This document shows positions 1 through 64,000 of a stretch of 64,000 nt of DNA, piece by piece. Position numbers and translations under genes: made by a program. Under the pieces are notes generated by a model that did not search any database, was not told where the DNA came from, and saw only the letters and a list, made by a program, of their open reading frames with translations. Every line of letters starts with the position of its first letter. Position 1 is the first letter of the stretch. Origin of the DNA: Pseudorhodoplanes sinuspersici (GTDB lineage: Bacteria > Pseudomonadota > Alphaproteobacteria > Rhizobiales > Xanthobacteraceae); assembly GCF_002119765.1 (NCBI RefSeq), contig NZ_CP021112.1, forward strand, positions 5,907,616 through 5,971,615, written 5' to 3'.

Positions 1-2
1 CC

Positions 3-1100
3 TTATCTCTGAGCGATGACGCCGGGAACGTACCAATCCATTTTCCACAAACTGCCATCGTCGAGCACTTTGCCGTCTGTGATAACGTCCTTACCATCCG
101 CGCTTTTGAGCGGGCCGGCGTAGATTTCCTTGCCATCGATCAGCGCTTGACGTTCTGCCATCACCTTTTTCACGACGTCTTCGGGCACGAGCTTTTTGTT
201 GATGGCGATATCGGTCGGGCCATCCTTGACGCTCGGGAATGCCCCATGAGGGTTTGGCTTCCAGTTCCCGGCGATGATCTTTTTGATTTCGGGCGTGAGA
301 TACCGATCCCAGAACCAGATCGATGAACACACCGTCGCCTTCGACGCGAATTCCGACAGGTCGCGATGATGCCCGGTGCCAAAACCCTTGCGCTCTTGGG
401 CGACGATTTGCGGCGTTGGCGTGTCGACATGCTGTCCGATGATGTCGGCGCCACCGTCCATCAAGGCTTGTGCGGCGGCACGCTCCTTGACCGGATCGTT
501 CCAGGCGCCGGTATAGATCACGGTCGTGGTCACATCCGGCTTCATGAGCCTGGCGCCCATTTCGAAGCCGTTGACGGTCCAGATTACCACACCGAACGGA
601 TTGGCGCCGACAAAACCGAGCTTGCCGGTCTTGGTCATTGCGCCAGCGACCATCCCGCAAAGATACTGGCTCGCGTAGGTGCGACCGTAAAAGGATTGCA
701 GGTTGGGGCCGTTGGTGGTGCCTGACGCATTGAGGAAAGCTACATCAGGGTATTTCTTGGACAACGTCAGAAACGTGTCGGAGTAGCCGAATGCTGTTCC
801 GATGATGATATTGTATCCCGCCTTAATGAAGCGCTCGACGGGAGGCGTAATCGCAGCGGCATTCTCCGGAACGTTCTCGACATAGGCAATCTTCAAGTCG
901 AGCGCCTTCTCCATCCGTACCCTCGCCTCCTCGAAGGCCTGCGTCCAGCCGCCATCCTTTTTGTCGGCGAACATGATCATGGCGATCCTCGGCTTGGCCT
1001 TGAGGGTGAAACCTCGCTCCTCGGCGAACACCGCACTGGTCATTGACCCGATCGCCACGACCACTGTTGCGATGACCCCCAGCCATGATTTGATCTTCAT
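3..1100 (-). CDS. BMP-family (PnrA-like) substrate-binding protein
   Basis: This 365-residue protein has an N-terminal signal peptide (basic MKIKSW, hydrophobic stretch, probable cleavage after SAVFA near residue 26). The mature part reads as a basic-membrane-protein/PnrA-type periplasmic binding protein: an opening strand like RIAMIMFADKKDGGW, then FIKAGYNIIIGTAFGYSD and GKLGFVGANPFG segments typical of the family. Members deliver nucleosides or other small ligands to an ABC importer. No cognate permease or ATPase is present to the right, so partners may lie left of the window. Complete from ATG to TAA. Family assignment is good; the ligand is unknown. Confidence 0.85.
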   Translation of the reverse strand: MKIKSWLGVIATVVVAIGSMTSAVFAEERGFTLKAKPRIAMIMFADKKDGGWTQAFEEARVRMEKALDLKIAYVENVPENAAAITPPVERFIKAGYNIIIGTAFGYSDTFLTLSKKYPDVAFLNASGTTNGPNLQSFYGRTYASQYLCGMVAGAMTKTGKLGFVGANPFGVVIWTVNGFEMGARLMKPDVTTTVIYTGAWNDPVKERAAAQALMDGGADIIGQHVDTPTPQIVAQERKGFGTGHHRDLSEFASKATVCSSIWFWDRYLTPEIKKIIAGNWKPNPHGAFPSVKDGPTDIAINKKLVPEDVVKKVMAERQALIDGKEIYAGPLKSADGKDVITDGKVLDDGSLWKMDWYVPGVIAQR

Positions 1101-1582
1101 CTCGGTCCCTTCCTCTCGATCTTCCCATCACTGCTGAGGACGATCTCGGTCCGGTCTTGCAGGTAGCCGGTTCTTCAACAGAACCTGCGTCGTTAAGCTC
1201 GGTCTGCTCAGACTTATTTCGGCAACGACCGTCACATCACCTGCCCTGCCCTCAAGCCAGTGATCTTAGTTTCAATTTTTGTGCCATTCTCATGGCGCAG
1301 GATCCGCTCGAGCAACTTCGCAGAATGTCTTTCGATGAAGTGGAGGAAATGCCAAACGCCGGAAAATTGTGCGCCTTGTGCGCATCAAAGAAGCGGCCCG
1401 CAATAAGGACTAGCGGTGACGCGAGCGCGATGGTCAGTGGGTGCGGCCCCGCTATCTGCGCCCGCCAAGGGCCTGCCCAGGTTAGGCAATCTCCTTTTCT
1501 CGTCCGCCGGAACCTGTTGGATCCTTTGCACTAATGACTAAACTCTTGCCGAAGATTTCCTGCGTGTCGATTGGCAAGCGCC
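1101..1582. other. Intergenic region, nothing recognised
   Basis: About 480 bases separate the BMP protein start from the amidohydrolase stop. Open frames on the plus strand do not resemble any family I know and have no convincing ribosome site. It probably carries the promoter of the BMP gene; no clear hairpin or operator was seen. Confidence 0.4.
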
Positions 1583-2818
1583 CTATACAGAGCGAAGTCC
1601 GGCAAGCTCCCGCATCTGACGAAGGTCCACGAGCCGACCATGACTTATCACGCAAGCCGGTTCGCTGTGGAAGCGCACGGCCTCAAGCACATCGCGCTCG
1701 CTAAGGACGACCATGTGCGCCGGACTGCCGACTGCGAGCTTGAGCGGGACGTTGATGGCCTTCCCGGCGTTTACAGTGACGAGATCGTAAAGCTGCTCGA
1801 TCTCATCGCGTGCCATCATCCATAGGAGGTGGGACGCCAGGAAGACGACTTCGAGCATATTGTTGCGACCATAAGGATAATAGGCATCAGAGATGTCATC
1901 CTGGCCAAGACAGACATTGACCTTCTCCGCCAGCAGCTCCTGCACGCAGGCATGCAGAGGTCCCGTGTGTGGATCACTGACGATCGAAATGTCTGCTGCA
2001 AGCAGCGTTCCGATCAGACGGTGCAGATATGGCTTCGGATACTGGCTCATGGCGCGGCAGTGATGCGCGAGAGTCCTGCCGGTCCAACTACGGGCCGCCG
2101 CTTCGATCGCGAAGGTCTCAAGCGTCCGCAGGCCCGGATCACCAGCATCATCCAGGAGCATCGACACGTCTTTGTCGAACTCCTGCGCGAGATCGAAACA
2201 GAACGAGATATGCTCGGCCGCAGCTTTGTCGGTATATTCAATCCACGGAATACCGCCAACGACGTCCGCACCTCTGATCATCGCCTCCCGCATCAGCTCC
2301 CTGGTACCAGGCTCGCGAAGGATACCATCCTGCGGAAAGGCAACGACCTGGACATCGACGATACCACGGAACTCATCACGCACCTTCAGGAGCGCATTGA
2401 GGCCCTCAAGACGGGCCTTGCCGTCCACATCCGCAAAGGCGCGGATGTGAAGATTTCCGTAAAGCGCAGCCAGCGCTACCGCGCGCCGCGCGTTCTCGAC
2501 GATCCAGCTTTCGGCGTAACGCTCCTTCACGCGGCTCGCGACTTCGATGGCGGCCATGGCTTTCTCCATGGTTGCACCATGATAGTTTTGCCGGGCCTCA
2601 TCCTCCATCATCGTGAGCGTCCATACCTTGCACAGATGCAGGTGCGGATTGGCGAAGGATTCGGTGACAAGTCTCCCATCTGCCTCGATGATGCGCTCGG
2701 CTGTCAGCGCGAGCGACGGAGCAATGGCCGTGATCAGACCATCGCAAATTGCAATGTCATTAAGTCCCGCGCAACCACGCAAGCGGGCGTCCCTTACAAG
2801 AATATCACAGCGCTTCAT
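1583..2818 (-). CDS. Amidohydrolase-family protein (cytosine deaminase-like)
   Basis: About 411 residues from the ATG at 2818, where the similarity MKRCDILVRDARL begins; an upstream in-frame extension to 2935 lacks family character. It has the metal-dependent amidohydrolase layout: an early beta-sandwich segment, the first metal pair in SFANPHLHL, a TLAHHCRAMS segment for the middle histidine, and the late aspartate in VCLGQDDISDAYYPYG. This arrangement is closest to cytosine deaminase and related N-heterocycle deaminases. HLHLCK replaces the more usual HxHLDK, so the substrate may differ from cytosine. It stands alone between two intergenic gaps. Confidence 0.8.
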   Translation of the reverse strand: MKRCDILVRDARLRGCAGLNDIAICDGLITAIAPSLALTAERIIEADGRLVTESFANPHLHLCKVWTLTMMEDEARQNYHGATMEKAMAAIEVASRVKERYAESWIVENARRAVALAALYGNLHIRAFADVDGKARLEGLNALLKVRDEFRGIVDVQVVAFPQDGILREPGTRELMREAMIRGADVVGGIPWIEYTDKAAAEHISFCFDLAQEFDKDVSMLLDDAGDPGLRTLETFAIEAAARSWTGRTLAHHCRAMSQYPKPYLHRLIGTLLAADISIVSDPHTGPLHACVQELLAEKVNVCLGQDDISDAYYPYGRNNMLEVVFLASHLLWMMARDEIEQLYDLVTVNAGKAINVPLKLAVGSPAHMVVLSERDVLEAVRFHSEPACVISHGRLVDLRQMRELAGLRSV

Positions 2819-3124
2819 TGGACGTTCAGAAAACCATTCGCTTACAACGTCCAAGCAATGTTTATGCCAACATGACGCGTGCCATAAAAGCGGCTCGTGA
2901 AGTGACGCCCATTGGAAGAAGGAGCCGCCACGCATCGATCACGCGATAGATTTGACAAATGCATTCGCGTCAGGCTCGGGCGCCATTGAGCCATTGTCGC
3001 CGTCGTTTAAATTGCCTTTGTCCATTTGATAACAAGGCGCCTGCTTAGCGCATCTGCCCCGCCGCTCGATCCGGCGCGCCTGGAGCAAGAGATCCCCGGC
3101 AACACGCGCAAATCTGACTGTGAC
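2819..3124. other. Intergenic region, probable promoter of amidohydrolase
   Basis: This roughly 300-base gap lies upstream of the amidohydrolase and downstream of the FAD oxidoreductase. It is comparatively AT-rich around 2945-3030. No gene, tRNA or clear terminator hairpin is visible. Confidence 0.35.
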
Positions 3125-4486
3125 CTAAAATGGCCCGGAACGTCGTAAAAAACTGCGCATCTTGCCGGGATTGAGCAGCCCCAGCGGATCGACTTCGCCC
3201 TTGAATCCGAACTGGTCTGCATTCGCTCGCTTGTGACGGCTGCCATCCTCGAGCGTCACCACATGCGGATTTGCAACCATGATGCCGTTGTCTTCGTGGA
3301 TCGCGATGATTTCCCACAGCCGCTCGCGCGTCGTGTAGCGCACCACTGGCAGACCCGAGAACGTCATCTTGCCGCCGAAGCGAATGAACTCGAAATGCGG
3401 CATCAACTCGTCGCCGAAGATGTCGACCATTTTCAGCGCACTCTCGATGGCACGGTCAGCTGGATAGAGACATTGCAGATACGTGTAGGAGCGGTCGCTC
3501 TTCAGCACCTGAAGCGTAGAATGGTTCCAGCAATATTCATAGAGCGGGATACTACCCGGTTCTTCCGCCGTCGGCTTTTCGTGCGTAATGGTGCCGCCCG
3601 CTCGGCGCACGAGGTCCTTGAACGGCTCGATCGAATTCTGCGCGATCATGCACAGGAGCAGGCTCTTGCCCTCGGGCGCGGCCTCCTTCAGCGGCGTAAA
3701 ATAGCTTGGCAGCGGCCAGCCGATCGGCGTCACCAGTTTCTTGGCGATCCCATCGGCATAGGCGACGGCTTGTCCGCCCTTGAGCGCGGCCTCGACGCTG
3801 TCGAAGGCAACGATGATATCGATCCAGGGATAAGCCGGCGCCAGAGGCATCTCCAATGCCGTGATGATGCCGGTCGTGCCATAGGCGCGATTGATCTTCT
3901 GCGCCGCGTCGGCGCGCAGTTCGATGACGCGCGGCTCGGCTTCCAGCGTGACGATGCGCGCAGCAAGAATGTTTCCCGGTTCGACCAGCCCGCCCCACGT
4001 CACCGAGCCGACGCCACCGGAGCCGCCAGCGATGAAGCCGCCGAGCGAGGCCGTGCGCTTGGTCGAGGGATGCATGCGCGATTCCCAGCCATTCGGCCGC
4101 AGCGTATCGTCAAGTTTGTTGAGGCGGATACCTGGCTCAGCTCGCACCACATCAGCGCGGTGCCATTCGATCTTGTCCATGCCCATGATATCGAGCACGA
4201 CACCGCCTTCTAGCGGCACGCATTGCCCGTAATTGCCAGTGCCGCCGCCGCGCACGGTGAGCGGCACGCCGTGCCGTGCGCAGGCCGCCGCGGTCGCGAT
4301 CACATGCGCTTCGCTCGTGGCTTCAACCAGCACCTCGCCGCTGACGTCCTTCAGCTCTTCGTTGAGCACCGGGCTGTACCAGAAGAAATCGCGGCTCCTC
4401 TTGCGCACGCGCTGTGGATCGGTGACGACCGGAACGCCGCCGAGGTCCTGCAGCAGGTTTTCGATGCGTGACGTGCGTGCGAGCAT
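3125..4486 (-). CDS. FAD-binding oxidoreductase (GlcD/VAO type)
   Basis: About 453 residues from the ATG at 4486, which has GAGG 9 bases upstream; a TTG two codons earlier is the alternative start. The N-terminal half is a PCMH-type FAD domain, with the nucleotide-binding segment LTVRGGGTGNYGQ near residue 80 and SLGGFIAGGSGGVGS near 150. The C-terminal half ends in LGLLNPGKM, the usual close of glycolate-oxidase/vanillyl-alcohol-oxidase-type enzymes. It starts 6 bases after the Rieske gene and is the last gene of the ABC-transporter/Rieske operon, so it probably oxidises an intermediate made by the Rieske oxygenase. Substrate unknown. Confidence 0.85.
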   Translation of the reverse strand: MLARTSRIENLLQDLGGVPVVTDPQRVRKRSRDFFWYSPVLNEELKDVSGEVLVEATSEAHVIATAAACARHGVPLTVRGGGTGNYGQCVPLEGGVVLDIMGMDKIEWHRADVVRAEPGIRLNKLDDTLRPNGWESRMHPSTKRTASLGGFIAGGSGGVGSVTWGGLVEPGNILAARIVTLEAEPRVIELRADAAQKINRAYGTTGIITALEMPLAPAYPWIDIIVAFDSVEAALKGGQAVAYADGIAKKLVTPIGWPLPSYFTPLKEAAPEGKSLLLCMIAQNSIEPFKDLVRRAGGTITHEKPTAEEPGSIPLYEYCWNHSTLQVLKSDRSYTYLQCLYPADRAIESALKMVDIFGDELMPHFEFIRFGGKMTFSGLPVVRYTTRERLWEIIAIHEDNGIMVANPHVVTLEDGSRHKRANADQFGFKGEVDPLGLLNPGKMRSFLRRSGPF

Positions 4487-4492
4487 TGGCAA

Positions 4493-5566
4493 TTACCTCG
4501 TCAGGCTGGCGAGGTCGGCGCCGATCTGGCCGGGAATGACATAGGCTTTCTGAGCGTGCGAGACTTCCTTCTCGCCATGCTGCTCCAGCAACTCCATCAG
4601 GCGGCGGCGCATGATCATGCCGGGCCGGTCGGAGGGCATATGCGCCTCGACCTTGCGGCTCATGTCGACCGGTGCGTCGGGATCGGTGGATTCCAGAATG
4701 TCACGGTCTTCCTCGAGGATGACGGCGTCCCAGGCGATCAGCGCCTGCGTCGAGCAGCTTTCCTCGGTGTCGTTGCGATAGAGGATCTGCGCAAGCTTGA
4801 TATTGCCGTCATCGACCGGCGTTGCGCAGTTGAAGATGATGTGGCGCAAACCCGACGGATATTCCATGTCGAGCCGGCGGCAGAACGGCATGAACCACTT
4901 GTTGCGCATGTGGCGCTTGGTTTCTGATGCTGTGGTGCCGGTGATGCGATGCGCCATCGGTGGATTGCCGATCGTGATAATCGTCTCCGCCTCGAAGCCG
5001 TAGTCGGTTTCCTTGATCTCGTATTTCTCAGGCTTCGGCTGGTTCAGTTGGCCGAAGGTGTTCTTGTGCACGAAAGCGAAATGCGCATTGTCGAAGGAAT
5101 TCTCCATCATGCGCAGCGGCGCGGTCTTCCAGTCGTCGTGGAACTGCTGGACACGGCGATAGGCCGGATCGCGATCCTCCGGAATGTCCGGGATCGGCAT
5201 CAGTGGCTCGTCGAGGCAGACCCAAGCATAGCCGTAGCGCGAGGCGCAATGATAGGGCCGCACACCGAGCCGCGGCACGATTTGCTCCGGTGAGAATTGC
5301 GGGATTTTGACCAACGTGCCGTCGCGGTCATAGGTCCAGCCGTGATAGCCGCAGACGATGTTGCCATTCTCGCACCAGCCTTTTGACAGCTTTGCCGTGC
5401 GATGACAGCAGCGGTCTTGCAGACAAGCGGGTTCGCCATTGGGATCGAGCCAGATCACGAGCTTCTCCCCGAGGAGAGTAAAGGATTTCGGCCCATTTTT
5501 TAGGTCTTCCAGACGCAGGGTGGCGTACCAGAAGCGGCGGAATACCTTTTGCTGGGTCGTCAGCAT
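4493..5566 (-). CDS. Rieske [2Fe-2S] non-haem iron oxygenase, alpha subunit
   Basis: About 357 residues from the ATG at 5566, preceded by a GGAG site; the open frame continues upstream but without family similarity. The Rieske cluster ligands are visible as C53-x-H55 (in DRCCHRTAKL) and C72-x2-H75 (CGYHGWTY). The mononuclear iron site is D159-x2-H162-x4-H167 (ENSFDNAHFAFVH). Such enzymes hydroxylate or demethylate aromatic and N-heterocyclic rings using electrons from a reductase. No ferredoxin or reductase gene is adjacent, so electrons must come from elsewhere. It lies between the ABC permease and the FAD oxidoreductase in one operon. Confidence 0.9.
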   Translation of the reverse strand: MLTTQQKVFRRFWYATLRLEDLKNGPKSFTLLGEKLVIWLDPNGEPACLQDRCCHRTAKLSKGWCENGNIVCGYHGWTYDRDGTLVKIPQFSPEQIVPRLGVRPYHCASRYGYAWVCLDEPLMPIPDIPEDRDPAYRRVQQFHDDWKTAPLRMMENSFDNAHFAFVHKNTFGQLNQPKPEKYEIKETDYGFEAETIITIGNPPMAHRITGTTASETKRHMRNKWFMPFCRRLDMEYPSGLRHIIFNCATPVDDGNIKLAQILYRNDTEESCSTQALIAWDAVILEEDRDILESTDPDAPVDMSRKVEAHMPSDRPGMIMRRRLMELLEQHGEKEVSHAQKAYVIPGQIGADLASLTR

Positions 5567-5585
5567 GGCTGTCTCCAGTCGTTGA

Positions 5586-6383
5586 TCAGGTTTCGGGTGC
5601 GACTTCGCTTTCGTGCCACTCGCCCAGCGCCAGTCGCGACAGGCTGGCCATAGCGACGAACAGGACGATTCCGGCAACGGTGATCAGGAAGAGAGCTGCA
5701 AACATGCGCGGGATCGCGAGCTGGAATCCGGCTTGCAGGATTTCGTACGCCAGTCCGGCGCTGCGGCCGCCGGTGCCGGCGACAAACTCGGCAACGACCG
5801 CGCCGATCAGCGCGAGGCCGCTGGAAATGCGCAAGCCGCCGAAGAAATAAGGCAACGCGCTCGGGATGCGCAGCCGCACCAGCGTCTGCAGACGGTTCGC
5901 CTTGTTGAGAGTGAACAGGTTGGTGAGACCATGATCGACGCTGCGCAGGCCGAGAATGGTGTTGGCGATAATTGGGAAGATGGCAATGATCGTGGCGCAG
6001 ATGACGAGCGCGATCTGTGTGTCTTTCACCAAAATGATGATCAACGGTGCGATGGCAACGATCGGCGTGACTTGCAACACTACGGCATAAGGCAGAAAAG
6101 CACGCTCGATCACCTTGCTCTGTACGAAGGCGAAGGCGATGAGAGTGCCAAGAATTGTCGCCAGCGCGAAGGCGATCAGCGAAACGCGCATGGTTACCCA
6201 CAGTGCGCGCAGGAGCGACGGAGCGTCAGTGACCAGCGATTCCGCGATCGCACTCGGTGCGGGAAATAAATAACTCGGAATCTGGTGAGCGCGGCAGAAT
6301 CCCTCCCACAAGGCGATCAACGCAAGTCCCGCAATGGCTGGCGAAACGATCCGTAGAAAGGCTTCCGACTTGATCAGGGGCAT
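5586..6383 (-). CDS. ABC transporter permease (NitT/TauT type)
   Basis: About 265 residues from the ATG at 6383, 7 bases after the ATPase stop; a TTG at 6407 would overlap the ATPase and has no clear ribosome site. It is hydrophobic, with about six membrane segments, and carries the binding-protein-dependent transport loop with LRIPSALPYFFGGLRI, the EAA-like cytoplasmic loop that docks on the ATPase. It belongs with the SsuC/TauC permeases. Operon order is binding protein, ATPase, permease, Rieske oxygenase, FAD oxidoreductase. Confidence 0.88.
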   Translation of the reverse strand: MPLIKSEAFLRIVSPAIAGLALIALWEGFCRAHQIPSYLFPAPSAIAESLVTDAPSLLRALWVTMRVSLIAFALATILGTLIAFAFVQSKVIERAFLPYAVVLQVTPIVAIAPLIIILVKDTQIALVICATIIAIFPIIANTILGLRSVDHGLTNLFTLNKANRLQTLVRLRIPSALPYFFGGLRISSGLALIGAVVAEFVAGTGGRSAGLAYEILQAGFQLAIPRMFAALFLITVAGIVLFVAMASLSRLALGEWHESEVAPET

Positions 6384-6390
6384 GGCGATT

Positions 6391-7248
6391 TCATCCGGTG
6401 CTTGCAAGCGAGGCTTCGGTCAGCATGTTGGAGAGATCACGGCAGAGCTGTGCGAATCGCTGACTGGTACGGAAGGAATCGTCGCGCGGATGCGGCTCGG
6501 AGATGATCATCTCGCCGAAGATGCGGCCCGGCCGCGCCGCCATGATGATGATCCGCGTCGAGAGGAAGATGGCTTCGTAGATCGAATGAGTGACGAAGAT
6601 CACAGTCAGCGACTTGCCCCACCACAGCGAGACGAGATCGCTGTCGAGCTTGTTGCGGGTGAATTCGTCAAGCGCACCAAAAGGCTCATCCATCAGCAGG
6701 AGATTCGGATCGGTGACAAGTGCGCGCGCAATCGAGGCGCGCATGCGCATGCCGCCGGAGAGCTGGCGCGGGAAGTGACGCCGGTATTCGGACAGTCCTA
6801 CCGTATTCAGGGCCGCATCGACCCGCTGATTCGCTTCCGCCGTGTTCTTGCCTGCGAGGTCGAGCGGCAAACGCACATTCGTTTCAACACGGCTCCACGG
6901 CATCAGCGTGGGATCTTGGAAGACAAACGACATTTGCCGACCCGGTTGCCCCACTTGGTCGAAGCCGCCGCGCCACCACACGAGTTTTCCGTCGGTCGGC
7001 TCGGACAGCCCAGCGACGAGTTTTAGCAAGGTGCTCTTGCCGCAGCCGGAGGGACCGATCAGCGAAACGAACTCACCGTCGCGGATGGTCAGGTCGATGG
7101 GATCAAGGCCGCGCGTGCCATTCGCGAAGACCTTTTCCGCCGAAAGCACTTCGACGACTGGCTCTCCGCTCTTCTGCCGCGCACGAACGGTGCCGGCCGT
7201 CACGAGATTGAGGGTGGGAATGTGCTCCACGGCGGTGGTGGCTCGCAT
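6391..7248 (-). CDS. ABC transporter ATP-binding protein (SsuB/TauB type)
   Basis: About 285 residues from the ATG at 7248, which has AAGGCGGA upstream and sits 11 bases after the binding-protein stop. Walker A is GPSGCGKSTLL, the signature is LSGGMRMR, Walker B is LLLMDEPFGALDE, and the switch histidine is in VFVTHSIYEA. This is the ATPase of a NitT/TauT-type importer (nitrate, sulfonate, aromatic or pyrimidine-like substrates). It pairs with the adjacent permease and binding protein. Confidence 0.9.
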   Translation of the reverse strand: MRATTAVEHIPTLNLVTAGTVRARQKSGEPVVEVLSAEKVFANGTRGLDPIDLTIRDGEFVSLIGPSGCGKSTLLKLVAGLSEPTDGKLVWWRGGFDQVGQPGRQMSFVFQDPTLMPWSRVETNVRLPLDLAGKNTAEANQRVDAALNTVGLSEYRRHFPRQLSGGMRMRASIARALVTDPNLLLMDEPFGALDEFTRNKLDSDLVSLWWGKSLTVIFVTHSIYEAIFLSTRIIIMAARPGRIFGEMIISEPHPRDDSFRTSQRFAQLCRDLSNMLTEASLASTG

Positions 7249-7259
7249 CGCATCCGCCT

Positions 7260-8261
7260 TCACATCATGATCTTCAGGTCTTTGACGAACTCGGTGGTGA
7301 AGGCCCTCTTCCAATCGGTGCCGGGCTTCAAGAGACCGGCCTCGACCAAATAGTCATAGGTTTTCTTCCAGCGCTCCTCGGTCATGACGCCGATGCCTTG
7401 CGTCGCAGCATCTCCGCCATCCAGCACCTTCAGTTCCTTCATCTTCTGGATGCCGAAGGCGATCTGCGCATCCGACATCTTCGGATTGGCTTCCTTGATC
7501 AGCACGTTGGCCGGGCCTGGATTGGAGATGTAATCCTTCCAGCCCTGCAGCGAGGCGCGTACGAAGCGTTTCACCAGATCGGGATTCGCCTCAAGGAATT
7601 TGCGCGTCGTCACCATCGTGGTGCCGTAAGGCGGATAGCCGTCGGCTGCGAACAGGAAGAACTTCGCCGGCGCGTTGTTCTGCTGTGCCTGGAATGGCTC
7701 GGATGAAGGATAAGCTTGTTGTGCGATATTCTTGTCGGCAAAGAATGGTTGCAGGTTGAAGGTGTAAGCCTTGGTCTGCTCGTCGGCGTAGTTAAACTTC
7801 TTCTTCAGCCACGGCCACCAGGTGGTTCGACCGGAGGAGGCGATCAGGATTGTCTTGTCTTTGAGACCGGCAAGGCTCTTGACATCGTCATGCGTCATCA
7901 TGCCCTGCAGGTCATACTGAAACGACGCGCCGACGGTGACGACAGGAAGCCCCTGTTCGATACCCTTCAGGACCTGGATGTCGTAGCCCATGATCATGTC
8001 GACTTCGCCGGCGAGCAGGAGCTGGATCGCGTTCACCTGCGGGCCGCCCATGCGGATGGTCGCATCGATGCCCGCCTTCTCGTAAAGACCCGTCGCCTTG
8101 GCCTGATAAAAGCCGCCGTGTTCAGCTTGCGCGTACCAGCTGGTGAGAAATGTGATCTTGTCGGCAGCGGCGGCGGGAACTGAGGTGCCAAGTCCGACAC
8201 CAGGACCAGCGGCGAAAGCAAGCAAGAGGAGGAGAGTGCGGCGGGTGAGACGTGTCGCCAT
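7260..8261 (-). CDS. ABC transporter substrate-binding protein (NMT1/THI5-like)
   Basis: 333 residues. A signal peptide with a leucine-rich core (TRRTLLLLLAFAAG) precedes a probable cleavage after AAA near residue 33. The mature protein shows the NMT1/SsuA-like fold: WYAQAEHGGFYQAKATGLY, VNAIQLLLAGEVDMIMGYD and a helix ending in LVKRFVRASLQGW. WYAQAEHGGFYQA is typical of pyrimidine/riboflavin-like and aromatic-ligand binders, but the ligand cannot be read off. It is the first gene of the operon and is divergent from a LysR regulator. Confidence 0.88.
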   Translation of the reverse strand: MATRLTRRTLLLLLAFAAGPGVGLGTSVPAAAADKITFLTSWYAQAEHGGFYQAKATGLYEKAGIDATIRMGGPQVNAIQLLLAGEVDMIMGYDIQVLKGIEQGLPVVTVGASFQYDLQGMMTHDDVKSLAGLKDKTILIASSGRTTWWPWLKKKFNYADEQTKAYTFNLQPFFADKNIAQQAYPSSEPFQAQQNNAPAKFFLFAADGYPPYGTTMVTTRKFLEANPDLVKRFVRASLQGWKDYISNPGPANVLIKEANPKMSDAQIAFGIQKMKELKVLDGGDAATQGIGVMTEERWKKTYDYLVEAGLLKPGTDWKRAFTTEFVKDLKIMM

Positions 8262-8485
8262 GATGTTCGATCCTTCCTGCGCCCCGAGGGAGGGCTGGGC
8301 TGGCGGGCGCCACGGCCAATCGCGCGAAAACCCGCATTTCCACGATTTCAGAGGATCGGATCGAGCAAGAAAAGCATCATTTTTTGATCATCTTGCTCTC
8401 TTTTTTAGAACGCTGATGCTAAAGACCCACTGATCTGGTGCCTAGCGATTAGGCGCGCTCATTCGACCATCAGGACCGCCACAGG
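8262..8485. promoter_or_regulatory. Divergent promoter region, transporter operon / LysR gene
   Basis: This 224-base gap lies between divergently transcribed genes, the usual place for LysR binding. An AT-rich stretch at 8365-8410 carries two ATCAT copies about ten bases apart and is the best candidate for the binding box. No promoter hexamers can be assigned with certainty. Confidence 0.4.
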
Positions 8486-9388
8486 ATGCTGCACGCCCGC
8501 CTGCTCCGTTATCTCGACGAGGTGGCCCGCAGCGGGTCAATCCGAAAAGCCTCGAGCCGGCTCAATGTCGCCTCTTCCGCCATCAACCGGCAGATCCTGG
8601 CGCTGGAACAGGAGATCGGGTCGCCGATTTTCGAGCGGTTGCCGCGCGGCTTGCGGCTGACCACGGCTGGCGAATTGCTGATCAACCATGTGCGCCAGAC
8701 GCTGAAGGAGCACGAGCGCGTCCGCACCCGCATTGAGGCTCTGCGCGGCTTGCGGCGCGGCGACGTCACCATCGTAACCACAACGGGGATTGCTGCGGGA
8801 TTTCTGGCCCCTGTTATTGAAAGGTTCACCGCCGCACATCCCGGCATCAAGCTGCGGGTGCTGACGCTGCCACGCGACAACACGATTGCGGCGGTGGTGA
8901 GCGGTGAAGCCGATATTGCACTCGCCTATAATCTCGAAAACAATCCGCGGCTTACCACTTTCCTGCGCTGCGAATTCCGGCTCGGTGCGGTGATGGCTCC
9001 CGATCATCCGCTGGCGCGGCGAACCTCACTGCGGCTGGCGGAATGCTTCGATTATCCGATGATCATCGCCGATCCCTCGATGACCATCCGCGACGTGCTC
9101 GAATCAGTGGCCGATCTCGATTACGACCTCAGTCTTGCCATCGAAACCAATTCGATCGGCCTGATGAAGCGCCTGGCCCAGACCAAGCCCAACATCACCT
9201 TCCTCAACTCCGTCGATATCGGCGAGGAATTGCGCGCCGGTTTGCTCAAGGTTGTTCCCGTGCGCGAGATCGACAGCAAGCCGCAGGTTCTGAGCCTGGT
9301 CCATCGGGCGAAAGGACCGCTGGAAAGCGCAGCGAACTTGCTGGCGAGCGCCATCAAGGCGGCCATCGAGACAGGAACGCCGCTCTGA
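8486..9388 (+). CDS. LysR-family transcriptional regulator
   Basis: 300 residues. The N-terminal winged helix-turn-helix covers about residues 1-60 (YLDEVARSGSIRKASSRLNV, then a recognition helix with AINRQILALEQEIG). The rest is the LysR substrate-binding domain with ERFTAAHPGIKLRV and VVSGEADIALAYN. It is divergent from the transporter/Rieske operon and upstream of the hydrolase genes, so it probably controls both in response to the imported compound or a metabolite. Effector unknown. Confidence 0.92.
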   Translation: MLHARLLRYLDEVARSGSIRKASSRLNVASSAINRQILALEQEIGSPIFERLPRGLRLTTAGELLINHVRQTLKEHERVRTRIEALRGLRRGDVTIVTTTGIAAGFLAPVIERFTAAHPGIKLRVLTLPRDNTIAAVVSGEADIALAYNLENNPRLTTFLRCEFRLGAVMAPDHPLARRTSLRLAECFDYPMIIADPSMTIRDVLESVADLDYDLSLAIETNSIGLMKRLAQTKPNITFLNSVDIGEELRAGLLKVVPVREIDSKPQVLSLVHRAKGPLESAANLLASAIKAAIETGTPL

Positions 9389-9516
9389 TAGGCAGCAAGC
9401 GTTCTAAAAACTGCAGCACCTTGATCGCAAATTGCTGCTTTTAAGGCTCGGCATCCTTGCCGAGAGTCATGCTCGTAGAAGCCCGCTTCCTCAGACAATT
9501 CCGAGCCTTCCTCGCG

Positions 9517-10920
9517 ATGAGAAACCCCAGATCGCTGAACCTTCCTTCCGCTCCCGACTACGTTCTGCATCGCGCTCGCGTGCCGGCCTGTCTGCTGGCG
9601 GATGCACCGCAAGGTGTCCCTTCGGACCTCGATGATGCCCTGCTGATCGACATCCGCATCTCCAACGGGACGGTCGCGGCCCTCACTCCGGCGGGACAGG
9701 CGCCCTCCGACGGGATCGCGGCGGTGGATCTCGCCGGCCGCCATGTCTGGCCGACGCTCGTCGACACGCACGCGCATCTCGACAAGGCTCACATCATCGA
9801 CCGCACGCAAAATCCGGACGGAGACTTTGCCGGCGCGCGTGACGCGACGAGCTACGACCGCATGCGTTACTGGCGCGCGGAGGACGTCCGCCGCCGCATG
9901 GACTTCGGACTGCGCTGCGCCGAGGCGCATGGCGTGACCGCAATTCGCACGCATCTGGATTCGCACGATCCACAGGGCGATATCTCGTGGGCGGTGTTCC
10001 GCGAGATGCGCGATCTCTGGCGCGGCCGCATCGAATTGCAGGCGGCCGGCCTGATGCCGATCGACATGTATGCGGGCCGCTATGGCGATCATCTCGCCGA
10101 TCTGGTGGCTGAGTCCGGCGGCATCATGGGCGGTGTCACGCGCGCGAGCGGCGCGGTGCACGGCCCGGAGATGGACGATCTCGACGCGCTGATTGATCGC
10201 GTGTTCACGCTTGCCGCCGAACGCGATCTCGACATCGATCTGCATGTCGATGAAACCAGCGACCCCGCCGCAACCACGCTCTGGAATGTCGCGCAGGCCA
10301 CGCTGAAGCACGGTTATGAAGGCCGCGTCACCTGCGGCCATTGTTGCAGCCTGGCTGTGCAGGATGATGATCGCGTCGCGCGCACCATTGAGCTGGTGGC
10401 AAAGGCGCGCATCAACATCGTCACGCTCCCGACTGTGAACATGTATCTGCAGGACCGCGTGGCGGCGCGCACGCCGCGCTGGCGCGGCGTCACGCTGGTC
10501 AAGGAACTGCGCAAGGCCGGCATTCGCGTGGCGATGGCCGGCGACAATTGCCGAGACCCGTTCTACGCCTATGGCGATCACGATATGCTCGACACCTTCC
10601 GGCAGGGCGTGCGCATTCTCCATCTTGACCATCCGCATGGCGACGCGCCGGCACTCGCCACGAATGTACCGGCGTCGATCATGGGGCTGCCGCAGAGGCT
10701 GATTGCGGTGGAACACCCCGCTGATCTGATCATCCTGAATGCACGCTCGATGAACGAATTGATCGCACGGCCGCAATCCGATCGCATCATCCTCCGCGCA
10801 GGACGGCGGCAATCGCTTGAGCTGCCGGATTACGGCGAACTGAATTTCGTCACCGAAGCGAAGCCGTTCCCACGCGAGATTTCCGCCCCTCAGTCTGTGG
10901 CCGCAGTTGCGGCGGAGTAG
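9517..10920 (+). CDS. Amidohydrolase, cytosine deaminase type
   Basis: About 467 residues from the ATG at 9517; in-frame starts at 9469 (ATG) and 9457 (TTG) are possible because no ribosome site is decisive. Motifs fit cytosine deaminase/N-isopropylammelide-type amidohydrolases: the metal pair in VDTHAHLDKAH, IDLHVDETSD, VTCGHCCSLA, and the catalytic aspartate in VAMAGDNCRDPFYAYGDHD. It probably removes an amino group from, or opens, a nitrogen heterocycle. It is the first enzyme gene downstream of LysR and lies 5 bases before the ligase. Confidence 0.87.
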   Translation: MRNPRSLNLPSAPDYVLHRARVPACLLADAPQGVPSDLDDALLIDIRISNGTVAALTPAGQAPSDGIAAVDLAGRHVWPTLVDTHAHLDKAHIIDRTQNPDGDFAGARDATSYDRMRYWRAEDVRRRMDFGLRCAEAHGVTAIRTHLDSHDPQGDISWAVFREMRDLWRGRIELQAAGLMPIDMYAGRYGDHLADLVAESGGIMGGVTRASGAVHGPEMDDLDALIDRVFTLAAERDLDIDLHVDETSDPAATTLWNVAQATLKHGYEGRVTCGHCCSLAVQDDDRVARTIELVAKARINIVTLPTVNMYLQDRVAARTPRWRGVTLVKELRKAGIRVAMAGDNCRDPFYAYGDHDMLDTFRQGVRILHLDHPHGDAPALATNVPASIMGLPQRLIAVEHPADLIILNARSMNELIARPQSDRIILRAGRRQSLELPDYGELNFVTEAKPFPREISAPQSVAAVAAE

Positions 10921-10925
10921 TCCTC

Positions 10926-12458
10926 ATGCTGATGCATCAATTGCTGCTCGACAATGCCGAACGCCAGCCGTCGAAAATCGCGTTGCGCTGGGTCGATCGC
11001 GACATGGCTCTGACCAATACGCAAGCAGTCGCGGCGATGGAGCGGTTTGCCGGGGCACTGCACCATCTCGGCGTGACGAAGGGCGATCGTGTCACCATCT
11101 TCGCGCATAACGGCATGGATTATCTGATCTGCATGCTTGCCTGCTGGCGCATCGGCGCTATCGCGGCATTGGTCAATGTGAAATTCGCCGATCAGCTTCC
11201 CTATTATTTCGCCGACCACACCCCGAGCGTCGTCATTTACACTCACGACATGGGCGAGCCGGTGCGCGCGGCGGCGGCCCATGCGCCGTCGGTGAAGCAT
11301 CTGGTCTGCATGGACGGTCCGCAGGAAAAGGCACATTCGCTGCCCGAACTGCTGGCCGCGAATTTCGCGAGCCCGCCCGATCCGTGGGACGAGGGCGCGA
11401 TCGCGCATCTGTCCTATACGTCGGGCACGACCGGCCAACCCAAGGGCGCATGCCTGTGCCACGAGCCGACCGTGCGTGCCTCGCGCTGTATTGGCGAGCG
11501 TCTGCGCATCACGGGTGACGACATTTCGTTCGGACCGTCAGCCCTGTCGAGCTCGTATCAGCTTGTCGGCAACCTTCTGCCGCCGCTCGCGGTCGGTGCC
11601 ACCATCAATGTGATGGGCCGCTGGACACAAAGCACCGGCTATGCCGCGATCGACAGGCTGGGGGCCACGTTCCTTGTCGGCAATCCGCCACTGCTGGAAG
11701 AGGTGCTGACCGAAAGCCGGCTGAAGGGCCGCGCGCCAGGCAACTTGCGCTTCTCGCTGTCGGGCGGCGGCCCGGTGCCGCCGACGCTGAAGATGGCCTG
11801 GCGCGACGAACTGAAAATCCCGCTGGTCGAGAGCTACGGCCAGAGCGAGCTTGGCGGCTTCGTCGGGCTCGGCTTTCCCGATCTCGAAATGGATGACGAC
11901 AAGCTGCAGCGCGTCGGCCCGGCGCTGCCGGATAAGGAGGTGCGCGTCTTCGGACCGGAAGACAAACCGCTGCCGGTCGGCGAGGTTGGCGACATCGTGC
12001 TGCGCGGCGGCTTCATGTGGGGCTATTGGGGCAAGCCGGAGAAGACCAAGGAGGCGAGGCGCGGCGGCTGGCTGCGTACCGGCGATCTCGGCGTCTTTGA
12101 TGACGATGGTTATCTGACGATGCGCAGCCGGAGAGCAGAGCTGATCGAGGTTGCGGGCACGGCCTGGTATCCGCGCGATGTGGAAGAAGCGCTATGCCGT
12201 GTGCAGGGCGTGCGGCAGGCGGCGCTCGTCGGGATACCTGACCCTGTTCTCGGCGCACGCCCGACCGCCTTCGTGACGTTGCACAGCGATGCCAAGGCGG
12301 ACCGCATCGCTTTGAAGAAGGCGATCACCGGCCAGGTGCCTTACGATCTTGAGGCGCTGGTGGTGAATGTCGTCGCCGAATTGCCGATGACGCCAACCGG
12401 CAAGATTGCCAAGAGCGAACTGGCGTCGCTGGCCGTCAGCGGACGGCTGGTGGCATGA
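10926..12458 (+). CDS. AMP-dependent acyl-CoA synthetase/ligase
   Basis: 510 residues of the ANL adenylating superfamily. The AMP-binding P-loop is LSYTSGTTGQPKGA near residues 152-165. Further core motifs are ESYGQSELGG, LRTGDLGVFDDDGY and the C-terminal catalytic lysine region MTPTGKIAKSEL. It would activate a carboxylic acid to its CoA thioester. The start is the ATG at 10926, with another ATG two codons later. It is followed by a palindromic repeat before the creatininase gene, and probably acts on the acid released by the neighbouring hydrolases. Confidence 0.9.
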   Translation: MLMHQLLLDNAERQPSKIALRWVDRDMALTNTQAVAAMERFAGALHHLGVTKGDRVTIFAHNGMDYLICMLACWRIGAIAALVNVKFADQLPYYFADHTPSVVIYTHDMGEPVRAAAAHAPSVKHLVCMDGPQEKAHSLPELLAANFASPPDPWDEGAIAHLSYTSGTTGQPKGACLCHEPTVRASRCIGERLRITGDDISFGPSALSSSYQLVGNLLPPLAVGATINVMGRWTQSTGYAAIDRLGATFLVGNPPLLEEVLTESRLKGRAPGNLRFSLSGGGPVPPTLKMAWRDELKIPLVESYGQSELGGFVGLGFPDLEMDDDKLQRVGPALPDKEVRVFGPEDKPLPVGEVGDIVLRGGFMWGYWGKPEKTKEARRGGWLRTGDLGVFDDDGYLTMRSRRAELIEVAGTAWYPRDVEEALCRVQGVRQAALVGIPDPVLGARPTAFVTLHSDAKADRIALKKAITGQVPYDLEALVVNVVAELPMTPTGKIAKSELASLAVSGRLVA

Positions 12459-12467
12459 GTATGTTCC

Positions 12468-12580
12468 GTCATTCCGGGGCGCGCCTGAAAGGCGCGAACC
12501 CGGAATCCAGAGCCACAAACACCACGCACGCCGCCCCTGGATTCCGGGTTCACGTGCTGACGCACGTGCCCCGGAATGAC
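12468..12580. repeat. REP/BIME-like large inverted repeat with internal hairpins
   Basis: Two arms, 12468-12509 and 12538-12580, are inverted copies. Both outer parts begin GTCATTCCGGGGC and both inner parts read AACCCGGAATCCA. Each arm carries its own small hairpin (GCGCC...GGCGC in the left arm, CACGTG...CACGTG in the right). Repeats with these outer sequences are common between genes in Bradyrhizobium-type genomes. Its place between ligase and creatininase suggests it may fold in the operon mRNA and tune stability or read-through. Confidence 0.85.
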
Positions 12581-12606
12581 CGTTCCCTTGTTTTCCCGGA
12601 TCACGC

Positions 12607-13425
12607 ATGAAACTCAAATCCCGTTACTGGTGGGACCTGTCGACCCGCGACTTCGCCGCGCTCGACATGTCGAAGATCGTCGCCTTGCAGCAGATCGGCG
12701 CGGTCGAGCAGCACGGACCGCATCTGCCGGTGCGGGTCGACGCCGCGATCAATGACGGCATCGTCAAACGCGCGGTCGCACAGATGCCGGACGATCTACC
12801 GGTGCTGATTCTTCCGCCGATGCCGGTCGGCAAATCCGACGAGCATCTCGCTTTTCCCGGCACGCTGGGTTTATCCTATGAAACGCTGGCGCGGATGTGG
12901 ACCGAAATCGGCGAGAGCGTGCATCGCGCCGGCTGCCAGCGCATCGTCTATTACAATTCGCATGGCGGACAGCCGCAGGTGATGGATATCGTCACCCGGG
13001 AATTGCGTGTGAAGCTCGGCATGCTGGCGGTGGGTTGCTCCTGGTTCCGCACGGTCGATTCCAGCGATCTGATCGGCGCGCAGGAGCGCAAGCACGGCAT
13101 CCATGCCGGCGAGTCGGAGACCAGCATCATGCGGCATCTGCATCCCGATCTGGTGGATATGACACAGGCGAAGAATTTCGTGCCGCTCTCGGTGAAACTG
13201 GAAGAAGCCGGCGCCATGCTGACGCCGGAAGGTGCGGTCGGGTTCGGCTGGCAGATGCAGGACCTTCATCCGGCCGGCGCGGCGGGCAACGCGGCGGCAG
13301 CCGATCCGCAGAAAGGGCGAGAGCTTGTCGAGCGTGCGGCGAACGCCCTGGTGCGTCTCCTGGGCGAAGTCGCGCAATTTCCGATGACCACGCTGACGCC
13401 AGGCACCGATTATGCACGGAGCTAG
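12607..13425 (+). CDS. Creatininase-family amidohydrolase
   Basis: 272 residues. The family's metal ligands are visible: E34 and H36 in GAVEQHGPHLP, D45 in RVDAA, H119 in YYNSHGGQ and E169 in HAGESETS. Creatininase-family enzymes hydrolyse cyclic amides; other members act in FAPy or mycofactocin metabolism. Here it sits in a catabolic operon with an amidohydrolase, a CoA ligase and an ester hydrolase, so a ring-opening or amide-cleaving step is likely. Its 3' end overlaps the CocE gene by 14 bases, indicating translational coupling. Confidence 0.88.
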   Translation: MKLKSRYWWDLSTRDFAALDMSKIVALQQIGAVEQHGPHLPVRVDAAINDGIVKRAVAQMPDDLPVLILPPMPVGKSDEHLAFPGTLGLSYETLARMWTEIGESVHRAGCQRIVYYNSHGGQPQVMDIVTRELRVKLGMLAVGCSWFRTVDSSDLIGAQERKHGIHAGESETSIMRHLHPDLVDMTQAKNFVPLSVKLEEAGAMLTPEGAVGFGWQMQDLHPAGAAGNAAAADPQKGRELVERAANALVRLLGEVAQFPMTTLTPGTDYARS

Positions 13426-15085
13426 ACCGATATCCGGCGGGCGGCGTCTCTCTACGGTCTCCGGGCCCGAGACCGTGATGATGCGTTGCGCGGACGGCGT
13501 TGAGCTTGCAACCGACATCTATCGTCCCGACACGCCCGGGCCACATCCTGTCCTGATGATGCGCCAGCCTTATGGGCGGCGCATTGCGTCGGCGGTCGTG
13601 TTTGCGCATCCCGCCTGGTATGCGGCGCATGGCTATATTGTCGCGATCCAGGATTCGCGCGGACGCGGTGACAGCGGCGGCACATTCCGTCTTTTTGCCA
13701 ACGATGTCGACGATGGTGCAACAGCACTCGACTGGGCGGCGGACCTGCCGGGCGCCAGCGGTAAGGTCGGGCTCTACGGCTTCAGCTATCAGGGCACCAG
13801 CCAGTTTCTCGCGATGGCCGGTGCGCGCACGCGCGGCGGCAAGCGTCCCGATGCGATTGCGCCGACCATGGCGGCATGGAATATCCGCGACGACTGGGCT
13901 TATGAGGGCGGTGCGTTCCGGCTCGCCGGCAATATCGGCTGGGCATGCCAGATGGGCGCGGAGCAGGCGCGGCTTGCGGGCGATGCTGTGGCTTTTGCCG
14001 CGCTCGCCGCGGCCGGGCGCGGCGCACCGGTTGGCGGCGCGACACCGGCTTTGCCCGATGCGCTCGTGCGCTACGCGCATTACACACACTATCAAGACTG
14101 GCTGAACGACGACCCGGCCTATTGGGCGACGATTGCGCCGTCGGCTCATCTGCGCGAAGACGCGCTCGACATCCCGGCGCTTCACATCGGCGGCTGGCAG
14201 GACACGATGCTCGGCGGCACGCTTGCGTCCCATGCCGCATTCACGGCGGGCGGCGCGCCGCAACGTCTGCTGATCGGTCCGTGGCAGCATATGCCGTGGG
14301 GCCGCAATGTCGGTGCGCTCGATCTCGGAGCGGAGGCGGCCTCCTGTATCGACGCCGAACAGATCGCGTTCTTCGATGCGCATCTGCGCGGCATTGGCGA
14401 GCCGCCTTCCGGCGTGCGGCTGTTCGATATTGGCCGCAAGGCTTGGGAGGATTTCGCAAGTCTGCCGCAGACGCGCGACGTGGTCTTTCATCTTGGCTCG
14501 AACGGACTCGCAGCAGCGACGCCGGATGACGGTGTGCTGGCAGCCGAGCCGGGGCATAAAGGCGTCGATTGGCTGTTGCACGATCCCTGGCGGCCGGCGC
14601 CGGCCATCGGCGGCGCGACCGGACAGCCGGGCGGTTTCCAGAACCGCGCAGCGATCGACGATCGCGGCGATGTTGCGGTTTACACAACATCGCCTCTCAC
14701 CGCGCCGCTCACGTTGTTCGGCGAAATTGCTGTGGAACTCGATGTCGATTGCGATCAGCCGACGCACGATCTTTATTGCACGCTGTCGCAGGTCTCGCCG
14801 GACGGGCGCGCCATTACACTTACGACCGGATTCTTGCGTGTGACCGATCGCAGCATACCTGGACCGCGTCGCAATGCGCTGCAGGCAACGTTTTGTACCG
14901 TGCCGCAAGGAGCCGCGTTGCGCCTGTCGGTGCAAGCGGCGGCGTGGCCAGCGTTCATGATCAATCCGGGCAAAAGCGTGCCCCTGCCCGACACACGATT
15001 GATGGATTGTGCGGTGACGACAGTTCGCATCCTTCACGGCGGTGATCGTAAATCTCGCGTCGTGCTACCGCTGCTTCTCCCATAG
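13412..15085 (+). CDS. CocE/NonD-family alpha/beta hydrolase
   Basis: 557 residues in the usual CocE order. The alpha/beta hydrolase core carries the nucleophile elbow GFSYQG (Ser125), the acid in IGGWQDT and the histidine in LIGPWQH, followed by a C-terminal jelly-roll domain (GEIAVELDVDCDQPTHDLY). The oxyanion tyrosine region RQPYG near residue 51 is also typical. Known members cleave esters (cocaine esterase) or beta-lactam side chains. It overlaps the creatininase gene. The stop codon abuts an IS630 remnant, so the end of the operon has been touched by transposition, although the C-terminus looks complete. Confidence 0.88.
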   Translation: MHGARPISGGRRLSTVSGPETVMMRCADGVELATDIYRPDTPGPHPVLMMRQPYGRRIASAVVFAHPAWYAAHGYIVAIQDSRGRGDSGGTFRLFANDVDDGATALDWAADLPGASGKVGLYGFSYQGTSQFLAMAGARTRGGKRPDAIAPTMAAWNIRDDWAYEGGAFRLAGNIGWACQMGAEQARLAGDAVAFAALAAAGRGAPVGGATPALPDALVRYAHYTHYQDWLNDDPAYWATIAPSAHLREDALDIPALHIGGWQDTMLGGTLASHAAFTAGGAPQRLLIGPWQHMPWGRNVGALDLGAEAASCIDAEQIAFFDAHLRGIGEPPSGVRLFDIGRKAWEDFASLPQTRDVVFHLGSNGLAAATPDDGVLAAEPGHKGVDWLLHDPWRPAPAIGGATGQPGGFQNRAAIDDRGDVAVYTTSPLTAPLTLFGEIAVELDVDCDQPTHDLYCTLSQVSPDGRAITLTTGFLRVTDRSIPGPRRNALQATFCTVPQGAALRLSVQAAAWPAFMINPGKSVPLPDTRLMDCAVTTVRILHGGDRKSRVVLPLLLP

Positions 15086-15211
15086 GAACTGGCCGCGCGC
15101 GGAGCGAAGGTCTCACACAATGCGGTGTGGGTGTTTAGGCCCGGCGACATTGTCGTGATCGACAATCTCGGCAGCCACAAGTCCGCGACCATCCGCCGAA
15201 TGATCAGGGGA
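15086..15211 (+). pseudogene. IS630-family transposase remnant with in-frame internal deletion
   Basis: Directly after the CocE stop codon one open frame reads ELAARGAKVSHNAVWVF, which resembles the N-terminal winged-helix part of IS630 transposases. It continues without a stop into GDIVVIDNLGSHKSA, which is the second-aspartate motif of the IS630 catalytic domain. The segment between them, including the first catalytic aspartate, is missing, so this is a scar with an internal deletion. Sequence quality decays after about 15210. Confidence 0.65.
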
Positions 15212-15335
15212 CGCCGGCGCGAGACTCTGGCACTTGCCGCCCTATTCGCCGGATTTCGCTCCGCCCGCACCTATGGCCGAAGCGAAATAAGCAGCTCTGC
15301 CGCTTCGTCTCGATGTATGCATGTTCGGACATGGG

Positions 15336-15866
15336 TCAGCCCTCCGCGAGCATCCTCGCCTTCTTCTCCATCCATGCATTCATGCCGTCATGGGCTTCGG
15401 CCGCGGCCTTCTCCAGATAGCCCGGCTCGTCGACCCGCGCCGTCACTTCGAGGCGCAGGCCGTTCGGATCGTAGAAATAGATCGAGTTGATGAAGTGGTG
15501 GTCGACCAGATCGGTCGTCTTGACGCCGGCATCATTGAGGCGCCGCTTGATCGCCAGCACCTGGTCGACGGTTTCGACCTCGACAGCGAAATGCATCACC
15601 CAATCCGGCGTGTTGGGAGACGGAAGCGGCATCTCGTTGCGACCCAGGTCGAAGAACGCCAGATACGAGCCGTCGCCCATTTCAAAAAAGAAATGCGCAT
15701 AGGGTCGCTTTTCGCCGGTGCTCGGCACGGTGTCCGACTGCATGCAGTTCACCAGCGGCAACCCGAGCAGGTCCTCGTAGAACCTGCGCGTTTCCTCGCC
15801 GTCGCGGCAAGGATAGGAATAATGATAAAGGCCCTTGATCCGGGGCGGTTTGCTCGCCGAGTCCAT
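15336..15866 (-). CDS. VOC-superfamily metalloprotein (glyoxalase/extradiol dioxygenase-like)
   Basis: 176 residues with a GGAGG-like site before the ATG. Two beta-alpha-beta-beta-beta repeats are visible: GLYHYSYPCRDGEETRRFYE with a first metal histidine, DWVMHFAVEVETVDQV with a second, and YFYDPNGLRLEVT with the metal glutamate. Members are lyases, dioxygenases or binding proteins and the fold does not fix the reaction. It is transcribed away from the LuxR-type regulator, which may control it. Confidence 0.82.
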   Translation of the reverse strand: MDSASKPPRIKGLYHYSYPCRDGEETRRFYEDLLGLPLVNCMQSDTVPSTGEKRPYAHFFFEMGDGSYLAFFDLGRNEMPLPSPNTPDWVMHFAVEVETVDQVLAIKRRLNDAGVKTTDLVDHHFINSIYFYDPNGLRLEVTARVDEPGYLEKAAAEAHDGMNAWMEKKARMLAEG

Positions 15867-15976
15867 CGCCGTTTCCTCCGAATGCTTGTTCGATTGCGGC
15901 GCCGCAATCGGGCATCTCTCTTGACAAGCTAGTCCTCCGGAAGAGACAGAATGTCCCCCTTGAGGGATGACATCCG

Positions 15977-16789
15977 ATGGACACCCCCGGTTCCAGCCAG
16001 AGCGACCTGTTGGCGGACCTCGTCTCCCATATCGGCGAGACGGGATTTGCCGACCGGATCATGCGGACGTTCCACGGTCTGTGCGCGGCCGATATGTGCT
16101 CGGGCTTCGCGATCTTCGATGACACGCCACAGTCATTGTTCGCCGAGAGTGTCGACCCCGACCGATCCGCCTTCGCGCGCAACGCGACCCTGCGCTACGT
16201 CCAGAAATATTGGAAACGCGATACCGCAACCGCATCAACGCTGGGACGGGCCCATCGCAACGTCAAGATCATACGCCGTCCGTCCAGCGTCATTCGTGAT
16301 CTCGACTACCGCCACGAATGCTATGCCGAGGGCGAAGTGGTCGAACGCATCTCCATCTGCAAGGCCGGCACCGTTCCGATCATCGCCAATGCCTATCGGA
16401 ACCGGACCAGCGGCCCGTTCGCGCAAGCCCAGATCGAGTGTTTCGAGGCCGCTGCCCCGATCGTCATGGCGGCCATCGAAAGGCATGTGCGGCTGACTTA
16501 TGGATCGCATGACGCAAACTTGGCGGATCATCCGGCGGCAATCGCACAGCGGCTTCACGGCATGGAGAACATCGGCCTTAGCCGGCGCGAGGCGCAGGTT
16601 CTCGCCTTTATCTTCTCCGGCATTGACCAGAACACTATCGCCCGTGAGCTCGGTGTCGGGGTCAGTACGATCGTGACCTATCGCCGTCGCGGATATGAGA
16701 AGCTTTGTGTGCGAAACAGATCAGAGCTTCGACAATGTCTTATTGATCGCTTAGCCGGCCATGTGAGCGTGTCGTATGACAAATGCTGA
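15977..16789 (+). CDS. LuxR-family transcriptional regulator
   Basis: 270 residues. The C-terminal 60 residues form a LuxR/FixJ helix-turn-helix: LSRREAQVLAFIFSGIDQ followed by ARELGVGVSTIVTYRRRGYEKL. The N-terminal 200 residues lack a recognisable receiver or autoinducer-binding signature, so the sensed signal is unknown. The ATG has GAGGGATG upstream. It is divergent from the VOC gene 110 bases away. Confidence 0.85.
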   Translation: MDTPGSSQSDLLADLVSHIGETGFADRIMRTFHGLCAADMCSGFAIFDDTPQSLFAESVDPDRSAFARNATLRYVQKYWKRDTATASTLGRAHRNVKIIRRPSSVIRDLDYRHECYAEGEVVERISICKAGTVPIIANAYRNRTSGPFAQAQIECFEAAAPIVMAAIERHVRLTYGSHDANLADHPAAIAQRLHGMENIGLSRREAQVLAFIFSGIDQNTIARELGVGVSTIVTYRRRGYEKLCVRNRSELRQCLIDRLAGHVSVSYDKC

Positions 16790-17155
16790 CTCATCGAGCA
16801 GCCGGGTCCCCTTCGCGAGCCTTGCCCTCGTCGTCGCTGCTCCTCTTCGCCGCTGTTTGGCGCGCATCCCCGCTTCCGCCGCCGAAGCCGAGCACCTCGA
16901 CGATGATGATGATTCAGAATGGCGGAATAGGCCCGTTCAGAATGGAACATGGCCCCGCCGACAAGCAATTACAAAATAACGATAATTTGGCTGGGACGCC
17001 TGGATTCGAACTGGACACATTCCTTCTGCAGAAAAGCCCTTTGAAACTGCGACAGAAAATCGCCTCCAAATGAACGATTTCGGGCCCAGAGACTTTCACA
17101 GCTTGAGGCTGTGGAAAAGCAACTCACATCTTGGTGCTGCCGCCACGAAATTTTC
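16790..17155. other. Intergenic region at the left edge of the aldoxime/nitrile module
   Basis: This 366-base gap holds no gene I recognise. It includes a tRNA-like 3' fragment at 16988-17011, described separately. Base composition shifts from GC-rich to more AT-rich around 16960-17140, consistent with a junction. Confidence 0.45.
16988..17011 (-). repeat. Decayed tRNA-Gln 3'-end fragment (possible att scar)
   Basis: Read on the minus strand this is the T-loop GTTCGAATCCAGG, then CGTCCCAGCCA, i.e. T arm, acceptor strand and CCA of a tRNA. It matches 25751-25774 at about 23 of 24 bases. The T-stem no longer pairs and the anticodon arm is absent, so it is not a functional tRNA. It lies just outside the aldoxime dehydratase gene, as expected for one end of an element integrated at a tRNA 3' end. 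Confidence 0.55.
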
Positions 17156-18211
17156 TCATGCAAGCCGTTTAGCCTCAAAATAGGGAAGAATACCCGTCTC
17201 CGGCGCGCAATTGATGTATTCGAAATGCTGCCCTTCGGCCGGGAGCACGAAGACTTCGTGCCAGGTGCGGAGTTGGTTGAGCTTGCCATATTTTTTGTAG
17301 CGCGCGATCGCGGCCGAAAAGATCGCATGGTGCGACGGATGCCCTTCGGCCCATGTCTCCAAATGCGATAGCGACAGGAAATAGCCGAGCGCGTGTGCCT
17401 CGGGCTCGACATTCCCGGCTGCGTCGCAGGTCTGCTGATAGCGCAGCGAGCAGCACCCGGTCGCAGTGGCATTGTTGCGAAGATAGTCCATGCCCTTTTC
17501 CAGCGGCGAGCGCAGGTTGGTCATGAAATCCTCGTGCTGCTCGTCATCGCAAGCGCCCCAATAGGCAGCGGAGCGAATGACTGCGAAATTATGCGGCGTA
17601 TGGATTCTCCAGCGCGCGCCTTTCGTCGCGCGCACAACCGCCTCGCCGATCCCTTCAGTCTTCGGCGTCTCCAGCAGATCGGCGGCGGCCATCGGAATCC
17701 GGTCACGCATCGCGCCGTAATAGCCGCAGTAAGGCGTCGGATAGATTCCGACCTCGGCCGCCCTGCTCAGGCCCCCCGGATAATCCTGCCAATACAGCGT
17801 TTCCTGGCGGTCCAGCGGCACCGTCAGGCATTCGCGGAAATAACCCCACGGCTCGTTCAGCCGCGCCGGGTCGTTCCACCAGGTGACATTCGCGGGTGCG
17901 TTAGACCACGCCTCGTATTGTTCCGGGTCGATCCAGTACATGGCGACGATGTGAGTGGTCAGCCCCTGATCGTCGACGAAGCGCGCGTGGTCATGCACGA
18001 TGGGCGCGTCGGACAACGCAAGAGCCTCGGCAACCCAGCGGAAGAACGACGGCGCAGTTACGCCATCGTCGTTCTCGCTTTGAACGCCAAAGAAGGAGAC
18101 ATAGAACCGGTCATAGCGGTTCGGCAGCGCCACCGACCAACGCTGCACCGCCGGCACGAAGTCTTTCGGCTTGCGCAGCGGGTGAACCCGTTCAAACACG
18201 GATACGGCCAT
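17156..18211 (-). CDS. oxd: Aldoxime dehydratase (haem-containing, OxdA/OxdB type)
   Basis: 351 residues, the usual length of phenylacetaldoxime/alkylaldoxime dehydratases, which convert R-CH=NOH to the nitrile R-CN using a ferrous haem b. The C-terminal third matches the family pattern: SHLETWAEGHPSHHAIF, with a candidate axial haem histidine around residue 294, then LRTWHEVFVLP, with the candidate catalytic histidine at 318, and QHFEYINCAPETGIL. AGGAGA precedes the ATG. It is the last gene of the Liv-type transporter operon and a nitrilase lies about 6 kb away, which supports an aldoxime to nitrile to acid pathway. Exact residue roles are inferred from recollection of characterised members. 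Confidence 0.82.
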   Translation of the reverse strand: MAVSVFERVHPLRKPKDFVPAVQRWSVALPNRYDRFYVSFFGVQSENDDGVTAPSFFRWVAEALALSDAPIVHDHARFVDDQGLTTHIVAMYWIDPEQYEAWSNAPANVTWWNDPARLNEPWGYFRECLTVPLDRQETLYWQDYPGGLSRAAEVGIYPTPYCGYYGAMRDRIPMAAADLLETPKTEGIGEAVVRATKGARWRIHTPHNFAVIRSAAYWGACDDEQHEDFMTNLRSPLEKGMDYLRNNATATGCCSLRYQQTCDAAGNVEPEAHALGYFLSLSHLETWAEGHPSHHAIFSAAIARYKKYGKLNQLRTWHEVFVLPAEGQHFEYINCAPETGILPYFEAKRLA

Positions 18212-18243
18212 GAATATTTTCTCCTGAGCCCCGAACTCCGGTG

Positions 18244-18969
18244 CTAATGCACGCCGAAATAGGCCTTGTGCAATTCGGGATCGTTCTTCAGCGTTTCCGT
18301 CGGTCCGGCCGTCACCACACGGCCCTGCGACAGCAGATAGCCATAGTCGGCAACGTCAAGAGTCTGGCGGACATTTTGCTCGACCAGCAGGATGGTAACG
18401 CCACTCTCCTTCAGCCGCCGCACGATCTTGAACACTTCGCCGACAAAGAGCGGCGATAGGCCGAGCGACGGCTCGTCGAAAATGACAAATTCGGGATCAG
18501 TCATCAGGCCGCGCGCGATTGAGAGCATCGAGCGCTCGCCGCCTGACAGTGTTCCCGCAAGCTGATTACGGCGCTCTTCAAGCCGGGGAAAGATATTGAA
18601 CAACTCATCGAGGCGCTTGCGCTCGCGCGCGGCATCACGCACCAGCAAGCCGCCGACCCGCAGATTTTCCAGCACCGTCATGCGCGGGAAGACGCGATTG
18701 CCTTCTGGAATGGTAGCAATCCCCAAGGCAGCGATGCGATGTGTCGGCATATCGGAGATTACGTCGCTCCCGAACCGGACAGTTCCGCTGCTGACGCGAC
18801 AAAGTCCAAGTATGGAACGAATAAGCGTCGACTTGCCAGCCCCATTGGCTCCGAGAATACACGTCACACTGCCCGCCTTGGCGGACACATTCATCTCAGT
18901 CAGCACATCCGCCCGGTCATAGCCGGCCGACAGATTGACCACGTCGAGATCGCGCGTCGCGGTCATCAT
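18244..18969 (-). CDS. Branched-chain-type ABC transporter ATPase (LivF-like)
   Basis: 241 residues. Walker A is GANGAGKSTL, the signature is LSGGERSML, Walker B is FVIFDEPSLGLSP and the switch region is LLVEQNVRQ. The SLGLSP and EQN sequences mark the LivF subgroup. The start ATG overlaps the LivG-like stop by four bases (ATGA). It is part of a five-gene HAAT-type importer followed by aldoxime dehydratase, so the imported compound is probably an aldoxime, a nitrile or a precursor rather than leucine. Confidence 0.9.
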   Translation of the reverse strand: MMTATRDLDVVNLSAGYDRADVLTEMNVSAKAGSVTCILGANGAGKSTLIRSILGLCRVSSGTVRFGSDVISDMPTHRIAALGIATIPEGNRVFPRMTVLENLRVGGLLVRDAARERKRLDELFNIFPRLEERRNQLAGTLSGGERSMLSIARGLMTDPEFVIFDEPSLGLSPLFVGEVFKIVRRLKESGVTILLVEQNVRQTLDVADYGYLLSQGRVVTAGPTETLKNDPELHKAYFGVH

Positions 18970-19745
18970 GCCGCCTGCCCCAGATAGGCCGCCTGCACCT
19001 TGGGATCGGCGATCAGCCCGTCGAAATCGCCCTCATAGATCTTGCGGCCGAAATTCAGCACCACGCAGCGGTCGCTGACGCGGCGGATGACATTCATCTC
19101 GTGTTCAACCAGCACGATGGCGAGGTCCGACATCAGGTCACGCATCGCAACCACGTCGTCCATCAGCTTGTAGGTTTCTTCGTGCGTCATCCCGGCGGAG
19201 GGTTCATCCAGGAGCAAGAGACGCGGCTCGCCGATCAGTGCGCGGCAGATTTCGATACGCCGGCGGTCGATCATGGTAAAGGTGCCGACCGGCTCGAACA
19301 GACGGTTCGCGATCGCCGGATTGAAGCGCCGCACCAGCGCGCCAACACGGTCGATCATACTGTCGAGCTCGCGCCGCCAGGCCCCGCGACGTAAGATATT
19401 CGCTGCAAAGCCGAGGTTCAGCTTACGCAGCGTGCCGACCATGACGTTGTCAAACACGGTCTGGTCCAGCATCAGGCGCGAGCGCTGGAAGGTGCGCGCG
19501 ATCCCGGCCGCCGCGATCTTCTGCGGCGGCTTGGCAAAAAGGTCGACGCCATCGAAGGAAACCGCGCCGGCCGACGGCTGGTAAAGCCCGGTCAGCACGT
19601 TGAAGAAGGTGGTTTTACCGGACCCGTTGGGTCCGACGAGGCCGACGATCTCGTCGCGCGCGATCGCGAAATCGAGCGCATCGAGCGCGGTCAGGCCGCC
19701 GAAGGTCATCGTCAGATCGTTGCAGACCAGAAGATCGCAGCTCAT
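18966..19745 (-). CDS. Branched-chain-type ABC transporter ATPase (LivG-like)
   Basis: About 259 residues starting at the ATG at 19745 (MSCDLLVCNDLTMTFGG), which overlaps the LivM-like stop as ATGA. The longer open frame upstream is only the shadow of LivM. Walker A is GPNGSGKTTFFN, Walker B is LLLLDEPSAGMT, and the C-terminal region has LVEHEMNVIRRVSDRCVVLNFG, the LivG hallmark. It works as a heterodimer with the LivF-like ATPase. Confidence 0.9.
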   Translation of the reverse strand: MSCDLLVCNDLTMTFGGLTALDALDFAIARDEIVGLVGPNGSGKTTFFNVLTGLYQPSAGAVSFDGVDLFAKPPQKIAAAGIARTFQRSRLMLDQTVFDNVMVGTLRKLNLGFAANILRRGAWRRELDSMIDRVGALVRRFNPAIANRLFEPVGTFTMIDRRRIEICRALIGEPRLLLLDEPSAGMTHEETYKLMDDVVAMRDLMSDLAIVLVEHEMNVIRRVSDRCVVLNFGRKIYEGDFDGLIADPKVQAAYLGQAA

Positions 19746-20944
19746 GCCCGCTCTCCCCGCGACAAGACGCGTGACAGCATGCGCAGGGACCGCGGCATGA
19801 TGCCGGAGGGCCGAAAACGCAGGATCAGCATCACCAGGATCGCGAAAATCAGTAGCCGGTATTCCTGAATCGCCTGCAGCTTCTCCGGTAGCACCAGGAT
19901 GACGACGGCTGCACCGATAGTGCCCCAGAGATTGCCGAGTCCTCCGAGCACGATGATCGAGAGCAGGATCAGGGAATCGCCGAGGCCTGCGCCGTTGGGA
20001 TTGATGAAGCCGTTCATCATGCCATAGGCGCCACCGGCTACGCCGATCAGCATGTTGCCGACGAGAAAGGCGAAGGCCTTCCAATAGGCGATGCTGAGAC
20101 CGAAGACGGACGCCGCAACTTCATCTGCGCGCACCGCATCGAGACTGATGCCTATCCATGAATTCTCGATCAAGCGGACGAGGACGAAGGCGCCGGCGAA
20201 GAGCAGGATTCCGAACACCGCATAAGGCACGTAAAAAGACAGATCGATCGGACCGATCTCCCGGACATTGTTGAACTGCAGACCGAAGAGATCGAGACCG
20301 GGCACTTTCAGCCCCTGTGGACCGCCGAGCAGATCGTTCACTTCAAGGAACGTCCTGATCAGTAGGCCGAATGCAATCGTGACCAGCGCCGCATAGTGTC
20401 CGCGCGTACGCAACACCGGCAGCAGCACGCAAAGGCCGAGCACCCCGGCGACGATCCCGCAGCCAGCGAGCACAAGGAGATGTGGCAGAGCCGTATGATT
20501 GCCGAGGATCGCAGCCGTGTAAGAGCCGATGGCGAAGAACGCGGCACCCGCGAAATTCACGACACCGGCGAAGGCAAGCTGCAGATTGAGCCCGATGCAG
20601 GCGGCCGCATAGAGCGCGACCGTTGTCATCATCAGCAACGTGTAATGGTCGTCACGGAAAAGCACGACCAGCGCCAGCGCACCGATAAGGGCGACCCCGT
20701 TACCGAAGCCGGCATGGCGACGGCACGTCGCGGTCAAGTCGCGTCCGATAGCGGTGCCGTCAACGACGCCGATTAGCGCCACGAAACTCACAAGCACGGC
20801 CACAACGCTAATCTGGTTTTCGGCATGCAACAGAAACGCGAGCGCCGCGAAGACGAGCCCGACGACGCCAACGATAACAAGACGGGGGAAGCGCCGCACC
20901 AAAGGCGGCCAGGCAGTTTCGGTGGAGGGCACGAGCAAGGTCAC
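19742..20944 (-). CDS. Branched-chain-type ABC transporter permease (LivM-like)
   Basis: 400 residues with about ten hydrophobic segments. The LivM pattern is clear: ALYAAACIGLNLQLAFAGVVNFAGAAFFAIGSYTAA (a stretch around residues 110-145) and the late loop GGLGNLWGTIGAAVVI. It has an extended N-terminus of about 100 residues with extra membrane helices, a known variant. It overlaps LivG by four bases and follows LivH by two. Confidence 0.88.
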   Translation of the reverse strand: MTLLVPSTETAWPPLVRRFPRLVIVGVVGLVFAALAFLLHAENQISVVAVLVSFVALIGVVDGTAIGRDLTATCRRHAGFGNGVALIGALALVVLFRDDHYTLLMMTTVALYAAACIGLNLQLAFAGVVNFAGAAFFAIGSYTAAILGNHTALPHLLVLAGCGIVAGVLGLCVLLPVLRTRGHYAALVTIAFGLLIRTFLEVNDLLGGPQGLKVPGLDLFGLQFNNVREIGPIDLSFYVPYAVFGILLFAGAFVLVRLIENSWIGISLDAVRADEVAASVFGLSIAYWKAFAFLVGNMLIGVAGGAYGMMNGFINPNGAGLGDSLILLSIIVLGGLGNLWGTIGAAVVILVLPEKLQAIQEYRLLIFAILVMLILRFRPSGIMPRSLRMLSRVLSRGERA

Positions 20945-20946
20945 CT

Positions 20947-21867
20947 TTACACCCGCTCGCTGCTCTTTTCCGGAATAAGCCCGGTCGGGAACAGGCCAAT
21001 CAGCACAATCACCACCGCAAAAGCGACCACGTCCTTGTAGGCGCTCGAGAAAGGCAGCGCGATGGTTGCCAGCGTCTGCGCACCGGCAAACAGAAAGCCG
21101 CCAAGGATCGCGCCGAGCAGATTGCCAAGACCGCCCACCACCGCCGCGGCGAATCCGATCACGCCAAGCAGAACGCCCATGTTGAAGTTGATCTCGCGAT
21201 AATAGAGACCGAGCATCAGGCCGGCGAAGGCCGCGAGCGCGGAGCCGATCGCGAAGGTACCCAGCACCACGCGCTGGAAATCGATGCCGGATAATTGCGC
21301 GACATCTGGTTCCTGCGCCACTGCGCGGATGGCGAGACCGAGCCGCGTATGCGTCACAACAAAATGCGTGATGCCGACCAGCGCCAACCCGCAGGCGAGA
21401 ATGATCACGCTGTCGATGCCGATGCTGAACGAGCCGAACTGGATATTGCCGGCTGGCAGCAAAGCCGGGAACGGTTTGGGATTGCCGCCATTCGGCACAC
21501 CGAGGCGGATGATCTCGCGCAGCACCGTGCCCGCCATCAGGGTTGCGAGCAGCACATTGACGGCCGGCGCATGCCGAAGCGGCAGTACGAGCGTACGGCC
21601 AACGATCACGCCGGCGATCGCGCCAGCGGCGAGACCAGCCAGCAGGCCCACAAGGAGAATGACAATCGCCGGCAGTCCGGAGTTGACGCCGACAAGAGTG
21701 ACCGCACCTAGACTTGCAAAGGCGCCGGTGGCCAGCACATCGCCGTGCGAGAACTTGATCACATCGAGCACGCCGAAGAACAGCGAAAAGCCAACCGCTA
21801 TCATCGCGTAGATCACACCAAGCATAAGCCCATTGAAGATGTGCTGGGCAAGAAGGCCGAAATCCAT
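20947..21867 (-). CDS. Branched-chain-type ABC transporter permease (LivH-like)
   Basis: 306 residues. A perfect AAGGAGG site precedes the ATG. Motifs of LivH: GLMLGVIYAMIAVGFSLFFGVLDVIKFSHGD at the N-terminus and VVGGLGNLLGAILGGFLFA near the C-terminus. It forms the membrane channel with the LivM-like protein and lies 90 bases downstream of the binding-protein gene. Confidence 0.9.
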   Translation of the reverse strand: MDFGLLAQHIFNGLMLGVIYAMIAVGFSLFFGVLDVIKFSHGDVLATGAFASLGAVTLVGVNSGLPAIVILLVGLLAGLAAGAIAGVIVGRTLVLPLRHAPAVNVLLATLMAGTVLREIIRLGVPNGGNPKPFPALLPAGNIQFGSFSIGIDSVIILACGLALVGITHFVVTHTRLGLAIRAVAQEPDVAQLSGIDFQRVVLGTFAIGSALAAFAGLMLGLYYREINFNMGVLLGVIGFAAAVVGGLGNLLGAILGGFLFAGAQTLATIALPFSSAYKDVVAFAVVIVLIGLFPTGLIPEKSSERV

Positions 21868-21957
21868 CTCAGCCTCCTTGCTGCGAGATCACGAGATGCA
21901 GGTCTGCAAGAGTCATCGTCGCTCCATTCCACCCACGACGATAAGCTTGTATCGACC

Positions 21958-23136
21958 TCATTTGGCAAGGCCGGTGAGCGACTTCTTGCCGCCGGCATAT
22001 TCGCTGTCCGGCCAATAGGTCCATTTGCGGTTCTGCACGACATAGACATACGGCGTGACGATGTTCTGGCGATGATCGTCGAAGTTGATTGTGCCGACAA
22101 GACCAGCATAACCTTTGGTTTTGTTGAGCGCGTCCTGCACCTTCTTGCGGTCCGGACCGACTTTTTCGATGGCGTCCATGATCAGATTGGCGGCGGTGTA
22201 GGCGAAGGGCCCATAGGCGTCAGGATCTTCGCGGAAACCGGCCTTCGCATAAGCATCGAGGAAGGTGCGGCCCTGCGCATATTTCTCGATCGGAGCGCCG
22301 TTATGGAACGACACCGTTCCTTCCGCCGAGGCGCCGGCGCCTTCGATGAAGCCCGCATTGAGAATGCCGGACACCGCGATGAACTGGGCATTCACGCCGA
22401 CGCGATCCATCTGCGCGCGGATGCGCACACCGCCAGGAGTGAGACCTCCCCAGTAGATCACTTCCGGCCTCAGCTCCTTGATCTTGGTCAGCTCGGCCGT
22501 GAAATCCTGCTGGTCCGGTGCGACAGGGAATGTTGCGGCGATTTCTCCGCCCGATTCGGACAGGAACTTGCTGAAGTATTTGTTCTGACCTTTGCCGTAG
22601 TCGGTCGTGTCGTGCAGGATCGCGACGCGCTTGTATTTATTGTCGGCGAGGAATTTCGCGGCGAGCTTGCCTTCATCGACCATGGTTCCGTTGACGCGAT
22701 GAATTTCCGCGTAGTTGTTGCCATAGGTGATCTCCGGCAGCACGGCGCCCCACACCACCACCGGAAGCTGGAAGCGGTGATAGGTGTCGACCGTCGCGAT
22801 GCCGACCGTCGAGCAATAATGCGTCACGCCAGCTATGATGGACTTGTCCGACGCCGCCTTGGTCGCGACCTGGATGCCGACATTGGGCTTGCACTCGTCG
22901 TCGAGGGTGACGAGTTCGTAGGAATATTTCGCTTTCGGATCGGCGTTGCGCAATTGCACGGCGAGCAGCGCAGAGTTGCGCCCGCCGAGGCCAGGCGCGG
23001 AACTGCCGCCCGTGAGCGGGCCGATGAAGGCGATTTTCACGGTATCCTTTGCGGCTGCATCGCCGGCCGCCCACAACCCGACCGAGATCGCCACGGTGGC
23101 TGCAAATACGGATGCCACAAGACGTCGATTCATCAT
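21958..23136 (-). CDS. ABC transporter substrate-binding protein (LivJ/Leu-Ile-Val type)
   Basis: About 392 residues from the first of two ATGs at 23136, preceded by AGAGGGACAGGGACA. The signal peptide ends near AAGDAAAKDT. The mature part is a type-I periplasmic binding protein: VKIAFIGPLTGGSSAPGLGGRNSA, VAILHDTTDYGKGQ and DAYGPFAYTAANLIMDAI. It is the first gene of the operon that ends in aldoxime dehydratase. The ligand may be an aldoxime, nitrile or amino-acid-derived compound (inference). Confidence 0.88.
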   Translation of the reverse strand: MMNRRLVASVFAATVAISVGLWAAGDAAAKDTVKIAFIGPLTGGSSAPGLGGRNSALLAVQLRNADPKAKYSYELVTLDDECKPNVGIQVATKAASDKSIIAGVTHYCSTVGIATVDTYHRFQLPVVVWGAVLPEITYGNNYAEIHRVNGTMVDEGKLAAKFLADNKYKRVAILHDTTDYGKGQNKYFSKFLSESGGEIAATFPVAPDQQDFTAELTKIKELRPEVIYWGGLTPGGVRIRAQMDRVGVNAQFIAVSGILNAGFIEGAGASAEGTVSFHNGAPIEKYAQGRTFLDAYAKAGFREDPDAYGPFAYTAANLIMDAIEKVGPDRKKVQDALNKTKGYAGLVGTINFDDHRQNIVTPYVYVVQNRKWTYWPDSEYAGGKKSLTGLAK

Positions 23137-23287
23137 TGTCCCTGTCCCTCTGCTAAATCGCTGACCCCGGCGGCCGGAATGAAATCTGGCCCGGATTGGA
23201 AAACAGGCCAGCGGGCGAGAGCAATGGGAAAAGCGCGCAAGGCTCTGTGCGATTCTGGGGCAACTGAATGCGCTGCACAAAGATACG

Positions 23288-24193
23288 TCAGAGAATGCCT
23301 GCTTGCATATCACTCTGGATTTGCCTGGTCAGGAACGCGATGACCGTTCGAATGCGCGGCGAGAACTGAAGGTCCTGATGCACGCTGGTCCAGATTTCCC
23401 GCGTGGTGAAAGCCTTGTCGTGCAGGATGGGAACTAACGGCGTTGTCTCGTGGATGGAGAACCGCGGCAGCAGCACAATCCCTAAACCACCGATCGCAGC
23501 ATTGCGCTGCGCGATCATGCTGGAGGAATGCATCACCACACGCGGGTTCTGGATTACCTCGTCGAGCCAGCGAACGGTGTCCACTTGGATCAGATCTTCG
23601 ACATAGGTGATGAAGTCATGATCCGCGAGATCAGCGAGATCGGCGGGGCAACCTTTGCGATCGAGATAGCTTTGCGAGGCATAAAGCCCGAGACGGAAGC
23701 TGCCGATTTTCTCCGACACCAAACCCTGTCCCGGCGGCTTGAAGAAGCTGATGAACAAGTCTGCCTCGCGCCGGTTCACGTAGATCATTTGTGGTGAGGT
23801 CACGAGTTCCAGCGTGATATGCGGCGCCGCATCCCGCAGAAGAATTGCGCGCGGCGCAAGATAGAGCGACGCGATGCCCTCCATCGTTGCTAGCCGCACG
23901 GTGCCGGCGGCCTCGGGCGCGGTTTCGTTCACTTCGGATCGCACTTTCAGCATCGCGCTCTCGACTGCCTCTGCATGAGGCAGCAGCCGCTTGCCGAGAT
24001 CGTTCAGTTTGAAGCCAGAGCGTGTTCGCTCGAACACACCGGAGCCCAGCGCCTGCTCAAGCTGGGAAATGCGGCGGCTGACCGTCGAGTGATCGATGCG
24101 CAGCCGGCGCGATGTCTGGGACAAATTCCCGGTCCGGGCCACATCCAAAAAAACGCGCAGGTCGTCCCAATCGAGCAGATCAATAGAGCGCAT
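23288..24193 (-). CDS. LysR-family transcriptional regulator
   Basis: 301 residues from the ATG at 24193 (MRSIDLLDWDDLRVFL); the frame upstream lacks family similarity. The helix-turn-helix is within residues 8-65 (GNLSQTSRRLRIDHSTVSRR), followed by the effector domain. The N-terminal form resembles the AaeR/CrgA-like LysR branch. It is divergent from the nitrilase 115 bases away and upstream of the transporter operon in the same direction, so it probably controls both. Confidence 0.9.
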   Translation of the reverse strand: MRSIDLLDWDDLRVFLDVARTGNLSQTSRRLRIDHSTVSRRISQLEQALGSGVFERTRSGFKLNDLGKRLLPHAEAVESAMLKVRSEVNETAPEAAGTVRLATMEGIASLYLAPRAILLRDAAPHITLELVTSPQMIYVNRREADLFISFFKPPGQGLVSEKIGSFRLGLYASQSYLDRKGCPADLADLADHDFITYVEDLIQVDTVRWLDEVIQNPRVVMHSSSMIAQRNAAIGGLGIVLLPRFSIHETTPLVPILHDKAFTTREIWTSVHQDLQFSPRIRTVIAFLTRQIQSDMQAGIL

Positions 24194-24308
24194 GAAACGA
24201 TTTCCGGCCTCCGGTCGAGATTTGCAAGCCACCTTGCGAGAATACGCGATCCCGCCCGCCAAGCCTCCATGATACCCAAAAGCTGCGGCAATTCGGAAGG
24301 GTGCGTTC

Positions 24309-25391
24309 ATGGACAATCTGCCCCGGTTCAAGGCAGCGGCGGTGCATGCGGCACCGGTCTTTCTCGACAAGAACGGCACGACGGAAAAGGCCATCTCCAT
24401 CATACGCGAGGCCGCGGCTGCGGGCGCCGCTCTGGTCGCCTTTCCGGAAACATTTCTGCCGGCCTTTCCGATATGGGCGGCGCTTTGGGCACCGATCGAC
24501 AATCACGATTTGTTCGCCCGAATGGCGGCCGCATCTGTGCTGGTCGACGGTCTCGAAATCCAGCGCATTCGCGATGAGGCCAGACGGCAAGGTGTCTTCG
24601 TCTCGCTGGGATTCAGCGAAAGGTCGCCCGCCAGCGTCGGTGCCCTCTGGAATTCCAATCTGCTGATTGGCGACGATGGCTCTGTCCTGAACCACCATCG
24701 CAAGATCGTGCCAACCTTCTACGAAAAGCTGATCTGGGCCTCAGGCGACGGTGCCGGCCTGCGGGTCAGCGCAACGCGCATCGGACGCATCGGTTGTCTG
24801 ATCTGCGGCGAGAACACCAATCCGCTTGCACGTTATGCTCTGATGGCGGAGGGTGAACAATTGCACATTTCGTCTTGGCCGCCGATTTGGCCGACGCGGC
24901 GCCCCAAAGGAGGTGGCAATTTCAATAATTTGGCCGCGAACCGTCTGCGCGCCGGAGCACATTCCTTCGAGGCCAAGGCATTTGGGCTGGTCACCGCCGG
25001 ATTTTTAGACGCGGCCGCACGCGATTTTCTAGTTTCGCGGGACTCGTCGATCGCCGAGGTTCTCGATGAAACACCACGCGCCGCCTCCTATTTCATCGAC
25101 CCCACCGGTGAGGCCACCAGCGACGAATTGCGTGACGCCGAAGGCATCGTTTACGCCGACATCGATCTGAACCGATGCGTTGAGCCGAAACAATTTCACG
25201 ACGTCGTCGGCTACTATAACCGCTTTGACATTTTCGATGTGCGGGTCCGTCGCACGCGCCTCAATCCCGCAACCTTTGTCGAAGATATTTCTGGATTGGA
25301 AGATCCGCATGCGCCAGCATTGAATGGTGGCACACCTGAACTACTGCAGAGGCGTGCTAAATCATCTGCCATCGAGCTAGGAGGACTTTAG
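24309..25391 (+). CDS. Nitrilase (carbon-nitrogen hydrolase family)
   Basis: 360 residues. The catalytic triad is visible: E47 in VAFPETFLP, K132 in NHHRKIVPTFYEK and C166 in LICGENTNPLARY. CGENTNP and the following GEQLHISSWPP segment are typical of true nitrilases that turn R-CN into R-COOH and ammonia, as opposed to amidases. Combined with the aldoxime dehydratase encoded in the same module, it would complete conversion of an aldoxime to a carboxylic acid. It is divergent from its probable LysR regulator. Confidence 0.9.
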   Translation: MDNLPRFKAAAVHAAPVFLDKNGTTEKAISIIREAAAAGAALVAFPETFLPAFPIWAALWAPIDNHDLFARMAAASVLVDGLEIQRIRDEARRQGVFVSLGFSERSPASVGALWNSNLLIGDDGSVLNHHRKIVPTFYEKLIWASGDGAGLRVSATRIGRIGCLICGENTNPLARYALMAEGEQLHISSWPPIWPTRRPKGGGNFNNLAANRLRAGAHSFEAKAFGLVTAGFLDAAARDFLVSRDSSIAEVLDETPRAASYFIDPTGEATSDELRDAEGIVYADIDLNRCVEPKQFHDVVGYYNRFDIFDVRVRRTRLNPATFVEDISGLEDPHAPALNGGTPELLQRRAKSSAIELGGL

Positions 25392-25750
25392 TCTCGACCG
25401 GCATCCCCGCGGCGTGCATTCGGAAAGTTGCAAGCCATAGTGCAAGGTGATCATGCGGCACGAAATCGGAGCGATGTGATCGACCTGATCGACTCATGGG
25501 TCGGCGCAATCAGGCGCACATTTGCAGGCGCAGACTGCCGCCCCGGTCACGCAGTGGTTTTATTCTTCGGTCTCCGGAGCGAGTATCCAGAAAATGGGAA
25601 TTCTCGTTATAGTAGCGGGAGACTTTTGAGAATTTTGTGCGTGAAAGTTCGACAATCGGCCGATCAGAGACTGTGACCAAATAACGAAAGCCGGCGATTA
25701 CCGGGCATTTCTGGCATATTGGAAGGAAATTCTCCAAATCAAAGACTGGC

Positions 25751-25797
25751 TGGCTGGGGCGCCTGGATTCGAACCAGGGAATGGCGGAATCAAAATC
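25751..25797 (-). repeat. tRNA-Gln(TTG) 3'-half fragment (probable attachment-site scar)
   Basis: On the minus strand the sequence runs through an anticodon loop TTTTGAT flanked by GGA/TCC, a variable stretch, a paired T arm CCTGG-TTCGAAT-CCAGG, then CGCCCCA-G-CCA. This is the 3' half of a glutamine tRNA with anticodon TTG. The D arm and 5' acceptor strand are not present upstream, so it is not a working gene. Tyrosine integrases commonly recombine within tRNA 3' halves and leave such copies. A decayed partner lies at 16988-17011. Confidence 0.75.
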
Positions 25798-25854
25798 CAA
25801 CCATTCTTGATATTCTAGCAACGCTCGTTCCGAAAAACTGGCCGAAAAGCGGTC

Positions 25855-26007
25855 CAGCGGAATCAATAGGTTAGGGCCCATTTCGGAATGAAGAATTACC
25901 GCTCAGCTTTCCCGAAGCCTTCAGCGCATGAGACATTGCTGGTTATCCACCCGTGTTTTCGGGTTTTGCAACCCGAATGAGCAAGTTCGCAACATCTGCG
26001 GAGCCAT
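25855..26007. repeat. Dispersed repeat, copy 1 (interrupted by IS3 element)
   Basis: This 153-base segment, beginning CAGCGGAATCAATAGGTTA and ending GCGGAGCCAT, recurs at 61372-61547 with high identity and one 23-base length difference. It holds a perfect hairpin, TTCGGGTT-TTGC-AACCCGAA, at 25958-25977. The copy stops exactly where the IS3-family element begins. No coding potential is apparent. Confidence 0.8.
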
Positions 26008-26045
26008 TGACCCGACCGAGATTCTAGTCCAGGCGCGGTGAGAGA

Positions 26046-26912
26046 TTATTGCATCGCGATCTCCATTTCGAGTGGCTTCATGTCGCTGTAGGCTGCAGGT
26101 GCGGGAGGTCGATATCCAAGCGATGAGTGTGGGCGTTTGTGATTGTAGTGTTGTCGCCATTGCTCGATAACGATCCGAGCCTCCTTCAGGCTGTAAAAGA
26201 TTTCGCCGTTGAGCAATTCGTCACGCAGCTTGCCATTGAAGCTTTCGCAATAACCGTTTTCCCAAGGGCTGCCGGGCGCAATGAACAGAGTGTTGGCACC
26301 AAGCTGAGCGAGCCACGCCCTGACAACCTTGGCGGTCATCTCGGGACCATTATCGGACCGAATGTGAGTGAGGACACCCCTTTTCAGCATCACATCCGCG
26401 AAGGTCTCGATGACGCCGAAGCTCGTGATCCGTCGGGCCACCCGGATAGCAAGGCACTCACGTGTGTATTCGTCGATCAACGTCAGCAGGCGGAGCGATC
26501 GACCATCATGGGTTTGCGCTGAGACAAAATCATAGCTCCAAACATGCCGTGGTCGTTCCGGTCGCAACCGGACACACGATCCATCGTTGAGCCATAAGCG
26601 CCCCCTCGGACGCTGCTTCCTGGGGACTTTGAGGCCCTCCCGGCGCCAGATCCGCTGCACCCGATCTTTCCCCACTTGCCAGCCGCTGATCTGCAGCAGC
26701 GCCGTGATCCGACGATAGCCGTAACGGCCATATTCGGATGCAAGAGTGACAATGGCCCGGGTGAGCGCATCCTCGTCGGCACGAACCGTGGGAATATAAC
26801 GTTGCGTTCCCCGCGGCTGGCTGACGATCCGGCAGGCATGACGTTCCGAGAGCTGATACTTGCGTCGGATCGCTTCGACTGCCTGCCGGCGCCGGTCAGG
26901 CGCTACAAGTTT
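26046..26912 (-). CDS. IS3-family transposase orfB (DDE integrase core)
   Basis: The open frame from about 26912 reads [19 protein letters not shown], then the HTH_21 region, then the rve integrase core: [18 protein letters not shown] with the first aspartate, [10 protein letters not shown] with the second, and [21 protein letters not shown] with the glutamate. The C-terminus is [15 protein letters not shown], also typical. No ATG begins this frame, as expected for a product made by frameshifting from orfA. The first in-frame start codon is a GTG at 26675. Confidence 0.8.
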
Positions 26913-27179
26913 CCCTCAGCGACATCCTTCAGGATCTGCTTCTCCAGGGACAGATCGGCGACCAACCGCTTGAGCCGAGCGTTCTCGCTCCAGCTCCTTG
27001 AAGCGCTTGGCCTGCTCCATCTCCAGCCCGCCATACTCATTGCGCCACCGATAAAAGCTCTGCTCCGATATCTCGGCTTCCTTGCAGGCCTGAGCAATTG
27101 TCCGTCCCTGCGCAACCAGCACATCGATTTGGCGGAGCTTGGCAACAATCTGCTCCGCACTATGTCGCTTTCTTGGCAT
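26903..27179 (-). pseudogene. IS3-family transposase orfA, frameshifted
   Basis: The N-terminal frame starts MPRKRHSAEQIVAKLRQID and has the expected helix-turn-helix (ACKEAEISEQSFYRWRNEYG). Around 26995 the frame changes: the expected ...KELERENARLKRL continues only in another frame, as ENARLKRLVADLSLEKQIL to the stop at 26903. The pattern fits loss of two bases in GGAGCGAGAACGC. The element is therefore probably unable to move by itself. Confidence 0.7.
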
Positions 27180-27241
27180 CGTCGGGTGTCCTTTCCATGC
27201 CGATTATTTCAATCAGCCTGGTCCAAGAAAACCCGGTCAGG

Positions 27242-27447
27242 TCACTAACGACCGACCCGAACAGTGAAGTCCGCGCCATACACCCCAAGGCCATGCCCCG
27301 GTGATCCTCACCAAGCCAGAAGAGATCGAGATTTGGATGACGGCGCCGGTTGCGGAGGCCTTGAAGCTGCAGCGCCCTCTTCCTGATGGATCGCTGCGGA
27401 TCGTCGCGATCGGCGAAAAGAAAGATGAGGCAAAGGAAGCGGCCTGA
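27242..27447 (+). pseudogene. SOS-associated peptidase (SRAP/YedK) 3' remnant
   Basis: Beginning at the IS3 boundary the plus strand reads SLTTDPNSEVRAIHPKAMP, then after a two-base insertion continues VILTKPEEIEIWMTAPVAEA and LKLQRPLPDGSLRIVAIGEK to a stop. This is the C-terminus of SRAP (HMCES/YedK) proteins, where PIHPKAMPVIL and ALQRPLP are hallmarks. The N-terminal two thirds, including the catalytic Cys2, are gone. Confidence 0.75.
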
Positions 27448-27573
27448 TAGCAAGCGGATACGAAAAGTCGAGTGACTATGGCGGTCCACCATCCGCGTCC
27501 TAGCGAGGCTCCGCGATCCATCAGAGCAGCTTGAGATATGCAGCATTCCCGGCTGAAACTTGCAATAACCACT

Positions 27574-28170
27574 TCACTCGCGTGAAGCATATGAATTGAT
27601 CGTGTCCGCAAATCGCGCCAAACTTTCCACCAGAGCGCTGCGATCTCCTGCGCTCAGCGCCGATAACAACGTCCACTGAATTTCAAAGACACGCGGAATA
27701 GCATCATTAATCGTTGCTTCTCCGGAGACGGTGAGCTGAATGCGCAAACTGCGGCGATCGGACGGTTCCGGCAAACGAGCGATATAATGCAAGCGCTCCA
27801 GCTTGTTCAGACGACTATTCAAGCCTGCGCCGCTCAAAACCAGATACTGAGTAAGCTCCTTCGGCGATAAGGAATAGGGTGTGCCGGCACGCCGCAAGGC
27901 GGTGAGGACATCGAATGTTCCGCGCACCAGTTTGAAAGGCGCTAGGACTTCGTCGATACAAGCGGTCGCTTCGGCCTGAATGCGGCCGATCAGACCGTAG
28001 ATCAGCACGGGGTCCGGATTGATATCCGGCCGCTCGGTCTGCCATTGCTTGAAAATCTGCTCGACCTTCTCGCGTGCGGTGGTTTTGACAAGTCTGCGTT
28101 TGGCTTTTGCCCGTGATCTGGTCTCAGTCACCGAGCTCGTTCTGGCCGCACTCAAAATCGACATCCCCAT
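27574..28170 (-). CDS. MarR-family transcriptional regulator
   Basis: 198 residues. A basic N-terminal extension of about 45 residues precedes the MarR dimer/winged-helix domain: YSLSPKELTQYLVLSGAGLNSRLNKLERLHYIARL followed by the wing with PSDRRSLRIQLT. The start could also be the ATG two codons downstream (28164). It is divergent from the ABC transporter operon; the palindrome at 28341-28358 is its likely operator. MarR proteins such as NicR repress aromatic/N-heterocycle catabolism and are released by a pathway acid; the effector here is unknown. Confidence 0.88.
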   Translation of the reverse strand: MGMSILSAARTSSVTETRSRAKAKRRLVKTTAREKVEQIFKQWQTERPDINPDPVLIYGLIGRIQAEATACIDEVLAPFKLVRGTFDVLTALRRAGTPYSLSPKELTQYLVLSGAGLNSRLNKLERLHYIARLPEPSDRRSLRIQLTVSGEATINDAIPRVFEIQWTLLSALSAGDRSALVESLARFADTINSYASRE

Positions 28171-28340
28171 ATTCGAAGGCGCTGTCTCATACAGGCCAAT
28201 TCGTTAGCTGTAGAAATACTATTCAACACCTCACCGGCACCAGTGCAAGAGGCGTTAGAACCTGCACCAAAGCCTATAAATCAACCAATCTCTGCCCACA
28301 ATCCGGGCGTGACGCTCCTCTACGCCTCGCGATAATCTAA

Positions 28341-28358
28341 TTGTTCGATAGCGAACGG
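28341..28358. promoter_or_regulatory. Operator palindrome, copy 1 (ABC transporter promoter)
   Basis: TTGTTCGATAGCGAACGG, i.e. TTGTTC and GAAC half-sites around six bases, lies 60 bases before the binding-protein start. Almost the same sequence occurs at 32164-32181 before the monooxygenase gene. Two matching palindromes at two promoters of one module next to a MarR gene suggest a shared repressor site. Confidence 0.6.
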
Positions 28359-28417
28359 TTTGACGGCTGCCGGATCCCATCCCTTGGTGAACACGTGATT
28401 GCAGGAGACGTGAAGTG

Positions 28418-29389
28418 ATGCAGAACAAGTTCTTCGTAGCCGTCATGGGGGCGGTGGCCGCTCTGGCCCTGCTCCAACAGCCCGCGGCCGCAGCAGACGT
28501 GAACCTGATCACGGATTTTGGCTATAACGGCCGCCATTCCTATTTCTATGTCGCCCTCGAAAAAGGCTATTACAAAGACGAGGGGCTGAATGTCACCATT
28601 CTGCGCGGGCAGGGCTCCGGCGACGCGATCAAGAAAGTCGCTGCCGGCGCAGCAACGTTCGGCTTCGCAGATGCGGGCTCACTGGTTCTCGCCCGCGGCA
28701 ATGACGGCGTGCCGGTCAAGCTCGTATCTGTTGTCTATGTTCAGCCGCCGCAGGCGCTGTTTGTGCTGGAAAGCAGCAACATCAAGACGCCGAAGGACCT
28801 CGAAGGCAAAACACTGGCCGAGACCGCGGCCGGTGCGATCCGTCTCCTCTTCCCGGCCTACGCGAAAGCGGCCGGTATCGACGAGAGCAAGGTGAAGTGG
28901 GTCGCTGCAGAAAGCTCCGCGCTGCCCTCGATCCTCGCATCGAAGCGTGCCGATGCCATCGGCCAGTTCACGGTCGGCGCGCCACTGCTTGCTGCTGCGA
29001 CAGCGCCAGAGGGCGTCCGGGCCCTCGCCTACAAGGATGCCGGCCTGAGCTATTATGGCAACGGTCTCATCGCAAGCGAGAAGACCATTGCGGAAGACCC
29101 GAAGATGGTGCGCGGCTTCGTTCGCGCAACCCTCAAGGGCATGAAGGATGCCTTCGCAAAGCCTGAGGAAGCCGCAACGATCATGAACAAGCATCAAAAG
29201 CAGCTTTCCGTTCAGGTCATCGAAGGCGAAACGCGCCTCGTCGAGCAGCTCGCGACGACCAAGGGCTATCCGATGGGCAAGATCGATCCCGCCCGGATCG
29301 ACGAAACCGTCAAGGTCATCGAGACCTATTTCAAGCTGAACAATCCGGTGAAGCCGGCCGACCTGTTCGCTGACGGATTTGTTGAATGA
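28418..29389 (+). CDS. ABC transporter substrate-binding protein (NMT1/THI5-like)
   Basis: About 323 residues from the ATG at 28418, with GGAG upstream; a GTG one codon earlier is also possible. The signal peptide (VMGAVAALALLQQPAAAADV) is followed by FGYNGRHSYFYVALEKGYYKDEG, the NMT1/THI5 opening, and RGFVRATLKGMKDAF later. It heads a three-gene importer operon. The ligand is unknown but should be shared with the downstream monooxygenase module. Confidence 0.87.
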   Translation: MQNKFFVAVMGAVAALALLQQPAAAADVNLITDFGYNGRHSYFYVALEKGYYKDEGLNVTILRGQGSGDAIKKVAAGAATFGFADAGSLVLARGNDGVPVKLVSVVYVQPPQALFVLESSNIKTPKDLEGKTLAETAAGAIRLLFPAYAKAAGIDESKVKWVAAESSALPSILASKRADAIGQFTVGAPLLAAATAPEGVRALAYKDAGLSYYGNGLIASEKTIAEDPKMVRGFVRATLKGMKDAFAKPEEAATIMNKHQKQLSVQVIEGETRLVEQLATTKGYPMGKIDPARIDETVKVIETYFKLNNPVKPADLFADGFVE

Positions 29390-30228
29390 CATTGCAAGGC
29401 GCCTTGGCCGGGGGCGACCTCGCTCACACGAAACAGCAGACGATAACGGGCGACGTTCCCGTCATCTCGCTGAAGGATGTCACGAAGGTTTTCACCGACA
29501 ATCAGGGCAGGACGATCGAAGCGCTGGCGCCGCTGGATCTTGTGATCGAAAGTGGCACCTTTGTTTCTGTCGTCGGTCCGTCGGGATGTGGAAAATCCAC
29601 GCTGCTCAGACTAATTGCCGGGCTCGATGCACCGACAAGCGGAACCATGTTTCGCTATGGTGCTCCGCTGGACAGCCCGTCGCACGAAGTCGGCATCATC
29701 TTTCAGGAACACGTTCTGTTTCCCTGGCTGACGGTGCTTCAGAACGTCATGCTGCCGGCGGATATTCTCAGCCTTCCAAAAAGTGGCGCCGAGAAGCGGG
29801 CATGGCATCTCCTGGAACTCACCGACTTGAAGGATTTTGCACATCACAAGCCACAGGCCTTGTCCGGCGGCATGAAGCAGCGTGCCGCCTTCTGCCGTGC
29901 GATGCTCGCCAATCCGCGTTTCCTGCTGCTCGACGAGCCATTCGGCGCACTCGATGCGCTGACACGGGAAGAGTTGTCGCTCGAGCTTTCACGGTTATGG
30001 GATGAAGTCGGACGCACAGCCTTCCTGATCACCCATGATATCGAGGAAGCGATCCTGCTCGGGGATCGCATTCTGGTCATGTCGCAGCGGCCCGGCCGCA
30101 TCGTCGCGGATATTCCCGTCAAGCTGCCGCGGCCACGAACCATGCGCACATCGCAAGACCCGCTCTTTCAGGACATCAAACAGAAGGTGCGCCAGATCAT
30201 CTTCGGCCGCCAAGAAGACGCGTCATGA
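29386..30228 (+). CDS. ABC transporter ATP-binding protein (SsuB/TauB type)
   Basis: 280 residues. Walker A GPSGCGKSTLL, signature LSGGMKQR, Walker B LLLDEPFGALDAL, switch LITHDIEEAI. The ATG overlaps the binding-protein stop (ATGA). It energises the NitT-type importer formed with its neighbours. Confidence 0.92.
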   Translation: MTLQGALAGGDLAHTKQQTITGDVPVISLKDVTKVFTDNQGRTIEALAPLDLVIESGTFVSVVGPSGCGKSTLLRLIAGLDAPTSGTMFRYGAPLDSPSHEVGIIFQEHVLFPWLTVLQNVMLPADILSLPKSGAEKRAWHLLELTDLKDFAHHKPQALSGGMKQRAAFCRAMLANPRFLLLDEPFGALDALTREELSLELSRLWDEVGRTAFLITHDIEEAILLGDRILVMSQRPGRIVADIPVKLPRPRTMRTSQDPLFQDIKQKVRQIIFGRQEDAS

Positions 30229-30977
30229 ACATTGCAGCGGTAGCAAGCCGTGCCGTCACTCCGCTGGTCTACATTGTCGCGCTGGTGGTGTGGGAGATTC
30301 TTGCGCGTAGCCTGAAGATTCCATTGTGGATGTTGCCGGCGCCAACGATGATCGCCGCGGCGGCGATCGAATGGGCGCCGGAGCTTCTTTCGAATTCGAT
30401 CGTCACCACCCGCGAAACCGTTCTCGGCTTCCTGCTTGCACTGGTGATCTCGTTGCCGCTGGCATGTGCGATTGCATTCAGCACCTGGGCGCGGAAGATC
30501 ATCTATCCAGCCATCCTCGGTCTGCAATCGATACCGAAAGTCGCACTCGCCCCACTTGTCACGCTGTGGCTCGGATTCACCGAATGGCCAAAGATCGTGA
30601 TCGTGGTGCTGGTGTGTTTCTTTCCGATCCTTGTCAATGTCGTGGCCGGCTTCGAGAGCGTACCGAAGTCGATGGTCGACCTCATGCGCTCGCTGAATGC
30701 GCCCCAGCATTTGGTGCTGTGGCGCTTGCGCGTTCCGGCGGCCCTGCCGGCCTTCTTCACCGGCTGCAAGATCGCCATCACGTTCGCCGTGATCGGCGCA
30801 GTGATCGCCGAGTTCGTCGCCGCACAGGAAGGGCTGGGTTATCTCATTCTGATGTCAACGTCGCAGTCACAGACGCCTCTGGCCTTCGCCGCGATTATCG
30901 CGCTGACGGCGATCAGCATTCTTCTTTTTTACATACTCGAATTCATCGAGAAGAAGACCATCACCTGGACGCCGTAA
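30225..30977 (+). CDS. ABC transporter permease (NitT/TauT type)
   Basis: 250 residues with six membrane segments and the ATPase-docking loop LRVPAALPAFFTGCKI. It overlaps the ATPase stop by four bases. The stop codon lies in the loop of a GC-rich hairpin shared with the convergent gene. Confidence 0.9.
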   Translation: MNIAAVASRAVTPLVYIVALVVWEILARSLKIPLWMLPAPTMIAAAAIEWAPELLSNSIVTTRETVLGFLLALVISLPLACAIAFSTWARKIIYPAILGLQSIPKVALAPLVTLWLGFTEWPKIVIVVLVCFFPILVNVVAGFESVPKSMVDLMRSLNAPQHLVLWRLRVPAALPAFFTGCKIAITFAVIGAVIAEFVAAQEGLGYLILMSTSQSQTPLAFAAIIALTAISILLFYILEFIEKKTITWTP

Positions 30978-30985
30978 ACGGCGTC
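30968..30985. terminator. Hairpin overlapping the permease stop codon
   Basis: GACGCCG-TAAA-CGGCGTC is a perfect 7-bp stem whose loop contains the TAA stop of the permease. It ends one base before the stop codon of the convergent gene. A run of T is lacking on both sides, so it may act as a weak bidirectional terminator or mRNA end stabiliser. Confidence 0.5.
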
Positions 30986-31930
30986 TCAGGCCAGCGCGAT
31001 ACTGTCCCAGATCGGCCTGAACTGCGTCGCCACGGCATCTTCGTACTTTACGGGTTCGGTCAGAAGACCGAACCCGGCCGCAAAACGGCTAAGGCCTGCA
31101 AACGTCTTCTCAGAAATATGCGGCGTATAATATGATAGATCACGCGCCACAACATCGGCGATCATGGCCGCTTCCGCAGGCGGAAACAGCGCCTCGCCCA
31201 CTTTGGTTGCGAGCGACACATCCGACCGGAGCGCGGCCTCTGCGGCAGTGATAGCCCGCACACCCGCGGCGACCAGATCCGGATCGGCAGCAAGCGCGGC
31301 CTCGCTCGTGACGAGCGCAGGAAATGTGTAATCGAACGCGAAATCAGGGCCGAGTCCACGGCGAACATCGAGAACCACTGCCCCGACGCCGGAGCGGATG
31401 GCCACCTCAGCGCCAAGGCCATTCGCCCAAAATCCATCCATTGCTCCGGCCTCGAGCGCCTTCGCCGCGGCAATGCCGAACGAGACACCGGGCTCCTTCG
31501 CGCCGGGGACTTCTACGATGCGGATGTCATCGCGCTCAAGGACGAAGCCAGAATCAAGCAGCAATTGGCGGAACGAAAGTTCGACAAAGGGCGCCGCACC
31601 AATGCGGCGGCCTTTCAGTGCATCGAGATCTCCCGGCGCGATGCCAAGCTTTCTGTTCATGATCAGCAGCCAATAAGTCCCCTGTCCGAGAGAGGCTATG
31701 AGTCTGGCGCCAGATCCGTTCGGGAAAGCGGCTAGGACCGAATGAGCCGGCGCGGCAACGAAATCAACCTCGCGATGTCGCAACGCCTCGAATGTGCGAT
31801 TGCTCGGATAGATCAACTCAATCGTGGCATCGACGCCCTCGCGATCGAAAAATCCCAGCTCCACGGCGGCGATCGCCGGGAAATAGGAGTTCGAAACAAG
31901 ATCGGGAACGCCGAGCTTCACCGTTTTCAT
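30986..31930 (-). CDS. NMT1/THI5-like domain protein without signal peptide
   Basis: 314 residues with GAGG before the ATG. It resembles NitT-type substrate-binding proteins (VKLGVPDLVSNSYFPAIAAVELGFFDREG and REVDFVAAPAHSVLAAF) but begins MKTVKLG with no signal peptide or lipobox. It is therefore either cytoplasmic or delivered otherwise. Cytoplasmic NMT1-like proteins include decarboxylases and enzymes as well as sensors, so an enzymatic role in the pathway is possible. It is convergent with the ABC operon and divergent from the monooxygenase gene. Confidence 0.75.
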   Translation of the reverse strand: MKTVKLGVPDLVSNSYFPAIAAVELGFFDREGVDATIELIYPSNRTFEALRHREVDFVAAPAHSVLAAFPNGSGARLIASLGQGTYWLLIMNRKLGIAPGDLDALKGRRIGAAPFVELSFRQLLLDSGFVLERDDIRIVEVPGAKEPGVSFGIAAAKALEAGAMDGFWANGLGAEVAIRSGVGAVVLDVRRGLGPDFAFDYTFPALVTSEAALAADPDLVAAGVRAITAAEAALRSDVSLATKVGEALFPPAEAAMIADVVARDLSYYTPHISEKTFAGLSRFAAGFGLLTEPVKYEDAVATQFRPIWDSIALA

Positions 31931-32161
31931 TCAGACGCCTCGCATATGTGCTTAAGGCCGGATTCCAAGCCTATGGCCTATGCAGCCAATACTTCTCTAG
32001 AGAACGAGATCCACCGATATCCGAGGCAATCGGCGATCCCGGCCGAGCTGTGACCAATCCAGCCGACCCTTTTCATACCATTGAATTTTATGCCATTTCT
32101 GCCTGAATAACGACCGCGTTGCCTGGATTTTCGGCGCGCCCCAGGCTGCCTCAGCGGCTAT

Positions 32162-32181
32162 ATTGTTCGATATAGAACAAT
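32162..32181. promoter_or_regulatory. Operator palindrome, copy 2 (monooxygenase promoter)
   Basis: ATTGTTCGATATAGAACAAT is a perfect inverted repeat (ATTGTTC, six-base spacer, GAACAAT) 27 bases before the monooxygenase ATG. It shares TTGTTCGATA and GAAC with 28341-28358. It overlaps a possible -10 element (TATATT at 32159-32164), consistent with repression. Confidence 0.68.
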
Positions 32182-32207
32182 TGGCTTTGGCGGGTGCATC
32201 TGTGGGG

Positions 32208-33338
32208 ATGGACAAGAGCGCGCGAATTGCGATCGTCGGTGGCGGCCTCGCCGGCCTGGCGCTGGCCGGGCTGCTGTACAAGCAAGGCTATCGGATCACC
32301 GTCTTCGAACAGACTCCCGAATTCCATCGGATTGGCGCCGGCATCATTCTCGGCGCGAGCATTGCCAAGGTCATCCAGCGGATCGGTATTCTCGAGCCCT
32401 ATATTGCGGCCGGCATGAAGCCGGATGCCTTCGTCAGCCGAAAATGGGACACCGGGGAGACCCTCAACGAACTCCTTTTCGACGCCGAGGCAGAAGCGCG
32501 GTTCGGCGGACCTTTCATCAATATTCATCGCGCCGATCTTCATGACGTTCTCCGATCTGCCATCCCCGACGAAGCCATTCGTTTCGACCACATGCTTGTT
32601 GGTACAGAGCCAGCCGGAAGCGCCGTGCGTCTCACCTTCAGCAATGGCCTGACGGAAGACGCCGACATTGTTGTCGGTGCGGACGGTATACACTCGCGTC
32701 TGCGGAATGCCATTTTCGGAAAAAGACCGCTGCGCTATGTCGGCAGCGTCGCTTATCGCGCAGTTTTTTCCACCGCCCGCGTCGCCGGATTGTCGATGCG
32801 CGATTGCACCAAATGGTGGGGCCCCGATCGGCACGCCCTGTCCTATTATGTCACCGGCCGCCGCGACGAAATGTATATCATGGGAGCCGTGCCAGACAAA
32901 AGCTGGAACGCGACCAGCGAACCGGTCATCCAGAACCACGATCGCTTCCTCGAAGCCTTCAAGGATTTTCACCCCGAACTCACGGCATTGATTACGGCCG
33001 CCGAAGAGGTTCAGGCATTGCCGATCTGCGATCTCGAACGCAACGACAGATGGAGCGAAGGTCAGGCCGTCTTGATGGGCGACGCCTGCCACGCCGTCCG
33101 GCCGTACATGGCTGCCGGCGGATCGATGGCCATCGAGGATGCTGCCATCCTGTCAGAAGCCATCAGCACACACGACACGCCGGCCAAGGCATTCGCGGCC
33201 TACGAGAAGATCCGCATCCCGCGTGTGGGAAAAGTGCAGCGCATTTCCGAAGAGAATTCCTGGCTGAAGTTGCCGACCGACACCGGCTGGTTCTTTGGCT
33301 ATGATCCCTTCACCGAAGATCTCAAGCAGGCCGCCTGA
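32208..33338 (+). CDS. FAD-dependent monooxygenase (6-hydroxynicotinate 3-monooxygenase-like)
   Basis: About 376 residues from the ATG at 32208; a TTG at 32163 lies within the operator and is unlikely. It is a class A flavoprotein hydroxylase: GxGxxG in IAIVGGGLAGLALA at residues 8-21, the DG motif in VVGADGIHSRLR, and GDACHAVRPYMAAGG at about 291. Segments TKWWGPDRHALSYYVTGRRDE and the end WFFGYDPF resemble NicC (6-hydroxynicotinate 3-monooxygenase), which decarboxylates and hydroxylates a pyridine acid. Substrate identity is inferred only. It is followed by a deacetylase and an amidase. Confidence 0.8.
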   Translation: MDKSARIAIVGGGLAGLALAGLLYKQGYRITVFEQTPEFHRIGAGIILGASIAKVIQRIGILEPYIAAGMKPDAFVSRKWDTGETLNELLFDAEAEARFGGPFINIHRADLHDVLRSAIPDEAIRFDHMLVGTEPAGSAVRLTFSNGLTEDADIVVGADGIHSRLRNAIFGKRPLRYVGSVAYRAVFSTARVAGLSMRDCTKWWGPDRHALSYYVTGRRDEMYIMGAVPDKSWNATSEPVIQNHDRFLEAFKDFHPELTALITAAEEVQALPICDLERNDRWSEGQAVLMGDACHAVRPYMAAGGSMAIEDAAILSEAISTHDTPAKAFAAYEKIRIPRVGKVQRISEENSWLKLPTDTGWFFGYDPFTEDLKQAA

Positions 33339-33377
33339 GGCTTGCCCGACCGTCGCCCCTTTCTCAACAGCGCTTCC

Positions 33378-34310
33378 ATGTCCGATCATCAGCAAGACCT
33401 CATCCCCAGCCGCGATCTTGTCGGTTATGGCGAGCATCTACCCGATCCGAAATGGCCGGGCAGCGCCGTCATCGCGGTCAATTTCAATCTGAACTACGAA
33501 GGCGGCGGGGAAGCGACGCTCGCGAATGGCGATGCCGTTTCCGAAGGCATGCTAAACGATATCGGCGTCGATACCCGACATGGTGTCCGCGATCCGCTGG
33601 TGGAGTCTGTGTTCGAATATGGAAGCCGCCGCGGCGTCTGGCGCATTCTCGATATCTTCTCGAAATACGATGTGCCGCTGAGCGTCTTGGCCGTGGCGCG
33701 CGCCGTTGAACAGAACCCGGATATCGCGCAGGCCTTTATCAAGCGCGGGCACGAAATCGTCAGCCACGGCTATCGCTGGATCGACTATTGCCAGGTGCCC
33801 GCAGAAGTCGAGCGCGAACATATCAAACGCACCGTGGAGATCCTGACGCGACTTGCCGGAGAACGTCCGCTCGGATGGATGACGGGACGCCCCGGCCCCA
33901 ATACGCGCCGTCTCATCATTGAGGAAGGCGGTTTCCTCTATGACAGGGACTCCTTGTCGGATGAATTGCCTTACTGGGTGGAAGGTCCCAAAGGCCCGCA
34001 TCTTGTGATCCCCTATTCCTATGAGACCAACGACAATCGCTTCAACGGCAATGCGGGCTTCGCCACCGCCGATCAGTTCTTCCACTATATTCGCGATGCC
34101 TTCGATCTTCTGGTCGAGGAAGGTCGCGCTGGTTCACCGAAGCTGCTGTCGATTGGATTGCACGACCGTCTGATCGGACGCCCTGCCCGGGCCATGGGCC
34201 TCATCAAACTTCTGGAGCACATGCGAAGCATCGAAGGTGTGTGGTTCTGCAGAGGAATCGACATCGCCCATCATTGGCGCAAACATTTCCCACCAAAGAG
34301 CGCAATATGA
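33378..34310 (+). CDS. Polysaccharide deacetylase-family hydrolase (PuuE allantoinase-like)
   Basis: About 310 residues from the ATG at 33378. It has the NodB/CE4 fold in the PuuE variant: VIAVNFNLNYEGGGE near the start, SHGYRWIDYCQV, GWMTGRPGPNTRRL and SIGLHDRLIGRPAR. PuuE-type members hydrolyse cyclic or acyl amides without being true polysaccharide deacetylases. Together with the amidase downstream (overlap ATGA) it probably cleaves C-N bonds in a ring-opened product. Confidence 0.83.
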   Translation: MSDHQQDLIPSRDLVGYGEHLPDPKWPGSAVIAVNFNLNYEGGGEATLANGDAVSEGMLNDIGVDTRHGVRDPLVESVFEYGSRRGVWRILDIFSKYDVPLSVLAVARAVEQNPDIAQAFIKRGHEIVSHGYRWIDYCQVPAEVEREHIKRTVEILTRLAGERPLGWMTGRPGPNTRRLIIEEGGFLYDRDSLSDELPYWVEGPKGPHLVIPYSYETNDNRFNGNAGFATADQFFHYIRDAFDLLVEEGRAGSPKLLSIGLHDRLIGRPARAMGLIKLLEHMRSIEGVWFCRGIDIAHHWRKHFPPKSAI

Positions 34311-35272
34311 TCCATCGCCTCGATGCAGCGCCGGGCAATGTCCACTGGGGCTATTTCGACGCGACACTGAAGCCCGTTCTGAGTGTGTCATCCGGCGATA
34401 CCGTGGTCATCTCATCGGTTTCCGGAAGCAAGGACGAACTCCCGCCGCCTGGCGTGGGCACAGCCCTGCAATCGCATCTGGACATTCTCGATTCCGTACA
34501 GCCTGAACTCGGTCCGCACATCCTCACCGGCCCGGTCGCAATCGAGGGCGCAGAACCCGGCGATGTTCTGGAGGTGCGGGTCGAAAAGGTCGAACTGATT
34601 CAGGACTGGGGCTTCAACTACACCAAGCCCGGCAAAGGCGTGTTGCCGCAACGATTTCCCGAGCGAAAGCTCTATCAGATTTCCATCGACCTTGAGAACA
34701 ATGTCGCGAAATGTCCGTGGGGCGGAGAACTGCCGCTCGCACCGTTCTTCGGCATCATGGCGGTCGCGCCGGCGCCGACTTACGGTCGTGTCTCGACGAT
34801 CGAGCCGCGCGAATATGGCGGCAATATCGACAACCGGGAATTGACGGCCGGGTCGCGCCTTTACCTGCCAGTCTTCGTGCCGGGCGCATTGTTCTCGGTT
34901 GGTGACGGGCATGGCTGCCAGGGCGACGGCGAAGTGAATCTCACCGCGCTGGAAACAGCGTTGCGCGGCAACTTCACGCTCATCGTGCATAAGGCAAGAA
35001 AACTTGCGCTGCCGCGTGCGCTTACTGCCGATCATCTCATCACGATGGCTTTCCATCCGAACCTCAATGAGGCGGCCACCATCGCATTGGATCAGATGAT
35101 CGATGCCTTGTCCGCTGCCACGAGTCTGACCGCGGAAGATGCTTATGCCTTGTGCAGCCTGGCCTGCAGCCTGCGCGTGACACAGCTCGTCGACGGCAAT
35201 AACGGCATTCACGCCATGCTGCCCAAAAAGCTTTTACCGGAGCTTAGCGCAGACCGTTTCGCGCTTGAATAA
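34307..35272 (+). CDS. Acetamidase/formamidase-family amidohydrolase
   Basis: About 321 residues from the ATG at 34307, which overlaps the preceding stop. FmdA/AmdA motifs are present: GNVHWGYFDATLKPVLSV, SHLDILDSVQPELGPHILTGPV, VPGALFSVGDGHGCQGDGEV and the segment LVDGNNGIHAMLPKKL. Such enzymes release ammonia from small amides. It is the last gene of the monooxygenase operon, before an IS630 element. Confidence 0.87.
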   Translation: MIHRLDAAPGNVHWGYFDATLKPVLSVSSGDTVVISSVSGSKDELPPPGVGTALQSHLDILDSVQPELGPHILTGPVAIEGAEPGDVLEVRVEKVELIQDWGFNYTKPGKGVLPQRFPERKLYQISIDLENNVAKCPWGGELPLAPFFGIMAVAPAPTYGRVSTIEPREYGGNIDNRELTAGSRLYLPVFVPGALFSVGDGHGCQGDGEVNLTALETALRGNFTLIVHKARKLALPRALTADHLITMAFHPNLNEAATIALDQMIDALSAATSLTAEDAYALCSLACSLRVTQLVDGNNGIHAMLPKKLLPELSADRFALE

Positions 35273-35409
35273 ACCAACGCGCTCCAACCGTTGGCCTGCC
35301 CCGATCTGAGCATCTCGGTCGCGCAGGACCATGGGGGCCCTCGCAAACCAGACATCAGCGTCTCATCCAAGTCCACCGCGCTGACCAAGACATCTTCCCA
35401 TGACCGTTA

Positions 35410-36274
35410 GAGCGTGTTTCGATCTGATTGAATCGATTTGGGATTCCCAAATCGACTTGGGGGCGATGCCCGTCCCGGTCCACTGGGCGGCGACCGGCAC
35501 TCGCACGGCCTCGAGCGCCATGGCGCGACGATCCTGGACATCGTCGCAGGCAACCGTGACGTCACGCTCGCAGAGATCAGGACCGCTCTGGAGGCCAAAG
35601 GCGTGCGCAGCAGCATCGGAGGGCTCTGGCGCTTCCTCGATCGGCACGAGATCACGCTCAAAAAAGTCGGCGCATGCCAGCGAGCAGAACTGTCCAGACG
35701 TCATGAAGCGGCGGCAGGACTGGTTCGACAGCCAGCCCGATCTTGATCCCGAGCACCTCGTCTTCATCGACGAGACCTGGGCTTCGACCAACATGGCGCG
35801 CCGCCATGGCCGCTGCCCGCGCGGCGAGCGGCTGCGGATGGCCGTGCCGCACGGCCACTGGAAGACGACCACCTTCGTCGGGGCGCTCACAATGCGCGGT
35901 TTCATCGCGCCTTGGGTTCTGGACGGGCCGATCAATCGCGATGCCTTCGAGACCTATGTCGCCAAGGTGCTCGTGCCGGAACTCAGGTGCGGCGACGTGG
36001 TGGTGATGGATCTCCAGCCACAAGGGTCCAAAGATGCGCGAGATGATCGAAGCCGCTGGCGCCGAGCTGCGCTATCTCCCGCCATACAGTCCCGATCTCA
36101 ACCCGATCGAGATGGCCTTCGCCAAGCTCAAGGCCCTGTTGCGCAAGGCCGCTGAGCGAACCATCGATGGCCTTTGGACCGCCATCGGCCGCATCATCGA
36201 CCTTTTCCCGCCCCCCGAATGCGAAAACTATTTCAAAGCAGCAGGCTATGATTCAACCTGATCGAAAAATGCTC
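35410..36274 (+). mobile_element. IS630-family insertion sequence, inactive copy
   Basis: About 865 bases flanked by the TA target duplication expected for IS630 (35408-35409 and 36275-36276). Terminal inverted repeats: GAGCGTGTTTCGATCTGATT at the left, and GAGCATTTTTCGATCAGGTT reading inward from the right. A perfect palindrome (CGATTTGGGA/TTCCCAAATCG half-sites) lies just inside the left end, near 35432-35453. The transposase is frameshifted. Confidence 0.85.
35430..36261 (+). pseudogene. IS630-family transposase, two frameshifts
   Basis: Three frames carry parts of one protein. First comes the winged-helix region LEAKGVRSSIGGLWRFLDRHEITLKK. A second frame has the catalytic domain with LVFIDETWASTNMARRHGR (first aspartate) and WVLDGPINRDAFETYV, up to DVVVMD. 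The frame then breaks, losing the NLSSHK region (around 36010), and resumes in a third frame as MREMIEAAGAELRYLPPYSPDLNPIEM with the glutamate. A break also lies between HTH and catalytic parts near 35660. Not functional as read. Confidence 0.85.
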
Positions 36275-36562
36275 TAGCCGTAGATCATGAAGTTGTGGAG
36301 GCCGTGATTCCAGCGAAGCGTCGACTTTATGAACACACCGCCCATTGTTGGTGTTCGACCCGACACTTCGTGCCAGCGCTGCCCGATTGATCTGAATTTC
36401 TTTGCCGGAAACTCATCTCTTCGTCCGCGTGCAACTTCGCATCCGCAAGGCAGGCGCCGCCTGCGATAAAAACCTATTCTTCCGAAATGCTATATCCCGA
36501 GATACCGAAAAGGCGGTCGGTCTGCCCCATTCACCAACGGGTTCGAATCTCTAATGGTGAAA

Positions 36563-36607
36563 TGGCGCGCCCGAAGAGATTCGAACTCCTGCCCCCAGAT
36601 TCGTAGT
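36563..36607 (-). repeat. tRNA-Arg(ACG) 3'-half fragment (left copy)
   Basis: The minus strand reads ACTACGAATCTGGGGGCAGG, then AGTTCGAATCTCTTCGGGCG, then CGCCA. This equals the 3' half of tRNA-Arg(ACG), from the anticodon loop (TACGAAT) through the T arm to CCA. The sequence upstream (TTGTGAGATTCAA) does not supply a D arm or the other anticodon-stem strand. A second copy at 45757-45804 has the same orientation, so together they form direct repeats around a 9.2-kb module. Confidence 0.78.
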
Positions 36608-36645
36608 TTGAATCTTGTGAGATTGTTCTGCGCGTGGCGACTTTG

Positions 36646-36687
36646 CAATTGAAAAGAGCCGCCGTTGAGTGCGGCTCTTTTCAATTG
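36646..36687. terminator. Strong bidirectional terminator of the TRAP operon
   Basis: A perfect 17-base inverted repeat, CAATTGAAAAGAGCCGC / GCGGCTCTTTTCAATTG, with an 8-base loop. GC-rich stem tops followed by TTTT on both strands make it an intrinsic terminator in either direction. It lies 64 bases past the stop of the minus-strand TRAP permease. Confidence 0.85.
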
Positions 36688-36750
36688 GCAACGATCTCAA
36701 TATCTTAAGCTGGTGGCGTATCGCCTATGGTGGTCCTCCCTGTGGCGGGC

Positions 36751-38709
36751 CTATTCGGCCGCGACTTCTCGGGTCAGGGCGCGCTCGCCGCGGCGCCCGG
36801 CGATTTCGAACAGTAGCACCGCCGCGGCGAGGACGCAGCCGACGATGTTGGCGATGGTCGACCACGACGCCATCTCCAGCGGCACCAGCAGCAGGGCGCC
36901 GCCGATGATGGAGGCAGTCCGCAGCGCTAAGCCCATGCGACACAGGCCGTAGCCGATCATGCCCGCTGAGACGAACCAGACGCCGATCGCTGCGGTTGTG
37001 ATCGACAGTGCTGTGTCGAACCAGGAGCCGCTCTGCAGCAGGAGGCTCGGCGAGAATACGAACAGGAACGGTACGATGTAGGCTGTCCACGAGAAGCGCA
37101 TCGCAACCCATCCGGTCTTCATCGGGTTTGCCTTGGCGAGGTTCGCCGCGAAGAAGGCCGCAATCGCCACCGGCGGCGTCACGAAGGACATCATACCGAG
37201 ATAGAGAATGAACATGTGCGCCGCCATCGGCGTGACGCCGACCTCGACCAGCGCCGGCACGATGAGCACTGCCAGCAGCACATAAACGCCGAGGGTCGGC
37301 ATGCCCATGCCGAGCACGATGCACAGCACCGCGGCGATGAGCAGGAGCAAGAAGATGTTGCCCGCGCCGACATTGACCAAGAACACCGTCAGGGCGAAGC
37401 CAAGGCCGGTGATCTGCAGGATGCCCATGATGAAACCAGCGGCGGCCGAGATCATGATGATATCCGCCGACGAGACGCCGGTACGCACTAGGCAGTCCCA
37501 CACCGCCCGCGGCGTCAGCCGCTGCACGCGATAGCCGAAAAGGAAGCCGATCACTACGACCGCGGTGCAGGCGAAGATCGCCGCGTTCTCGGGCTCACGG
37601 TTCTGCCAGAACAGAGCGTAGACCAGTACGGCAAAGGGCAGCAGAAACAGCCAGCCCTTGGCAAAGACCTTGACGAGGTTGGGGATCTCCTTTGCAGGCA
37701 CCCGCAGGATGTTGCCCTTCGCCGCTTCGAGGTCGGCTTGGATGAACAGCGAGAGGTAATAGAGCAGCGACGGGACGGCCGCCGCAATTGCTACTTCGGT
37801 GTAGGAGATCTGGAGGAAATCCGCCATCAGGAAGGCGACTGCGCCCATGACCGGCGGCATCAACTGGCCGCCGTTCGAAGCGCTGGCCTCAACCGCTGCC
37901 GCATGCTCTGGCTCGAAGCCCGACTTCTTCATCATCGGAATGGTGATGACGCCCGTGGCCAAGATGTTGGAGACCACGATGCCATTGATCGAACCGAACA
38001 GCGAAGAGGCCATGATCGAGATCTTGGCAGCGCCGCCACGGAAACGGCCCATGAGCGCCAGTGAGACGTCGTTGAAGAAGCTGGCTCCGCCCGACGCCGA
38101 CAGCAACTGCCCGAAGAACACGAAGGGGATAACGACCGTCACGCCGATCAGGAGCACCAAGCCGAACAGGCCGCTGGTGTCGAGGCCGAGATAGACGACC
38201 ATGTCGTTGATCTTAACGTCGCGGGTCTGCAAGTCGCCGCCAACCATATGGCCAACGAGCGCGTAGAAGAAGAACGCCAGAACGACGATCACCAGCGACC
38301 ATCCGGAAGCCCGGCGCAGCCCCTCCACCACCAGCAGGAAGAGAAGCCAGGTTACGACCACCACGTGCCATGGCGAGTTGAAGAACTCGCCCAGCATGCG
38401 GGGATAGGACCAGCCCATATAGAGCCCTATGCCCAGTGAGGTGGCGGCGAGCACCCAGTCATACCATGGCACTGAGGTGCGTGGCAGCGCAGTCCGGCGG
38501 AACGGCCGGACGATGTAGACGAGCGCCATGGCCAGACCGAGGACGACGGCAAGGAACTGTTCCGCGAGGAAATTCCATCCGACGAGCGTGAAGAGATTAG
38601 CGCCCCATGCGATGCCGGCGAGCGCGATTGCGGCGCCGAGCACGGTGCTCGCAACGCCGACCACGCCGCGCGTCGGTGCTTCCATTTCGATTCCGGCCTG
38701 TACACTCAT
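36751..38709 (-). CDS. TRAP transporter fused permease (4TM + 12TM, TAXI type)
   Basis: About 652 residues from the ATG at 38709 (MSVQAGIEMEAP). The protein is a fused DctQ-like plus DctM-like permease: a short N-terminal membrane bundle, then the large subunit with FGSINGIVVSNILATGVITIPMMKK, ASNGGQLMPPVMGAVAFLMADFL and GMGMPTLGVYVLLAVLIVPAL. Such fused permeases work with TAXI binding proteins and an ion gradient. It directly follows the TAXI gene. The ligand is probably an organic acid used by the neighbouring enzymes. Confidence 0.9.
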   Translation of the reverse strand: MSVQAGIEMEAPTRGVVGVASTVLGAAIALAGIAWGANLFTLVGWNFLAEQFLAVVLGLAMALVYIVRPFRRTALPRTSVPWYDWVLAATSLGIGLYMGWSYPRMLGEFFNSPWHVVVVTWLLFLLVVEGLRRASGWSLVIVVLAFFFYALVGHMVGGDLQTRDVKINDMVVYLGLDTSGLFGLVLLIGVTVVIPFVFFGQLLSASGGASFFNDVSLALMGRFRGGAAKISIMASSLFGSINGIVVSNILATGVITIPMMKKSGFEPEHAAAVEASASNGGQLMPPVMGAVAFLMADFLQISYTEVAIAAAVPSLLYYLSLFIQADLEAAKGNILRVPAKEIPNLVKVFAKGWLFLLPFAVLVYALFWQNREPENAAIFACTAVVVIGFLFGYRVQRLTPRAVWDCLVRTGVSSADIIMISAAAGFIMGILQITGLGFALTVFLVNVGAGNIFLLLLIAAVLCIVLGMGMPTLGVYVLLAVLIVPALVEVGVTPMAAHMFILYLGMMSFVTPPVAIAAFFAANLAKANPMKTGWVAMRFSWTAYIVPFLFVFSPSLLLQSGSWFDTALSITTAAIGVWFVSAGMIGYGLCRMGLALRTASIIGGALLLVPLEMASWSTIANIVGCVLAAAVLLFEIAGRRGERALTREVAAE

Positions 38710-38774
38710 GGCTGTCGTCGTCCCCGATCGGCTTTGCATGTGCGTAAGAAGCGGTCGGCTTGCGCCGTCTCGCC

Positions 38775-39737
38775 TCACTCGCCCTTCCAGATGCCGATCT
38801 CTTTGTAGTAGCGGATCGCTCCGGGATGATACGCCACGTGCTGCTGCTGGACGGCGAGGTTGCCCGGGTTCATCGCATTGAAGGACGGATGCGCCGCGAC
38901 CAGGGCCGCCTTGTTCTCGTGGATCGCTTTGACGGTCTCGTAGACCGTCTCCTCGTCGACAGCCGAGCTGACGGCCATCGTCATCGCGTACTGCATGAGG
39001 TTAGTCTCGCCGATGACGCCATTGAGGTGCGGCAGCGGCGCCTGCGGGGCGATCGTGTATTCTGGACGGATCAAGGCCATCGCCTTCTTGGCTTCCTCAG
39101 AGTTGTCCAGGCTGATGAACTTGATGCCCACGGCCGCGTCGATTTCCGCCATTTTGGGGGCGCCGACGGCGAAGACCGTGGCGTCCAGGCGGCCGGCCTT
39201 GAAGTCATCGGCGGCGCGCAGCAGATTTGCGGTCGGCACGCCGTGAGTGTCGTCGAGCGACAGGCCGGCGGTGGCGAGGATGGCGTTCGACAGCGCGATG
39301 CCCTGTGGGAAGCCCTGCCATCCAGTCGGGAAGCGCTTGCCTTTCAGCTCGGCGATAGTGTTGATGCCGGAATCCTTGCGCACTAGAACGCCCACCCTGA
39401 ACGGGAAGACCGTCGCAGCGAGCCGCAGCTTGTCGAGCGGCTTTCCCTTGTGCTCGTCTTTGCCGCGGACCGCGACGCCGACCTCGTCGTTTGACATGAA
39501 GGTGAAGGCCGCTTGGCCGACCTGCACGGCACCCATGGAGGCGGCCGGCGAATTGAACGTGACGACGCGCATCTGGATCCCAGCCTTGTCCTGCACGACC
39601 TTGGCGATCGCCTGGGCTTGCACGTTGTTGATAGAGCCGGGCGGCAGCGTCGAGATGCTGACGGTCTGCGCGGCGGCCGCGCCGACAAGCATTGCCGAGG
39701 CCGTGATCGCGGCCGTGAATCGAAGTATGTTCTTCAT
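38775..39737 (-). CDS. TAXI-family TRAP transporter solute-binding protein
   Basis: 320 residues with a signal peptide (ASAMLVGAAAAQ). The mature protein starts VSISTLPPGSINNVQAQAIAKVV, a TAXI-family opening, followed by MGAVQVGQAAFTFMSNDE. The C-terminus YHPGAIRYYKEIGIW is the diagnostic TAXI ending. It captures the solute for the fused TRAP permease 65 bases downstream. Confidence 0.9.
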   Translation of the reverse strand: MKNILRFTAAITASAMLVGAAAAQTVSISTLPPGSINNVQAQAIAKVVQDKAGIQMRVVTFNSPAASMGAVQVGQAAFTFMSNDEVGVAVRGKDEHKGKPLDKLRLAATVFPFRVGVLVRKDSGINTIAELKGKRFPTGWQGFPQGIALSNAILATAGLSLDDTHGVPTANLLRAADDFKAGRLDATVFAVGAPKMAEIDAAVGIKFISLDNSEEAKKAMALIRPEYTIAPQAPLPHLNGVIGETNLMQYAMTMAVSSAVDEETVYETVKAIHENKAALVAAHPSFNAMNPGNLAVQQQHVAYHPGAIRYYKEIGIWKGE

Positions 39738-39833
39738 GCACTTCCTCCCTCTTCCCCGACTCTGCGGGGTTTGCGGTTTTCTGTCGTCCGACGCCGCGGA
39801 ATTCTCCTCCCGCTGGCGTCCAACTGGATCTAT

Positions 39834-40487
39834 TCAGGCACTCTTTGCCGCCCTTGGTTGATCATCTGCACTGTTTGCCCCTTGAAGCTGTTGCACCATC
39901 GCGAAGGTGTAGATCTGCCGCGCGACCGTCTCCAGTTGAGCGGCGACCTCGTCATTGGCGGGCCTGCCGTCCTCGAACGGACGGTTCTGCGAGTTGAGTG
40001 CCGCCGCGAAAGGCGTCGGCCAGCCGCGCAGCGCGTGGACGACCGAGCGCACCTCGACAAGCGTGGTGCCGAGCGCCTGGGCGCCGAACGCAGACACGAT
40101 CACGCCCACTGCGCGCCCGTCGAAATAGGCACGCTTATCGTCACGCATGTCCTCGACGTAGTCGAGTGCGTTCTTGATCACGCCCGACATCCCGCCATGG
40201 TAGGACGGCGTCGCAATGATGATGCCGTTCGCGCGGCGCAGCGACTGGATCAGCCGACGTGCCGAAGGGCTGCGGTGCTTGTCGGAAGGGTCATACATCG
40301 GCAGGTCGAGCAGCGGCCCAACGATCATCTCGGTCGTGGCTCCCATCGCCTCAATCGCGGAGAGCGTGCAGCGCAGCGCCGTTTCGGATGATGAACCGAT
40401 GCGGGTGGTGCCGCCGATGCCGACAATGTGCGGCCGAAATCCGCCGAACCCATTGTGCGAACCGAAGAGACCGTTCATGTCGAGCAT
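39834..40487 (-). CDS. NAD(P)H-dependent FMN reductase
   Basis: About 217 residues. The ATG at 40487 has AGGAG six bases upstream; an in-frame ATG at 40493 sits directly on that site and is less likely. Flavodoxin-like reductase motifs: IVGIGGTTRIGSSSETALR near residue 22, and ATPSYHGGMSGVIKNALDYVED for FMN binding. It probably supplies reduced FMN to the luciferase-like monooxygenase of the same module. It sits between an SDR and the TAXI gene in one operon. Confidence 0.87.
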   Translation of the reverse strand: MLDMNGLFGSHNGFGGFRPHIVGIGGTTRIGSSSETALRCTLSAIEAMGATTEMIVGPLLDLPMYDPSDKHRSPSARRLIQSLRRANGIIIATPSYHGGMSGVIKNALDYVEDMRDDKRAYFDGRAVGVIVSAFGAQALGTTLVEVRSVVHALRGWPTPFAAALNSQNRPFEDGRPANDEVAAQLETVARQIYTFAMVQQLQGANSADDQPRAAKSA

Positions 40488-40496
40488 TGCCATCTC

Positions 40497-41339
40497 CTAC
40501 TCCGCCTCGGCAATGTCTGACATGCGAGCCTTGGCGAAGGCCGCGTCGATGGCGGCATGCCGACGGTCAAGCCACATCTTCGTCTCGGGATGAGTGAAGA
40601 TGTAGAAATCGCCCGCCTGGATGGCGCCGGCAACACGCTCGCCGATTTCGACTGGTTGGGTCCCGCCCTTGATCAGTTCACCCACGAAATGGTTCTGCCG
40701 CCGTACATACGCGCCACCCATCCGCTCCGGGCGGCTGCGCTCGGAGAGGTGTATCTTCGTATCGACAGCCGCTGGAGCCAGCACGGAGACCCCAACCTGG
40801 GTGCCGGCGAGTTCGTTCTGCAAAGCTTCGCTCAGCGCGACGACGGCATATTTGGTCATCGAATAGGCGCCCGTCAGGAAATCCGGGTTGACCTGGAAGC
40901 CGCCGATCGAGGCGGTGTTGACCATGTGCGCCGGCTTGCCTCCCTCGAGCATACGCGGGACGAAGGACTGGATGCCGTGGATGACGCCGTAGATATTGAC
41001 GCCGATGACCCAGTCCCAGTCCTTGGCGGCGATCTCGTGCAACGGCACGCCGTGCATGGCGATGCCGGCATTATTGCAGGCGACGGCGACCGCGCCGTAG
41101 GCCGTTTCGATCGCGTCGGCTGCGGCCTCGACCGAAGCGCGGTCGGAAACATCGACGCAGACCGCCATCGCAGTACCGCCCTCGGCCTGGATCACCTGCA
41201 CGGTTTCGACGGCATCGGCTTCGCGGATGTCGCAAACGCCAACCTTCAAGCCACGGCGCGCAAGGCTCATCGAAATGCCGCGCCCGATGCCCGAGCCAGC
41301 GCCTGATACGTACGCCACCATGCCCTTTTCTAGTTCCAT
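40497..41339 (-). CDS. Short-chain dehydrogenase/reductase (SDR)
   Basis: 280 residues of a classical SDR: the cofactor loop VSGAGSGIGRGISM near residue 12, NNAGIAM, the catalytic serine in NTASIGGF, and YSMTKYA with Tyr and Lys. The aspartate in VCDIREAD after the second strand favours NAD(H). GGGAG precedes the ATG. It is the first gene of the SDR/FMN reductase/TAXI/TRAP operon, under a promoter with two GntR-like sites. It may oxidise an alcohol to a ketone for the monooxygenase (inference). Confidence 0.9.
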   Translation of the reverse strand: MELEKGMVAYVSGAGSGIGRGISMSLARRGLKVGVCDIREADAVETVQVIQAEGGTAMAVCVDVSDRASVEAAADAIETAYGAVAVACNNAGIAMHGVPLHEIAAKDWDWVIGVNIYGVIHGIQSFVPRMLEGGKPAHMVNTASIGGFQVNPDFLTGAYSMTKYAVVALSEALQNELAGTQVGVSVLAPAAVDTKIHLSERSRPERMGGAYVRRQNHFVGELIKGGTQPVEIGERVAGAIQAGDFYIFTHPETKMWLDRRHAAIDAAFAKARMSDIAEAE

Positions 41340-41372
41340 TTCGCTCCCTTCGACGGCCTCGTGGCCGCGCTT

Positions 41373-41383
41373 ATTGTATACAG
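41373..41383. promoter_or_regulatory. GntR-type operator, site 1
   Basis: ATTGTATACAG, in the intergenic region between the SDR operon and the divergent GntR gene. FCD-type GntR proteins often bind TTGTATACAA-like palindromes. It is matched in inverse at 41436-41445. Confidence 0.6.
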
Positions 41384-41435
41384 TTTTCAGGCATCACCGA
41401 TATTTACACGCTAGTTCTTCTGATCATCCTTGTTC

Positions 41436-41445
41436 TGGTATACAA
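41436..41445. promoter_or_regulatory. GntR-type operator, site 2
   Basis: TGGTATACAA (continuing TA), the inverse partner of site 1 about 60 bases away. The two sites flank the probable divergent promoters, compatible with autorepression and control of the SDR/TRAP operon. Confidence 0.6.
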
Positions 41446-41503
41446 TAGCAGGCCTTGCCGCGATTTACACTTGCATGCGAAAGGCGTCGGACACACTGGA
41501 CCA

Positions 41504-42211
41504 ATGGAATCGGCAAATCGGATGAGCAGACCGGACAGCGCCACGATCGCCCGTGACGGCGACGCCAGCGGTGCGGTCGAGACCGCCTACCGCTTCATCC
41601 GCACCGCGATCATCTCGGGCGACCTGCGGTCTGGCGAGACGCTCCAGGAATCGCGCCTGGCCGAGCGCATTGGCGTCAGCCGCACCCCGGTGCGCGAGGC
41701 ACTGTCGCGCCTCTCCAACGAGGGCCTTGTCATACTTGGGCGCTATCGCCGCGGTCAGGTGGCGAGCTTCTCGCAGGCCGATGTGGCCGAAATCTTCCGC
41801 CTGCGCGCCAAGCTCGAGGGCCACGGCGCGCGCCGCGCTTGCCGCCGCATCACCGCCGAGGAGATTGCCCGGCTGGAAGCGGTCGAGGACGAAATGGAAA
41901 GCGTCTTCGACCAGCTCGGCTGGCATCGCCACCTGTCCCGCTTCGACGAGCTCAACAACGAATTCCATGCCATCATCGCCCGCGCGGCGGACAGTCCGCG
42001 GCTGGAGAAGATCCTCGCCTCCTGGCTCGAACTGCCGGCGTCGATCTTCAATGTCTACACTGAGCCGCTGGAGGAACGGACGCGGCGCACCCATCGCCAG
42101 CACCGCGAGGTGATCGCCGCCATGAAGGCACGCAATCCCGACTGGGCCGAGGCTGCAATGAGCGCTCATCTGTTCTCGATCCTCAACGACCCGGCTCCTG
42201 ATCCGGACTAG
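41504..42211 (+). CDS. GntR-family (FCD domain) transcriptional regulator
   Basis: About 235 residues from the ATG at 41504; a start at 41471 in the same frame is possible. The N-terminal wHTH has GETLQESRLAERIGVSRTPVREALSRLSNEGLV, a textbook GntR helix. The C-terminal FCD domain carries the metal/ligand residues in FDELNNEFHAIIARAADSPRL and HREVIAAM. TTGTATACAA-like sites lie at its own promoter and near both other promoters of the module, so it probably controls the whole block. Confidence 0.92.
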   Translation: MESANRMSRPDSATIARDGDASGAVETAYRFIRTAIISGDLRSGETLQESRLAERIGVSRTPVREALSRLSNEGLVILGRYRRGQVASFSQADVAEIFRLRAKLEGHGARRACRRITAEEIARLEAVEDEMESVFDQLGWHRHLSRFDELNNEFHAIIARAADSPRLEKILASWLELPASIFNVYTEPLEERTRRTHRQHREVIAAMKARNPDWAEAAMSAHLFSILNDPAPDPD

Positions 42212-42257
42212 ACTAGCCCGGCCCGGCGGCATGCCCCGGGCCGACGCGTCGGCGACG

Positions 42258-43427
42258 CTACTCCGCCGCCGCAGGGATGGCGTTCGCGGTCTTGTCGCGC
42301 AGGTAGGGCATGACCTCGTTGGCGTAGATCTCCATGTTCTTGCGCGTCAGCTCAGCTGGCAGCGTGCCGAACTGCAGCAATGTGAGCAGGTGGCCGAAGC
42401 CGATCTCGCTCTGATACTGCTCCAGCTTCTGCCGCACCGTCTCCGGGCTGCCGCAGATGAACATGCCCTTGGCCATTACGTCGTCGATGGTCTGCTTGGT
42501 GCCGATCGAGGACTTCGCCTTCATCACGCCCAGCATGGAATTCAGCGACAGGTACCCCGGCGGCAGCAGCATCTCCTTCGGCATCCTCAGGAACTTGTTG
42601 AGGAAGTTCTCAATGTGCGGCTGCGCCTCGCGGCGCGCGATTTCGTCGGTCTCGGCGACGTAGAGCGGCACCGACCAGCCGAGCTGGTCCTCGGTCGCCT
42701 CGTAGCCGTGACCGGCCGCCATGGCCTTGTACATCTGCATGTATTTGGCCAGCATCGCCACCGGCGTGAAAGTCTGCAGATAAGTGTAGCGGCGGTCGGG
42801 ATGGGACGCCCATTCGATCGTCTCGCTGGACCCTTGCGAAGGGATCCAGATCGGCGGGCGAGGCGACTGGTAGGGCCGCGGCCACAGATTGACGTATTCG
42901 AACTGGTAGTGCTTGCCCTCGAACGCGAAGGGGCCGGTCTCGGTCCAGGCACGCAGGATCAGGTCGTGCGCCTCGTGGAAGCGATCATGGCTGTCGGCCG
43001 GGTTGGAGCTCCAGGCGTGGTACTCCGCGCCGATGCCACGCACGAAGCCCGCAATGAAACGGCCCTCGGTGATGTTGTCGACCATGGCGAACTCTTCCGC
43101 CACGGTGACCGGATTGTTGAGCAGCGGCAGAGCGCGGCCGAGGATGGCAATCTTCACCTTTTTGGTGCGACGCGCCAGCGCGCCGGCCATGACTCCCGGC
43201 TGCGGCATCAGCCCATAGGCGTTCTGGTGATGCTCGTTGACGCAGATGCCATCGAAGCCGAGTTGGTCAGCATACTCAAGCTCGTCGAGATAGCGGTTAT
43301 AGAGCTTGGCGCCCTTCTTCGGATCGTAATAACTGTTGGGCAGCGTGACCCATGCGGAATTGTGCTTCTGGTCGTAGTCCAGATCCAGATCCGCATAGGG
43401 CATCAAGTGCATCATGTAGAATTTCAT
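42258..43427 (-). CDS. Luciferase-like (LLM class) flavin-dependent monooxygenase
   Basis: 389 residues from the ATG at 43427, which overlaps the hydrolase stop (ATGA). The bacterial-luciferase TIM barrel is recognisable: GFDGICVNEHHQNAYG near residue 60, LLNNPVTVAEEFAMVDNITEGRFIAGFVRG, and SSETIEWA. It would use reduced FMN from the reductase encoded in the same module. Adjacent SDR and alpha/beta hydrolase suggest a type II Baeyer-Villiger oxygenation, but desulfonation or amine oxidation are alternatives. Confidence 0.88.
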   Translation of the reverse strand: MKFYMMHLMPYADLDLDYDQKHNSAWVTLPNSYYDPKKGAKLYNRYLDELEYADQLGFDGICVNEHHQNAYGLMPQPGVMAGALARRTKKVKIAILGRALPLLNNPVTVAEEFAMVDNITEGRFIAGFVRGIGAEYHAWSSNPADSHDRFHEAHDLILRAWTETGPFAFEGKHYQFEYVNLWPRPYQSPRPPIWIPSQGSSETIEWASHPDRRYTYLQTFTPVAMLAKYMQMYKAMAAGHGYEATEDQLGWSVPLYVAETDEIARREAQPHIENFLNKFLRMPKEMLLPPGYLSLNSMLGVMKAKSSIGTKQTIDDVMAKGMFICGSPETVRQKLEQYQSEIGFGHLLTLLQFGTLPAELTRKNMEIYANEVMPYLRDKTANAIPAAAE

Positions 43428-44203
43428 CGCGCGGCTCCCTCGAGGAAGTTGACGACCTTGGAGGTGAACTCCTGCGCCTTTTCGACATGCGGCAGGTGAC
43501 CACATTCGGGGATGACCTCCAGCGATGAGGTCGGGATCAGATCGCGATAGGCCGAACCGTAGGCGGCCGGGATGAGCTTGTCGTCGTCGCCCCACAGGAT
43601 CAGCGTCGGCACGTCGATGCGGTGCAGCCACTTCCTGAGATGCGGATTGTGGAGGCGCGGGCTCCAGCCGAGCTTGGCCGTCATCAGCCGGTTCTTCAGC
43701 AGCACGAGGACTTCCTCCTCGCTGGCCGGCGGCGGCATAGCGGCGGCGATCGCTTGGTTGTGGAAGAGGTTCTGAGCGAGCTCCTCGGGCGACCACATGA
43801 ACATGTCGCCCTTGCGCACACCCGATACGCTGATCCCGGCTGGCGCCACCAGCGTCAGCGACTTGATCTTCTCGCAGGAGCGCGTGGCCAGCTCGGCCGC
43901 GATCCAGCCGCCGATTGAGGTGCCTACCAAATGGACATTGTCGAGCCCGTAATGGTCGATCAGGTCGAGATAGAAGAACGCGAGATCGCCGACATTGTCG
44001 AGCCATTCCGGCGTGTCGGAAGCGCCAAAGCCCGGATGCTCGGGCACGATCACGTCATACTTTTCGGAGAGCATCTCCATGAAAGGCAGCCATTTACTGG
44101 CGCCGGCGGAGCCGTGCAGGAACAGCAGCGGCTCGCCTTTGCCTCCGCGCATGACGCGGATCCTGCATCCCGCCACCATTTCAAATGAGTCTTGATGCAC
44201 CAT
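43424..44203 (-). CDS. Alpha/beta hydrolase
   Basis: About 259 residues from the ATG at 44203, preceded by GGGAGG; the frame remains open to 44281, but that part spans a GntR-like site. Motifs: the oxyanion HGSAG, nucleophile elbow LVGTSIGGW, the acid in LILWGDDDKLIP and the histidine in PECGHLPHVE. It resembles meta-cleavage-product and ester hydrolases. Translationally coupled to the monooxygenase, it may cleave the ester or lactone formed by it. Confidence 0.88.
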   Translation of the reverse strand: MVHQDSFEMVAGCRIRVMRGGKGEPLLFLHGSAGASKWLPFMEMLSEKYDVIVPEHPGFGASDTPEWLDNVGDLAFFYLDLIDHYGLDNVHLVGTSIGGWIAAELATRSCEKIKSLTLVAPAGISVSGVRKGDMFMWSPEELAQNLFHNQAIAAAMPPPASEEEVLVLLKNRLMTAKLGWSPRLHNPHLRKWLHRIDVPTLILWGDDDKLIPAAYGSAYRDLIPTSSLEVIPECGHLPHVEKAQEFTSKVVNFLEGAAR

Positions 44204-44257
44204 CTCGGTCGCGGCCTCCCCTCGTCTCAACAATCGGATATCATCCTCATCCGGCAA

Positions 44258-44266
44258 ATTGTACAC
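44258..44266. promoter_or_regulatory. GntR-like site upstream of hydrolase/monooxygenase operon
   Basis: ATTGTACAC lies 55 bases before the hydrolase start, one base different in length from the TTGTATAC half of sites 1 and 2. Weak alone, but supported by its position. Confidence 0.4.
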
Positions 44267-44397
44267 CTTACCGCAGATCAAAGGTCAAGCGCAGGTAAGT
44301 CAAAAAACATGCCTCAATGAAAATATCACTATTTATCAATAGTTTATATCTATGCCCTCCTCGACCGTCTGCGGGCTTGCAAATTTGAGGATCTCGA

Positions 44398-44410
44398 TAT
44401 TGCATACCAA
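44398..44410. promoter_or_regulatory. GntR-like site upstream of the second SDR
   Basis: ATTGCATACCAAA is a near-palindrome of the TTG-ATAC-AA type about 25 bases before the SDR ATG. It resembles the sites at 41373 and 41436. Confidence 0.42.
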
Positions 44411-44433
44411 AATGCTTGGAGAGGAGAAGGCCG

Positions 44434-45222
44434 ATGAGTCTTGGGATGTTTTCGCTGGACGGCCGCGTCGCCGCGGTGACGGGGGCTGCGAGTGGACTCG
44501 GCCTGGCGATGGCGGAGGCGCTGGCATGGGCGGGCGCGCATGTCGCGCTGCTCGACATCGACGAAGCGGGGCTGGAGCGCGCGGCCGATGCCATCCGCGC
44601 TTCGGGCGGTAAGACCGAAACTGCGCGGCTCGACGTCTCCGACCGGGCCGCCATCCGGACCGTGATCGACGGCATCGCGGACCGGCACGGCCGCCTCGAC
44701 ACGGTGATCGCCAATGCCGGCGTCACCGCCGGCCCCGGCTATCGCACGGAGATCGGCCAGATCAACGCGGTCGACGACAAAGTCTGGGATCGGGTGCTGG
44801 GCATCAACTTGTCGGGCGTCTTCGTCACCATGCAGGCAGCGGCGAAACATATGAAGCGCCAGCGCGCTGGCCGTATCGTGGCGGTGGCCTCCGTCGCCGG
44901 GCTGAAGTCGGAGGTGATGTGCGGCTATGCCTACACCGCCACCAAAGCGGCTGTGGTGAACCTAGTTCGCCAGGCGGCGATGGAGATGGCGGAATACAAC
45001 GTCATGGTCAACGGCATCGCGCCCGGCCCCTTCCGTACCAACATCGCGGGCGGGCGCATCAAGGACCCGGAAATCGAGGCAGAATTCGCCTCCATGGTGC
45101 CGCTCGGTCGCATCGCCACGACCGAAGAGATCAAGGGCCTGACGCTGCTCCTGTCCTCTCCGGCCTCCAGCTTCATGACCGGCACGACGATCCCGATCGA
45201 CGGCGGCATCATGGCGAAATGA
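44434..45222 (+). CDS. Short-chain dehydrogenase/reductase (SDR)
   Basis: 262 residues from the ATG at 44434, preceded by GGAGAGGAGAAGG; an upstream TTG overlaps that site. Classical SDR: VTGAASGLGLAMAEAL, the NAD-type aspartate in LLDIDEAG, ANAGV, the catalytic serine in VASVAGLK, YAYTATKAA with Tyr and Lys, and the C-terminal GTTIPIDGGIMAK. It is transcribed divergently from the hydrolase/monooxygenase pair and ends the intact part of the module. Confidence 0.9.
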   Translation: MSLGMFSLDGRVAAVTGAASGLGLAMAEALAWAGAHVALLDIDEAGLERAADAIRASGGKTETARLDVSDRAAIRTVIDGIADRHGRLDTVIANAGVTAGPGYRTEIGQINAVDDKVWDRVLGINLSGVFVTMQAAAKHMKRQRAGRIVAVASVAGLKSEVMCGYAYTATKAAVVNLVRQAAMEMAEYNVMVNGIAPGPFRTNIAGGRIKDPEIEAEFASMVPLGRIATTEEIKGLTLLLSSPASSFMTGTTIPIDGGIMAK

Positions 45223-45756
45223 GGCGACGAAGGAGAACAAGACAATAACCGACACCATGACCGCGCCGTTTGCCGGACGGCTGACCGAACAGATTTTAAC
45301 TCCCGACCGCCAGATTCGAGTTTGGAGGTGAGAACAGCGCAGAGGTCGCTGTTGGCGGCGGTTCAAGTTCGGACCCATGCATCTGATACGCCCTGCAGCA
45401 GGAGCTACACGCTCGCGAGCGCAGACCGACCGGCGTTGTCGCTTTGCACCTTGCTTTCTTTTTGTCCTTCAGCTTCCGTAGAAGTATTTATCGCAAACAG
45501 GCGTCCACCCTCTGCCTTTTCCATTCGCGACAGAACTCGTCTTGCAAGACCCACACCGGCATCGGACCTGAGATTCATTTCGCGGAAAATGGAGCTGTCG
45601 GACAGCCTCTCGCTGAACTCTAAAGCCTCTTGTTGTTTGTTCGGCGCCCAGACACCCTCTTCGGCCACAGCGGGAAATTCCAGGGCAATCCCGCTCGAAC
45701 AGGTCGTCGCAGGTTCCGCAAAAATCAGGCCTTGGGTTCGCAGTTTTGTACGCAAA
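45223..45756. other. Right edge of the TRAP/GntR module; truncated reading frame and debris
   Basis: After the SDR a ribosome-like GAAGGAG and a 24-codon frame starting MTAPFAGRLTEQIL (45257) may be the beginning of a next operon gene cut off near 45300. The remainder to the tRNA-Arg fragment has a minus-strand open frame of 116 codons that I do not recognise. Composition is less GC-rich than the module. Confidence 0.4.
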
Positions 45757-45804
45757 CGGTGCGCCGAAGAGATTCGAACTGCTGACTCCCAGATTCGTAG
45801 TCTG
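45757..45804 (-). repeat. tRNA-Arg(ACG) 3'-half fragment (right copy)
   Basis: The minus strand reads CAGACTACGAATCTG, a complete anticodon stem-loop with anticodon ACG, then GGAGTCAGCAG, TTCGAATCTCTTCGG and CGCACC. It is the partner of 36563-36607, sharing about nine of ten positions and the same orientation. The 5' half expected upstream (D arm) is not recognisable, and the acceptor strand has lost a base, so it is probably not a working tRNA. Confidence 0.75.
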
Positions 45805-45930
45805 AGAGTCGCAGGCGCGGAACGGGCGCACGTGGTTCATTCGCAAAATCTAAGCCATGCTCGCACAGCGCCGACCTTTCAGGCGTGATCGCGGCGGCAG
45901 GCATTCTCGTCGCATCGCTTCTAATCAGCG

Positions 45931-46957
45931 TCAGCTTGGCTGTCGAAATACGGACGATATTGGGAGCGGCAAAAGGGGCAACCCATCCTCATCTTCTGCA
46001 CGAAATACCCCCCGCGACTCAAAATGTGGATCAGCTAAAACTTCCTCGAACGTCGGCACGATAGTCACACAGCAACATGCAGCTTTGAAAGTCGGCTCCC
46101 ATTCCGCTGCGGTACGTTCCGAAATGATCGCTCTCACCGCTTCAAACGTGGCGGATGAATCATTCTTATCGTCGGCATTCGAGGCTCAAGTCCGATCACT
46201 TTCACAAAGCGTTGCCAGAACCGCTCTTCGAGAGCCGCCACTACAATAAATCGATCATCGCGGGTGGCGTAGTGGCGATAGCGGGGCGAGGTCCCGTTGA
46301 AACGTAAGCGATCTGGCGGAACAGAACCCGCTCCCCATCGCGAGGCCAACGCCTCCCACGCAAATACAAACATTGCGTCGGTCATTGATATATCGAGGTG
46401 ACTTCCGGTTCCGGTGATATCGCGCTGGCGAAGGGCAAGCAGGATGTTGATTACCGCCGGGTAAGTACCGCCAGCGATATCCGCGAGGAGCACGGGCGGC
46501 ACGGTTGGAGCCGACCCGAGACCGAGTAGGCCGGCGCTAGCGACGTAGTTCAAATCGTGCCCGCTTTCGTGTGCGCGCGGCCCATTCTGTCCGTAGCCAC
46601 TGATCGAGCAGACGATCAGTCGTGGGTACCTTGCGATCAAATCGGTTGCAGCCAGGCCAAGCTTCTCCAGTATGCCGGGACGGGATTGGGTCACGAGGAC
46701 ATCAGTGCCGGAGATCAGTTCATTCATATGCGAACGACCCGATTGAGACGCCAGATCGATCGTCACGATGTCCTTCCCGCGCTTCAGAGCTGATAGGCGA
46801 CCCCTACACCGCCCCGCCTCGGCTCGTATTGACGCAAGCCATCTCCGCCGGGACGTTCCACCTTTGTTACAGTTGCCCCGACCTCGGCTAGCATCAACGT
46901 TGCAAGAGGACCGGGTAGCAGATGTGTCAGGTCGAGAAGTCCAGTGCACGAGTTCAT
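45931..46957 (-). pseudogene. CaiB/BaiF (family III) CoA-transferase, frameshifted and truncated
   Basis: Three minus-strand frames make one protein. The N-terminus GLLDLTHLLPGPLATLMLAE with VERPGGDGLRQYEPRRGG ends at 46784. The central part runs from KRGKDIVTIDLAS through ISGYGQNGPR and GSHLDISMTDAM to RFVKVIGLEP. A third frame carries the C-terminus (AAEWEPTFKAACCCVTIVPT, FEEVLADPHFESRGVF). Frameshifts lie near 46790 and 46165. The very N-terminus is replaced by a fusion to an ArdC-like gene remnant at about 46940. Confidence 0.82.
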
Positions 46958-47610
46958 GCAGCAAGGTTGCATAATAGCCCTCGGCGGCGCTCGCGATCGG
47001 GGTGTCGATGAAATGGTCGTAGGGCGGCCTCTCGATGCGATCGACGGATGGCATGTAGCAGGCACGATTGCCGCGATGCACGATGGTCGCCCCGCTCACC
47101 GCGATGAACGCATCGGCGCGGTCGATCCGCGCCGATTGGAAATCAGTGGTCAGCGGTTGCGGCGCCGTAATGCCAGCAGACCATCGATCTGATCGACGTT
47201 GAACACCGTGTAGGCTCGCAGCACCGGGATACGCGTCGTCACGATCTCGTCCGCACCGATGTTATCCGTCTGACTGGTTTTGTCACTCCGCTCGATGACG
47301 TTGGCATAGACGACGCTGGTGCCATGCTCGCCCTTGCGGACCTGTCCGCCGAGCGACAGCGCCTGGCGAAAGGTCAGCCAGCTCTGGCCCGGTGTACCCT
47401 TGTTCGATAACGGCGACCCACAAGATGAGTACGTTGACGCCGCTGTATTGCCGCCCCGTCGAGGCGTTGTTCGGCATGGCGAGCGGCGCCATTGCTGCCG
47501 CCGCGCCCCAGGGCTGAACCCCGGGCACGCGTCCGGCCTCCAGCTCGGCGATGACTACCGGCATGCCATCGTACACGGCACGATGCTTTCCTCGTCGACC
47601 ATGCCGACAT
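46935..47610 (-). pseudogene. ArdC-family antirestriction protein, broken
   Basis: The minus strand encodes the ssDNA-binding N-terminal domain of ArdC in pieces: VIAELEAGRVPGVQPWG, MPNNASTGRQYSGVNVLILW, then after a frameshift near 47395 GQSWLTFRQALSLGGQVRKG and EHGTSVVYANVIERSDK. After a stop near 47155 the metallopeptidase-like domain follows: YDHFIDTPIASAAEGYYATL and LHELVHWTS. The reading frame is cut at HELVHWT by the join to the CoA-transferase. ArdC proteins travel on conjugative plasmids and ICEs, so this marks former mobile DNA. Confidence 0.8.
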
Positions 47611-47943
47611 TCATCCGGAATCCCGGTTGGCATGGCGAGCTTCGAAATCGGCCAAGCCACGATGCCCACGTCGACGGGAATCTTCTCGATATGGCCATCG
47701 ACAGCACATGGACGCTCTGCCAGGTGGCCGTGACGACGAGGTCGGCTTGTATGACACCTGAGAAAGTCGCGGATTTGATCGCGCTAAAGCCCAGCGTGGC
47801 CCGCGCCAGAAGCATGGCTAGCGAATTGCGGCATCTTACTGCGCTAATGAATCACGAAAAATACTGAAAGCAGCAATCGGCGCGTTTGTTTCGCGTTTGC
47901 GGGTACACCTGTCTACGATTGCGAGGAGCCTCGTCGACTGAGG
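47611..47943. other. Intergenic debris upstream of ArdC remnant
   Basis: About 330 bases without a recognisable gene. Small open frames on both strands do not match known families. Confidence 0.4.
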
Positions 47944-49011
47944 CTATTCGTAGGGCAATTCGCCGAAAAGACCGATCATGAGGTCACCATCGAGTTGCGA
48001 GAAGGGGATATCTAAGTAGTGATCCGGGTGCCGTGGTTTGGCTCTACCATCGTTCGGCCCGTTTCTAGTGTGTCCCCGTACGTGTTCGCCGCTTTCCTTG
48101 ATATAAGGTAGGATGACCAGTCGACCATGATTGATTGAACGGATGGTGCCTTCCTTCCACAAAGTGCTCCCTTCCGACTCTTTTGTAGAGGTGGTGTGTT
48201 TGACCTGCCATCCGATGCCACCGTCCTCTTCGTACCAGAAGACGATGCCGTTCGAGACCAGCACCTTTTGGCCGTTGGCCAATGCTTCCGCCAGCATGCG
48301 TTGCACGCTCGCGAGCTGGAGCAATTGATTGGCGCGCGGTAGCAGTATCTGACGGATCTTGGCTTTGGTCTTTCCCCAATGGGCATCGGCACTGCTATCA
48401 AACCCATTCGCGATCCGAGCCCGCATAGCAACTTCCGCGGATCGGATGCCCGCGGTGTAAGGCTTTGACCATACGTTGTTCTGTGAGCGGTAGAGAATGG
48501 AACGGCGCCAACGGCGTGCCGGTTGGCCAACCATGACAACCCTCAGGTAAGGCATGTCCGAAAGCTGTTCGGTCAATTCCTGGCGGAAAGGCTCCGACTC
48601 CGGCGGGAGCACCAAAGACGATGAAACAGGCCGCGGATCGTTTGCGTGCCGACGTCGTGCTTCGGCCAGCATAAGTTCTTCTTCCTCATGAAGACGCTGC
48701 CTCGCTTGCAGGTTCTTCGCGACTTTAAGCTGGAGTGAAATCTTCTTCGCGCCATCCATCTCGCGTCCAGCGAGAGCATCATGTAGCATCGGATTGAGAC
48801 TGGCGGCCGCGGACATTGCGGCCTCGCGATCTGGATAGATGTCGCCACGGACGTGTCCGTTCTCTGTCGGCACTCTGCGATCGCGCCAGATCGGAGCCTT
48901 ATCTCCCTGCTCCACCAGCTCTTGCATCAGCCAGTTGCCGAACAATGGGCGATAGTTCGGCCACACAGCCAGAGCCGTGTCAAAGTCGCGGGCGTTGTCT
49001 CCCCATTTCAC
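47944..49011 (-). CDS. Hypothetical protein, 355 residues
   Basis: An intact frame with a GTG start at 49011 preceded by GGAGG seven bases away, a strong sign that it is a real gene. I do not recognise a family. It is hydrophilic, with a charged central helix around residues 85-125 (KISLQLKVAKNLQARQRLHEEEE), no signal peptide and no membrane segment. The C-terminal half has several beta-like stretches (KVLVSNGIVFWYEEDGGIGW, GRLVILPYI). It sits among mobile-element debris next to the ArdC remnant, so a plasmid or ICE accessory role is possible but unsupported. Confidence 0.65.
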   Translation of the reverse strand: MKWGDNARDFDTALAVWPNYRPLFGNWLMQELVEQGDKAPIWRDRRVPTENGHVRGDIYPDREAAMSAAASLNPMLHDALAGREMDGAKKISLQLKVAKNLQARQRLHEEEELMLAEARRRHANDPRPVSSSLVLPPESEPFRQELTEQLSDMPYLRVVMVGQPARRWRRSILYRSQNNVWSKPYTAGIRSAEVAMRARIANGFDSSADAHWGKTKAKIRQILLPRANQLLQLASVQRMLAEALANGQKVLVSNGIVFWYEEDGGIGWQVKHTTSTKESEGSTLWKEGTIRSINHGRLVILPYIKESGEHVRGHTRNGPNDGRAKPRHPDHYLDIPFSQLDGDLMIGLFGELPYE

Positions 49012-49831
49012 GAACAGCCTCCGGATAAATCATTTGCGGTTCGTCCGCTTTTCTCACGGCGCTGCACCTTAGTTCCAGTGGCTGGTGCAGTGAGGGTCAT
49101 GCGCCAGCAGCAACCGTCATATCGACGAAGACGTGCTTAAGGCGGATTGGGTGACCACCTTTTTGAGTTAATGCGCCTTCAAAGATCGCGAGGGAGAGCG
49201 TGTGTTCGTCTCTCTCAGCCCTACGGCAGTCGATAATAGACGCCGCGCTCAAGATCCAGGAATGACCGGCCATCGCCTTTGTATGGCGACGCGCTGGTAA
49301 TAGTCGCTGCGCGGTTGACACGCAAACGCAGACCCATGGTAGCCAGCGGATAGAAGCTGCGCAAAAGGCCGCACATAGGGGCGTACCTGACCGGACTTTC
49401 TTCGATGCTGGTTCGACGTTCCCGATGGATAGAGCGAGAGATTCGACGCACCCTCGAACTGCGATCGTATCGAAGTGCAGAAAAGCGAACATGGGACTTT
49501 CTACGTCAATGGCCATCCACGTAAGTATTTGCGCGCGAGCGTTTCACCATTTTTCGACCACTTGCGAACGTGATCTCTGACCACCGATTATGGACGATGT
49601 CCGTTATATTGGCGTATCAAGCAATTCGATTTCCAATCGGGCACTGCCGCGTCAATCTGCAAGCGCAATACTCTGCGTGCGATCTCCTCACGAGCTGCGT
49701 CGCCCATGCCCTCTGCTTGCGCAGTTATGCTCTTGCATCCTCCGGGATCTTCTGGCTGCGTTTACTGCGGCGTCGCAATCAACACCTCATCCTGATCGCG
49801 TTCGGCTGAATTCTCGAATCGCTTGACACCC
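49012..49831. other. 820-base region without a recognisable gene
   Basis: Between the hypothetical gene and the ABC ATPase stop. Open frames up to 139 codons exist on the minus strand but none shows a family motif. One frame near 49225-49340 ends GDGRSFLDLERGVYYRLP and could be a gene tail. Composition is AT-richer than the operon to the right. Confidence 0.4.
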
Positions 49832-50581
49832 TCAAGCTGCCAGCGCGGTTTGTATTTCTCCTCGAATCATCTCCTTATTCTCGCTAGTCGTTTCGGATGT
49901 CAGAGGAACATCAATTGCGATGTTGGCTGGTCGTTTCAGCACAACAATCCGGTCACCGATCTCCAACGCCTCGTTGATGGAATGGGTGATAAAAACTGCC
50001 GTCTTTCCATTTTCTTTGACAAGCTTAACAAACTCGGCTCGCAACTTGCGGGCCGTCATTTCGTCAAGCGCGGAGAATGGTTCATCGCATAGCAAAATAT
50101 TTGCGTTTGTTGCGAACGCTCTGGCTATCGATACGCGTTGCCTCATACCGCCCGATAAGGCATGCGGATAATCATGTTCGTGCCCACGAAGACCAAGTGT
50201 ATCAAGCCAACGCTGGGCAATCGCTCTGCGCTCTTCGACAGATTTTCCAAGAATCTCGAGACCGAGCTCTACATTCTGAATTGCGGTCCTCCACGGCAAT
50301 AACCGATCGCTCTGAAACACAATTGCCATCTTGCCGCGAAACGTGTCGAAATCGCGAAATGGAGCATGGCCATCGACGGTCACCCGCCCTTTGGATGGCT
50401 CAGTCAATCCCGCAATCATGTTGAAGATGGTAGACTTTCCGCAGCCAGTCTTTCCGAGCAGAGCCAGCATTTGGCCTTCCGCGACCTGAAGATCCAACCC
50501 ATCGACCGCGATAAAAGAGCCGAATGCCTTCGAGACCTTTTCAAGTGAGATGGCAGTCCTTGCAGCAGCGTTCATTGTCAT
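49832..50581 (-). CDS. ABC transporter ATP-binding protein (SsuB/TauB type)
   Basis: 249 residues: Walker A GKTGCGKSTIFN, signature LSGGMRQR, Walker B ILLCDEPFSALDEM, switch VFITHSINEAL. It is the last gene of the long molybdenum-hydroxylase operon and overlaps the permease stop by four bases. It energises the third NitT-type importer of the window. Confidence 0.9.
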   Translation of the reverse strand: MTMNAAARTAISLEKVSKAFGSFIAVDGLDLQVAEGQMLALLGKTGCGKSTIFNMIAGLTEPSKGRVTVDGHAPFRDFDTFRGKMAIVFQSDRLLPWRTAIQNVELGLEILGKSVEERRAIAQRWLDTLGLRGHEHDYPHALSGGMRQRVSIARAFATNANILLCDEPFSALDEMTARKLRAEFVKLVKENGKTAVFITHSINEALEIGDRIVVLKRPANIAIDVPLTSETTSENKEMIRGEIQTALAA

Positions 50582-51387
50582 AGTGCTCGTTCCGAGATGG
50601 CACGATAGCGGAATGCGACGCTCTCAATGAGCGTCAAAATCGCCTGTACGATCAGGACGAAGGTCACGAGTTGCAGCGTCCAGGCCAGCGCGCCCGCCAT
50701 ATCGAATAGTTGCTGTTGCTGAAGCAGCTGGTACCCTACACCGCCGGTAGCACCGACTAGCTCTGCTACGACGACCACGCGCGATGCATTGCCCAGATTG
50801 ACCTTCCACGCTGTTAGTATGTCGGGAAGAATTGCGGGAATGATCATCGCAGTGAACAGTTTAATGCGTGATGGACGAAAGCTCATCACCATTTCGGTGA
50901 GATCGCGCGACATAGCTTGGAGCGCACCCAAAACCTGGAATGAGAAGGCCGGTAGCGTCGTCACCACCATGATAAAGAAAATGCGAGACTCTATGCCGTG
51001 AAACCAGATAATCGCGAATACGACCCAAGATAGCGCCGGAATACCCTGAAATAGTGTCAGGATCGGAGAGAGAAAGTCGTGGGCTATGCGCGATCGAGCC
51101 ATGATCACCGCGAGAAGAGCGCCGATGAGAAAAGCACCAGCGAGCCCCGCAAGAATGCGGAGCACCGTGGCAAGAACATCCGAGAACTGCGCCCAATCGC
51201 CAATGATGCTGATGAAACGCCAGAAGACGTCCACCAATGAGGGAAACAGAAAGGGTGGAAAAAACAGCGAGGCAAACTGCCAGACACCGGCAACAACGGC
51301 GAACGGGATAATGTACGACAGTGCGCCGCGCAGGACAGATGCGCCGAATCTTGTGACGGCGGAATCTTGATAATGCACCGCCGTCAT
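50578..51387 (-). CDS. ABC transporter permease (NitT/TauT type)
   Basis: 269 residues, about six membrane segments, with the ATPase-docking region FRPSRIKLFTAMIIPAILPDIL. It overlaps both neighbours by four bases (ATGA junctions), so the three transport genes are translationally coupled. Confidence 0.88.
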   Translation of the reverse strand: MTAVHYQDSAVTRFGASVLRGALSYIIPFAVVAGVWQFASLFFPPFLFPSLVDVFWRFISIIGDWAQFSDVLATVLRILAGLAGAFLIGALLAVIMARSRIAHDFLSPILTLFQGIPALSWVVFAIIWFHGIESRIFFIMVVTTLPAFSFQVLGALQAMSRDLTEMVMSFRPSRIKLFTAMIIPAILPDILTAWKVNLGNASRVVVVAELVGATGGVGYQLLQQQQLFDMAGALAWTLQLVTFVLIVQAILTLIESVAFRYRAISERAL

Positions 51388-52355
51388 TTCGTGAGCCCCT
51401 GATAGATCGTCGAAGGCGCCGGCTCGGATGGCAGGAATGAAATAGACTTGCCAGCCTCGTAGACAGCCTTGATCTCCTTGCTCACCTCGGCCGCCGTTCG
51501 CACATTCATTCCAAGACGGTCGTTGGCGCGAATGAGCTCTGCGATCGCTTTGCGATCGTTCTCCGTTCCTTTGCTGGAGATTAGCTTAGCCGCTTCATCA
51601 GGATTCGCGGCCACCCACTCTGCCGCCTGCCTGTAGGTTGCATAGAGCTTTGGAATGAGGTCCCTATTCTCTTCGGCCCAGGCAACGTGAGCTGCAACGC
51701 CAAGATAGGGAATGTTGGTGCTGCCTGACATCTTTTTCCAGCTTTCCTGGATTTTGAGATCGAGCGTGCGAATGCCCGGCTTCTTAGTCTGCAATGTCGT
51801 GTAAGCCGGCTCCCACAGCTGAACAGCAGCCGCACGATCAGCGAGTGCATAACCAACAAGGCCAGGCGTTGCTGTATTGATGACTGAAAACTTGCTGGTA
51901 TCGACGCCAAGCTGACGTGCAAACCAGTCGAACATTACATAGTTCGTCGTACCTTTTGCCGCAGCAAGATCCTTTCCTTCAACATCCCTCAGAGACTTAA
52001 TATCCGGCCGCGAACTCACCACAGCGCCCCAATAGTCAAAGAGATTAAAAAGGTAGGTCACCTTGACGCCACGCAGATCAGCCAGACCCACAGTCAAAAG
52101 CGCTGCACTGCCGCCGACCTGGAACTCACCGGAATTGAACTGCGCCGTATAGGCGTCCGGAGTACGCTCCTCGAATTTGATAGACAGACCGTTCTTCTCG
52201 TCGAGCTTCTGAGCCTTGATCACCGGCGGCAGAAATGCACCCAATGAAGGTGCCCCAAACACAACAATGGAAATCTTTGCCAGCTCTTGGGCCGACAGTG
52301 GCGATGCCAAAACGGTCGTTGAAAGAAGACTCAGTGCAAATGCAGCTTTCCTCAT
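51384..52355 (-). CDS. ABC transporter substrate-binding protein (NitT/TauT-like)
   Basis: 323 residues. Signal peptide KAAFALSLLSTTVLASPLSAQ, then KISIVVFGAPSLGAFLPPVIKAQKLDEKN and FNSGEFQVGGSAALLTVGLAD in the NMT1/SsuA style. It lies 25 bases after the PcaD-like gene, inside the catabolic operon, implying that the transported compound is the substrate of the Mo hydroxylase or a related aromatic acid. Confidence 0.85.
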   Translation of the reverse strand: MRKAAFALSLLSTTVLASPLSAQELAKISIVVFGAPSLGAFLPPVIKAQKLDEKNGLSIKFEERTPDAYTAQFNSGEFQVGGSAALLTVGLADLRGVKVTYLFNLFDYWGAVVSSRPDIKSLRDVEGKDLAAAKGTTNYVMFDWFARQLGVDTSKFSVINTATPGLVGYALADRAAAVQLWEPAYTTLQTKKPGIRTLDLKIQESWKKMSGSTNIPYLGVAAHVAWAEENRDLIPKLYATYRQAAEWVAANPDEAAKLISSKGTENDRKAIAELIRANDRLGMNVRTAAEVSKEIKAVYEAGKSISFLPSEPAPSTIYQGLTK

Positions 52356-52380
52356 GATATTCCTCCTCCCGATTAATGAG

Positions 52381-53195
52381 TTATGATGTTGTTATGCTGG
52401 CAGCGTTGGAGACAAATTGCGCAAGCACGTCGGCAAAAGCTTCGGGGGCCTCAACCGCCGATATATGAGCCGCATCAAGGACAATCATGTTCGCGCCGGC
52501 GATACCAGCCACGATTTCCTCCCCGCGGGCGGGCGGCGTCGATGGATCGTGCACGCCACAAATCACTTGGGCGGGACAGGAAATATCGGCGAGCCGTGGC
52601 TTGAGATCGGAAGCCGCCAGCACCTCACAGCAGCCAGCGTAACCTTCGACAGGTGTTGCCGCGATCATCTTGCAGAGCTCTTGAGTTCGCTCCGGATGAT
52701 GCTGCTGAAATGACTTGGTGAACCAGCGATCGAGTGTGGGCGCAACCAGGGGGCCATGCCATTGGCGCGAACTGTCGCGGCACGCTCCCGCCAGAGCGAT
52801 GGTGGCGGAAAATTCGGCGCCGTATTGGCCAGCACTAAACCAGCCACCCGCGGACCACCGTTTGCGCCGATCCAAAGCCCCATCAAACCACCCAGGGAAA
52901 GGCCGCAAAAGACGACCCGCTGAATGTTCAGTGCATCTAAAATGGCAAGCGCGTCGTTACCCAACTGCTCGATTGTGTACGGACCCGCCGGAACATCCGA
53001 CTGTCCATGTCCACGCGTATCATAGCGAAGGACCCGCACCTGGTTTGAGATACGCGAAACAACCTCGTCCCACATCGCCATGCTCGCACCGATCGAGTTG
53101 CTGAACATGACAACAGGCTTGCTCGACGGCTGCGGCACCTCAACGGCGAGATGGACACCTGGCTCGACTTCGATCCGCTCGATACGACCTATCAT
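52381..53195 (-). pseudogene. PcaD-like alpha/beta hydrolase (3-oxoadipate enol-lactonase type), frameshifted
   Basis: The first frame (ATG at 53195) reads VVMFSNSIGASMAMWDEV, YDTRGHGQSDVP and the nucleophile elbow FCGLSLGGLMG, as in PcaD. At a run of five C on the coding strand (52749-52753) the frame breaks. The continuation in the next frame reads GPLVAPTLDRWFTKSFQQHH and CPAQVICGVHDPSTPPARG, ending with the histidine region AHISAVEAPEAFADVL. One extra C would restore a normal protein of about 270 residues, so this is either a real one-base deletion or a homopolymer sequencing error. Confidence 0.8.
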
Positions 53196-53199
53196 CACA

Positions 53200-53664
53200 T
53201 TACCTTACCACGCCTGCGGATTGCTCAAATTCCTTGCGCAAGGCGACAAAGAAGCGGCTGATCAGATGCTTCGAAACCCCCGAGAGAATTCGTTGTCCCA
53301 CGCCGGCGACAAGACCGCCGACTTCACCGCTGCCCTTGTAAATGAGTTTCGACACCCCTTCGGTTTCCGGTTCGATATCGAAACGAGCGTTTCCTATGCC
53401 GTGCCCGAGCGACCCGTTACCGGACACCTTGATGTTGCATGATTTTGGAGCTTCTTTTTCCGACAAACTGATCTCACCTTCGAACGACCCTCCCACTGCC
53501 GCCACACGGAGCTGCATCTCCAGCTTGTAGGAGTCAGGGGAGGTCTCCGTCATACTCTTGCAGCCGGGAATGCAACGGGTCAGCACCACGGGATCGTTGA
53601 GCGCGTCCCACAGTGCCTCCACAGAAGCAGGAATTGTTTCACTGCCGCCGATATCGAGCTTCAT
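53200..53664 (-). CDS. CoxG-family SRPBCC protein
   Basis: 154 residues of the carbon-monoxide-dehydrogenase subunit G family: GSETIPASVEALWDALNDP, VVLTRCIPGCKSMTE and a C-terminal helix. CoxG proteins accompany molybdenum hydroxylases and help membrane anchoring or maturation; some may bind hydrophobic ligands. It lacks the long C-terminal membrane tail of classical CoxG. It stands between the amidohydrolase and PcaD-like genes. Confidence 0.87.
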   Translation of the reverse strand: MKLDIGGSETIPASVEALWDALNDPVVLTRCIPGCKSMTETSPDSYKLEMQLRVAAVGGSFEGEISLSEKEAPKSCNIKVSGNGSLGHGIGNARFDIEPETEGVSKLIYKGSGEVGGLVAGVGQRILSGVSKHLISRFFVALRKEFEQSAGVVR

Positions 53665-53673
53665 GATGTCCCC

Positions 53674-54651
53674 TTAGAGAGCGAACAACTTTTGAGCGAG
53701 ACCACCATTAATCGAAACACGTTCGCCGGGCGTGAATGACGTGTCTTGAACGATGTTCGACGGCGCAAGGTCGCCTATAGGGAAAGGCATGTCCGACCCC
53801 ATCATGATACGATCCGCACCGACAATGTCGGCGAGATAGCGGAGCGTCCGGGTGTCTTGGACGATGGTGTCGTAATAAAGAGACGCGAGAGCGGCGTCAG
53901 GATCGCCAAGCTTATCTTTATCGAGCTGATAATTCCGGCGGAGTCGGCCAATGATGTAAGGCAATGCCGCACCGCCAATACCAGCCACGATCTTCGCATT
54001 CGAATAGCGCGTCACATGACCCGCGTAGATCAGGCGTGAGATCGCAATAAGAGTGTCTGTGATACGTCCTACGGCGTTTGCCATGCCATAGTCGTGTACG
54101 CGGCCATCACCGCTCTCGAACACGGGATGAATAAAAATCACTGAGCCAAGGTCGTTTGCAGCTTCCCAAAAAGGTTTGAGCGCCGGGTCGTCAAGAACGC
54201 CCCCCTTCCCCTTAGGCTGCGTTCCAATCATGGCTCCTTTGAAACCTGATTGATGCGCCTCGCGGAGCACTTCAGCGGCACGCGCTCCCTCCTGCAGCGG
54301 CACCGTCGCGAGCGGGATAAATCGCGGCTGTGTCTTCGCCACTTCCGCCAAATGCACATTGATCAGGCGCGACCACGCAAGTCCTTCTTCGGCTGGTATT
54401 TCATAAGCAAACATATCAAGCCAACCGCCGACGACCTGCCGCTCCACCTTTTGCGCATCCATCCATTGCAAGCGTCCGGCAAGATCGCTTAGCGGCCTAG
54501 AAACAGGACGTGTTGGCTTGCCGCCAGAAAACGAGAATCCAAGGCTGCCGCCCTCCTCGATCAGCTTGATCGATGGAAACTTCGCCTGGTTCGCACGGAT
54601 AGCGTCTAGCAGGCTCGGAGGGACCAGATGGGCATGGCAATCAATGATCAT
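53674..54651 (-). CDS. Amidohydrolase-2 family protein (ACMSD-like)
   Basis: 325 residues starting MIIDCHAHLVPPSL, with the HxH metal motif at residues 6-8. Further ligands: SVIFIHPVFESGD with a histidine and IMMGSDMPFPIGDL with the late aspartate. This is the ACMSD/gamma-resorcylate decarboxylase-type branch, which performs decarboxylation or hydrolysis. Its ATG shares one base with the Mo-subunit stop (TAATG). It probably acts on the hydroxylated product. Confidence 0.86.
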   Translation of the reverse strand: MIIDCHAHLVPPSLLDAIRANQAKFPSIKLIEEGGSLGFSFSGGKPTRPVSRPLSDLAGRLQWMDAQKVERQVVGGWLDMFAYEIPAEEGLAWSRLINVHLAEVAKTQPRFIPLATVPLQEGARAAEVLREAHQSGFKGAMIGTQPKGKGGVLDDPALKPFWEAANDLGSVIFIHPVFESGDGRVHDYGMANAVGRITDTLIAISRLIYAGHVTRYSNAKIVAGIGGAALPYIIGRLRRNYQLDKDKLGDPDAALASLYYDTIVQDTRTLRYLADIVGADRIMMGSDMPFPIGDLAPSNIVQDTSFTPGERVSINGGLAQKLFAL

Positions 54652-57056
54652 TATTGATCCTTCTTCTTTGCGTCTTGAGCTGCGGCGACGGCGTCGCTGA
54701 TCACCGCAATACGGATGGGAAGTTTCGAGAATGAAATGCCAAGCGGCGAGACGGCATCATTAATGGCGCCGGAGATTGCTGCCGGCGAACCAAGATACCC
54801 GCTCTCGCCAGACCCCTTCTGACCGAATACCGTGAACGGTGACGGCGTACAGTGATGCACGATCTCGACATTTGGAATTTCGTGCGACGATGGAAGCAGG
54901 TAGTCCATAAAGCTTTGTGTGAGGATCTGGCCTTCTGCGTCGTAGACAAACTCCTCAAGCAAAGCTGCGCCGATCCCGTGCGCGATTCCACCGAGAGTCA
55001 TGCCTTTGACGATGTGCGGGTTGATCACGGTTCCGCAATCATGGCCGATGACGTAACGCCGGATTTCAGACTTTGCTATTTGCGGGTCGAACGCCAGCAG
55101 GACCAAATGAAACTCGAACGAATGGCAGGGATACATTTGTACCCGACCATTTTCCGGCAGTTTGGTTCCTGTCGGCACCTGCATCACATGCGTTGTTTCC
55201 AGCCCCGGCTCCATTCCGTCGGGCAATGCATGAAAGTGGCGATGTCCGATATTTACGAGATCGGTCCACGAAAGGGTCTTGTTCGACTTCGGATCAGCCA
55301 CGCTGCCTTGGGAGTAAACAGCGGCGTCTTCCGCAATCCCGAACTGATGTGCACCGATCTTCGTCAGTTTGCTCTTGAGCTTCTGCGCAGCATAATAACA
55401 GGCGCCACCCATCATGATCGCCATGCGGCTGCCCACCGGCGTGTTGGACGGAAGGCTGGAGAGCGAGTCGGGGCGCACGATGCGGATCAGATCAGGATCG
55501 ATTTCCAGGACCTCACCGACGACGGTCGCGGCCAGCGTCTCATGCCCTTGTCCTGCCGAGGTCGTATGGATCGTGACGGTGACAAAACCAACGCCATCCA
55601 CATTGATTCGGCACGAGTCCATCCAGGTCGTCGTAGTGTTCTTTTCGTTCAGCAGCGGTTCGAATGACGAATTGCCTCCACTGGGTTCAAGACAGGCAGC
55701 AATACCGATTCCCGCCATCATGCCAGAAGCACGCAGCTCGTCTCGCTCCTTGAGCAACGCCTCATAATCGGCGCTGGCGAGAACCTTGTTGACCACCGTG
55801 TGGTAGTCACCGCTGTCGTAATGCGTTCCACTCGGGATGAGATAAGGGAATTCATCGCTGCGAATGAAATTGCGGCGGCGAACTTCGATGCGATCCAGAC
55901 CGACGGCCGCCGCGACTTTATCGATGGCAGTCTCTATCGCATAATTCGTCGGCGCTTGGCCGAAGCCACGCACCGCTTCCTGCGCGGCCTTATTCGACAG
56001 CGTAGCTATGGCTCGATATTGCACGCTCTCAATCTTATAGGGACCGACAATCGCACCGATCGGCTTGCCGAGTTGGAAGGGCGAGCGACCTGCATATCCG
56101 CCGACATTGTCGAGCGCTTGCATCTTCATAGACTTGACGATGCCGTTGTCGTTGAATGCAACCTCGACGTCGAAGATTCGCTCCGGGCCATGGGCATCGC
56201 CAGCCCGCATATTCTCCAGCCGATCCTCGATCAGCCGCACCGGCCGCCCGAGGATGCGGCTGAGATGCGACGCCAGGACACTGTGCTTTATGCCGCGCTT
56301 GACGCCATAACTTCCGCCGACATCGACATCGTGATGCACGCGCACATTGTTGGCAGGAATGCGCAGCGCGCGTGCGATCTGGTCGGGATATTTCGGCATC
56401 TGGATCGACGCCCAGACGTCGAGCATCTCACGCCACGGATCCCACCGAGCCACTACGCCGAATGTCTCGATCGGCACTGTCGAGTTGCGCCCCCATGCGA
56501 CACGAAACTTCAGGTGGCGCGAGCTCTCAGCGAAATGCTTATCGACCTCACCCCAGACGAACGTTTTGTCGAGAAGCACGTTCGTGCCATGCTCCGGGTG
56601 CACCTTTGGGCTGGCATCCGTGATGGCCTCTTCCGCATCGATAACGAATGGCAGCGGCTCGTATTCAATACGAATTTTCTCGATTGCATCTTCCGCCTGA
56701 GCCCGAGTTTCCGCGACGACAGCCACGACCCATTCACCGGCGTAACGCACCTGTCCCACTGCAAGCGGATAGCGGCGAACCTTCGGCGTATCCAACCCAT
56801 TCATCAACGGATCGACCGCCTTGACGAGTTGCTCGCCGGTCAGGGCGTAGACAACACCGGGCATTTTCAGAGTCTCGCTGGCATCAATCGATATGATGCG
56901 CGCGGCAGGATGCTGCGACGGCAGGATCGCAACGTGTAGCATCTGGTCGAGAACGATGTCGGCGACATAGCGTCCATGACCGACAACAAAACGCCGATCC
57001 TCACGAACGCGCCGATTTGACGATACAAACTTTAAGGCCGCGGCTTCCGCATTCAT
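54651..57056 (-). CDS. Molybdenum hydroxylase large subunit (xanthine dehydrogenase family)
   Basis: 801 residues with the aldehyde oxidase/xanthine dehydrogenase a/b hammerhead domain first (DRRFVVGHGRYVADIVL) and the molybdopterin domains after. The Mo-site region includes AVRGFGQAPTNYAIE, QGHETLAATVVGE and the catalytic glutamate in FGQKGSGESGYLGSPAA. The AYRCSFR loop of true CO dehydrogenase is absent, so CO is unlikely as substrate. Such enzymes hydroxylate N-heteroaromatic carbons or aldehydes. It overlaps the 2Fe-2S subunit by four bases. Confidence 0.92.
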   Translation of the reverse strand: MNAEAAALKFVSSNRRVREDRRFVVGHGRYVADIVLDQMLHVAILPSQHPAARIISIDASETLKMPGVVYALTGEQLVKAVDPLMNGLDTPKVRRYPLAVGQVRYAGEWVVAVVAETRAQAEDAIEKIRIEYEPLPFVIDAEEAITDASPKVHPEHGTNVLLDKTFVWGEVDKHFAESSRHLKFRVAWGRNSTVPIETFGVVARWDPWREMLDVWASIQMPKYPDQIARALRIPANNVRVHHDVDVGGSYGVKRGIKHSVLASHLSRILGRPVRLIEDRLENMRAGDAHGPERIFDVEVAFNDNGIVKSMKMQALDNVGGYAGRSPFQLGKPIGAIVGPYKIESVQYRAIATLSNKAAQEAVRGFGQAPTNYAIETAIDKVAAAVGLDRIEVRRRNFIRSDEFPYLIPSGTHYDSGDYHTVVNKVLASADYEALLKERDELRASGMMAGIGIAACLEPSGGNSSFEPLLNEKNTTTTWMDSCRINVDGVGFVTVTIHTTSAGQGHETLAATVVGEVLEIDPDLIRIVRPDSLSSLPSNTPVGSRMAIMMGGACYYAAQKLKSKLTKIGAHQFGIAEDAAVYSQGSVADPKSNKTLSWTDLVNIGHRHFHALPDGMEPGLETTHVMQVPTGTKLPENGRVQMYPCHSFEFHLVLLAFDPQIAKSEIRRYVIGHDCGTVINPHIVKGMTLGGIAHGIGAALLEEFVYDAEGQILTQSFMDYLLPSSHEIPNVEIVHHCTPSPFTVFGQKGSGESGYLGSPAAISGAINDAVSPLGISFSKLPIRIAVISDAVAAAQDAKKKDQ

Positions 57057-57652
57057 CGGCGACCTCCTTGTGCCATATCGGCTTCGGCTGGCTCAAGTAT
57101 CCCTTCCAGCGGCGCGACCTCGTAAGCCGAAGTATCAATATGGGACTGATCGGTATCAGCACCATTCACAGAACGAGGCGTATTGGCCTTTCGCAAGCGG
57201 TCAGCGGCAAGCTGAACGGCCTCGATGATTTGACCGTAGCCCGTGCAACGGCAAATGTTGGCCGAGATTGCATCCACGATCTCTTCGCGCGTGGGATTCG
57301 CTACATGCTCAAGCAGTGAATGCGCTGTGAGGATCATGCCGGGCGTGCAATAGCCGCACTGCATACCGTGCGTTTCGCAGAAAGCATCCTGAACGATGCT
57401 CAGTTCGCCGGGCGCCGGCGCAAGTCCCTCGATTGTCGTGATCTCGTAGCCATCTGCCTGCGCTGCAAACATCAGGCAAGCACGGGCCGGCTCTCCATCC
57501 AGCAGTATTGTGCAGGCTCCACAAACGCCGTGTTCGCATCCGGCGTGGCTTCCGACCAGCGCCAGATCCTCACGAAGCGTGTCGAGCAAGGTTTTGCGCG
57601 GTTCGACATCGACGTCGCATGTGCGGCCGTTGACATTAAGCGAGATCTTCAT
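57053..57652 (-). CDS. Molybdenum hydroxylase 2Fe-2S subunit (CoxS-like)
   Basis: 199 residues. The plant-type cluster is GCEHGVCGACTILLDGEPARAC and the second cluster lies in MQCGYCTPGMIL and ANICRCTGYGQI. It passes electrons from the Mo centre to the FAD subunit. The C-terminal 40 residues after the last cluster form an extension not needed for clusters. Overlaps both neighbours by four bases. Confidence 0.92.
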   Translation of the reverse strand: MKISLNVNGRTCDVDVEPRKTLLDTLREDLALVGSHAGCEHGVCGACTILLDGEPARACLMFAAQADGYEITTIEGLAPAPGELSIVQDAFCETHGMQCGYCTPGMILTAHSLLEHVANPTREEIVDAISANICRCTGYGQIIEAVQLAADRLRKANTPRSVNGADTDQSHIDTSAYEVAPLEGILEPAEADMAQGGRR

Positions 57653-58545
57653 TGCGCGCCTCTCTTTGCGACGTGGCCGATGCTGGCTTGCGCCTCGTGA
57701 ATGGCGTCTTCCAGCGCGCGCACACCCAGAGCGATCGCAACCCGCAAACGATAGTCCGCCGAGGCATGAAGGTCGCTCGCCGGTTCAAGCACCTGCGCAG
57801 CTTCGCGAACTATTTCTGTAAGCGCGGCCTTATCGAGAGCCGCGCCGATCAGGCTGGAAACGTCCAGGCGCACAGGCCGATCACCAACGCCCCCTATTCC
57901 GAGCGTGGCATCGATACAACCGCCCTCCTCATCCAAAGCGACCTGCGCTGCCGCAGCAACGAAGGCAAAGTCGGATTTTCGCGCGCTGACCTCGTGAAAG
58001 CCGGAGCCGATCCGCGCATGCCGCCAGATTGGAAACCCAACCGCTGTCACGCAATCCCCTGGCATGACCGATGTCACCATCGGACCGATAAAGAAGTCCT
58101 CGGCAGGTATTGTCGTCACACCGTCCGGGTTAGTGATTTCGATGTCTGCCTGAAGCGTTACAGCAACGAGAGGGATTTCCGCTGAAGGGTCGGCATGAGC
58201 GACCGATCCACCGACCGTACCGCGATTGCGCGTAGGAGGATGCCCGACCCACGGAAGCGCCTTCGTCAGAAGCGGCAGCGATTGGCGCGTTAACACACTT
58301 CGCTCCACCTGCACCTGACGTGTCGTAGCGCCGATCATCAAGGTATCGCCAACGACACGAATACCGTTTAACTCCGGCAGACGATAGACATCGACAAGCC
58401 TTGCCGGGCGTGCGAGGCGCATTGCCAACATAGGGATTAGGGTCTGGCCGCCCGATATCACCCGCGCATCTTCATCAGACGCCAGCAGCTCACACGCTTG
58501 GGCAACCGAACCCGGCCTGACATATTCAAACGGAGCTGATTTCAT
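57649..58545 (-). CDS. Molybdenum hydroxylase FAD subunit (CoxM-like)
   Basis: 298 residues. FAD-binding signatures: VISGGQTLIPMLAMRLARP near residue 35 and TRNRGTVGGSVAHADPSAE near 105. Together with the 2Fe-2S and Mo subunits it forms the usual LMS-type heterotrimer encoded in the order M-S-L. It lies 50 bases downstream of the NIPSNAP gene. Confidence 0.92.
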   Translation of the reverse strand: MKSAPFEYVRPGSVAQACELLASDEDARVISGGQTLIPMLAMRLARPARLVDVYRLPELNGIRVVGDTLMIGATTRQVQVERSVLTRQSLPLLTKALPWVGHPPTRNRGTVGGSVAHADPSAEIPLVAVTLQADIEITNPDGVTTIPAEDFFIGPMVTSVMPGDCVTAVGFPIWRHARIGSGFHEVSARKSDFAFVAAAAQVALDEEGGCIDATLGIGGVGDRPVRLDVSSLIGAALDKAALTEIVREAAQVLEPASDLHASADYRLRVAIALGVRALEDAIHEAQASIGHVAKRGAQ

Positions 58546-58595
58546 CTGCTTGCTTTCGCGTTTGACGCTATTCGAACTGCGGCACGCAGATGTCG

Positions 58596-58931
58596 CTATG
58601 CCAGGATCAAACCAGCAACAGCCGGCGCGAGCACGGATACAGTTTGGCTTTTCAGCAGCGGACCATTCACTTCAGAGGCGGCCTTGATCTCGCGCCATTC
58701 GGAATCAGCGCCGAATGCAGCCCACGCCTTCGTACGATCGTCCTCGGAGTTGAAGCGCGTGAGATAAGTCAGACGACCATCGTCGGTCGGCGCCTCGAAC
58801 ACCCCAAGCAACTCGATGCCAAAGCGCTGCAACCGCGGCACTACGTGCTCTTTGAACCGGGCCCGCATAGCTGGGGCCTTCCCCTCGGCTGCCTCATATA
58901 CCCGAATTTCGTAGATCACCTTGCACTCCAT
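58596..58931 (-). CDS. NIPSNAP-family protein
   Basis: 111 residues: VIYEIRVYEAAEGKAPAMRARFKEHVVP and LTYLTRFNSEDDRTKAWAAF match the NIPSNAP ferredoxin-like fold. The biochemical role of bacterial members is unclear; small dimeric alpha-beta-barrel proteins of this type sometimes act as monooxygenases or isomerases in aromatic pathways. It is the first gene of the long operon, next to the divergent MocR regulator. Confidence 0.82.
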   Translation of the reverse strand: MECKVIYEIRVYEAAEGKAPAMRARFKEHVVPRLQRFGIELLGVFEAPTDDGRLTYLTRFNSEDDRTKAWAAFGADSEWREIKAASEVNGPLLKSQTVSVLAPAVAGLILA

Positions 58932-59129
58932 CCCTGCCTGCAGGCCGAACCGATAAAAACAAAGAGAGGAGCAATGTCAAACTTATTCTAGTGCAATACT
59001 CGACTAAACAATATATTGCACCGCAACAATGAAGGAGTGAGACCTATTTATACCGGTTGACGCCCCAATTATCGTTGCAACAATCAGTCAATTGTACTAA
59101 TTGATTCCCCCGATTAAGGATCAACAACA
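58932..59129. promoter_or_regulatory. Divergent promoter region with two inverted repeats (MocR control)
   Basis: AT-rich 198-base region between the catabolic operon and the MocR gene. It holds an inverted repeat GTGCAATA...TATTGCAC at 58991-59021 and a tighter palindrome TCAATT-GTACT-AATTGA at 59088-59104. Both are plausible MocR operators. The second lies 26 bases before the regulator's GTG and could mediate autocontrol. Confidence 0.6.
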
Positions 59130-60512
59130 GTGTCTCAAGACGTCTCAGCCGAGTGGATTCCAGTCCTCGGAGATACACCCGGCCCGCGCTATCTCGCCTT
59201 CGTACAGTCACTGGAAAATGACATCGCATCCGGCGCATTAAAGCCGGGAACTCGCCTGCTTCCCCAGCGTGATATGGCGACGCAGCTTGGCGTGAGCGTT
59301 GGCACGATCTCCAAGGCTTATGCGGAAGCAGAATCTCGCGGCCTCATTTCCGGCGAGGTGGGCCGGGGGACATTCGTGCAACGCAGGCGTCCTTCGGCAA
59401 TTTCCGAAATCTCGCCCACAACCATCAACCTCGCACTCAACGTGCCTCCGTCTACGGGCGAAGACGAATTGATCGCTTCCATCCTACAGGACATCGTTGC
59501 CGATGGGGCGCTTAAATCATTGCTCGGCTATCTGCCGCACCAGGGCTTACTCCATCACCGGCAAACCATGGTGGCCTGGCTCGCACAACTCGGTATCCCG
59601 ACGGATGTCGATCATCTCTTCATCACGCACGGGGGGCAGCATGCTCTTTCGATTGCGCTGGGAATGATTACGGGCGCGAACAGTATCGTTCTGACCGAGC
59701 GCTTCTGCTACTCGGGCATGATCGCTCTCTCCGCACAGAACGGCTATCGATTGCATGGCGTGGATGGTGACAGACACGGTCTTTTGCCCGAAGCGCTTGA
59801 TCGCGCCTTTATGGAAACAAATGCGCGTGCCCTGTTTGCCACGCCGACACTTCAAACGCCCACCGGCACCGTGATGCCTGAGGGCCGACGGCGGGAAATT
59901 GCAGAAGTTATCCGAAAACGTGACGGATTCCTTCTGGAAGACGATGCTTATGCCTTCCTTTTTCCCACCCCACCGAAACCGATCTCGCTGCTGCTTCCCG
60001 AGCGCAGCTTCTATGTAACCAGTTTTGCAAAGTGTCTTGCGCCTGGTATGCGCATCGGAGCCATGATCCTGCCAGACCAGTTTCGCGACAGGTGCATTAA
60101 CGCGATTCGCGCAACCGGATGGATGGCATCACCGATCATGGCAGAAGTCGTGGCGCGTATGATCCATAGCGGCGATCTCTTGCGCCAAGTTCACCTCAAG
60201 CGGGCAGCAGCGGCGCGGCGCAATGCTATCGCCGATGATGTCCTCGGCAACTGGCTGCCGGTGGTGTCTGACACGGCTGGCTTTCATCGCTGGCTACCCA
60301 TTCCCGCCGGACGCACCCTTATTGCTCTCGTCGCACAGGCAGCTCAGGCCGGAATTACGCTGGCTCCACCGGGCGCTCTGCAGCAGGTAGATCGCGGGAC
60401 ACTCGGCGTGCGGATCTGCCTCGGTCATCCAAAGACAGACGACGAATTGAAGAAAGCGCTTTGTGAGTTGCGCCGTATCCTCGAAGCGGCAGAAGAACTG
60501 TCGTTTGTCTAG
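59130..60512 (+). CDS. MocR-type regulator (GntR HTH fused to aminotransferase domain)
   Basis: 460 residues from a GTG start with AAGGA upstream. The N-terminal wHTH (GTRLLPQRDMATQLGVSVGTISKAYAEAESRGLI) is followed by a class I aminotransferase-like domain with HQGLLHHRQ, FATPTLQTPTGTV, LEDDAYAFL and the PLP lysine in YVTSFAKCLAPGMRIG. MocR proteins use PLP or a PLP-ligand adduct as sensor, suggesting that an amine or amino-acid-like compound may be involved. It is divergent from the Mo-hydroxylase operon. Confidence 0.92.
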   Translation: MSQDVSAEWIPVLGDTPGPRYLAFVQSLENDIASGALKPGTRLLPQRDMATQLGVSVGTISKAYAEAESRGLISGEVGRGTFVQRRRPSAISEISPTTINLALNVPPSTGEDELIASILQDIVADGALKSLLGYLPHQGLLHHRQTMVAWLAQLGIPTDVDHLFITHGGQHALSIALGMITGANSIVLTERFCYSGMIALSAQNGYRLHGVDGDRHGLLPEALDRAFMETNARALFATPTLQTPTGTVMPEGRRREIAEVIRKRDGFLLEDDAYAFLFPTPPKPISLLLPERSFYVTSFAKCLAPGMRIGAMILPDQFRDRCINAIRATGWMASPIMAEVVARMIHSGDLLRQVHLKRAAAARRNAIADDVLGNWLPVVSDTAGFHRWLPIPAGRTLIALVAQAAQAGITLAPPGALQQVDRGTLGVRICLGHPKTDDELKKALCELRRILEAAEELSFV

Positions 60513-60727
60513 GGGCGATTGTTTGTGAGCGGAGCGGCCACTTTGACCTATGTCTGCAATAGTCCGCGCAAGTCGATGCACCATTGAGCCGCGAATGATC
60601 GCCCAAAGCGTGAAGCGCTCTCTGTTGCACTCCGAGCGTTGACTCAAGCGGCTGCGTCGGTCGTTACCACGCGGGCGAGGGTCTGCCAGTGATGAGTGGC
60701 CTCCGGCAGCAACATTTCCAACACCGA

Positions 60728-61112
60728 CACGGGATCATCACCGTCGAGCAGATGCATGGCGACATGACCTCGCGCGAGACGAGGGCCAAAGCCACAGATG
60801 TCCTGGCCGCAATCGCGAGGGGGCAGCGCCCTGGTGATACGACGTCCATACGAAGGGGGCTATTACCCTCCGGCAAGCTTGGGAGCGCTATCGCGACGCT
60901 CACATGGTTCGCAAAGGACGGAGTGGGGGGACCATCGAAAGCTACAGAGACGACATGGAGCGCCTTTTCGGAGACTGGCTCGACCGGCCGCTCGCTCGGC
61001 TTGGACAACAGCCAAGGCTATTCGCGGAACGCCATGACAAAACCACTAATGAAAATGGACCTTATATAGCAAATGGCGCAATGCGCAGTCTGCGACAAAC
61101 GACTGGACTGTG
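60728..61112 (+). pseudogene. Tyrosine integrase remnant (N-terminal half only)
   Basis: One frame reads TSRETRAKATDVLAAIARGQ. After a one-base shift near 60858 the adjacent frame reads GAITLRQAWERYRDAHMVRK, then GTIESYRDDMERLFGDWLDRPLARLG, ending in NGPYIANGAMRSLR. This matches the arm-to-core-binding region of phage/ICE tyrosine integrases. The catalytic domain with the R-H-R-Y tetrad is missing. The following 240 bases carry short frames that I do not recognise. Confidence 0.72.
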
Positions 61113-61371
61113 ATTCCAGAAAATCAGGCAAATCGTCAAATCCGTCATGATGTCGGCGGCCACAACAACACTCAGGATACGTTGCTGGCTTACATGGATT
61201 CGGAAGTGGAAAAGGCGACCATCAAGCGTTGCCTGGACGTTCTTGGTGACAAATTGGAGGAATCACACAGCGCGGAACTCACCAACCGTCGGGTTGTTGA
61301 CAGACAGCGGATCATACCCTGGCGCCAATCCGTCGCGTGGCTCTGGCGTTAGATTGGCCACCGGCATTACT

Positions 61372-61547
61372 CAGCGGAATCAATAGGTTATGGCCCATTT
61401 CGGAACAAAGAATTACCGCTCAGCTTTCCCGAAGCCTTCGGCGCATGAGACATTGCTGGTTATCACTTAGTCACCCCTCTTGACGGAAGATCGTGTTTTC
61501 GGGTTTTGGGACCCGAATGAGCAAGTTCCCAACATCTGCGGAGCCAT
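61372..61547. repeat. Dispersed repeat, copy 2
   Basis: Second copy of the segment at 25855-26007. It shares CAGCGGAATCAATAGGTTA, GAATTACCGCTCAGCTTTCC, GCGCATGAGACATTGCTGGT and the end AACATCTGCGGAGCCAT. It contains about 23 extra bases around 61465-61490. Its hairpin, TTCGGGT-TTTGGG-ACCCGAA (61498-61517), keeps the outer stem while the loop differs. It follows the integrase remnant directly. Confidence 0.8.
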
Positions 61548-61605
61548 CATGACATCTGGTGTTCAGGTTGCGACAACGGGCGATCTGCTTAGTCACGCGA
61601 GAACG

Positions 61606-62367
61606 CTAGGACGTGGACTCATTAGCGCCGAGCCATAGCCTGATTGACGCGAGTTGGACGAAGGCAAGGTAATTGGCGGCAAGTTTGTCGTAGCGCGTCG
61701 CTACCCGACGACATTGCTTGATCCTGTTGAAGAACCGCTCAATTCGATTGCGAGCGCGATACAGGTAAGGACTGAAGCAGATCGGTTCGCTGCGATTGCT
61801 TTTCGGCGGGATGTTGGCCCATGCGCCTTTCTTGATCGCAAGTTCTCTAATCCAATCGGCGTCGTAGCTACGGTCCGCCAGCAGCATCGATCCAGGCTTC
61901 ATGCGAGACAAAAGTTTTCCAACAAGCCGGTTGTCGTGGGCTTCTCCAGGCGTCAGCGCAATTCGGACCGGTAGGCCGTATGTATCCACGACGGCATGAA
62001 TCTTAGTGGTCATCCCGCCCCGTGACCGCCCCATGCATTGTCTTTTATTCCGGTTGATGCAGGCTCCATGTTGATGCACGCGGACAATCGATGTGTCGAT
62101 CATTTGCACAGCGGCATCATGGGCGGCTGCCAAGGCGTTCATAATCGCCGCCCACACACCGGCTCGTCGCCAACGAACGAAGCGATTGTAGCAAGTGGTA
62201 TATGGACCGAAGGCGTCTGGTAGATCGCGCCATGGTGCCCCGGATCGTAGCATCCAGAAGATGCCATTGAGGACGCGACGGTCATTCACCCGCGGCACAC
62301 CGCGCGGCTTATTTGGCAGCATCGGCTTAATGGCAGTCCATTCCTCGTCGGAGAGTTCGTAGCGCAT
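61606..62367 (-). CDS. IS5-family transposase
   Basis: About 253 residues from the ATG at 62367 (MRYELSDEEWTAIKPMLPNK), or 257 from 62379. It has the DUF4096 start and DDE_Tnp_1 core: MIDTSIVRVHQHGACI with the first aspartate, GGMTTKIHAVVDTYGLPVRI, LLADRSYDADWIRE with the second, and RNRIERFFNRIKQCRRVATRYDK with the glutamate. The frame is intact, so the element may be active. Terminal repeats were not resolved; ATGATTCAAATCCCC near 62394-62408 on the minus strand is probably part of the right end. Confidence 0.87.
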   Translation of the reverse strand: MRYELSDEEWTAIKPMLPNKPRGVPRVNDRRVLNGIFWMLRSGAPWRDLPDAFGPYTTCYNRFVRWRRAGVWAAIMNALAAAHDAAVQMIDTSIVRVHQHGACINRNKRQCMGRSRGGMTTKIHAVVDTYGLPVRIALTPGEAHDNRLVGKLLSRMKPGSMLLADRSYDADWIRELAIKKGAWANIPPKSNRSEPICFSPYLYRARNRIERFFNRIKQCRRVATRYDKLAANYLAFVQLASIRLWLGANESTS

Positions 62368-62379
62368 GATTCGGCCCAC

Positions 62380-62705
62380 TTCGTTTAGGGGATTTGAATC
62401 ATAGCTCGGCAGTCACCATACCGACGTAATCGAGCGCCTGTCCTCATGTCGGCTTTCAGCGGGTAAACCGGAAATGGCCGACGTGCGGCCAAATCGACGC
62501 GAATGACCCGCAACGGGCATCAATGGCCTTGACCCGGTGCGGCCTACCTTTGGTTGATAGGGTTCTCTCAGGGGCGCGTCATTTGTGTCCAGCGACGACC
62601 TCGGGCGGTCGATCCGGCACGAGGCTGAAATGGTGACGGTCCTATTGGAACTCTCCCCTTCGTGATAGGCAAGGCATCAGGCAACAAAAGAGAGGACCGA
62701 ACCGT
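62380..62705. other. Intergenic region before truncated ABM gene
   Basis: 326 bases that include the right end of the IS5 element and the leader of the ABM-domain gene, whose ribosome site GAGAGGA is at about 62690. No other gene is recognised. Confidence 0.4.
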
Positions 62706-62763
62706 ATGATCAGCCTAATAAATGTCTTCACGGTAGATCCAGCCAACCAGGACCGGTGGCCTG
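62706..62763 (+). pseudogene. Antibiotic-biosynthesis-monooxygenase (ABM) domain protein, 5' stub
   Basis: With an intact ribosome site, the frame starts MISLINVFTVDPANQDRW, which is the N-terminus of small ABM-domain proteins (MISLINVFTVDPANQ is a very common opening). It is cut off by the IS3 element at about 62761. Confidence 0.7.
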
Positions 62764-62786
62764 CTGCCGGTTCAGTGGACAGCCAG

Positions 62787-63653
62787 TTAAGCTAATCCCA
62801 GCTTCCGCTCGAACTCAACGGGGCTGACGTATCCGATCGTCGAGGGACGCCTGGTCGTGTTATAGAACCGCTCGATGTAATCGAACACATCTGCCTTGGC
62901 CTCGTTCCGGGTGCGGTAGTTCCTTCGAGCGATGCGCTCGGTTTTCAGCGATGAGAAGAAGCTTTCCATAGCGGCATTGTCCCAGACGTTGCCGGATCGG
63001 CTCATGCTGCAGGTGATGCCACTGTCGGCCATCAAGCGCTGGAACTGGTCACTGGCATATTGGCTGCCGCGATCAGAGTGATGCATGAGCGCGTCCGGTT
63101 TGCCACGACGCCACACCGCCATCAGCAGGGCATCCGCGACCAACTGAGCCGTCATACCGGCACTCATTGACCAGCCGACGACGCGCCGTGAGAACAGGTC
63201 AATCACGGCAGAGACGTACAACCATCCCTCGGCCGTCCAGATATAGGTAAAGTCGGCAACCCATTTCTGGTTCGGTCGCTCAGCTGCGAACTGCCGGTCC
63301 AGCAGGTTCGAGGGAGCAACTGCAATCTGGCGATCACCGTTATCCTTAGGCAAGCGCCGTCGTCGTGGCCTGGCTCGCAAGGCCTGCTGCTGCATCAGTC
63401 GTTCGACCCGGTGCAGACCGCATTCGATACCGTCGGCAAGCAAGTCGCGCCAGACGCGTCGCGCTCCGTAGGTCCGATCGCTATTGACGAAGCTTGCCTT
63501 GATCCGCCCGCCGATCACTTCATCGCTACGGGCTCGGGCACTGAACGAGCGGTTCAGCCAAGCATGGAAGCCGGACCGGGAGACGCCCAATGCGTTGCAC
63601 AGCCATGCCACCGGCCAGATGCCCCGGTGCTTCGCAATGAAGACGAACTTCAT
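62787..63653 (-). CDS. IS3-family transposase orfB
   Basis: 288 residues from the ATG at 63653, overlapping the orfA stop (ATGA). HTH_21 region FVNSDRTYGARRVWRDL, then the integrase core: KWVADFTYIWTAEGWLYVSAV with the first aspartate, LMHHSDRGSQYAS with the second and NVWDNAAMESFFSSLKTE with the glutamate. Ends IGYVSPVEFERKL. Intact, so the element may be mobile. Confidence 0.9.
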   Translation of the reverse strand: MKFVFIAKHRGIWPVAWLCNALGVSRSGFHAWLNRSFSARARSDEVIGGRIKASFVNSDRTYGARRVWRDLLADGIECGLHRVERLMQQQALRARPRRRRLPKDNGDRQIAVAPSNLLDRQFAAERPNQKWVADFTYIWTAEGWLYVSAVIDLFSRRVVGWSMSAGMTAQLVADALLMAVWRRGKPDALMHHSDRGSQYASDQFQRLMADSGITCSMSRSGNVWDNAAMESFFSSLKTERIARRNYRTRNEAKADVFDYIERFYNTTRRPSTIGYVSPVEFERKLGLA

Positions 63654-63940
63654 GTCGCTTCCTTCGCGAAGAAGGCTGCGGCCTTTTTTAGGATATCCCT
63701 CTCGGCCTTGAGCTTGGCCACTTCGCGGCGCAGGCGCGCGATCTCCTGCTGCTCTGGCTTCATCTGTCCGTGGCCGGGAAAGGCCTGTGCAGGATCGGCG
63801 CCCAGCTCGCGCACCCATTTGCGCAGCACGTTCTCATGGACATCCAGGTCACGCGCTGCCTGTGCGACCGAGACCCCGCGCTCCCTGACCAGCTTTATCG
63901 CTTCAAGCTTGAACTCGCGACCAAACTTCCGTCTTTGCAT
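63650..63940 (-). CDS. IS3-family transposase orfA
   Basis: 96 residues from the ATG at 63940, with GGAGG upstream (MQRRKFGREFKLEAIKLV). Helix-turn-helix VSVAQAARDLDVHENVLRKWVRE followed by a leucine-zipper-like coiled coil (IARLRREVAKLKAERDILKKA). Normal orfA; expression of the full transposase usually needs frameshifting into orfB. Confidence 0.9.
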   Translation of the reverse strand: MQRRKFGREFKLEAIKLVRERGVSVAQAARDLDVHENVLRKWVRELGADPAQAFPGHGQMKPEQQEIARLRREVAKLKAERDILKKAAAFFAKEAT

Positions 63941-64000
63941 GGCAACCTCCGGCTTCATGAAACACCCTATCTTGGTGTCCATCAAACCGGCAGCAGCTCA

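What the first reader, a model, noticed from the sequence alone, without database searches (positions are those of the whole stretch)
17156..25391. Aldoxime to nitrile to acid catabolic module with its own Liv-type importer
Seen: a Liv-type ABC operon ends in a 351-residue protein with the C-terminal pattern of haem aldoxime dehydratases; a divergent LysR and a nitrilase with E47-K132-C166 complete the block. Known: aldoxime dehydratases make nitriles, nitrilases make acids. Known aldoxime loci usually pair Oxd with nitrilase or with nitrile hydratase plus amidase; a dedicated five-gene HAAT importer co-transcribed with Oxd is, as far as I know, not described. Inference: the importer takes up an aldoxime or a precursor such as a plant-derived aldoxime.
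Basis: partly seen in the sequence, partly recalled or inferred. Interest (0 to 1): 0.75.

Follow-up and report, generated by a model that had tools for sequence, protein, structure and literature searches.

The report
Aldoxime-to-acid pathway with own importer
One gene block carries an ABC importer, a haem aldoxime dehydratase, a nitrilase and a regulator that are predicted to take up a small, likely negatively charged aldoxime and turn it via a nitrile into an acid, and other bacteria keep enzymes of this kind beside several unrelated importers.

Summary
In detail: window 17156-25391 holds an intact haem aldoxime dehydratase (Oxd) with the catalytic residues, 32 nt behind a complete five-gene HAAT (Liv-type) importer, plus LysR and a divergent nitrilase. 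All 13 intact members of this Oxd's clade that I collected (window included) keep Oxd, nitrilase and all five importer genes, in at least four orders; 12 of 13 keep Oxd and importer in one run. Unrelated transporters (other HAAT sets, a NitT/TauT-like one, an SSF symporter) sit beside other Oxds, or beside the same nitrilase where no Oxd is near. A wider Oxd clade has Arg where OxdRE has substrate-cavity Met29 (29 of 29 rows; 0 of 36 others), which predicts an anionic aldoxime that needs an importer. Neighbours in relatives (malonyl-CoA synthase and decarboxylase, a decarboxylase remnant between oxd and nitrilase in one) hint at cyanoacetate to malonate. Against ligand specificity: the binding protein shares most inspected pocket residues with sisters from loci without Oxd. 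New variant of a known kind.

The parts
17156..18211 (-). oxd, haem aldoxime dehydratase (351 aa); H294 axial, S214 and H318 catalytic, R24 at a substrate-cavity position
   Evidence: PF13816 4.7e-76; 7f2y/3w08/3a15 alignments; residue mapping
18244..18969 (-). livF-type ABC ATPase
   Evidence: ABC_tran 1.5e-27; best NCBIfam LivF, below its cut-off
18966..19745 (-). livG-type ABC ATPase (259 aa; 4-nt overlaps with livM and livF)
   Evidence: ABC_tran 6.5e-25, best NCBIfam LivG, below cut-off; start set
19742..20944 (-). livM-type permease
   Evidence: BPD_transp_2 4.5e-24
20947..21867 (-). livH-type permease
   Evidence: BPD_transp_2 4.3e-44
21958..23133 (-). periplasmic solute-binding protein of the importer; several LivJ/LivK-type ligand residues replaced
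   Evidence: Peripla_BP_6 9.3e-41; pocket mapping
23288..24193 (-). LysR-type regulator, same strand as liv-oxd, divergent from the nitrilase
   Evidence: HTH_1 3.5e-16, LysR_substrate 3.6e-30; start ATG 24193
24194..24308 (.). 115-bp lysR/nit intergenic region, presumed regulatory (inference)
   Evidence: coordinates
24309..25391 (+). nitrilase, E47-K132-E139-C166
   Evidence: CN_hydrolase 2.2e-37; 6zby 7.7e-50, 3wuy 4.6e-49; residues invariant in 13 of 13

Best explanation
Window 17156-25391 encodes a five-gene HAAT (Liv-type) ABC importer, a haem aldoxime dehydratase, a nitrilase and a LysR regulator, which together are predicted to import a small, likely anionic aldoxime and convert it via a nitrile to a carboxylic acid and ammonia. 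Predicted order: the periplasmic protein captures the substrate; HMGF import it; Oxd binds the aldoxime on haem (H294 axial; S214 and H318 catalytic; R24 likely pairing with a substrate carboxylate) and releases the nitrile; the nitrilase (C166) hydrolyses it; LysR likely senses a pathway compound and controls both arms. Shown: gene content, intact catalytic residues, conserved linkage, repeated pairing with different transporters. Inferred: substrate, direction of transport, co-transcription, regulation.
For: Catalytic residues intact. All 13 intact clade members keep Oxd, nitrilase and SBP-HMGF in at least four gene orders, incl. Corticibacter populi (Comamonadaceae); 12 of 13 keep a LysR of 43% identity or more and 12 of 13 keep livF-oxd in one run with 17-169 nt gaps. 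G1093 has a broken oxd (2 in-frame stops), a nitrilase without stops and no such binding protein in the genome at E<=1e-100; G1081 has the binding protein (76%) beside permease genes that look damaged (livH match in two frames, livM match partial; no livG or livF seen) and no Oxd. In the top-120 lists of two protein searches 14 of 51 Oxd clusters with a longest contig of 10 kb or more share that exact length with a binding-protein cluster; shifted controls average 0.03. Other Oxd lineages have their own HAAT sets (LivG tree: B loci one separate clade, L009 and L084 another) or a NitT/TauT-like one (all parts scanned in L076; binding protein in L072, ATPase in L074). 33 of 42 loci of the same nitrilase without Oxd nearby have HAAT N1 (13), HAAT N2 (14) or an SSF symporter (6). 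Arg at the OxdRE Met29 position: 29 of 29 rows of clades A, B and Bn, 0 of 36 others.
Against: At 7 of 11 inspected pocket sites the binding protein has the same letter as all 18 relatives from loci without Oxd (at an eighth, T102, both sets have V or I), and some of these lie beside sarcosine-oxidase, M19 or M20 peptidase genes, so the pocket is not Oxd-specific. The binding proteins of Oxd-linked loci are not one clade: L037 groups with two Oxd-free loci (p-AU 0.0009). HAAT permeases are common (76 matches in this genome; further HAAT sets lie near in L003, L004, L060, L061 and L066), so mere nearness (10 rows labelled within 10 kb) is weak. Importer runs without the Arg exist (L009, L084: Ala), and Arg without a seen importer in L069, L071 (contig ends near) and L087. 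The Arg clade is one event on the tree. No model, docking or biochemical data.
Confidence: 0.72

Rival explanations
1. The importer brings in the nitrile (or another direct substrate of the nitrilase), and Oxd is an accessory that widens the diet.
For: The orthologous nitrilase (57-77%) has a transporter of another lineage beside it in 33 of 42 loci without Oxd nearby; LysR-nit pairs with a LysR closer to the window's (56-65%) than in most clade members occur there.
Against: In this clade oxd is in one run with livF in 12 of 13, whereas nit changes place and is on the other strand from oxd in the window, L037 and L068. G1093 kept a nitrilase without stops but lost both an intact Oxd and the importer (one case).
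Confidence: 0.15
2. The importer keeps an older ligand of its subfamily (for example an N-methylated or other modified small acid) and Oxd plus nitrilase act on something that enters otherwise; linkage is co-regulation of nitrogen scavenging.
For: Most inspected pocket residues shared with sisters in loci without Oxd; sisters beside sarcosine-oxidase-like and peptidase genes.
Against: Oxd linkage kept in 13 of 13 through rearrangements, and other importer lineages join Oxd or nit; the site of LBP W18 is T, P or A in 13 of 13 Oxd-linked proteins and N or H in 14 of 18 others.
Confidence: 0.1
3. Chance neighbours: a generic branched-chain amino acid importer next to oxd.
For: 76 BPD_transp_2 permease matches in this 5.97-Mb genome.
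Against: Conservation over 13 loci incl. a Comamonadaceae genome; of 32 rows in the main classic Oxd clade 1 has an importer run; LivJ/LivK ligand residues are replaced.
Confidence: 0.03

Closest known systems
Aldoxime-nitrile pathway clusters nit-oxd of Bacillus sp. OxB-1 and Bradyrhizobium sp. LTSPM299
   Same: Oxd with a nitrilase gene beside it
   Different: Those have an AraC-type NitR and the review names no transporter (PMC8955678, passages); here LysR and a five-gene importer, and an Oxd clade with Arg instead of a small or hydrophobic residue at the Met29 position. This genome also carries an importer-less nit-oxd pair at G000:753560-754528.
OxdRE / OxdA (Rhodococcus, Pseudomonas; PDB 3a15, 3w08) and OxdB (7f2y)
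   Same: Same haem dehydratase family; axial and catalytic His conserved
   Different: Met29 to Arg24 and Phe306 to Ala301; M29G and F306A widen substrate scope in OxdRE (PMC11568032, section 5). Ala at the second site is also found in 17 of 37 other rows. Score below the NCBIfam OxdA cut-off (227 vs 600 bits)
LivJ/LivK-HMGF branched-chain amino acid importer (HAAT family)
   Same: Same five-component architecture
   Different: Binding-protein residues W18, T102, Y202, E226 of E. coli LBP become P/T/A, V/I, L, S; below all Liv cut-offs
Nit6803-type and other solved nitrilases (3wuy, 6zby)
   Same: Family and Glu-Lys-Glu-Cys residues
   Different: Cys-Gly-Glu-Asn at the nucleophile in 13 of 13; below the Nit6803 cut-off (208 vs 502.6 bits)

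Membership tests
Haem aldoxime dehydratase (PF13816) | Dehydratase_hem domain over its length | tested here: met
   256.6 bits, cut-off 25
Haem aldoxime dehydratase (PF13816) | Proximal His299, distal Ser219 and His320 (OxdRE numbering) | tested here: met
   H294, S214, H318 by sequence alignment; no structural alignment possible, prediction off
Haem aldoxime dehydratase (PF13816) | Haem binding and aldoxime dehydration | not testable with these tools
   needs protein
OxdA aliphatic aldoxime dehydratase equivalog (NF050090) | Score over 600 bits | tested here: not met
   227.1 bits
Nitrilase (CN_hydrolase) | Glu-Lys-Cys (and second Glu, recalled) catalytic residues | tested here: met
   E47, K132, E139, C166 in 13 of 13
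Nit6803 family (TIGR04048) | Score over 502.6 bits | tested here: not met
   208.2 bits
HAAT (Liv-type) ABC importer | SBP, two permeases, two ATPases in one run | tested here: met
Branched-chain amino acid importer LivJ/K-HMGF | Ligand residues of the amino acid site (Thr102, Tyr202; Glu226 recalled) | tested here: not met
   V/I, L, S in 13 of 13; Ser79 and Tyr150 kept
Known aldoxime-nitrile pathway cluster | oxd in one cluster with nit or nitrile hydratase | tested here: met
   oxd and nit starts 6.1 kb apart with SBP-HMGF and LysR between
Known aldoxime-nitrile pathway cluster | AraC-type NitR regulator (nit-oxd type) | tested here: not met
   LysR instead
Known aldoxime-nitrile pathway cluster | Co-transcription and induction by aldoxime | not testable with these tools
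   only spacing known

The most novel reading that the evidence does not exclude
This is the founding example of importer-coupled aldoxime catabolism for charged C3 aldoximes: a dedicated importer brings in malonic semialdehyde oxime (3-hydroxyiminopropanoate, such as legume isoxazolinones or related nitro toxins could release), an Arg24-type Oxd makes cyanoacetate, and the nitrilase makes malonate, which enters central metabolism via malonyl-CoA. It would give a physiological substrate for a whole Oxd clade.
Probability: 0.22. Interest if true: 0.78.

Novelty: new variant of a known kind. Interest (0 to 1): 0.6.

Why it matters
Thousands of putative oxd genes are known (PMC11568032, section 5), but natural substrates are largely unclear. 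A clade marked by importer linkage plus a pocket arginine would tell which Oxds likely act on charged, non-permeable aldoximes, and names small compounds to test (3-hydroxyiminopropanoate, cyanoacetate). If true, it would also give biocatalysis an Oxd type for functionalised acids and suggest that some bacteria actively take up aldoximes rather than wait for them to diffuse in.

Tried and rejected
Considered and rejected: a plain branched-chain amino acid importer (ligand residues replaced); using the changed pocket as proof of an aldoxime ligand (sisters without Oxd share most of it); one single origin of the importer-Oxd pairing (SBP tree for L037; LivG tree); nearness within 10 kb as evidence (HAAT genes too common). 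A valine-type route (isobutyraldoxime) for the semialdehyde dehydrogenase neighbours was thought of and not tested. Literature on leucine-binding residues gave one useful passage; the search for nitro-toxin genes gave context only (listing seen). PMC8275659 held none of the residue names asked. A search for the Bradyrhizobium nitrilases blr3397 and bll6402 could not tell which, if either, is the ortholog here.

Rows dropped and parts not looked at: the Oxd alignment holds 66 rows and the tree 65; L010 (split match) was dropped from the tree, and L008, L011 (29-residue match), L058 and L067 (partial or broken) were in neither. Below G854:C71 in the hit list there are 73 near full-length, mostly classic hits, of which I fetched 17; the other 56 were not looked at for importers. 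All higher hits of that list were fetched. Of 48 nitrilase hits of 57% or more outside the Oxd clade's own loci I looked at 42 (6 not fetched); hits under 57% were not surveyed. One of the 42 (L128) has an in-frame stop in the nitrilase. Of the 9 counted without a transporter, L151, L155 and L163 are short stretches (3.9 to 9.2 kb) and L120 has a DctA-like symporter nearby. Contexts of the metagenome proteins could not be seen. Long branches make several placements unsure.
Full report
What is there. The window (last 64 kb of a single-contig 5.97-Mb genome) holds, on the minus strand, lysR 24193-23288, a periplasmic binding protein 23133-21958, livH, livM, livG, livF and oxd 18211-17156, and on the plus strand a nitrilase 24309-25391. 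livM/livG and livG/livF overlap by 4 nt, livH and livM are 2 nt apart, livF and oxd 32 nt. Oxd matches PF13816 at 4.7e-76 and three solved aldoxime dehydratases. Mapped on OxdRE, H294 is the haem-proximal His299, S214 is Ser219 and H318 is His320 (roles from passages of PMC4835899). The nitrilase keeps E47, K132, E139 and C166 in 13 of 13 clade members (that E139 is catalytic is recalled).

Conserved linkage. Stretches of up to 20 kb were fetched (only 17 of the 73 lower, mostly classic hits) and scanned with the window's proteins. The clade of the window's Oxd (51-63% identity to it; SH-aLRT 99) has 13 intact members including the window. All 13 carry the nitrilase (59-72%), binding protein and H, M, G, F; 12 of 13 carry a LysR of 43% or more; L060 does not. 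Gene order differs (nit-SBP-HMGF-oxd; SBP-HMGF-oxd-nit; oxd-lysR-nit-SBP-HMGF; the window's order), so linkage has outlived rearrangement. In 12 of 13 oxd is in one same-strand run with the importer, 17 to 169 nt from livF; in L037 it is on the other strand, beyond LysR. Two decayed cases agree: G1093 has an oxd with two in-frame stops, a nitrilase without stops and no such binding protein in its genome at E<=1e-100; G1081 has the binding protein (76%) beside permease genes that look damaged, and no Oxd.

Pairing is recurrent. In a second Oxd clade (33-38% identity, 13 rows), L070, L073, L075 and L077 have HMGF-nit-oxd runs, with a binding protein scanned before them in L070; six more have the orthologous Liv set within 10 kb, five of them with nit, and in L083 a second binding protein lies directly before oxd. 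Their LivG proteins form a clade apart from the window's. L009 and L084 have a third HAAT set beside Oxds from two places of the tree. L076 has a NitT/TauT-like system; L072 and L074 share its layout, with one part scanned in each. The nitrilase also occurs where no Oxd is near: of 42 such loci (57-77% identity; 42 of 48 hits outside the Oxd clade's loci) 13 have a HAAT set N1, 14 a HAAT set N2, 6 an SSF symporter and 9 none. The scanned binding proteins of N1 and N2 are nearest to UrtA and the scanned symporter to ActP/MctC, all below cut-off. In contrast, in the main classic Oxd clade of the tree an importer run occurs in 1 of 32 rows. So transporter swapping around one enzyme pair is the pattern; that is what one expects if the transporter serves the pathway's substrate.

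Why an importer. Phenylacetaldoxime-like substrates should cross membranes (general knowledge). The position of OxdRE Met29, which lines the cavity for the substrate's methyl group (PMC8456930, passages), and whose change M29G, like F306A, widens substrate scope (PMC11568032, section 5), is Arg in 29 of 29 rows of clades A, B and Bn and in 0 of 36 other rows with a letter there (Ser, Ala, Met, Gly, Leu). The Phe306 site is Ala in those 29, but also in 17 of the 37 others; the Leu145 site is Leu or Ile in those 29. An Arg in the cavity predicts a carboxylate on the substrate, which would make the aldoxime charged and in need of transport. This is one event on the tree, not many; L009 and L084 pair importer and Oxd with Ala at that site, and for L069, L071 and L087 no importer was seen beside an Arg-type Oxd.

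The binding protein. Against E. coli leucine-binding protein, W18, T102, Y202 and E226 are P/T/A, V/I, L and S in the 13 Oxd-linked proteins, while S79 and Y150 stay (LivJ contacts from a passage of PMC6983066; the role of E226 is recalled). So an alpha-amino acid is unlikely. But 18 relatives from loci without Oxd, mostly 55-62% identical, have the same letters at the sites of S79, A101, A103, Y150, Y202, E226 and Y276 and V or I at T102; some lie beside sarcosine-oxidase-like, M19 or M20 peptidase genes, and L037's protein groups with two of them (p-AU 0.0009). The pocket therefore does not prove an aldoxime ligand. Among inspected sites only W18 separates most of the two sets: T, P or A in 13 of 13, N or H in 14 of 18.

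Which aldoxime. Hints converge on a C3 acid. An orthologous nitrilase without Oxd is followed on the same strand by malonyl-CoA decarboxylase (PF05292 7e-107) and malonyl-CoA synthase (NF005702, 830 bits, cut-off 558) in L121, and by the same pair in L141 and L142; all three genomes are of one genus. L120 keeps a C-terminal piece of the synthase. In L060, inside the Oxd clade, a remnant of malonyl-CoA decarboxylase (53% over 57 residues, 9e-12; profile 2.9e-9) lies between oxd and nit. L091, a classic Oxd locus, has relatives of both malonate genes (54% and 46%) on the other strand beside nit-oxd. Semialdehyde dehydrogenases of the CoA-acylating kind (TIGR01722 in the two scanned, L037 and L060; 58-69% alike to L060's in the others) lie near Oxd or the binding protein in L037, L059, L060, L067, L098, L099 and L100, with a nitronate-monooxygenase-like gene (Pfam NMO in L067; NCBIfam's best is FabK, below cut-off) in L060, L067 and L098. 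Malonyl-CoA decarboxylase exists in 11 of 12 genomes of the clade that I searched, this one included; G097 lacks it and Corticibacter was not searched. Reading: malonic semialdehyde oxime to cyanoacetate to malonate. Against: no malonate gene of these two kinds was matched near the block in the window or in the other clade loci apart from the L060 remnant (the window's AMP-binding gene is only 28% like the synthase), and the operon evidence comes from one genus. The isoxazolinone link is recalled chemistry; that Oxds turn benzisoxazoles and dihydroisoxazoles into nitriles is in PMC11568032 (section 5). I give this 0.22.

Known or new. PMC8955678 (outline, passages, section 8) describes nit-oxd and nitrile hydratase clusters and holds no occurrence of transporter or permease; PMC11568032 (passages, section 5) none of transporter or importer. 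A search for aldoxime dehydratase with branched-chain amino acid and transporter gave 0 papers. Judged by titles and abstract starts, none of the papers listed (20 of 106; 12 of 12; 2 of 2; 1 of 1; 10 of 44) is on importers in Oxd loci. The library is open-access only. Filed as a new variant of a known kind: the enzymes are known; the importer coupling and the Arg clade are not described in what I could search.

Noticed in passing
L058 9877-10037 (G000:C1 about 3975877-3976037): A remnant elsewhere in the same genome: 124 bases 92% identical to window 17227-17350 (oxd) next to 47 bases 87% identical to 18841-18886 (livF); no more of the block was matched there. Suggests a decayed second copy.
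   Followed up: partly
L057 (G000:C1:753560-754528): The same genome has a second, classic-type Oxd (31%) with its own nitrilase beside it and no importer run.
   Followed up: partly
L072, L074, L076: Oxds next to a NitT/TauT-like importer have Asn at the position of the catalytic His320 in 3 of 3, with Arg at the Met29 site; chemistry may differ.
   Followed up: partly
L060, L067, L098, L154: A recurring block of a nitronate-monooxygenase-like gene and a semialdehyde dehydrogenase with LysR genes between them, and transporters, GST or a PPOX-type flavoprotein near in several; looks like catabolism of a nitro acid such as 3-nitropropionate.
   Followed up: partly
L059 9540-18432: A divergent Oxd relative (29%) with Glu and Val in place of the catalytic Ser and His, near the same semialdehyde dehydrogenase, PPOX and GST genes.
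   Followed up: no
L112-L115: Sister importers lie beside sarcosine-oxidase-alpha-like and M19 dipeptidase genes (scanned in L112) and, in L112, an AraC-type regulator with a DJ-1/PfpI domain.
   Followed up: no
window 3-8261 and 28415-39737: The window is rich in other uptake and catabolic genes: a Rieske oxygenase, several NMT1-type binding proteins, an amidohydrolase, an acetamidase/formamidase-like gene, a DctM transporter.
   Followed up: no
window 26046-26675: An ORF just beyond the nitrilase looks like an IS3-type transposase (family recalled, not searched).
   Followed up: no
L122 9376-11920: A 46% nitrilase relative lies beside a protoglobin-chemoreceptor fusion.
   Followed up: no
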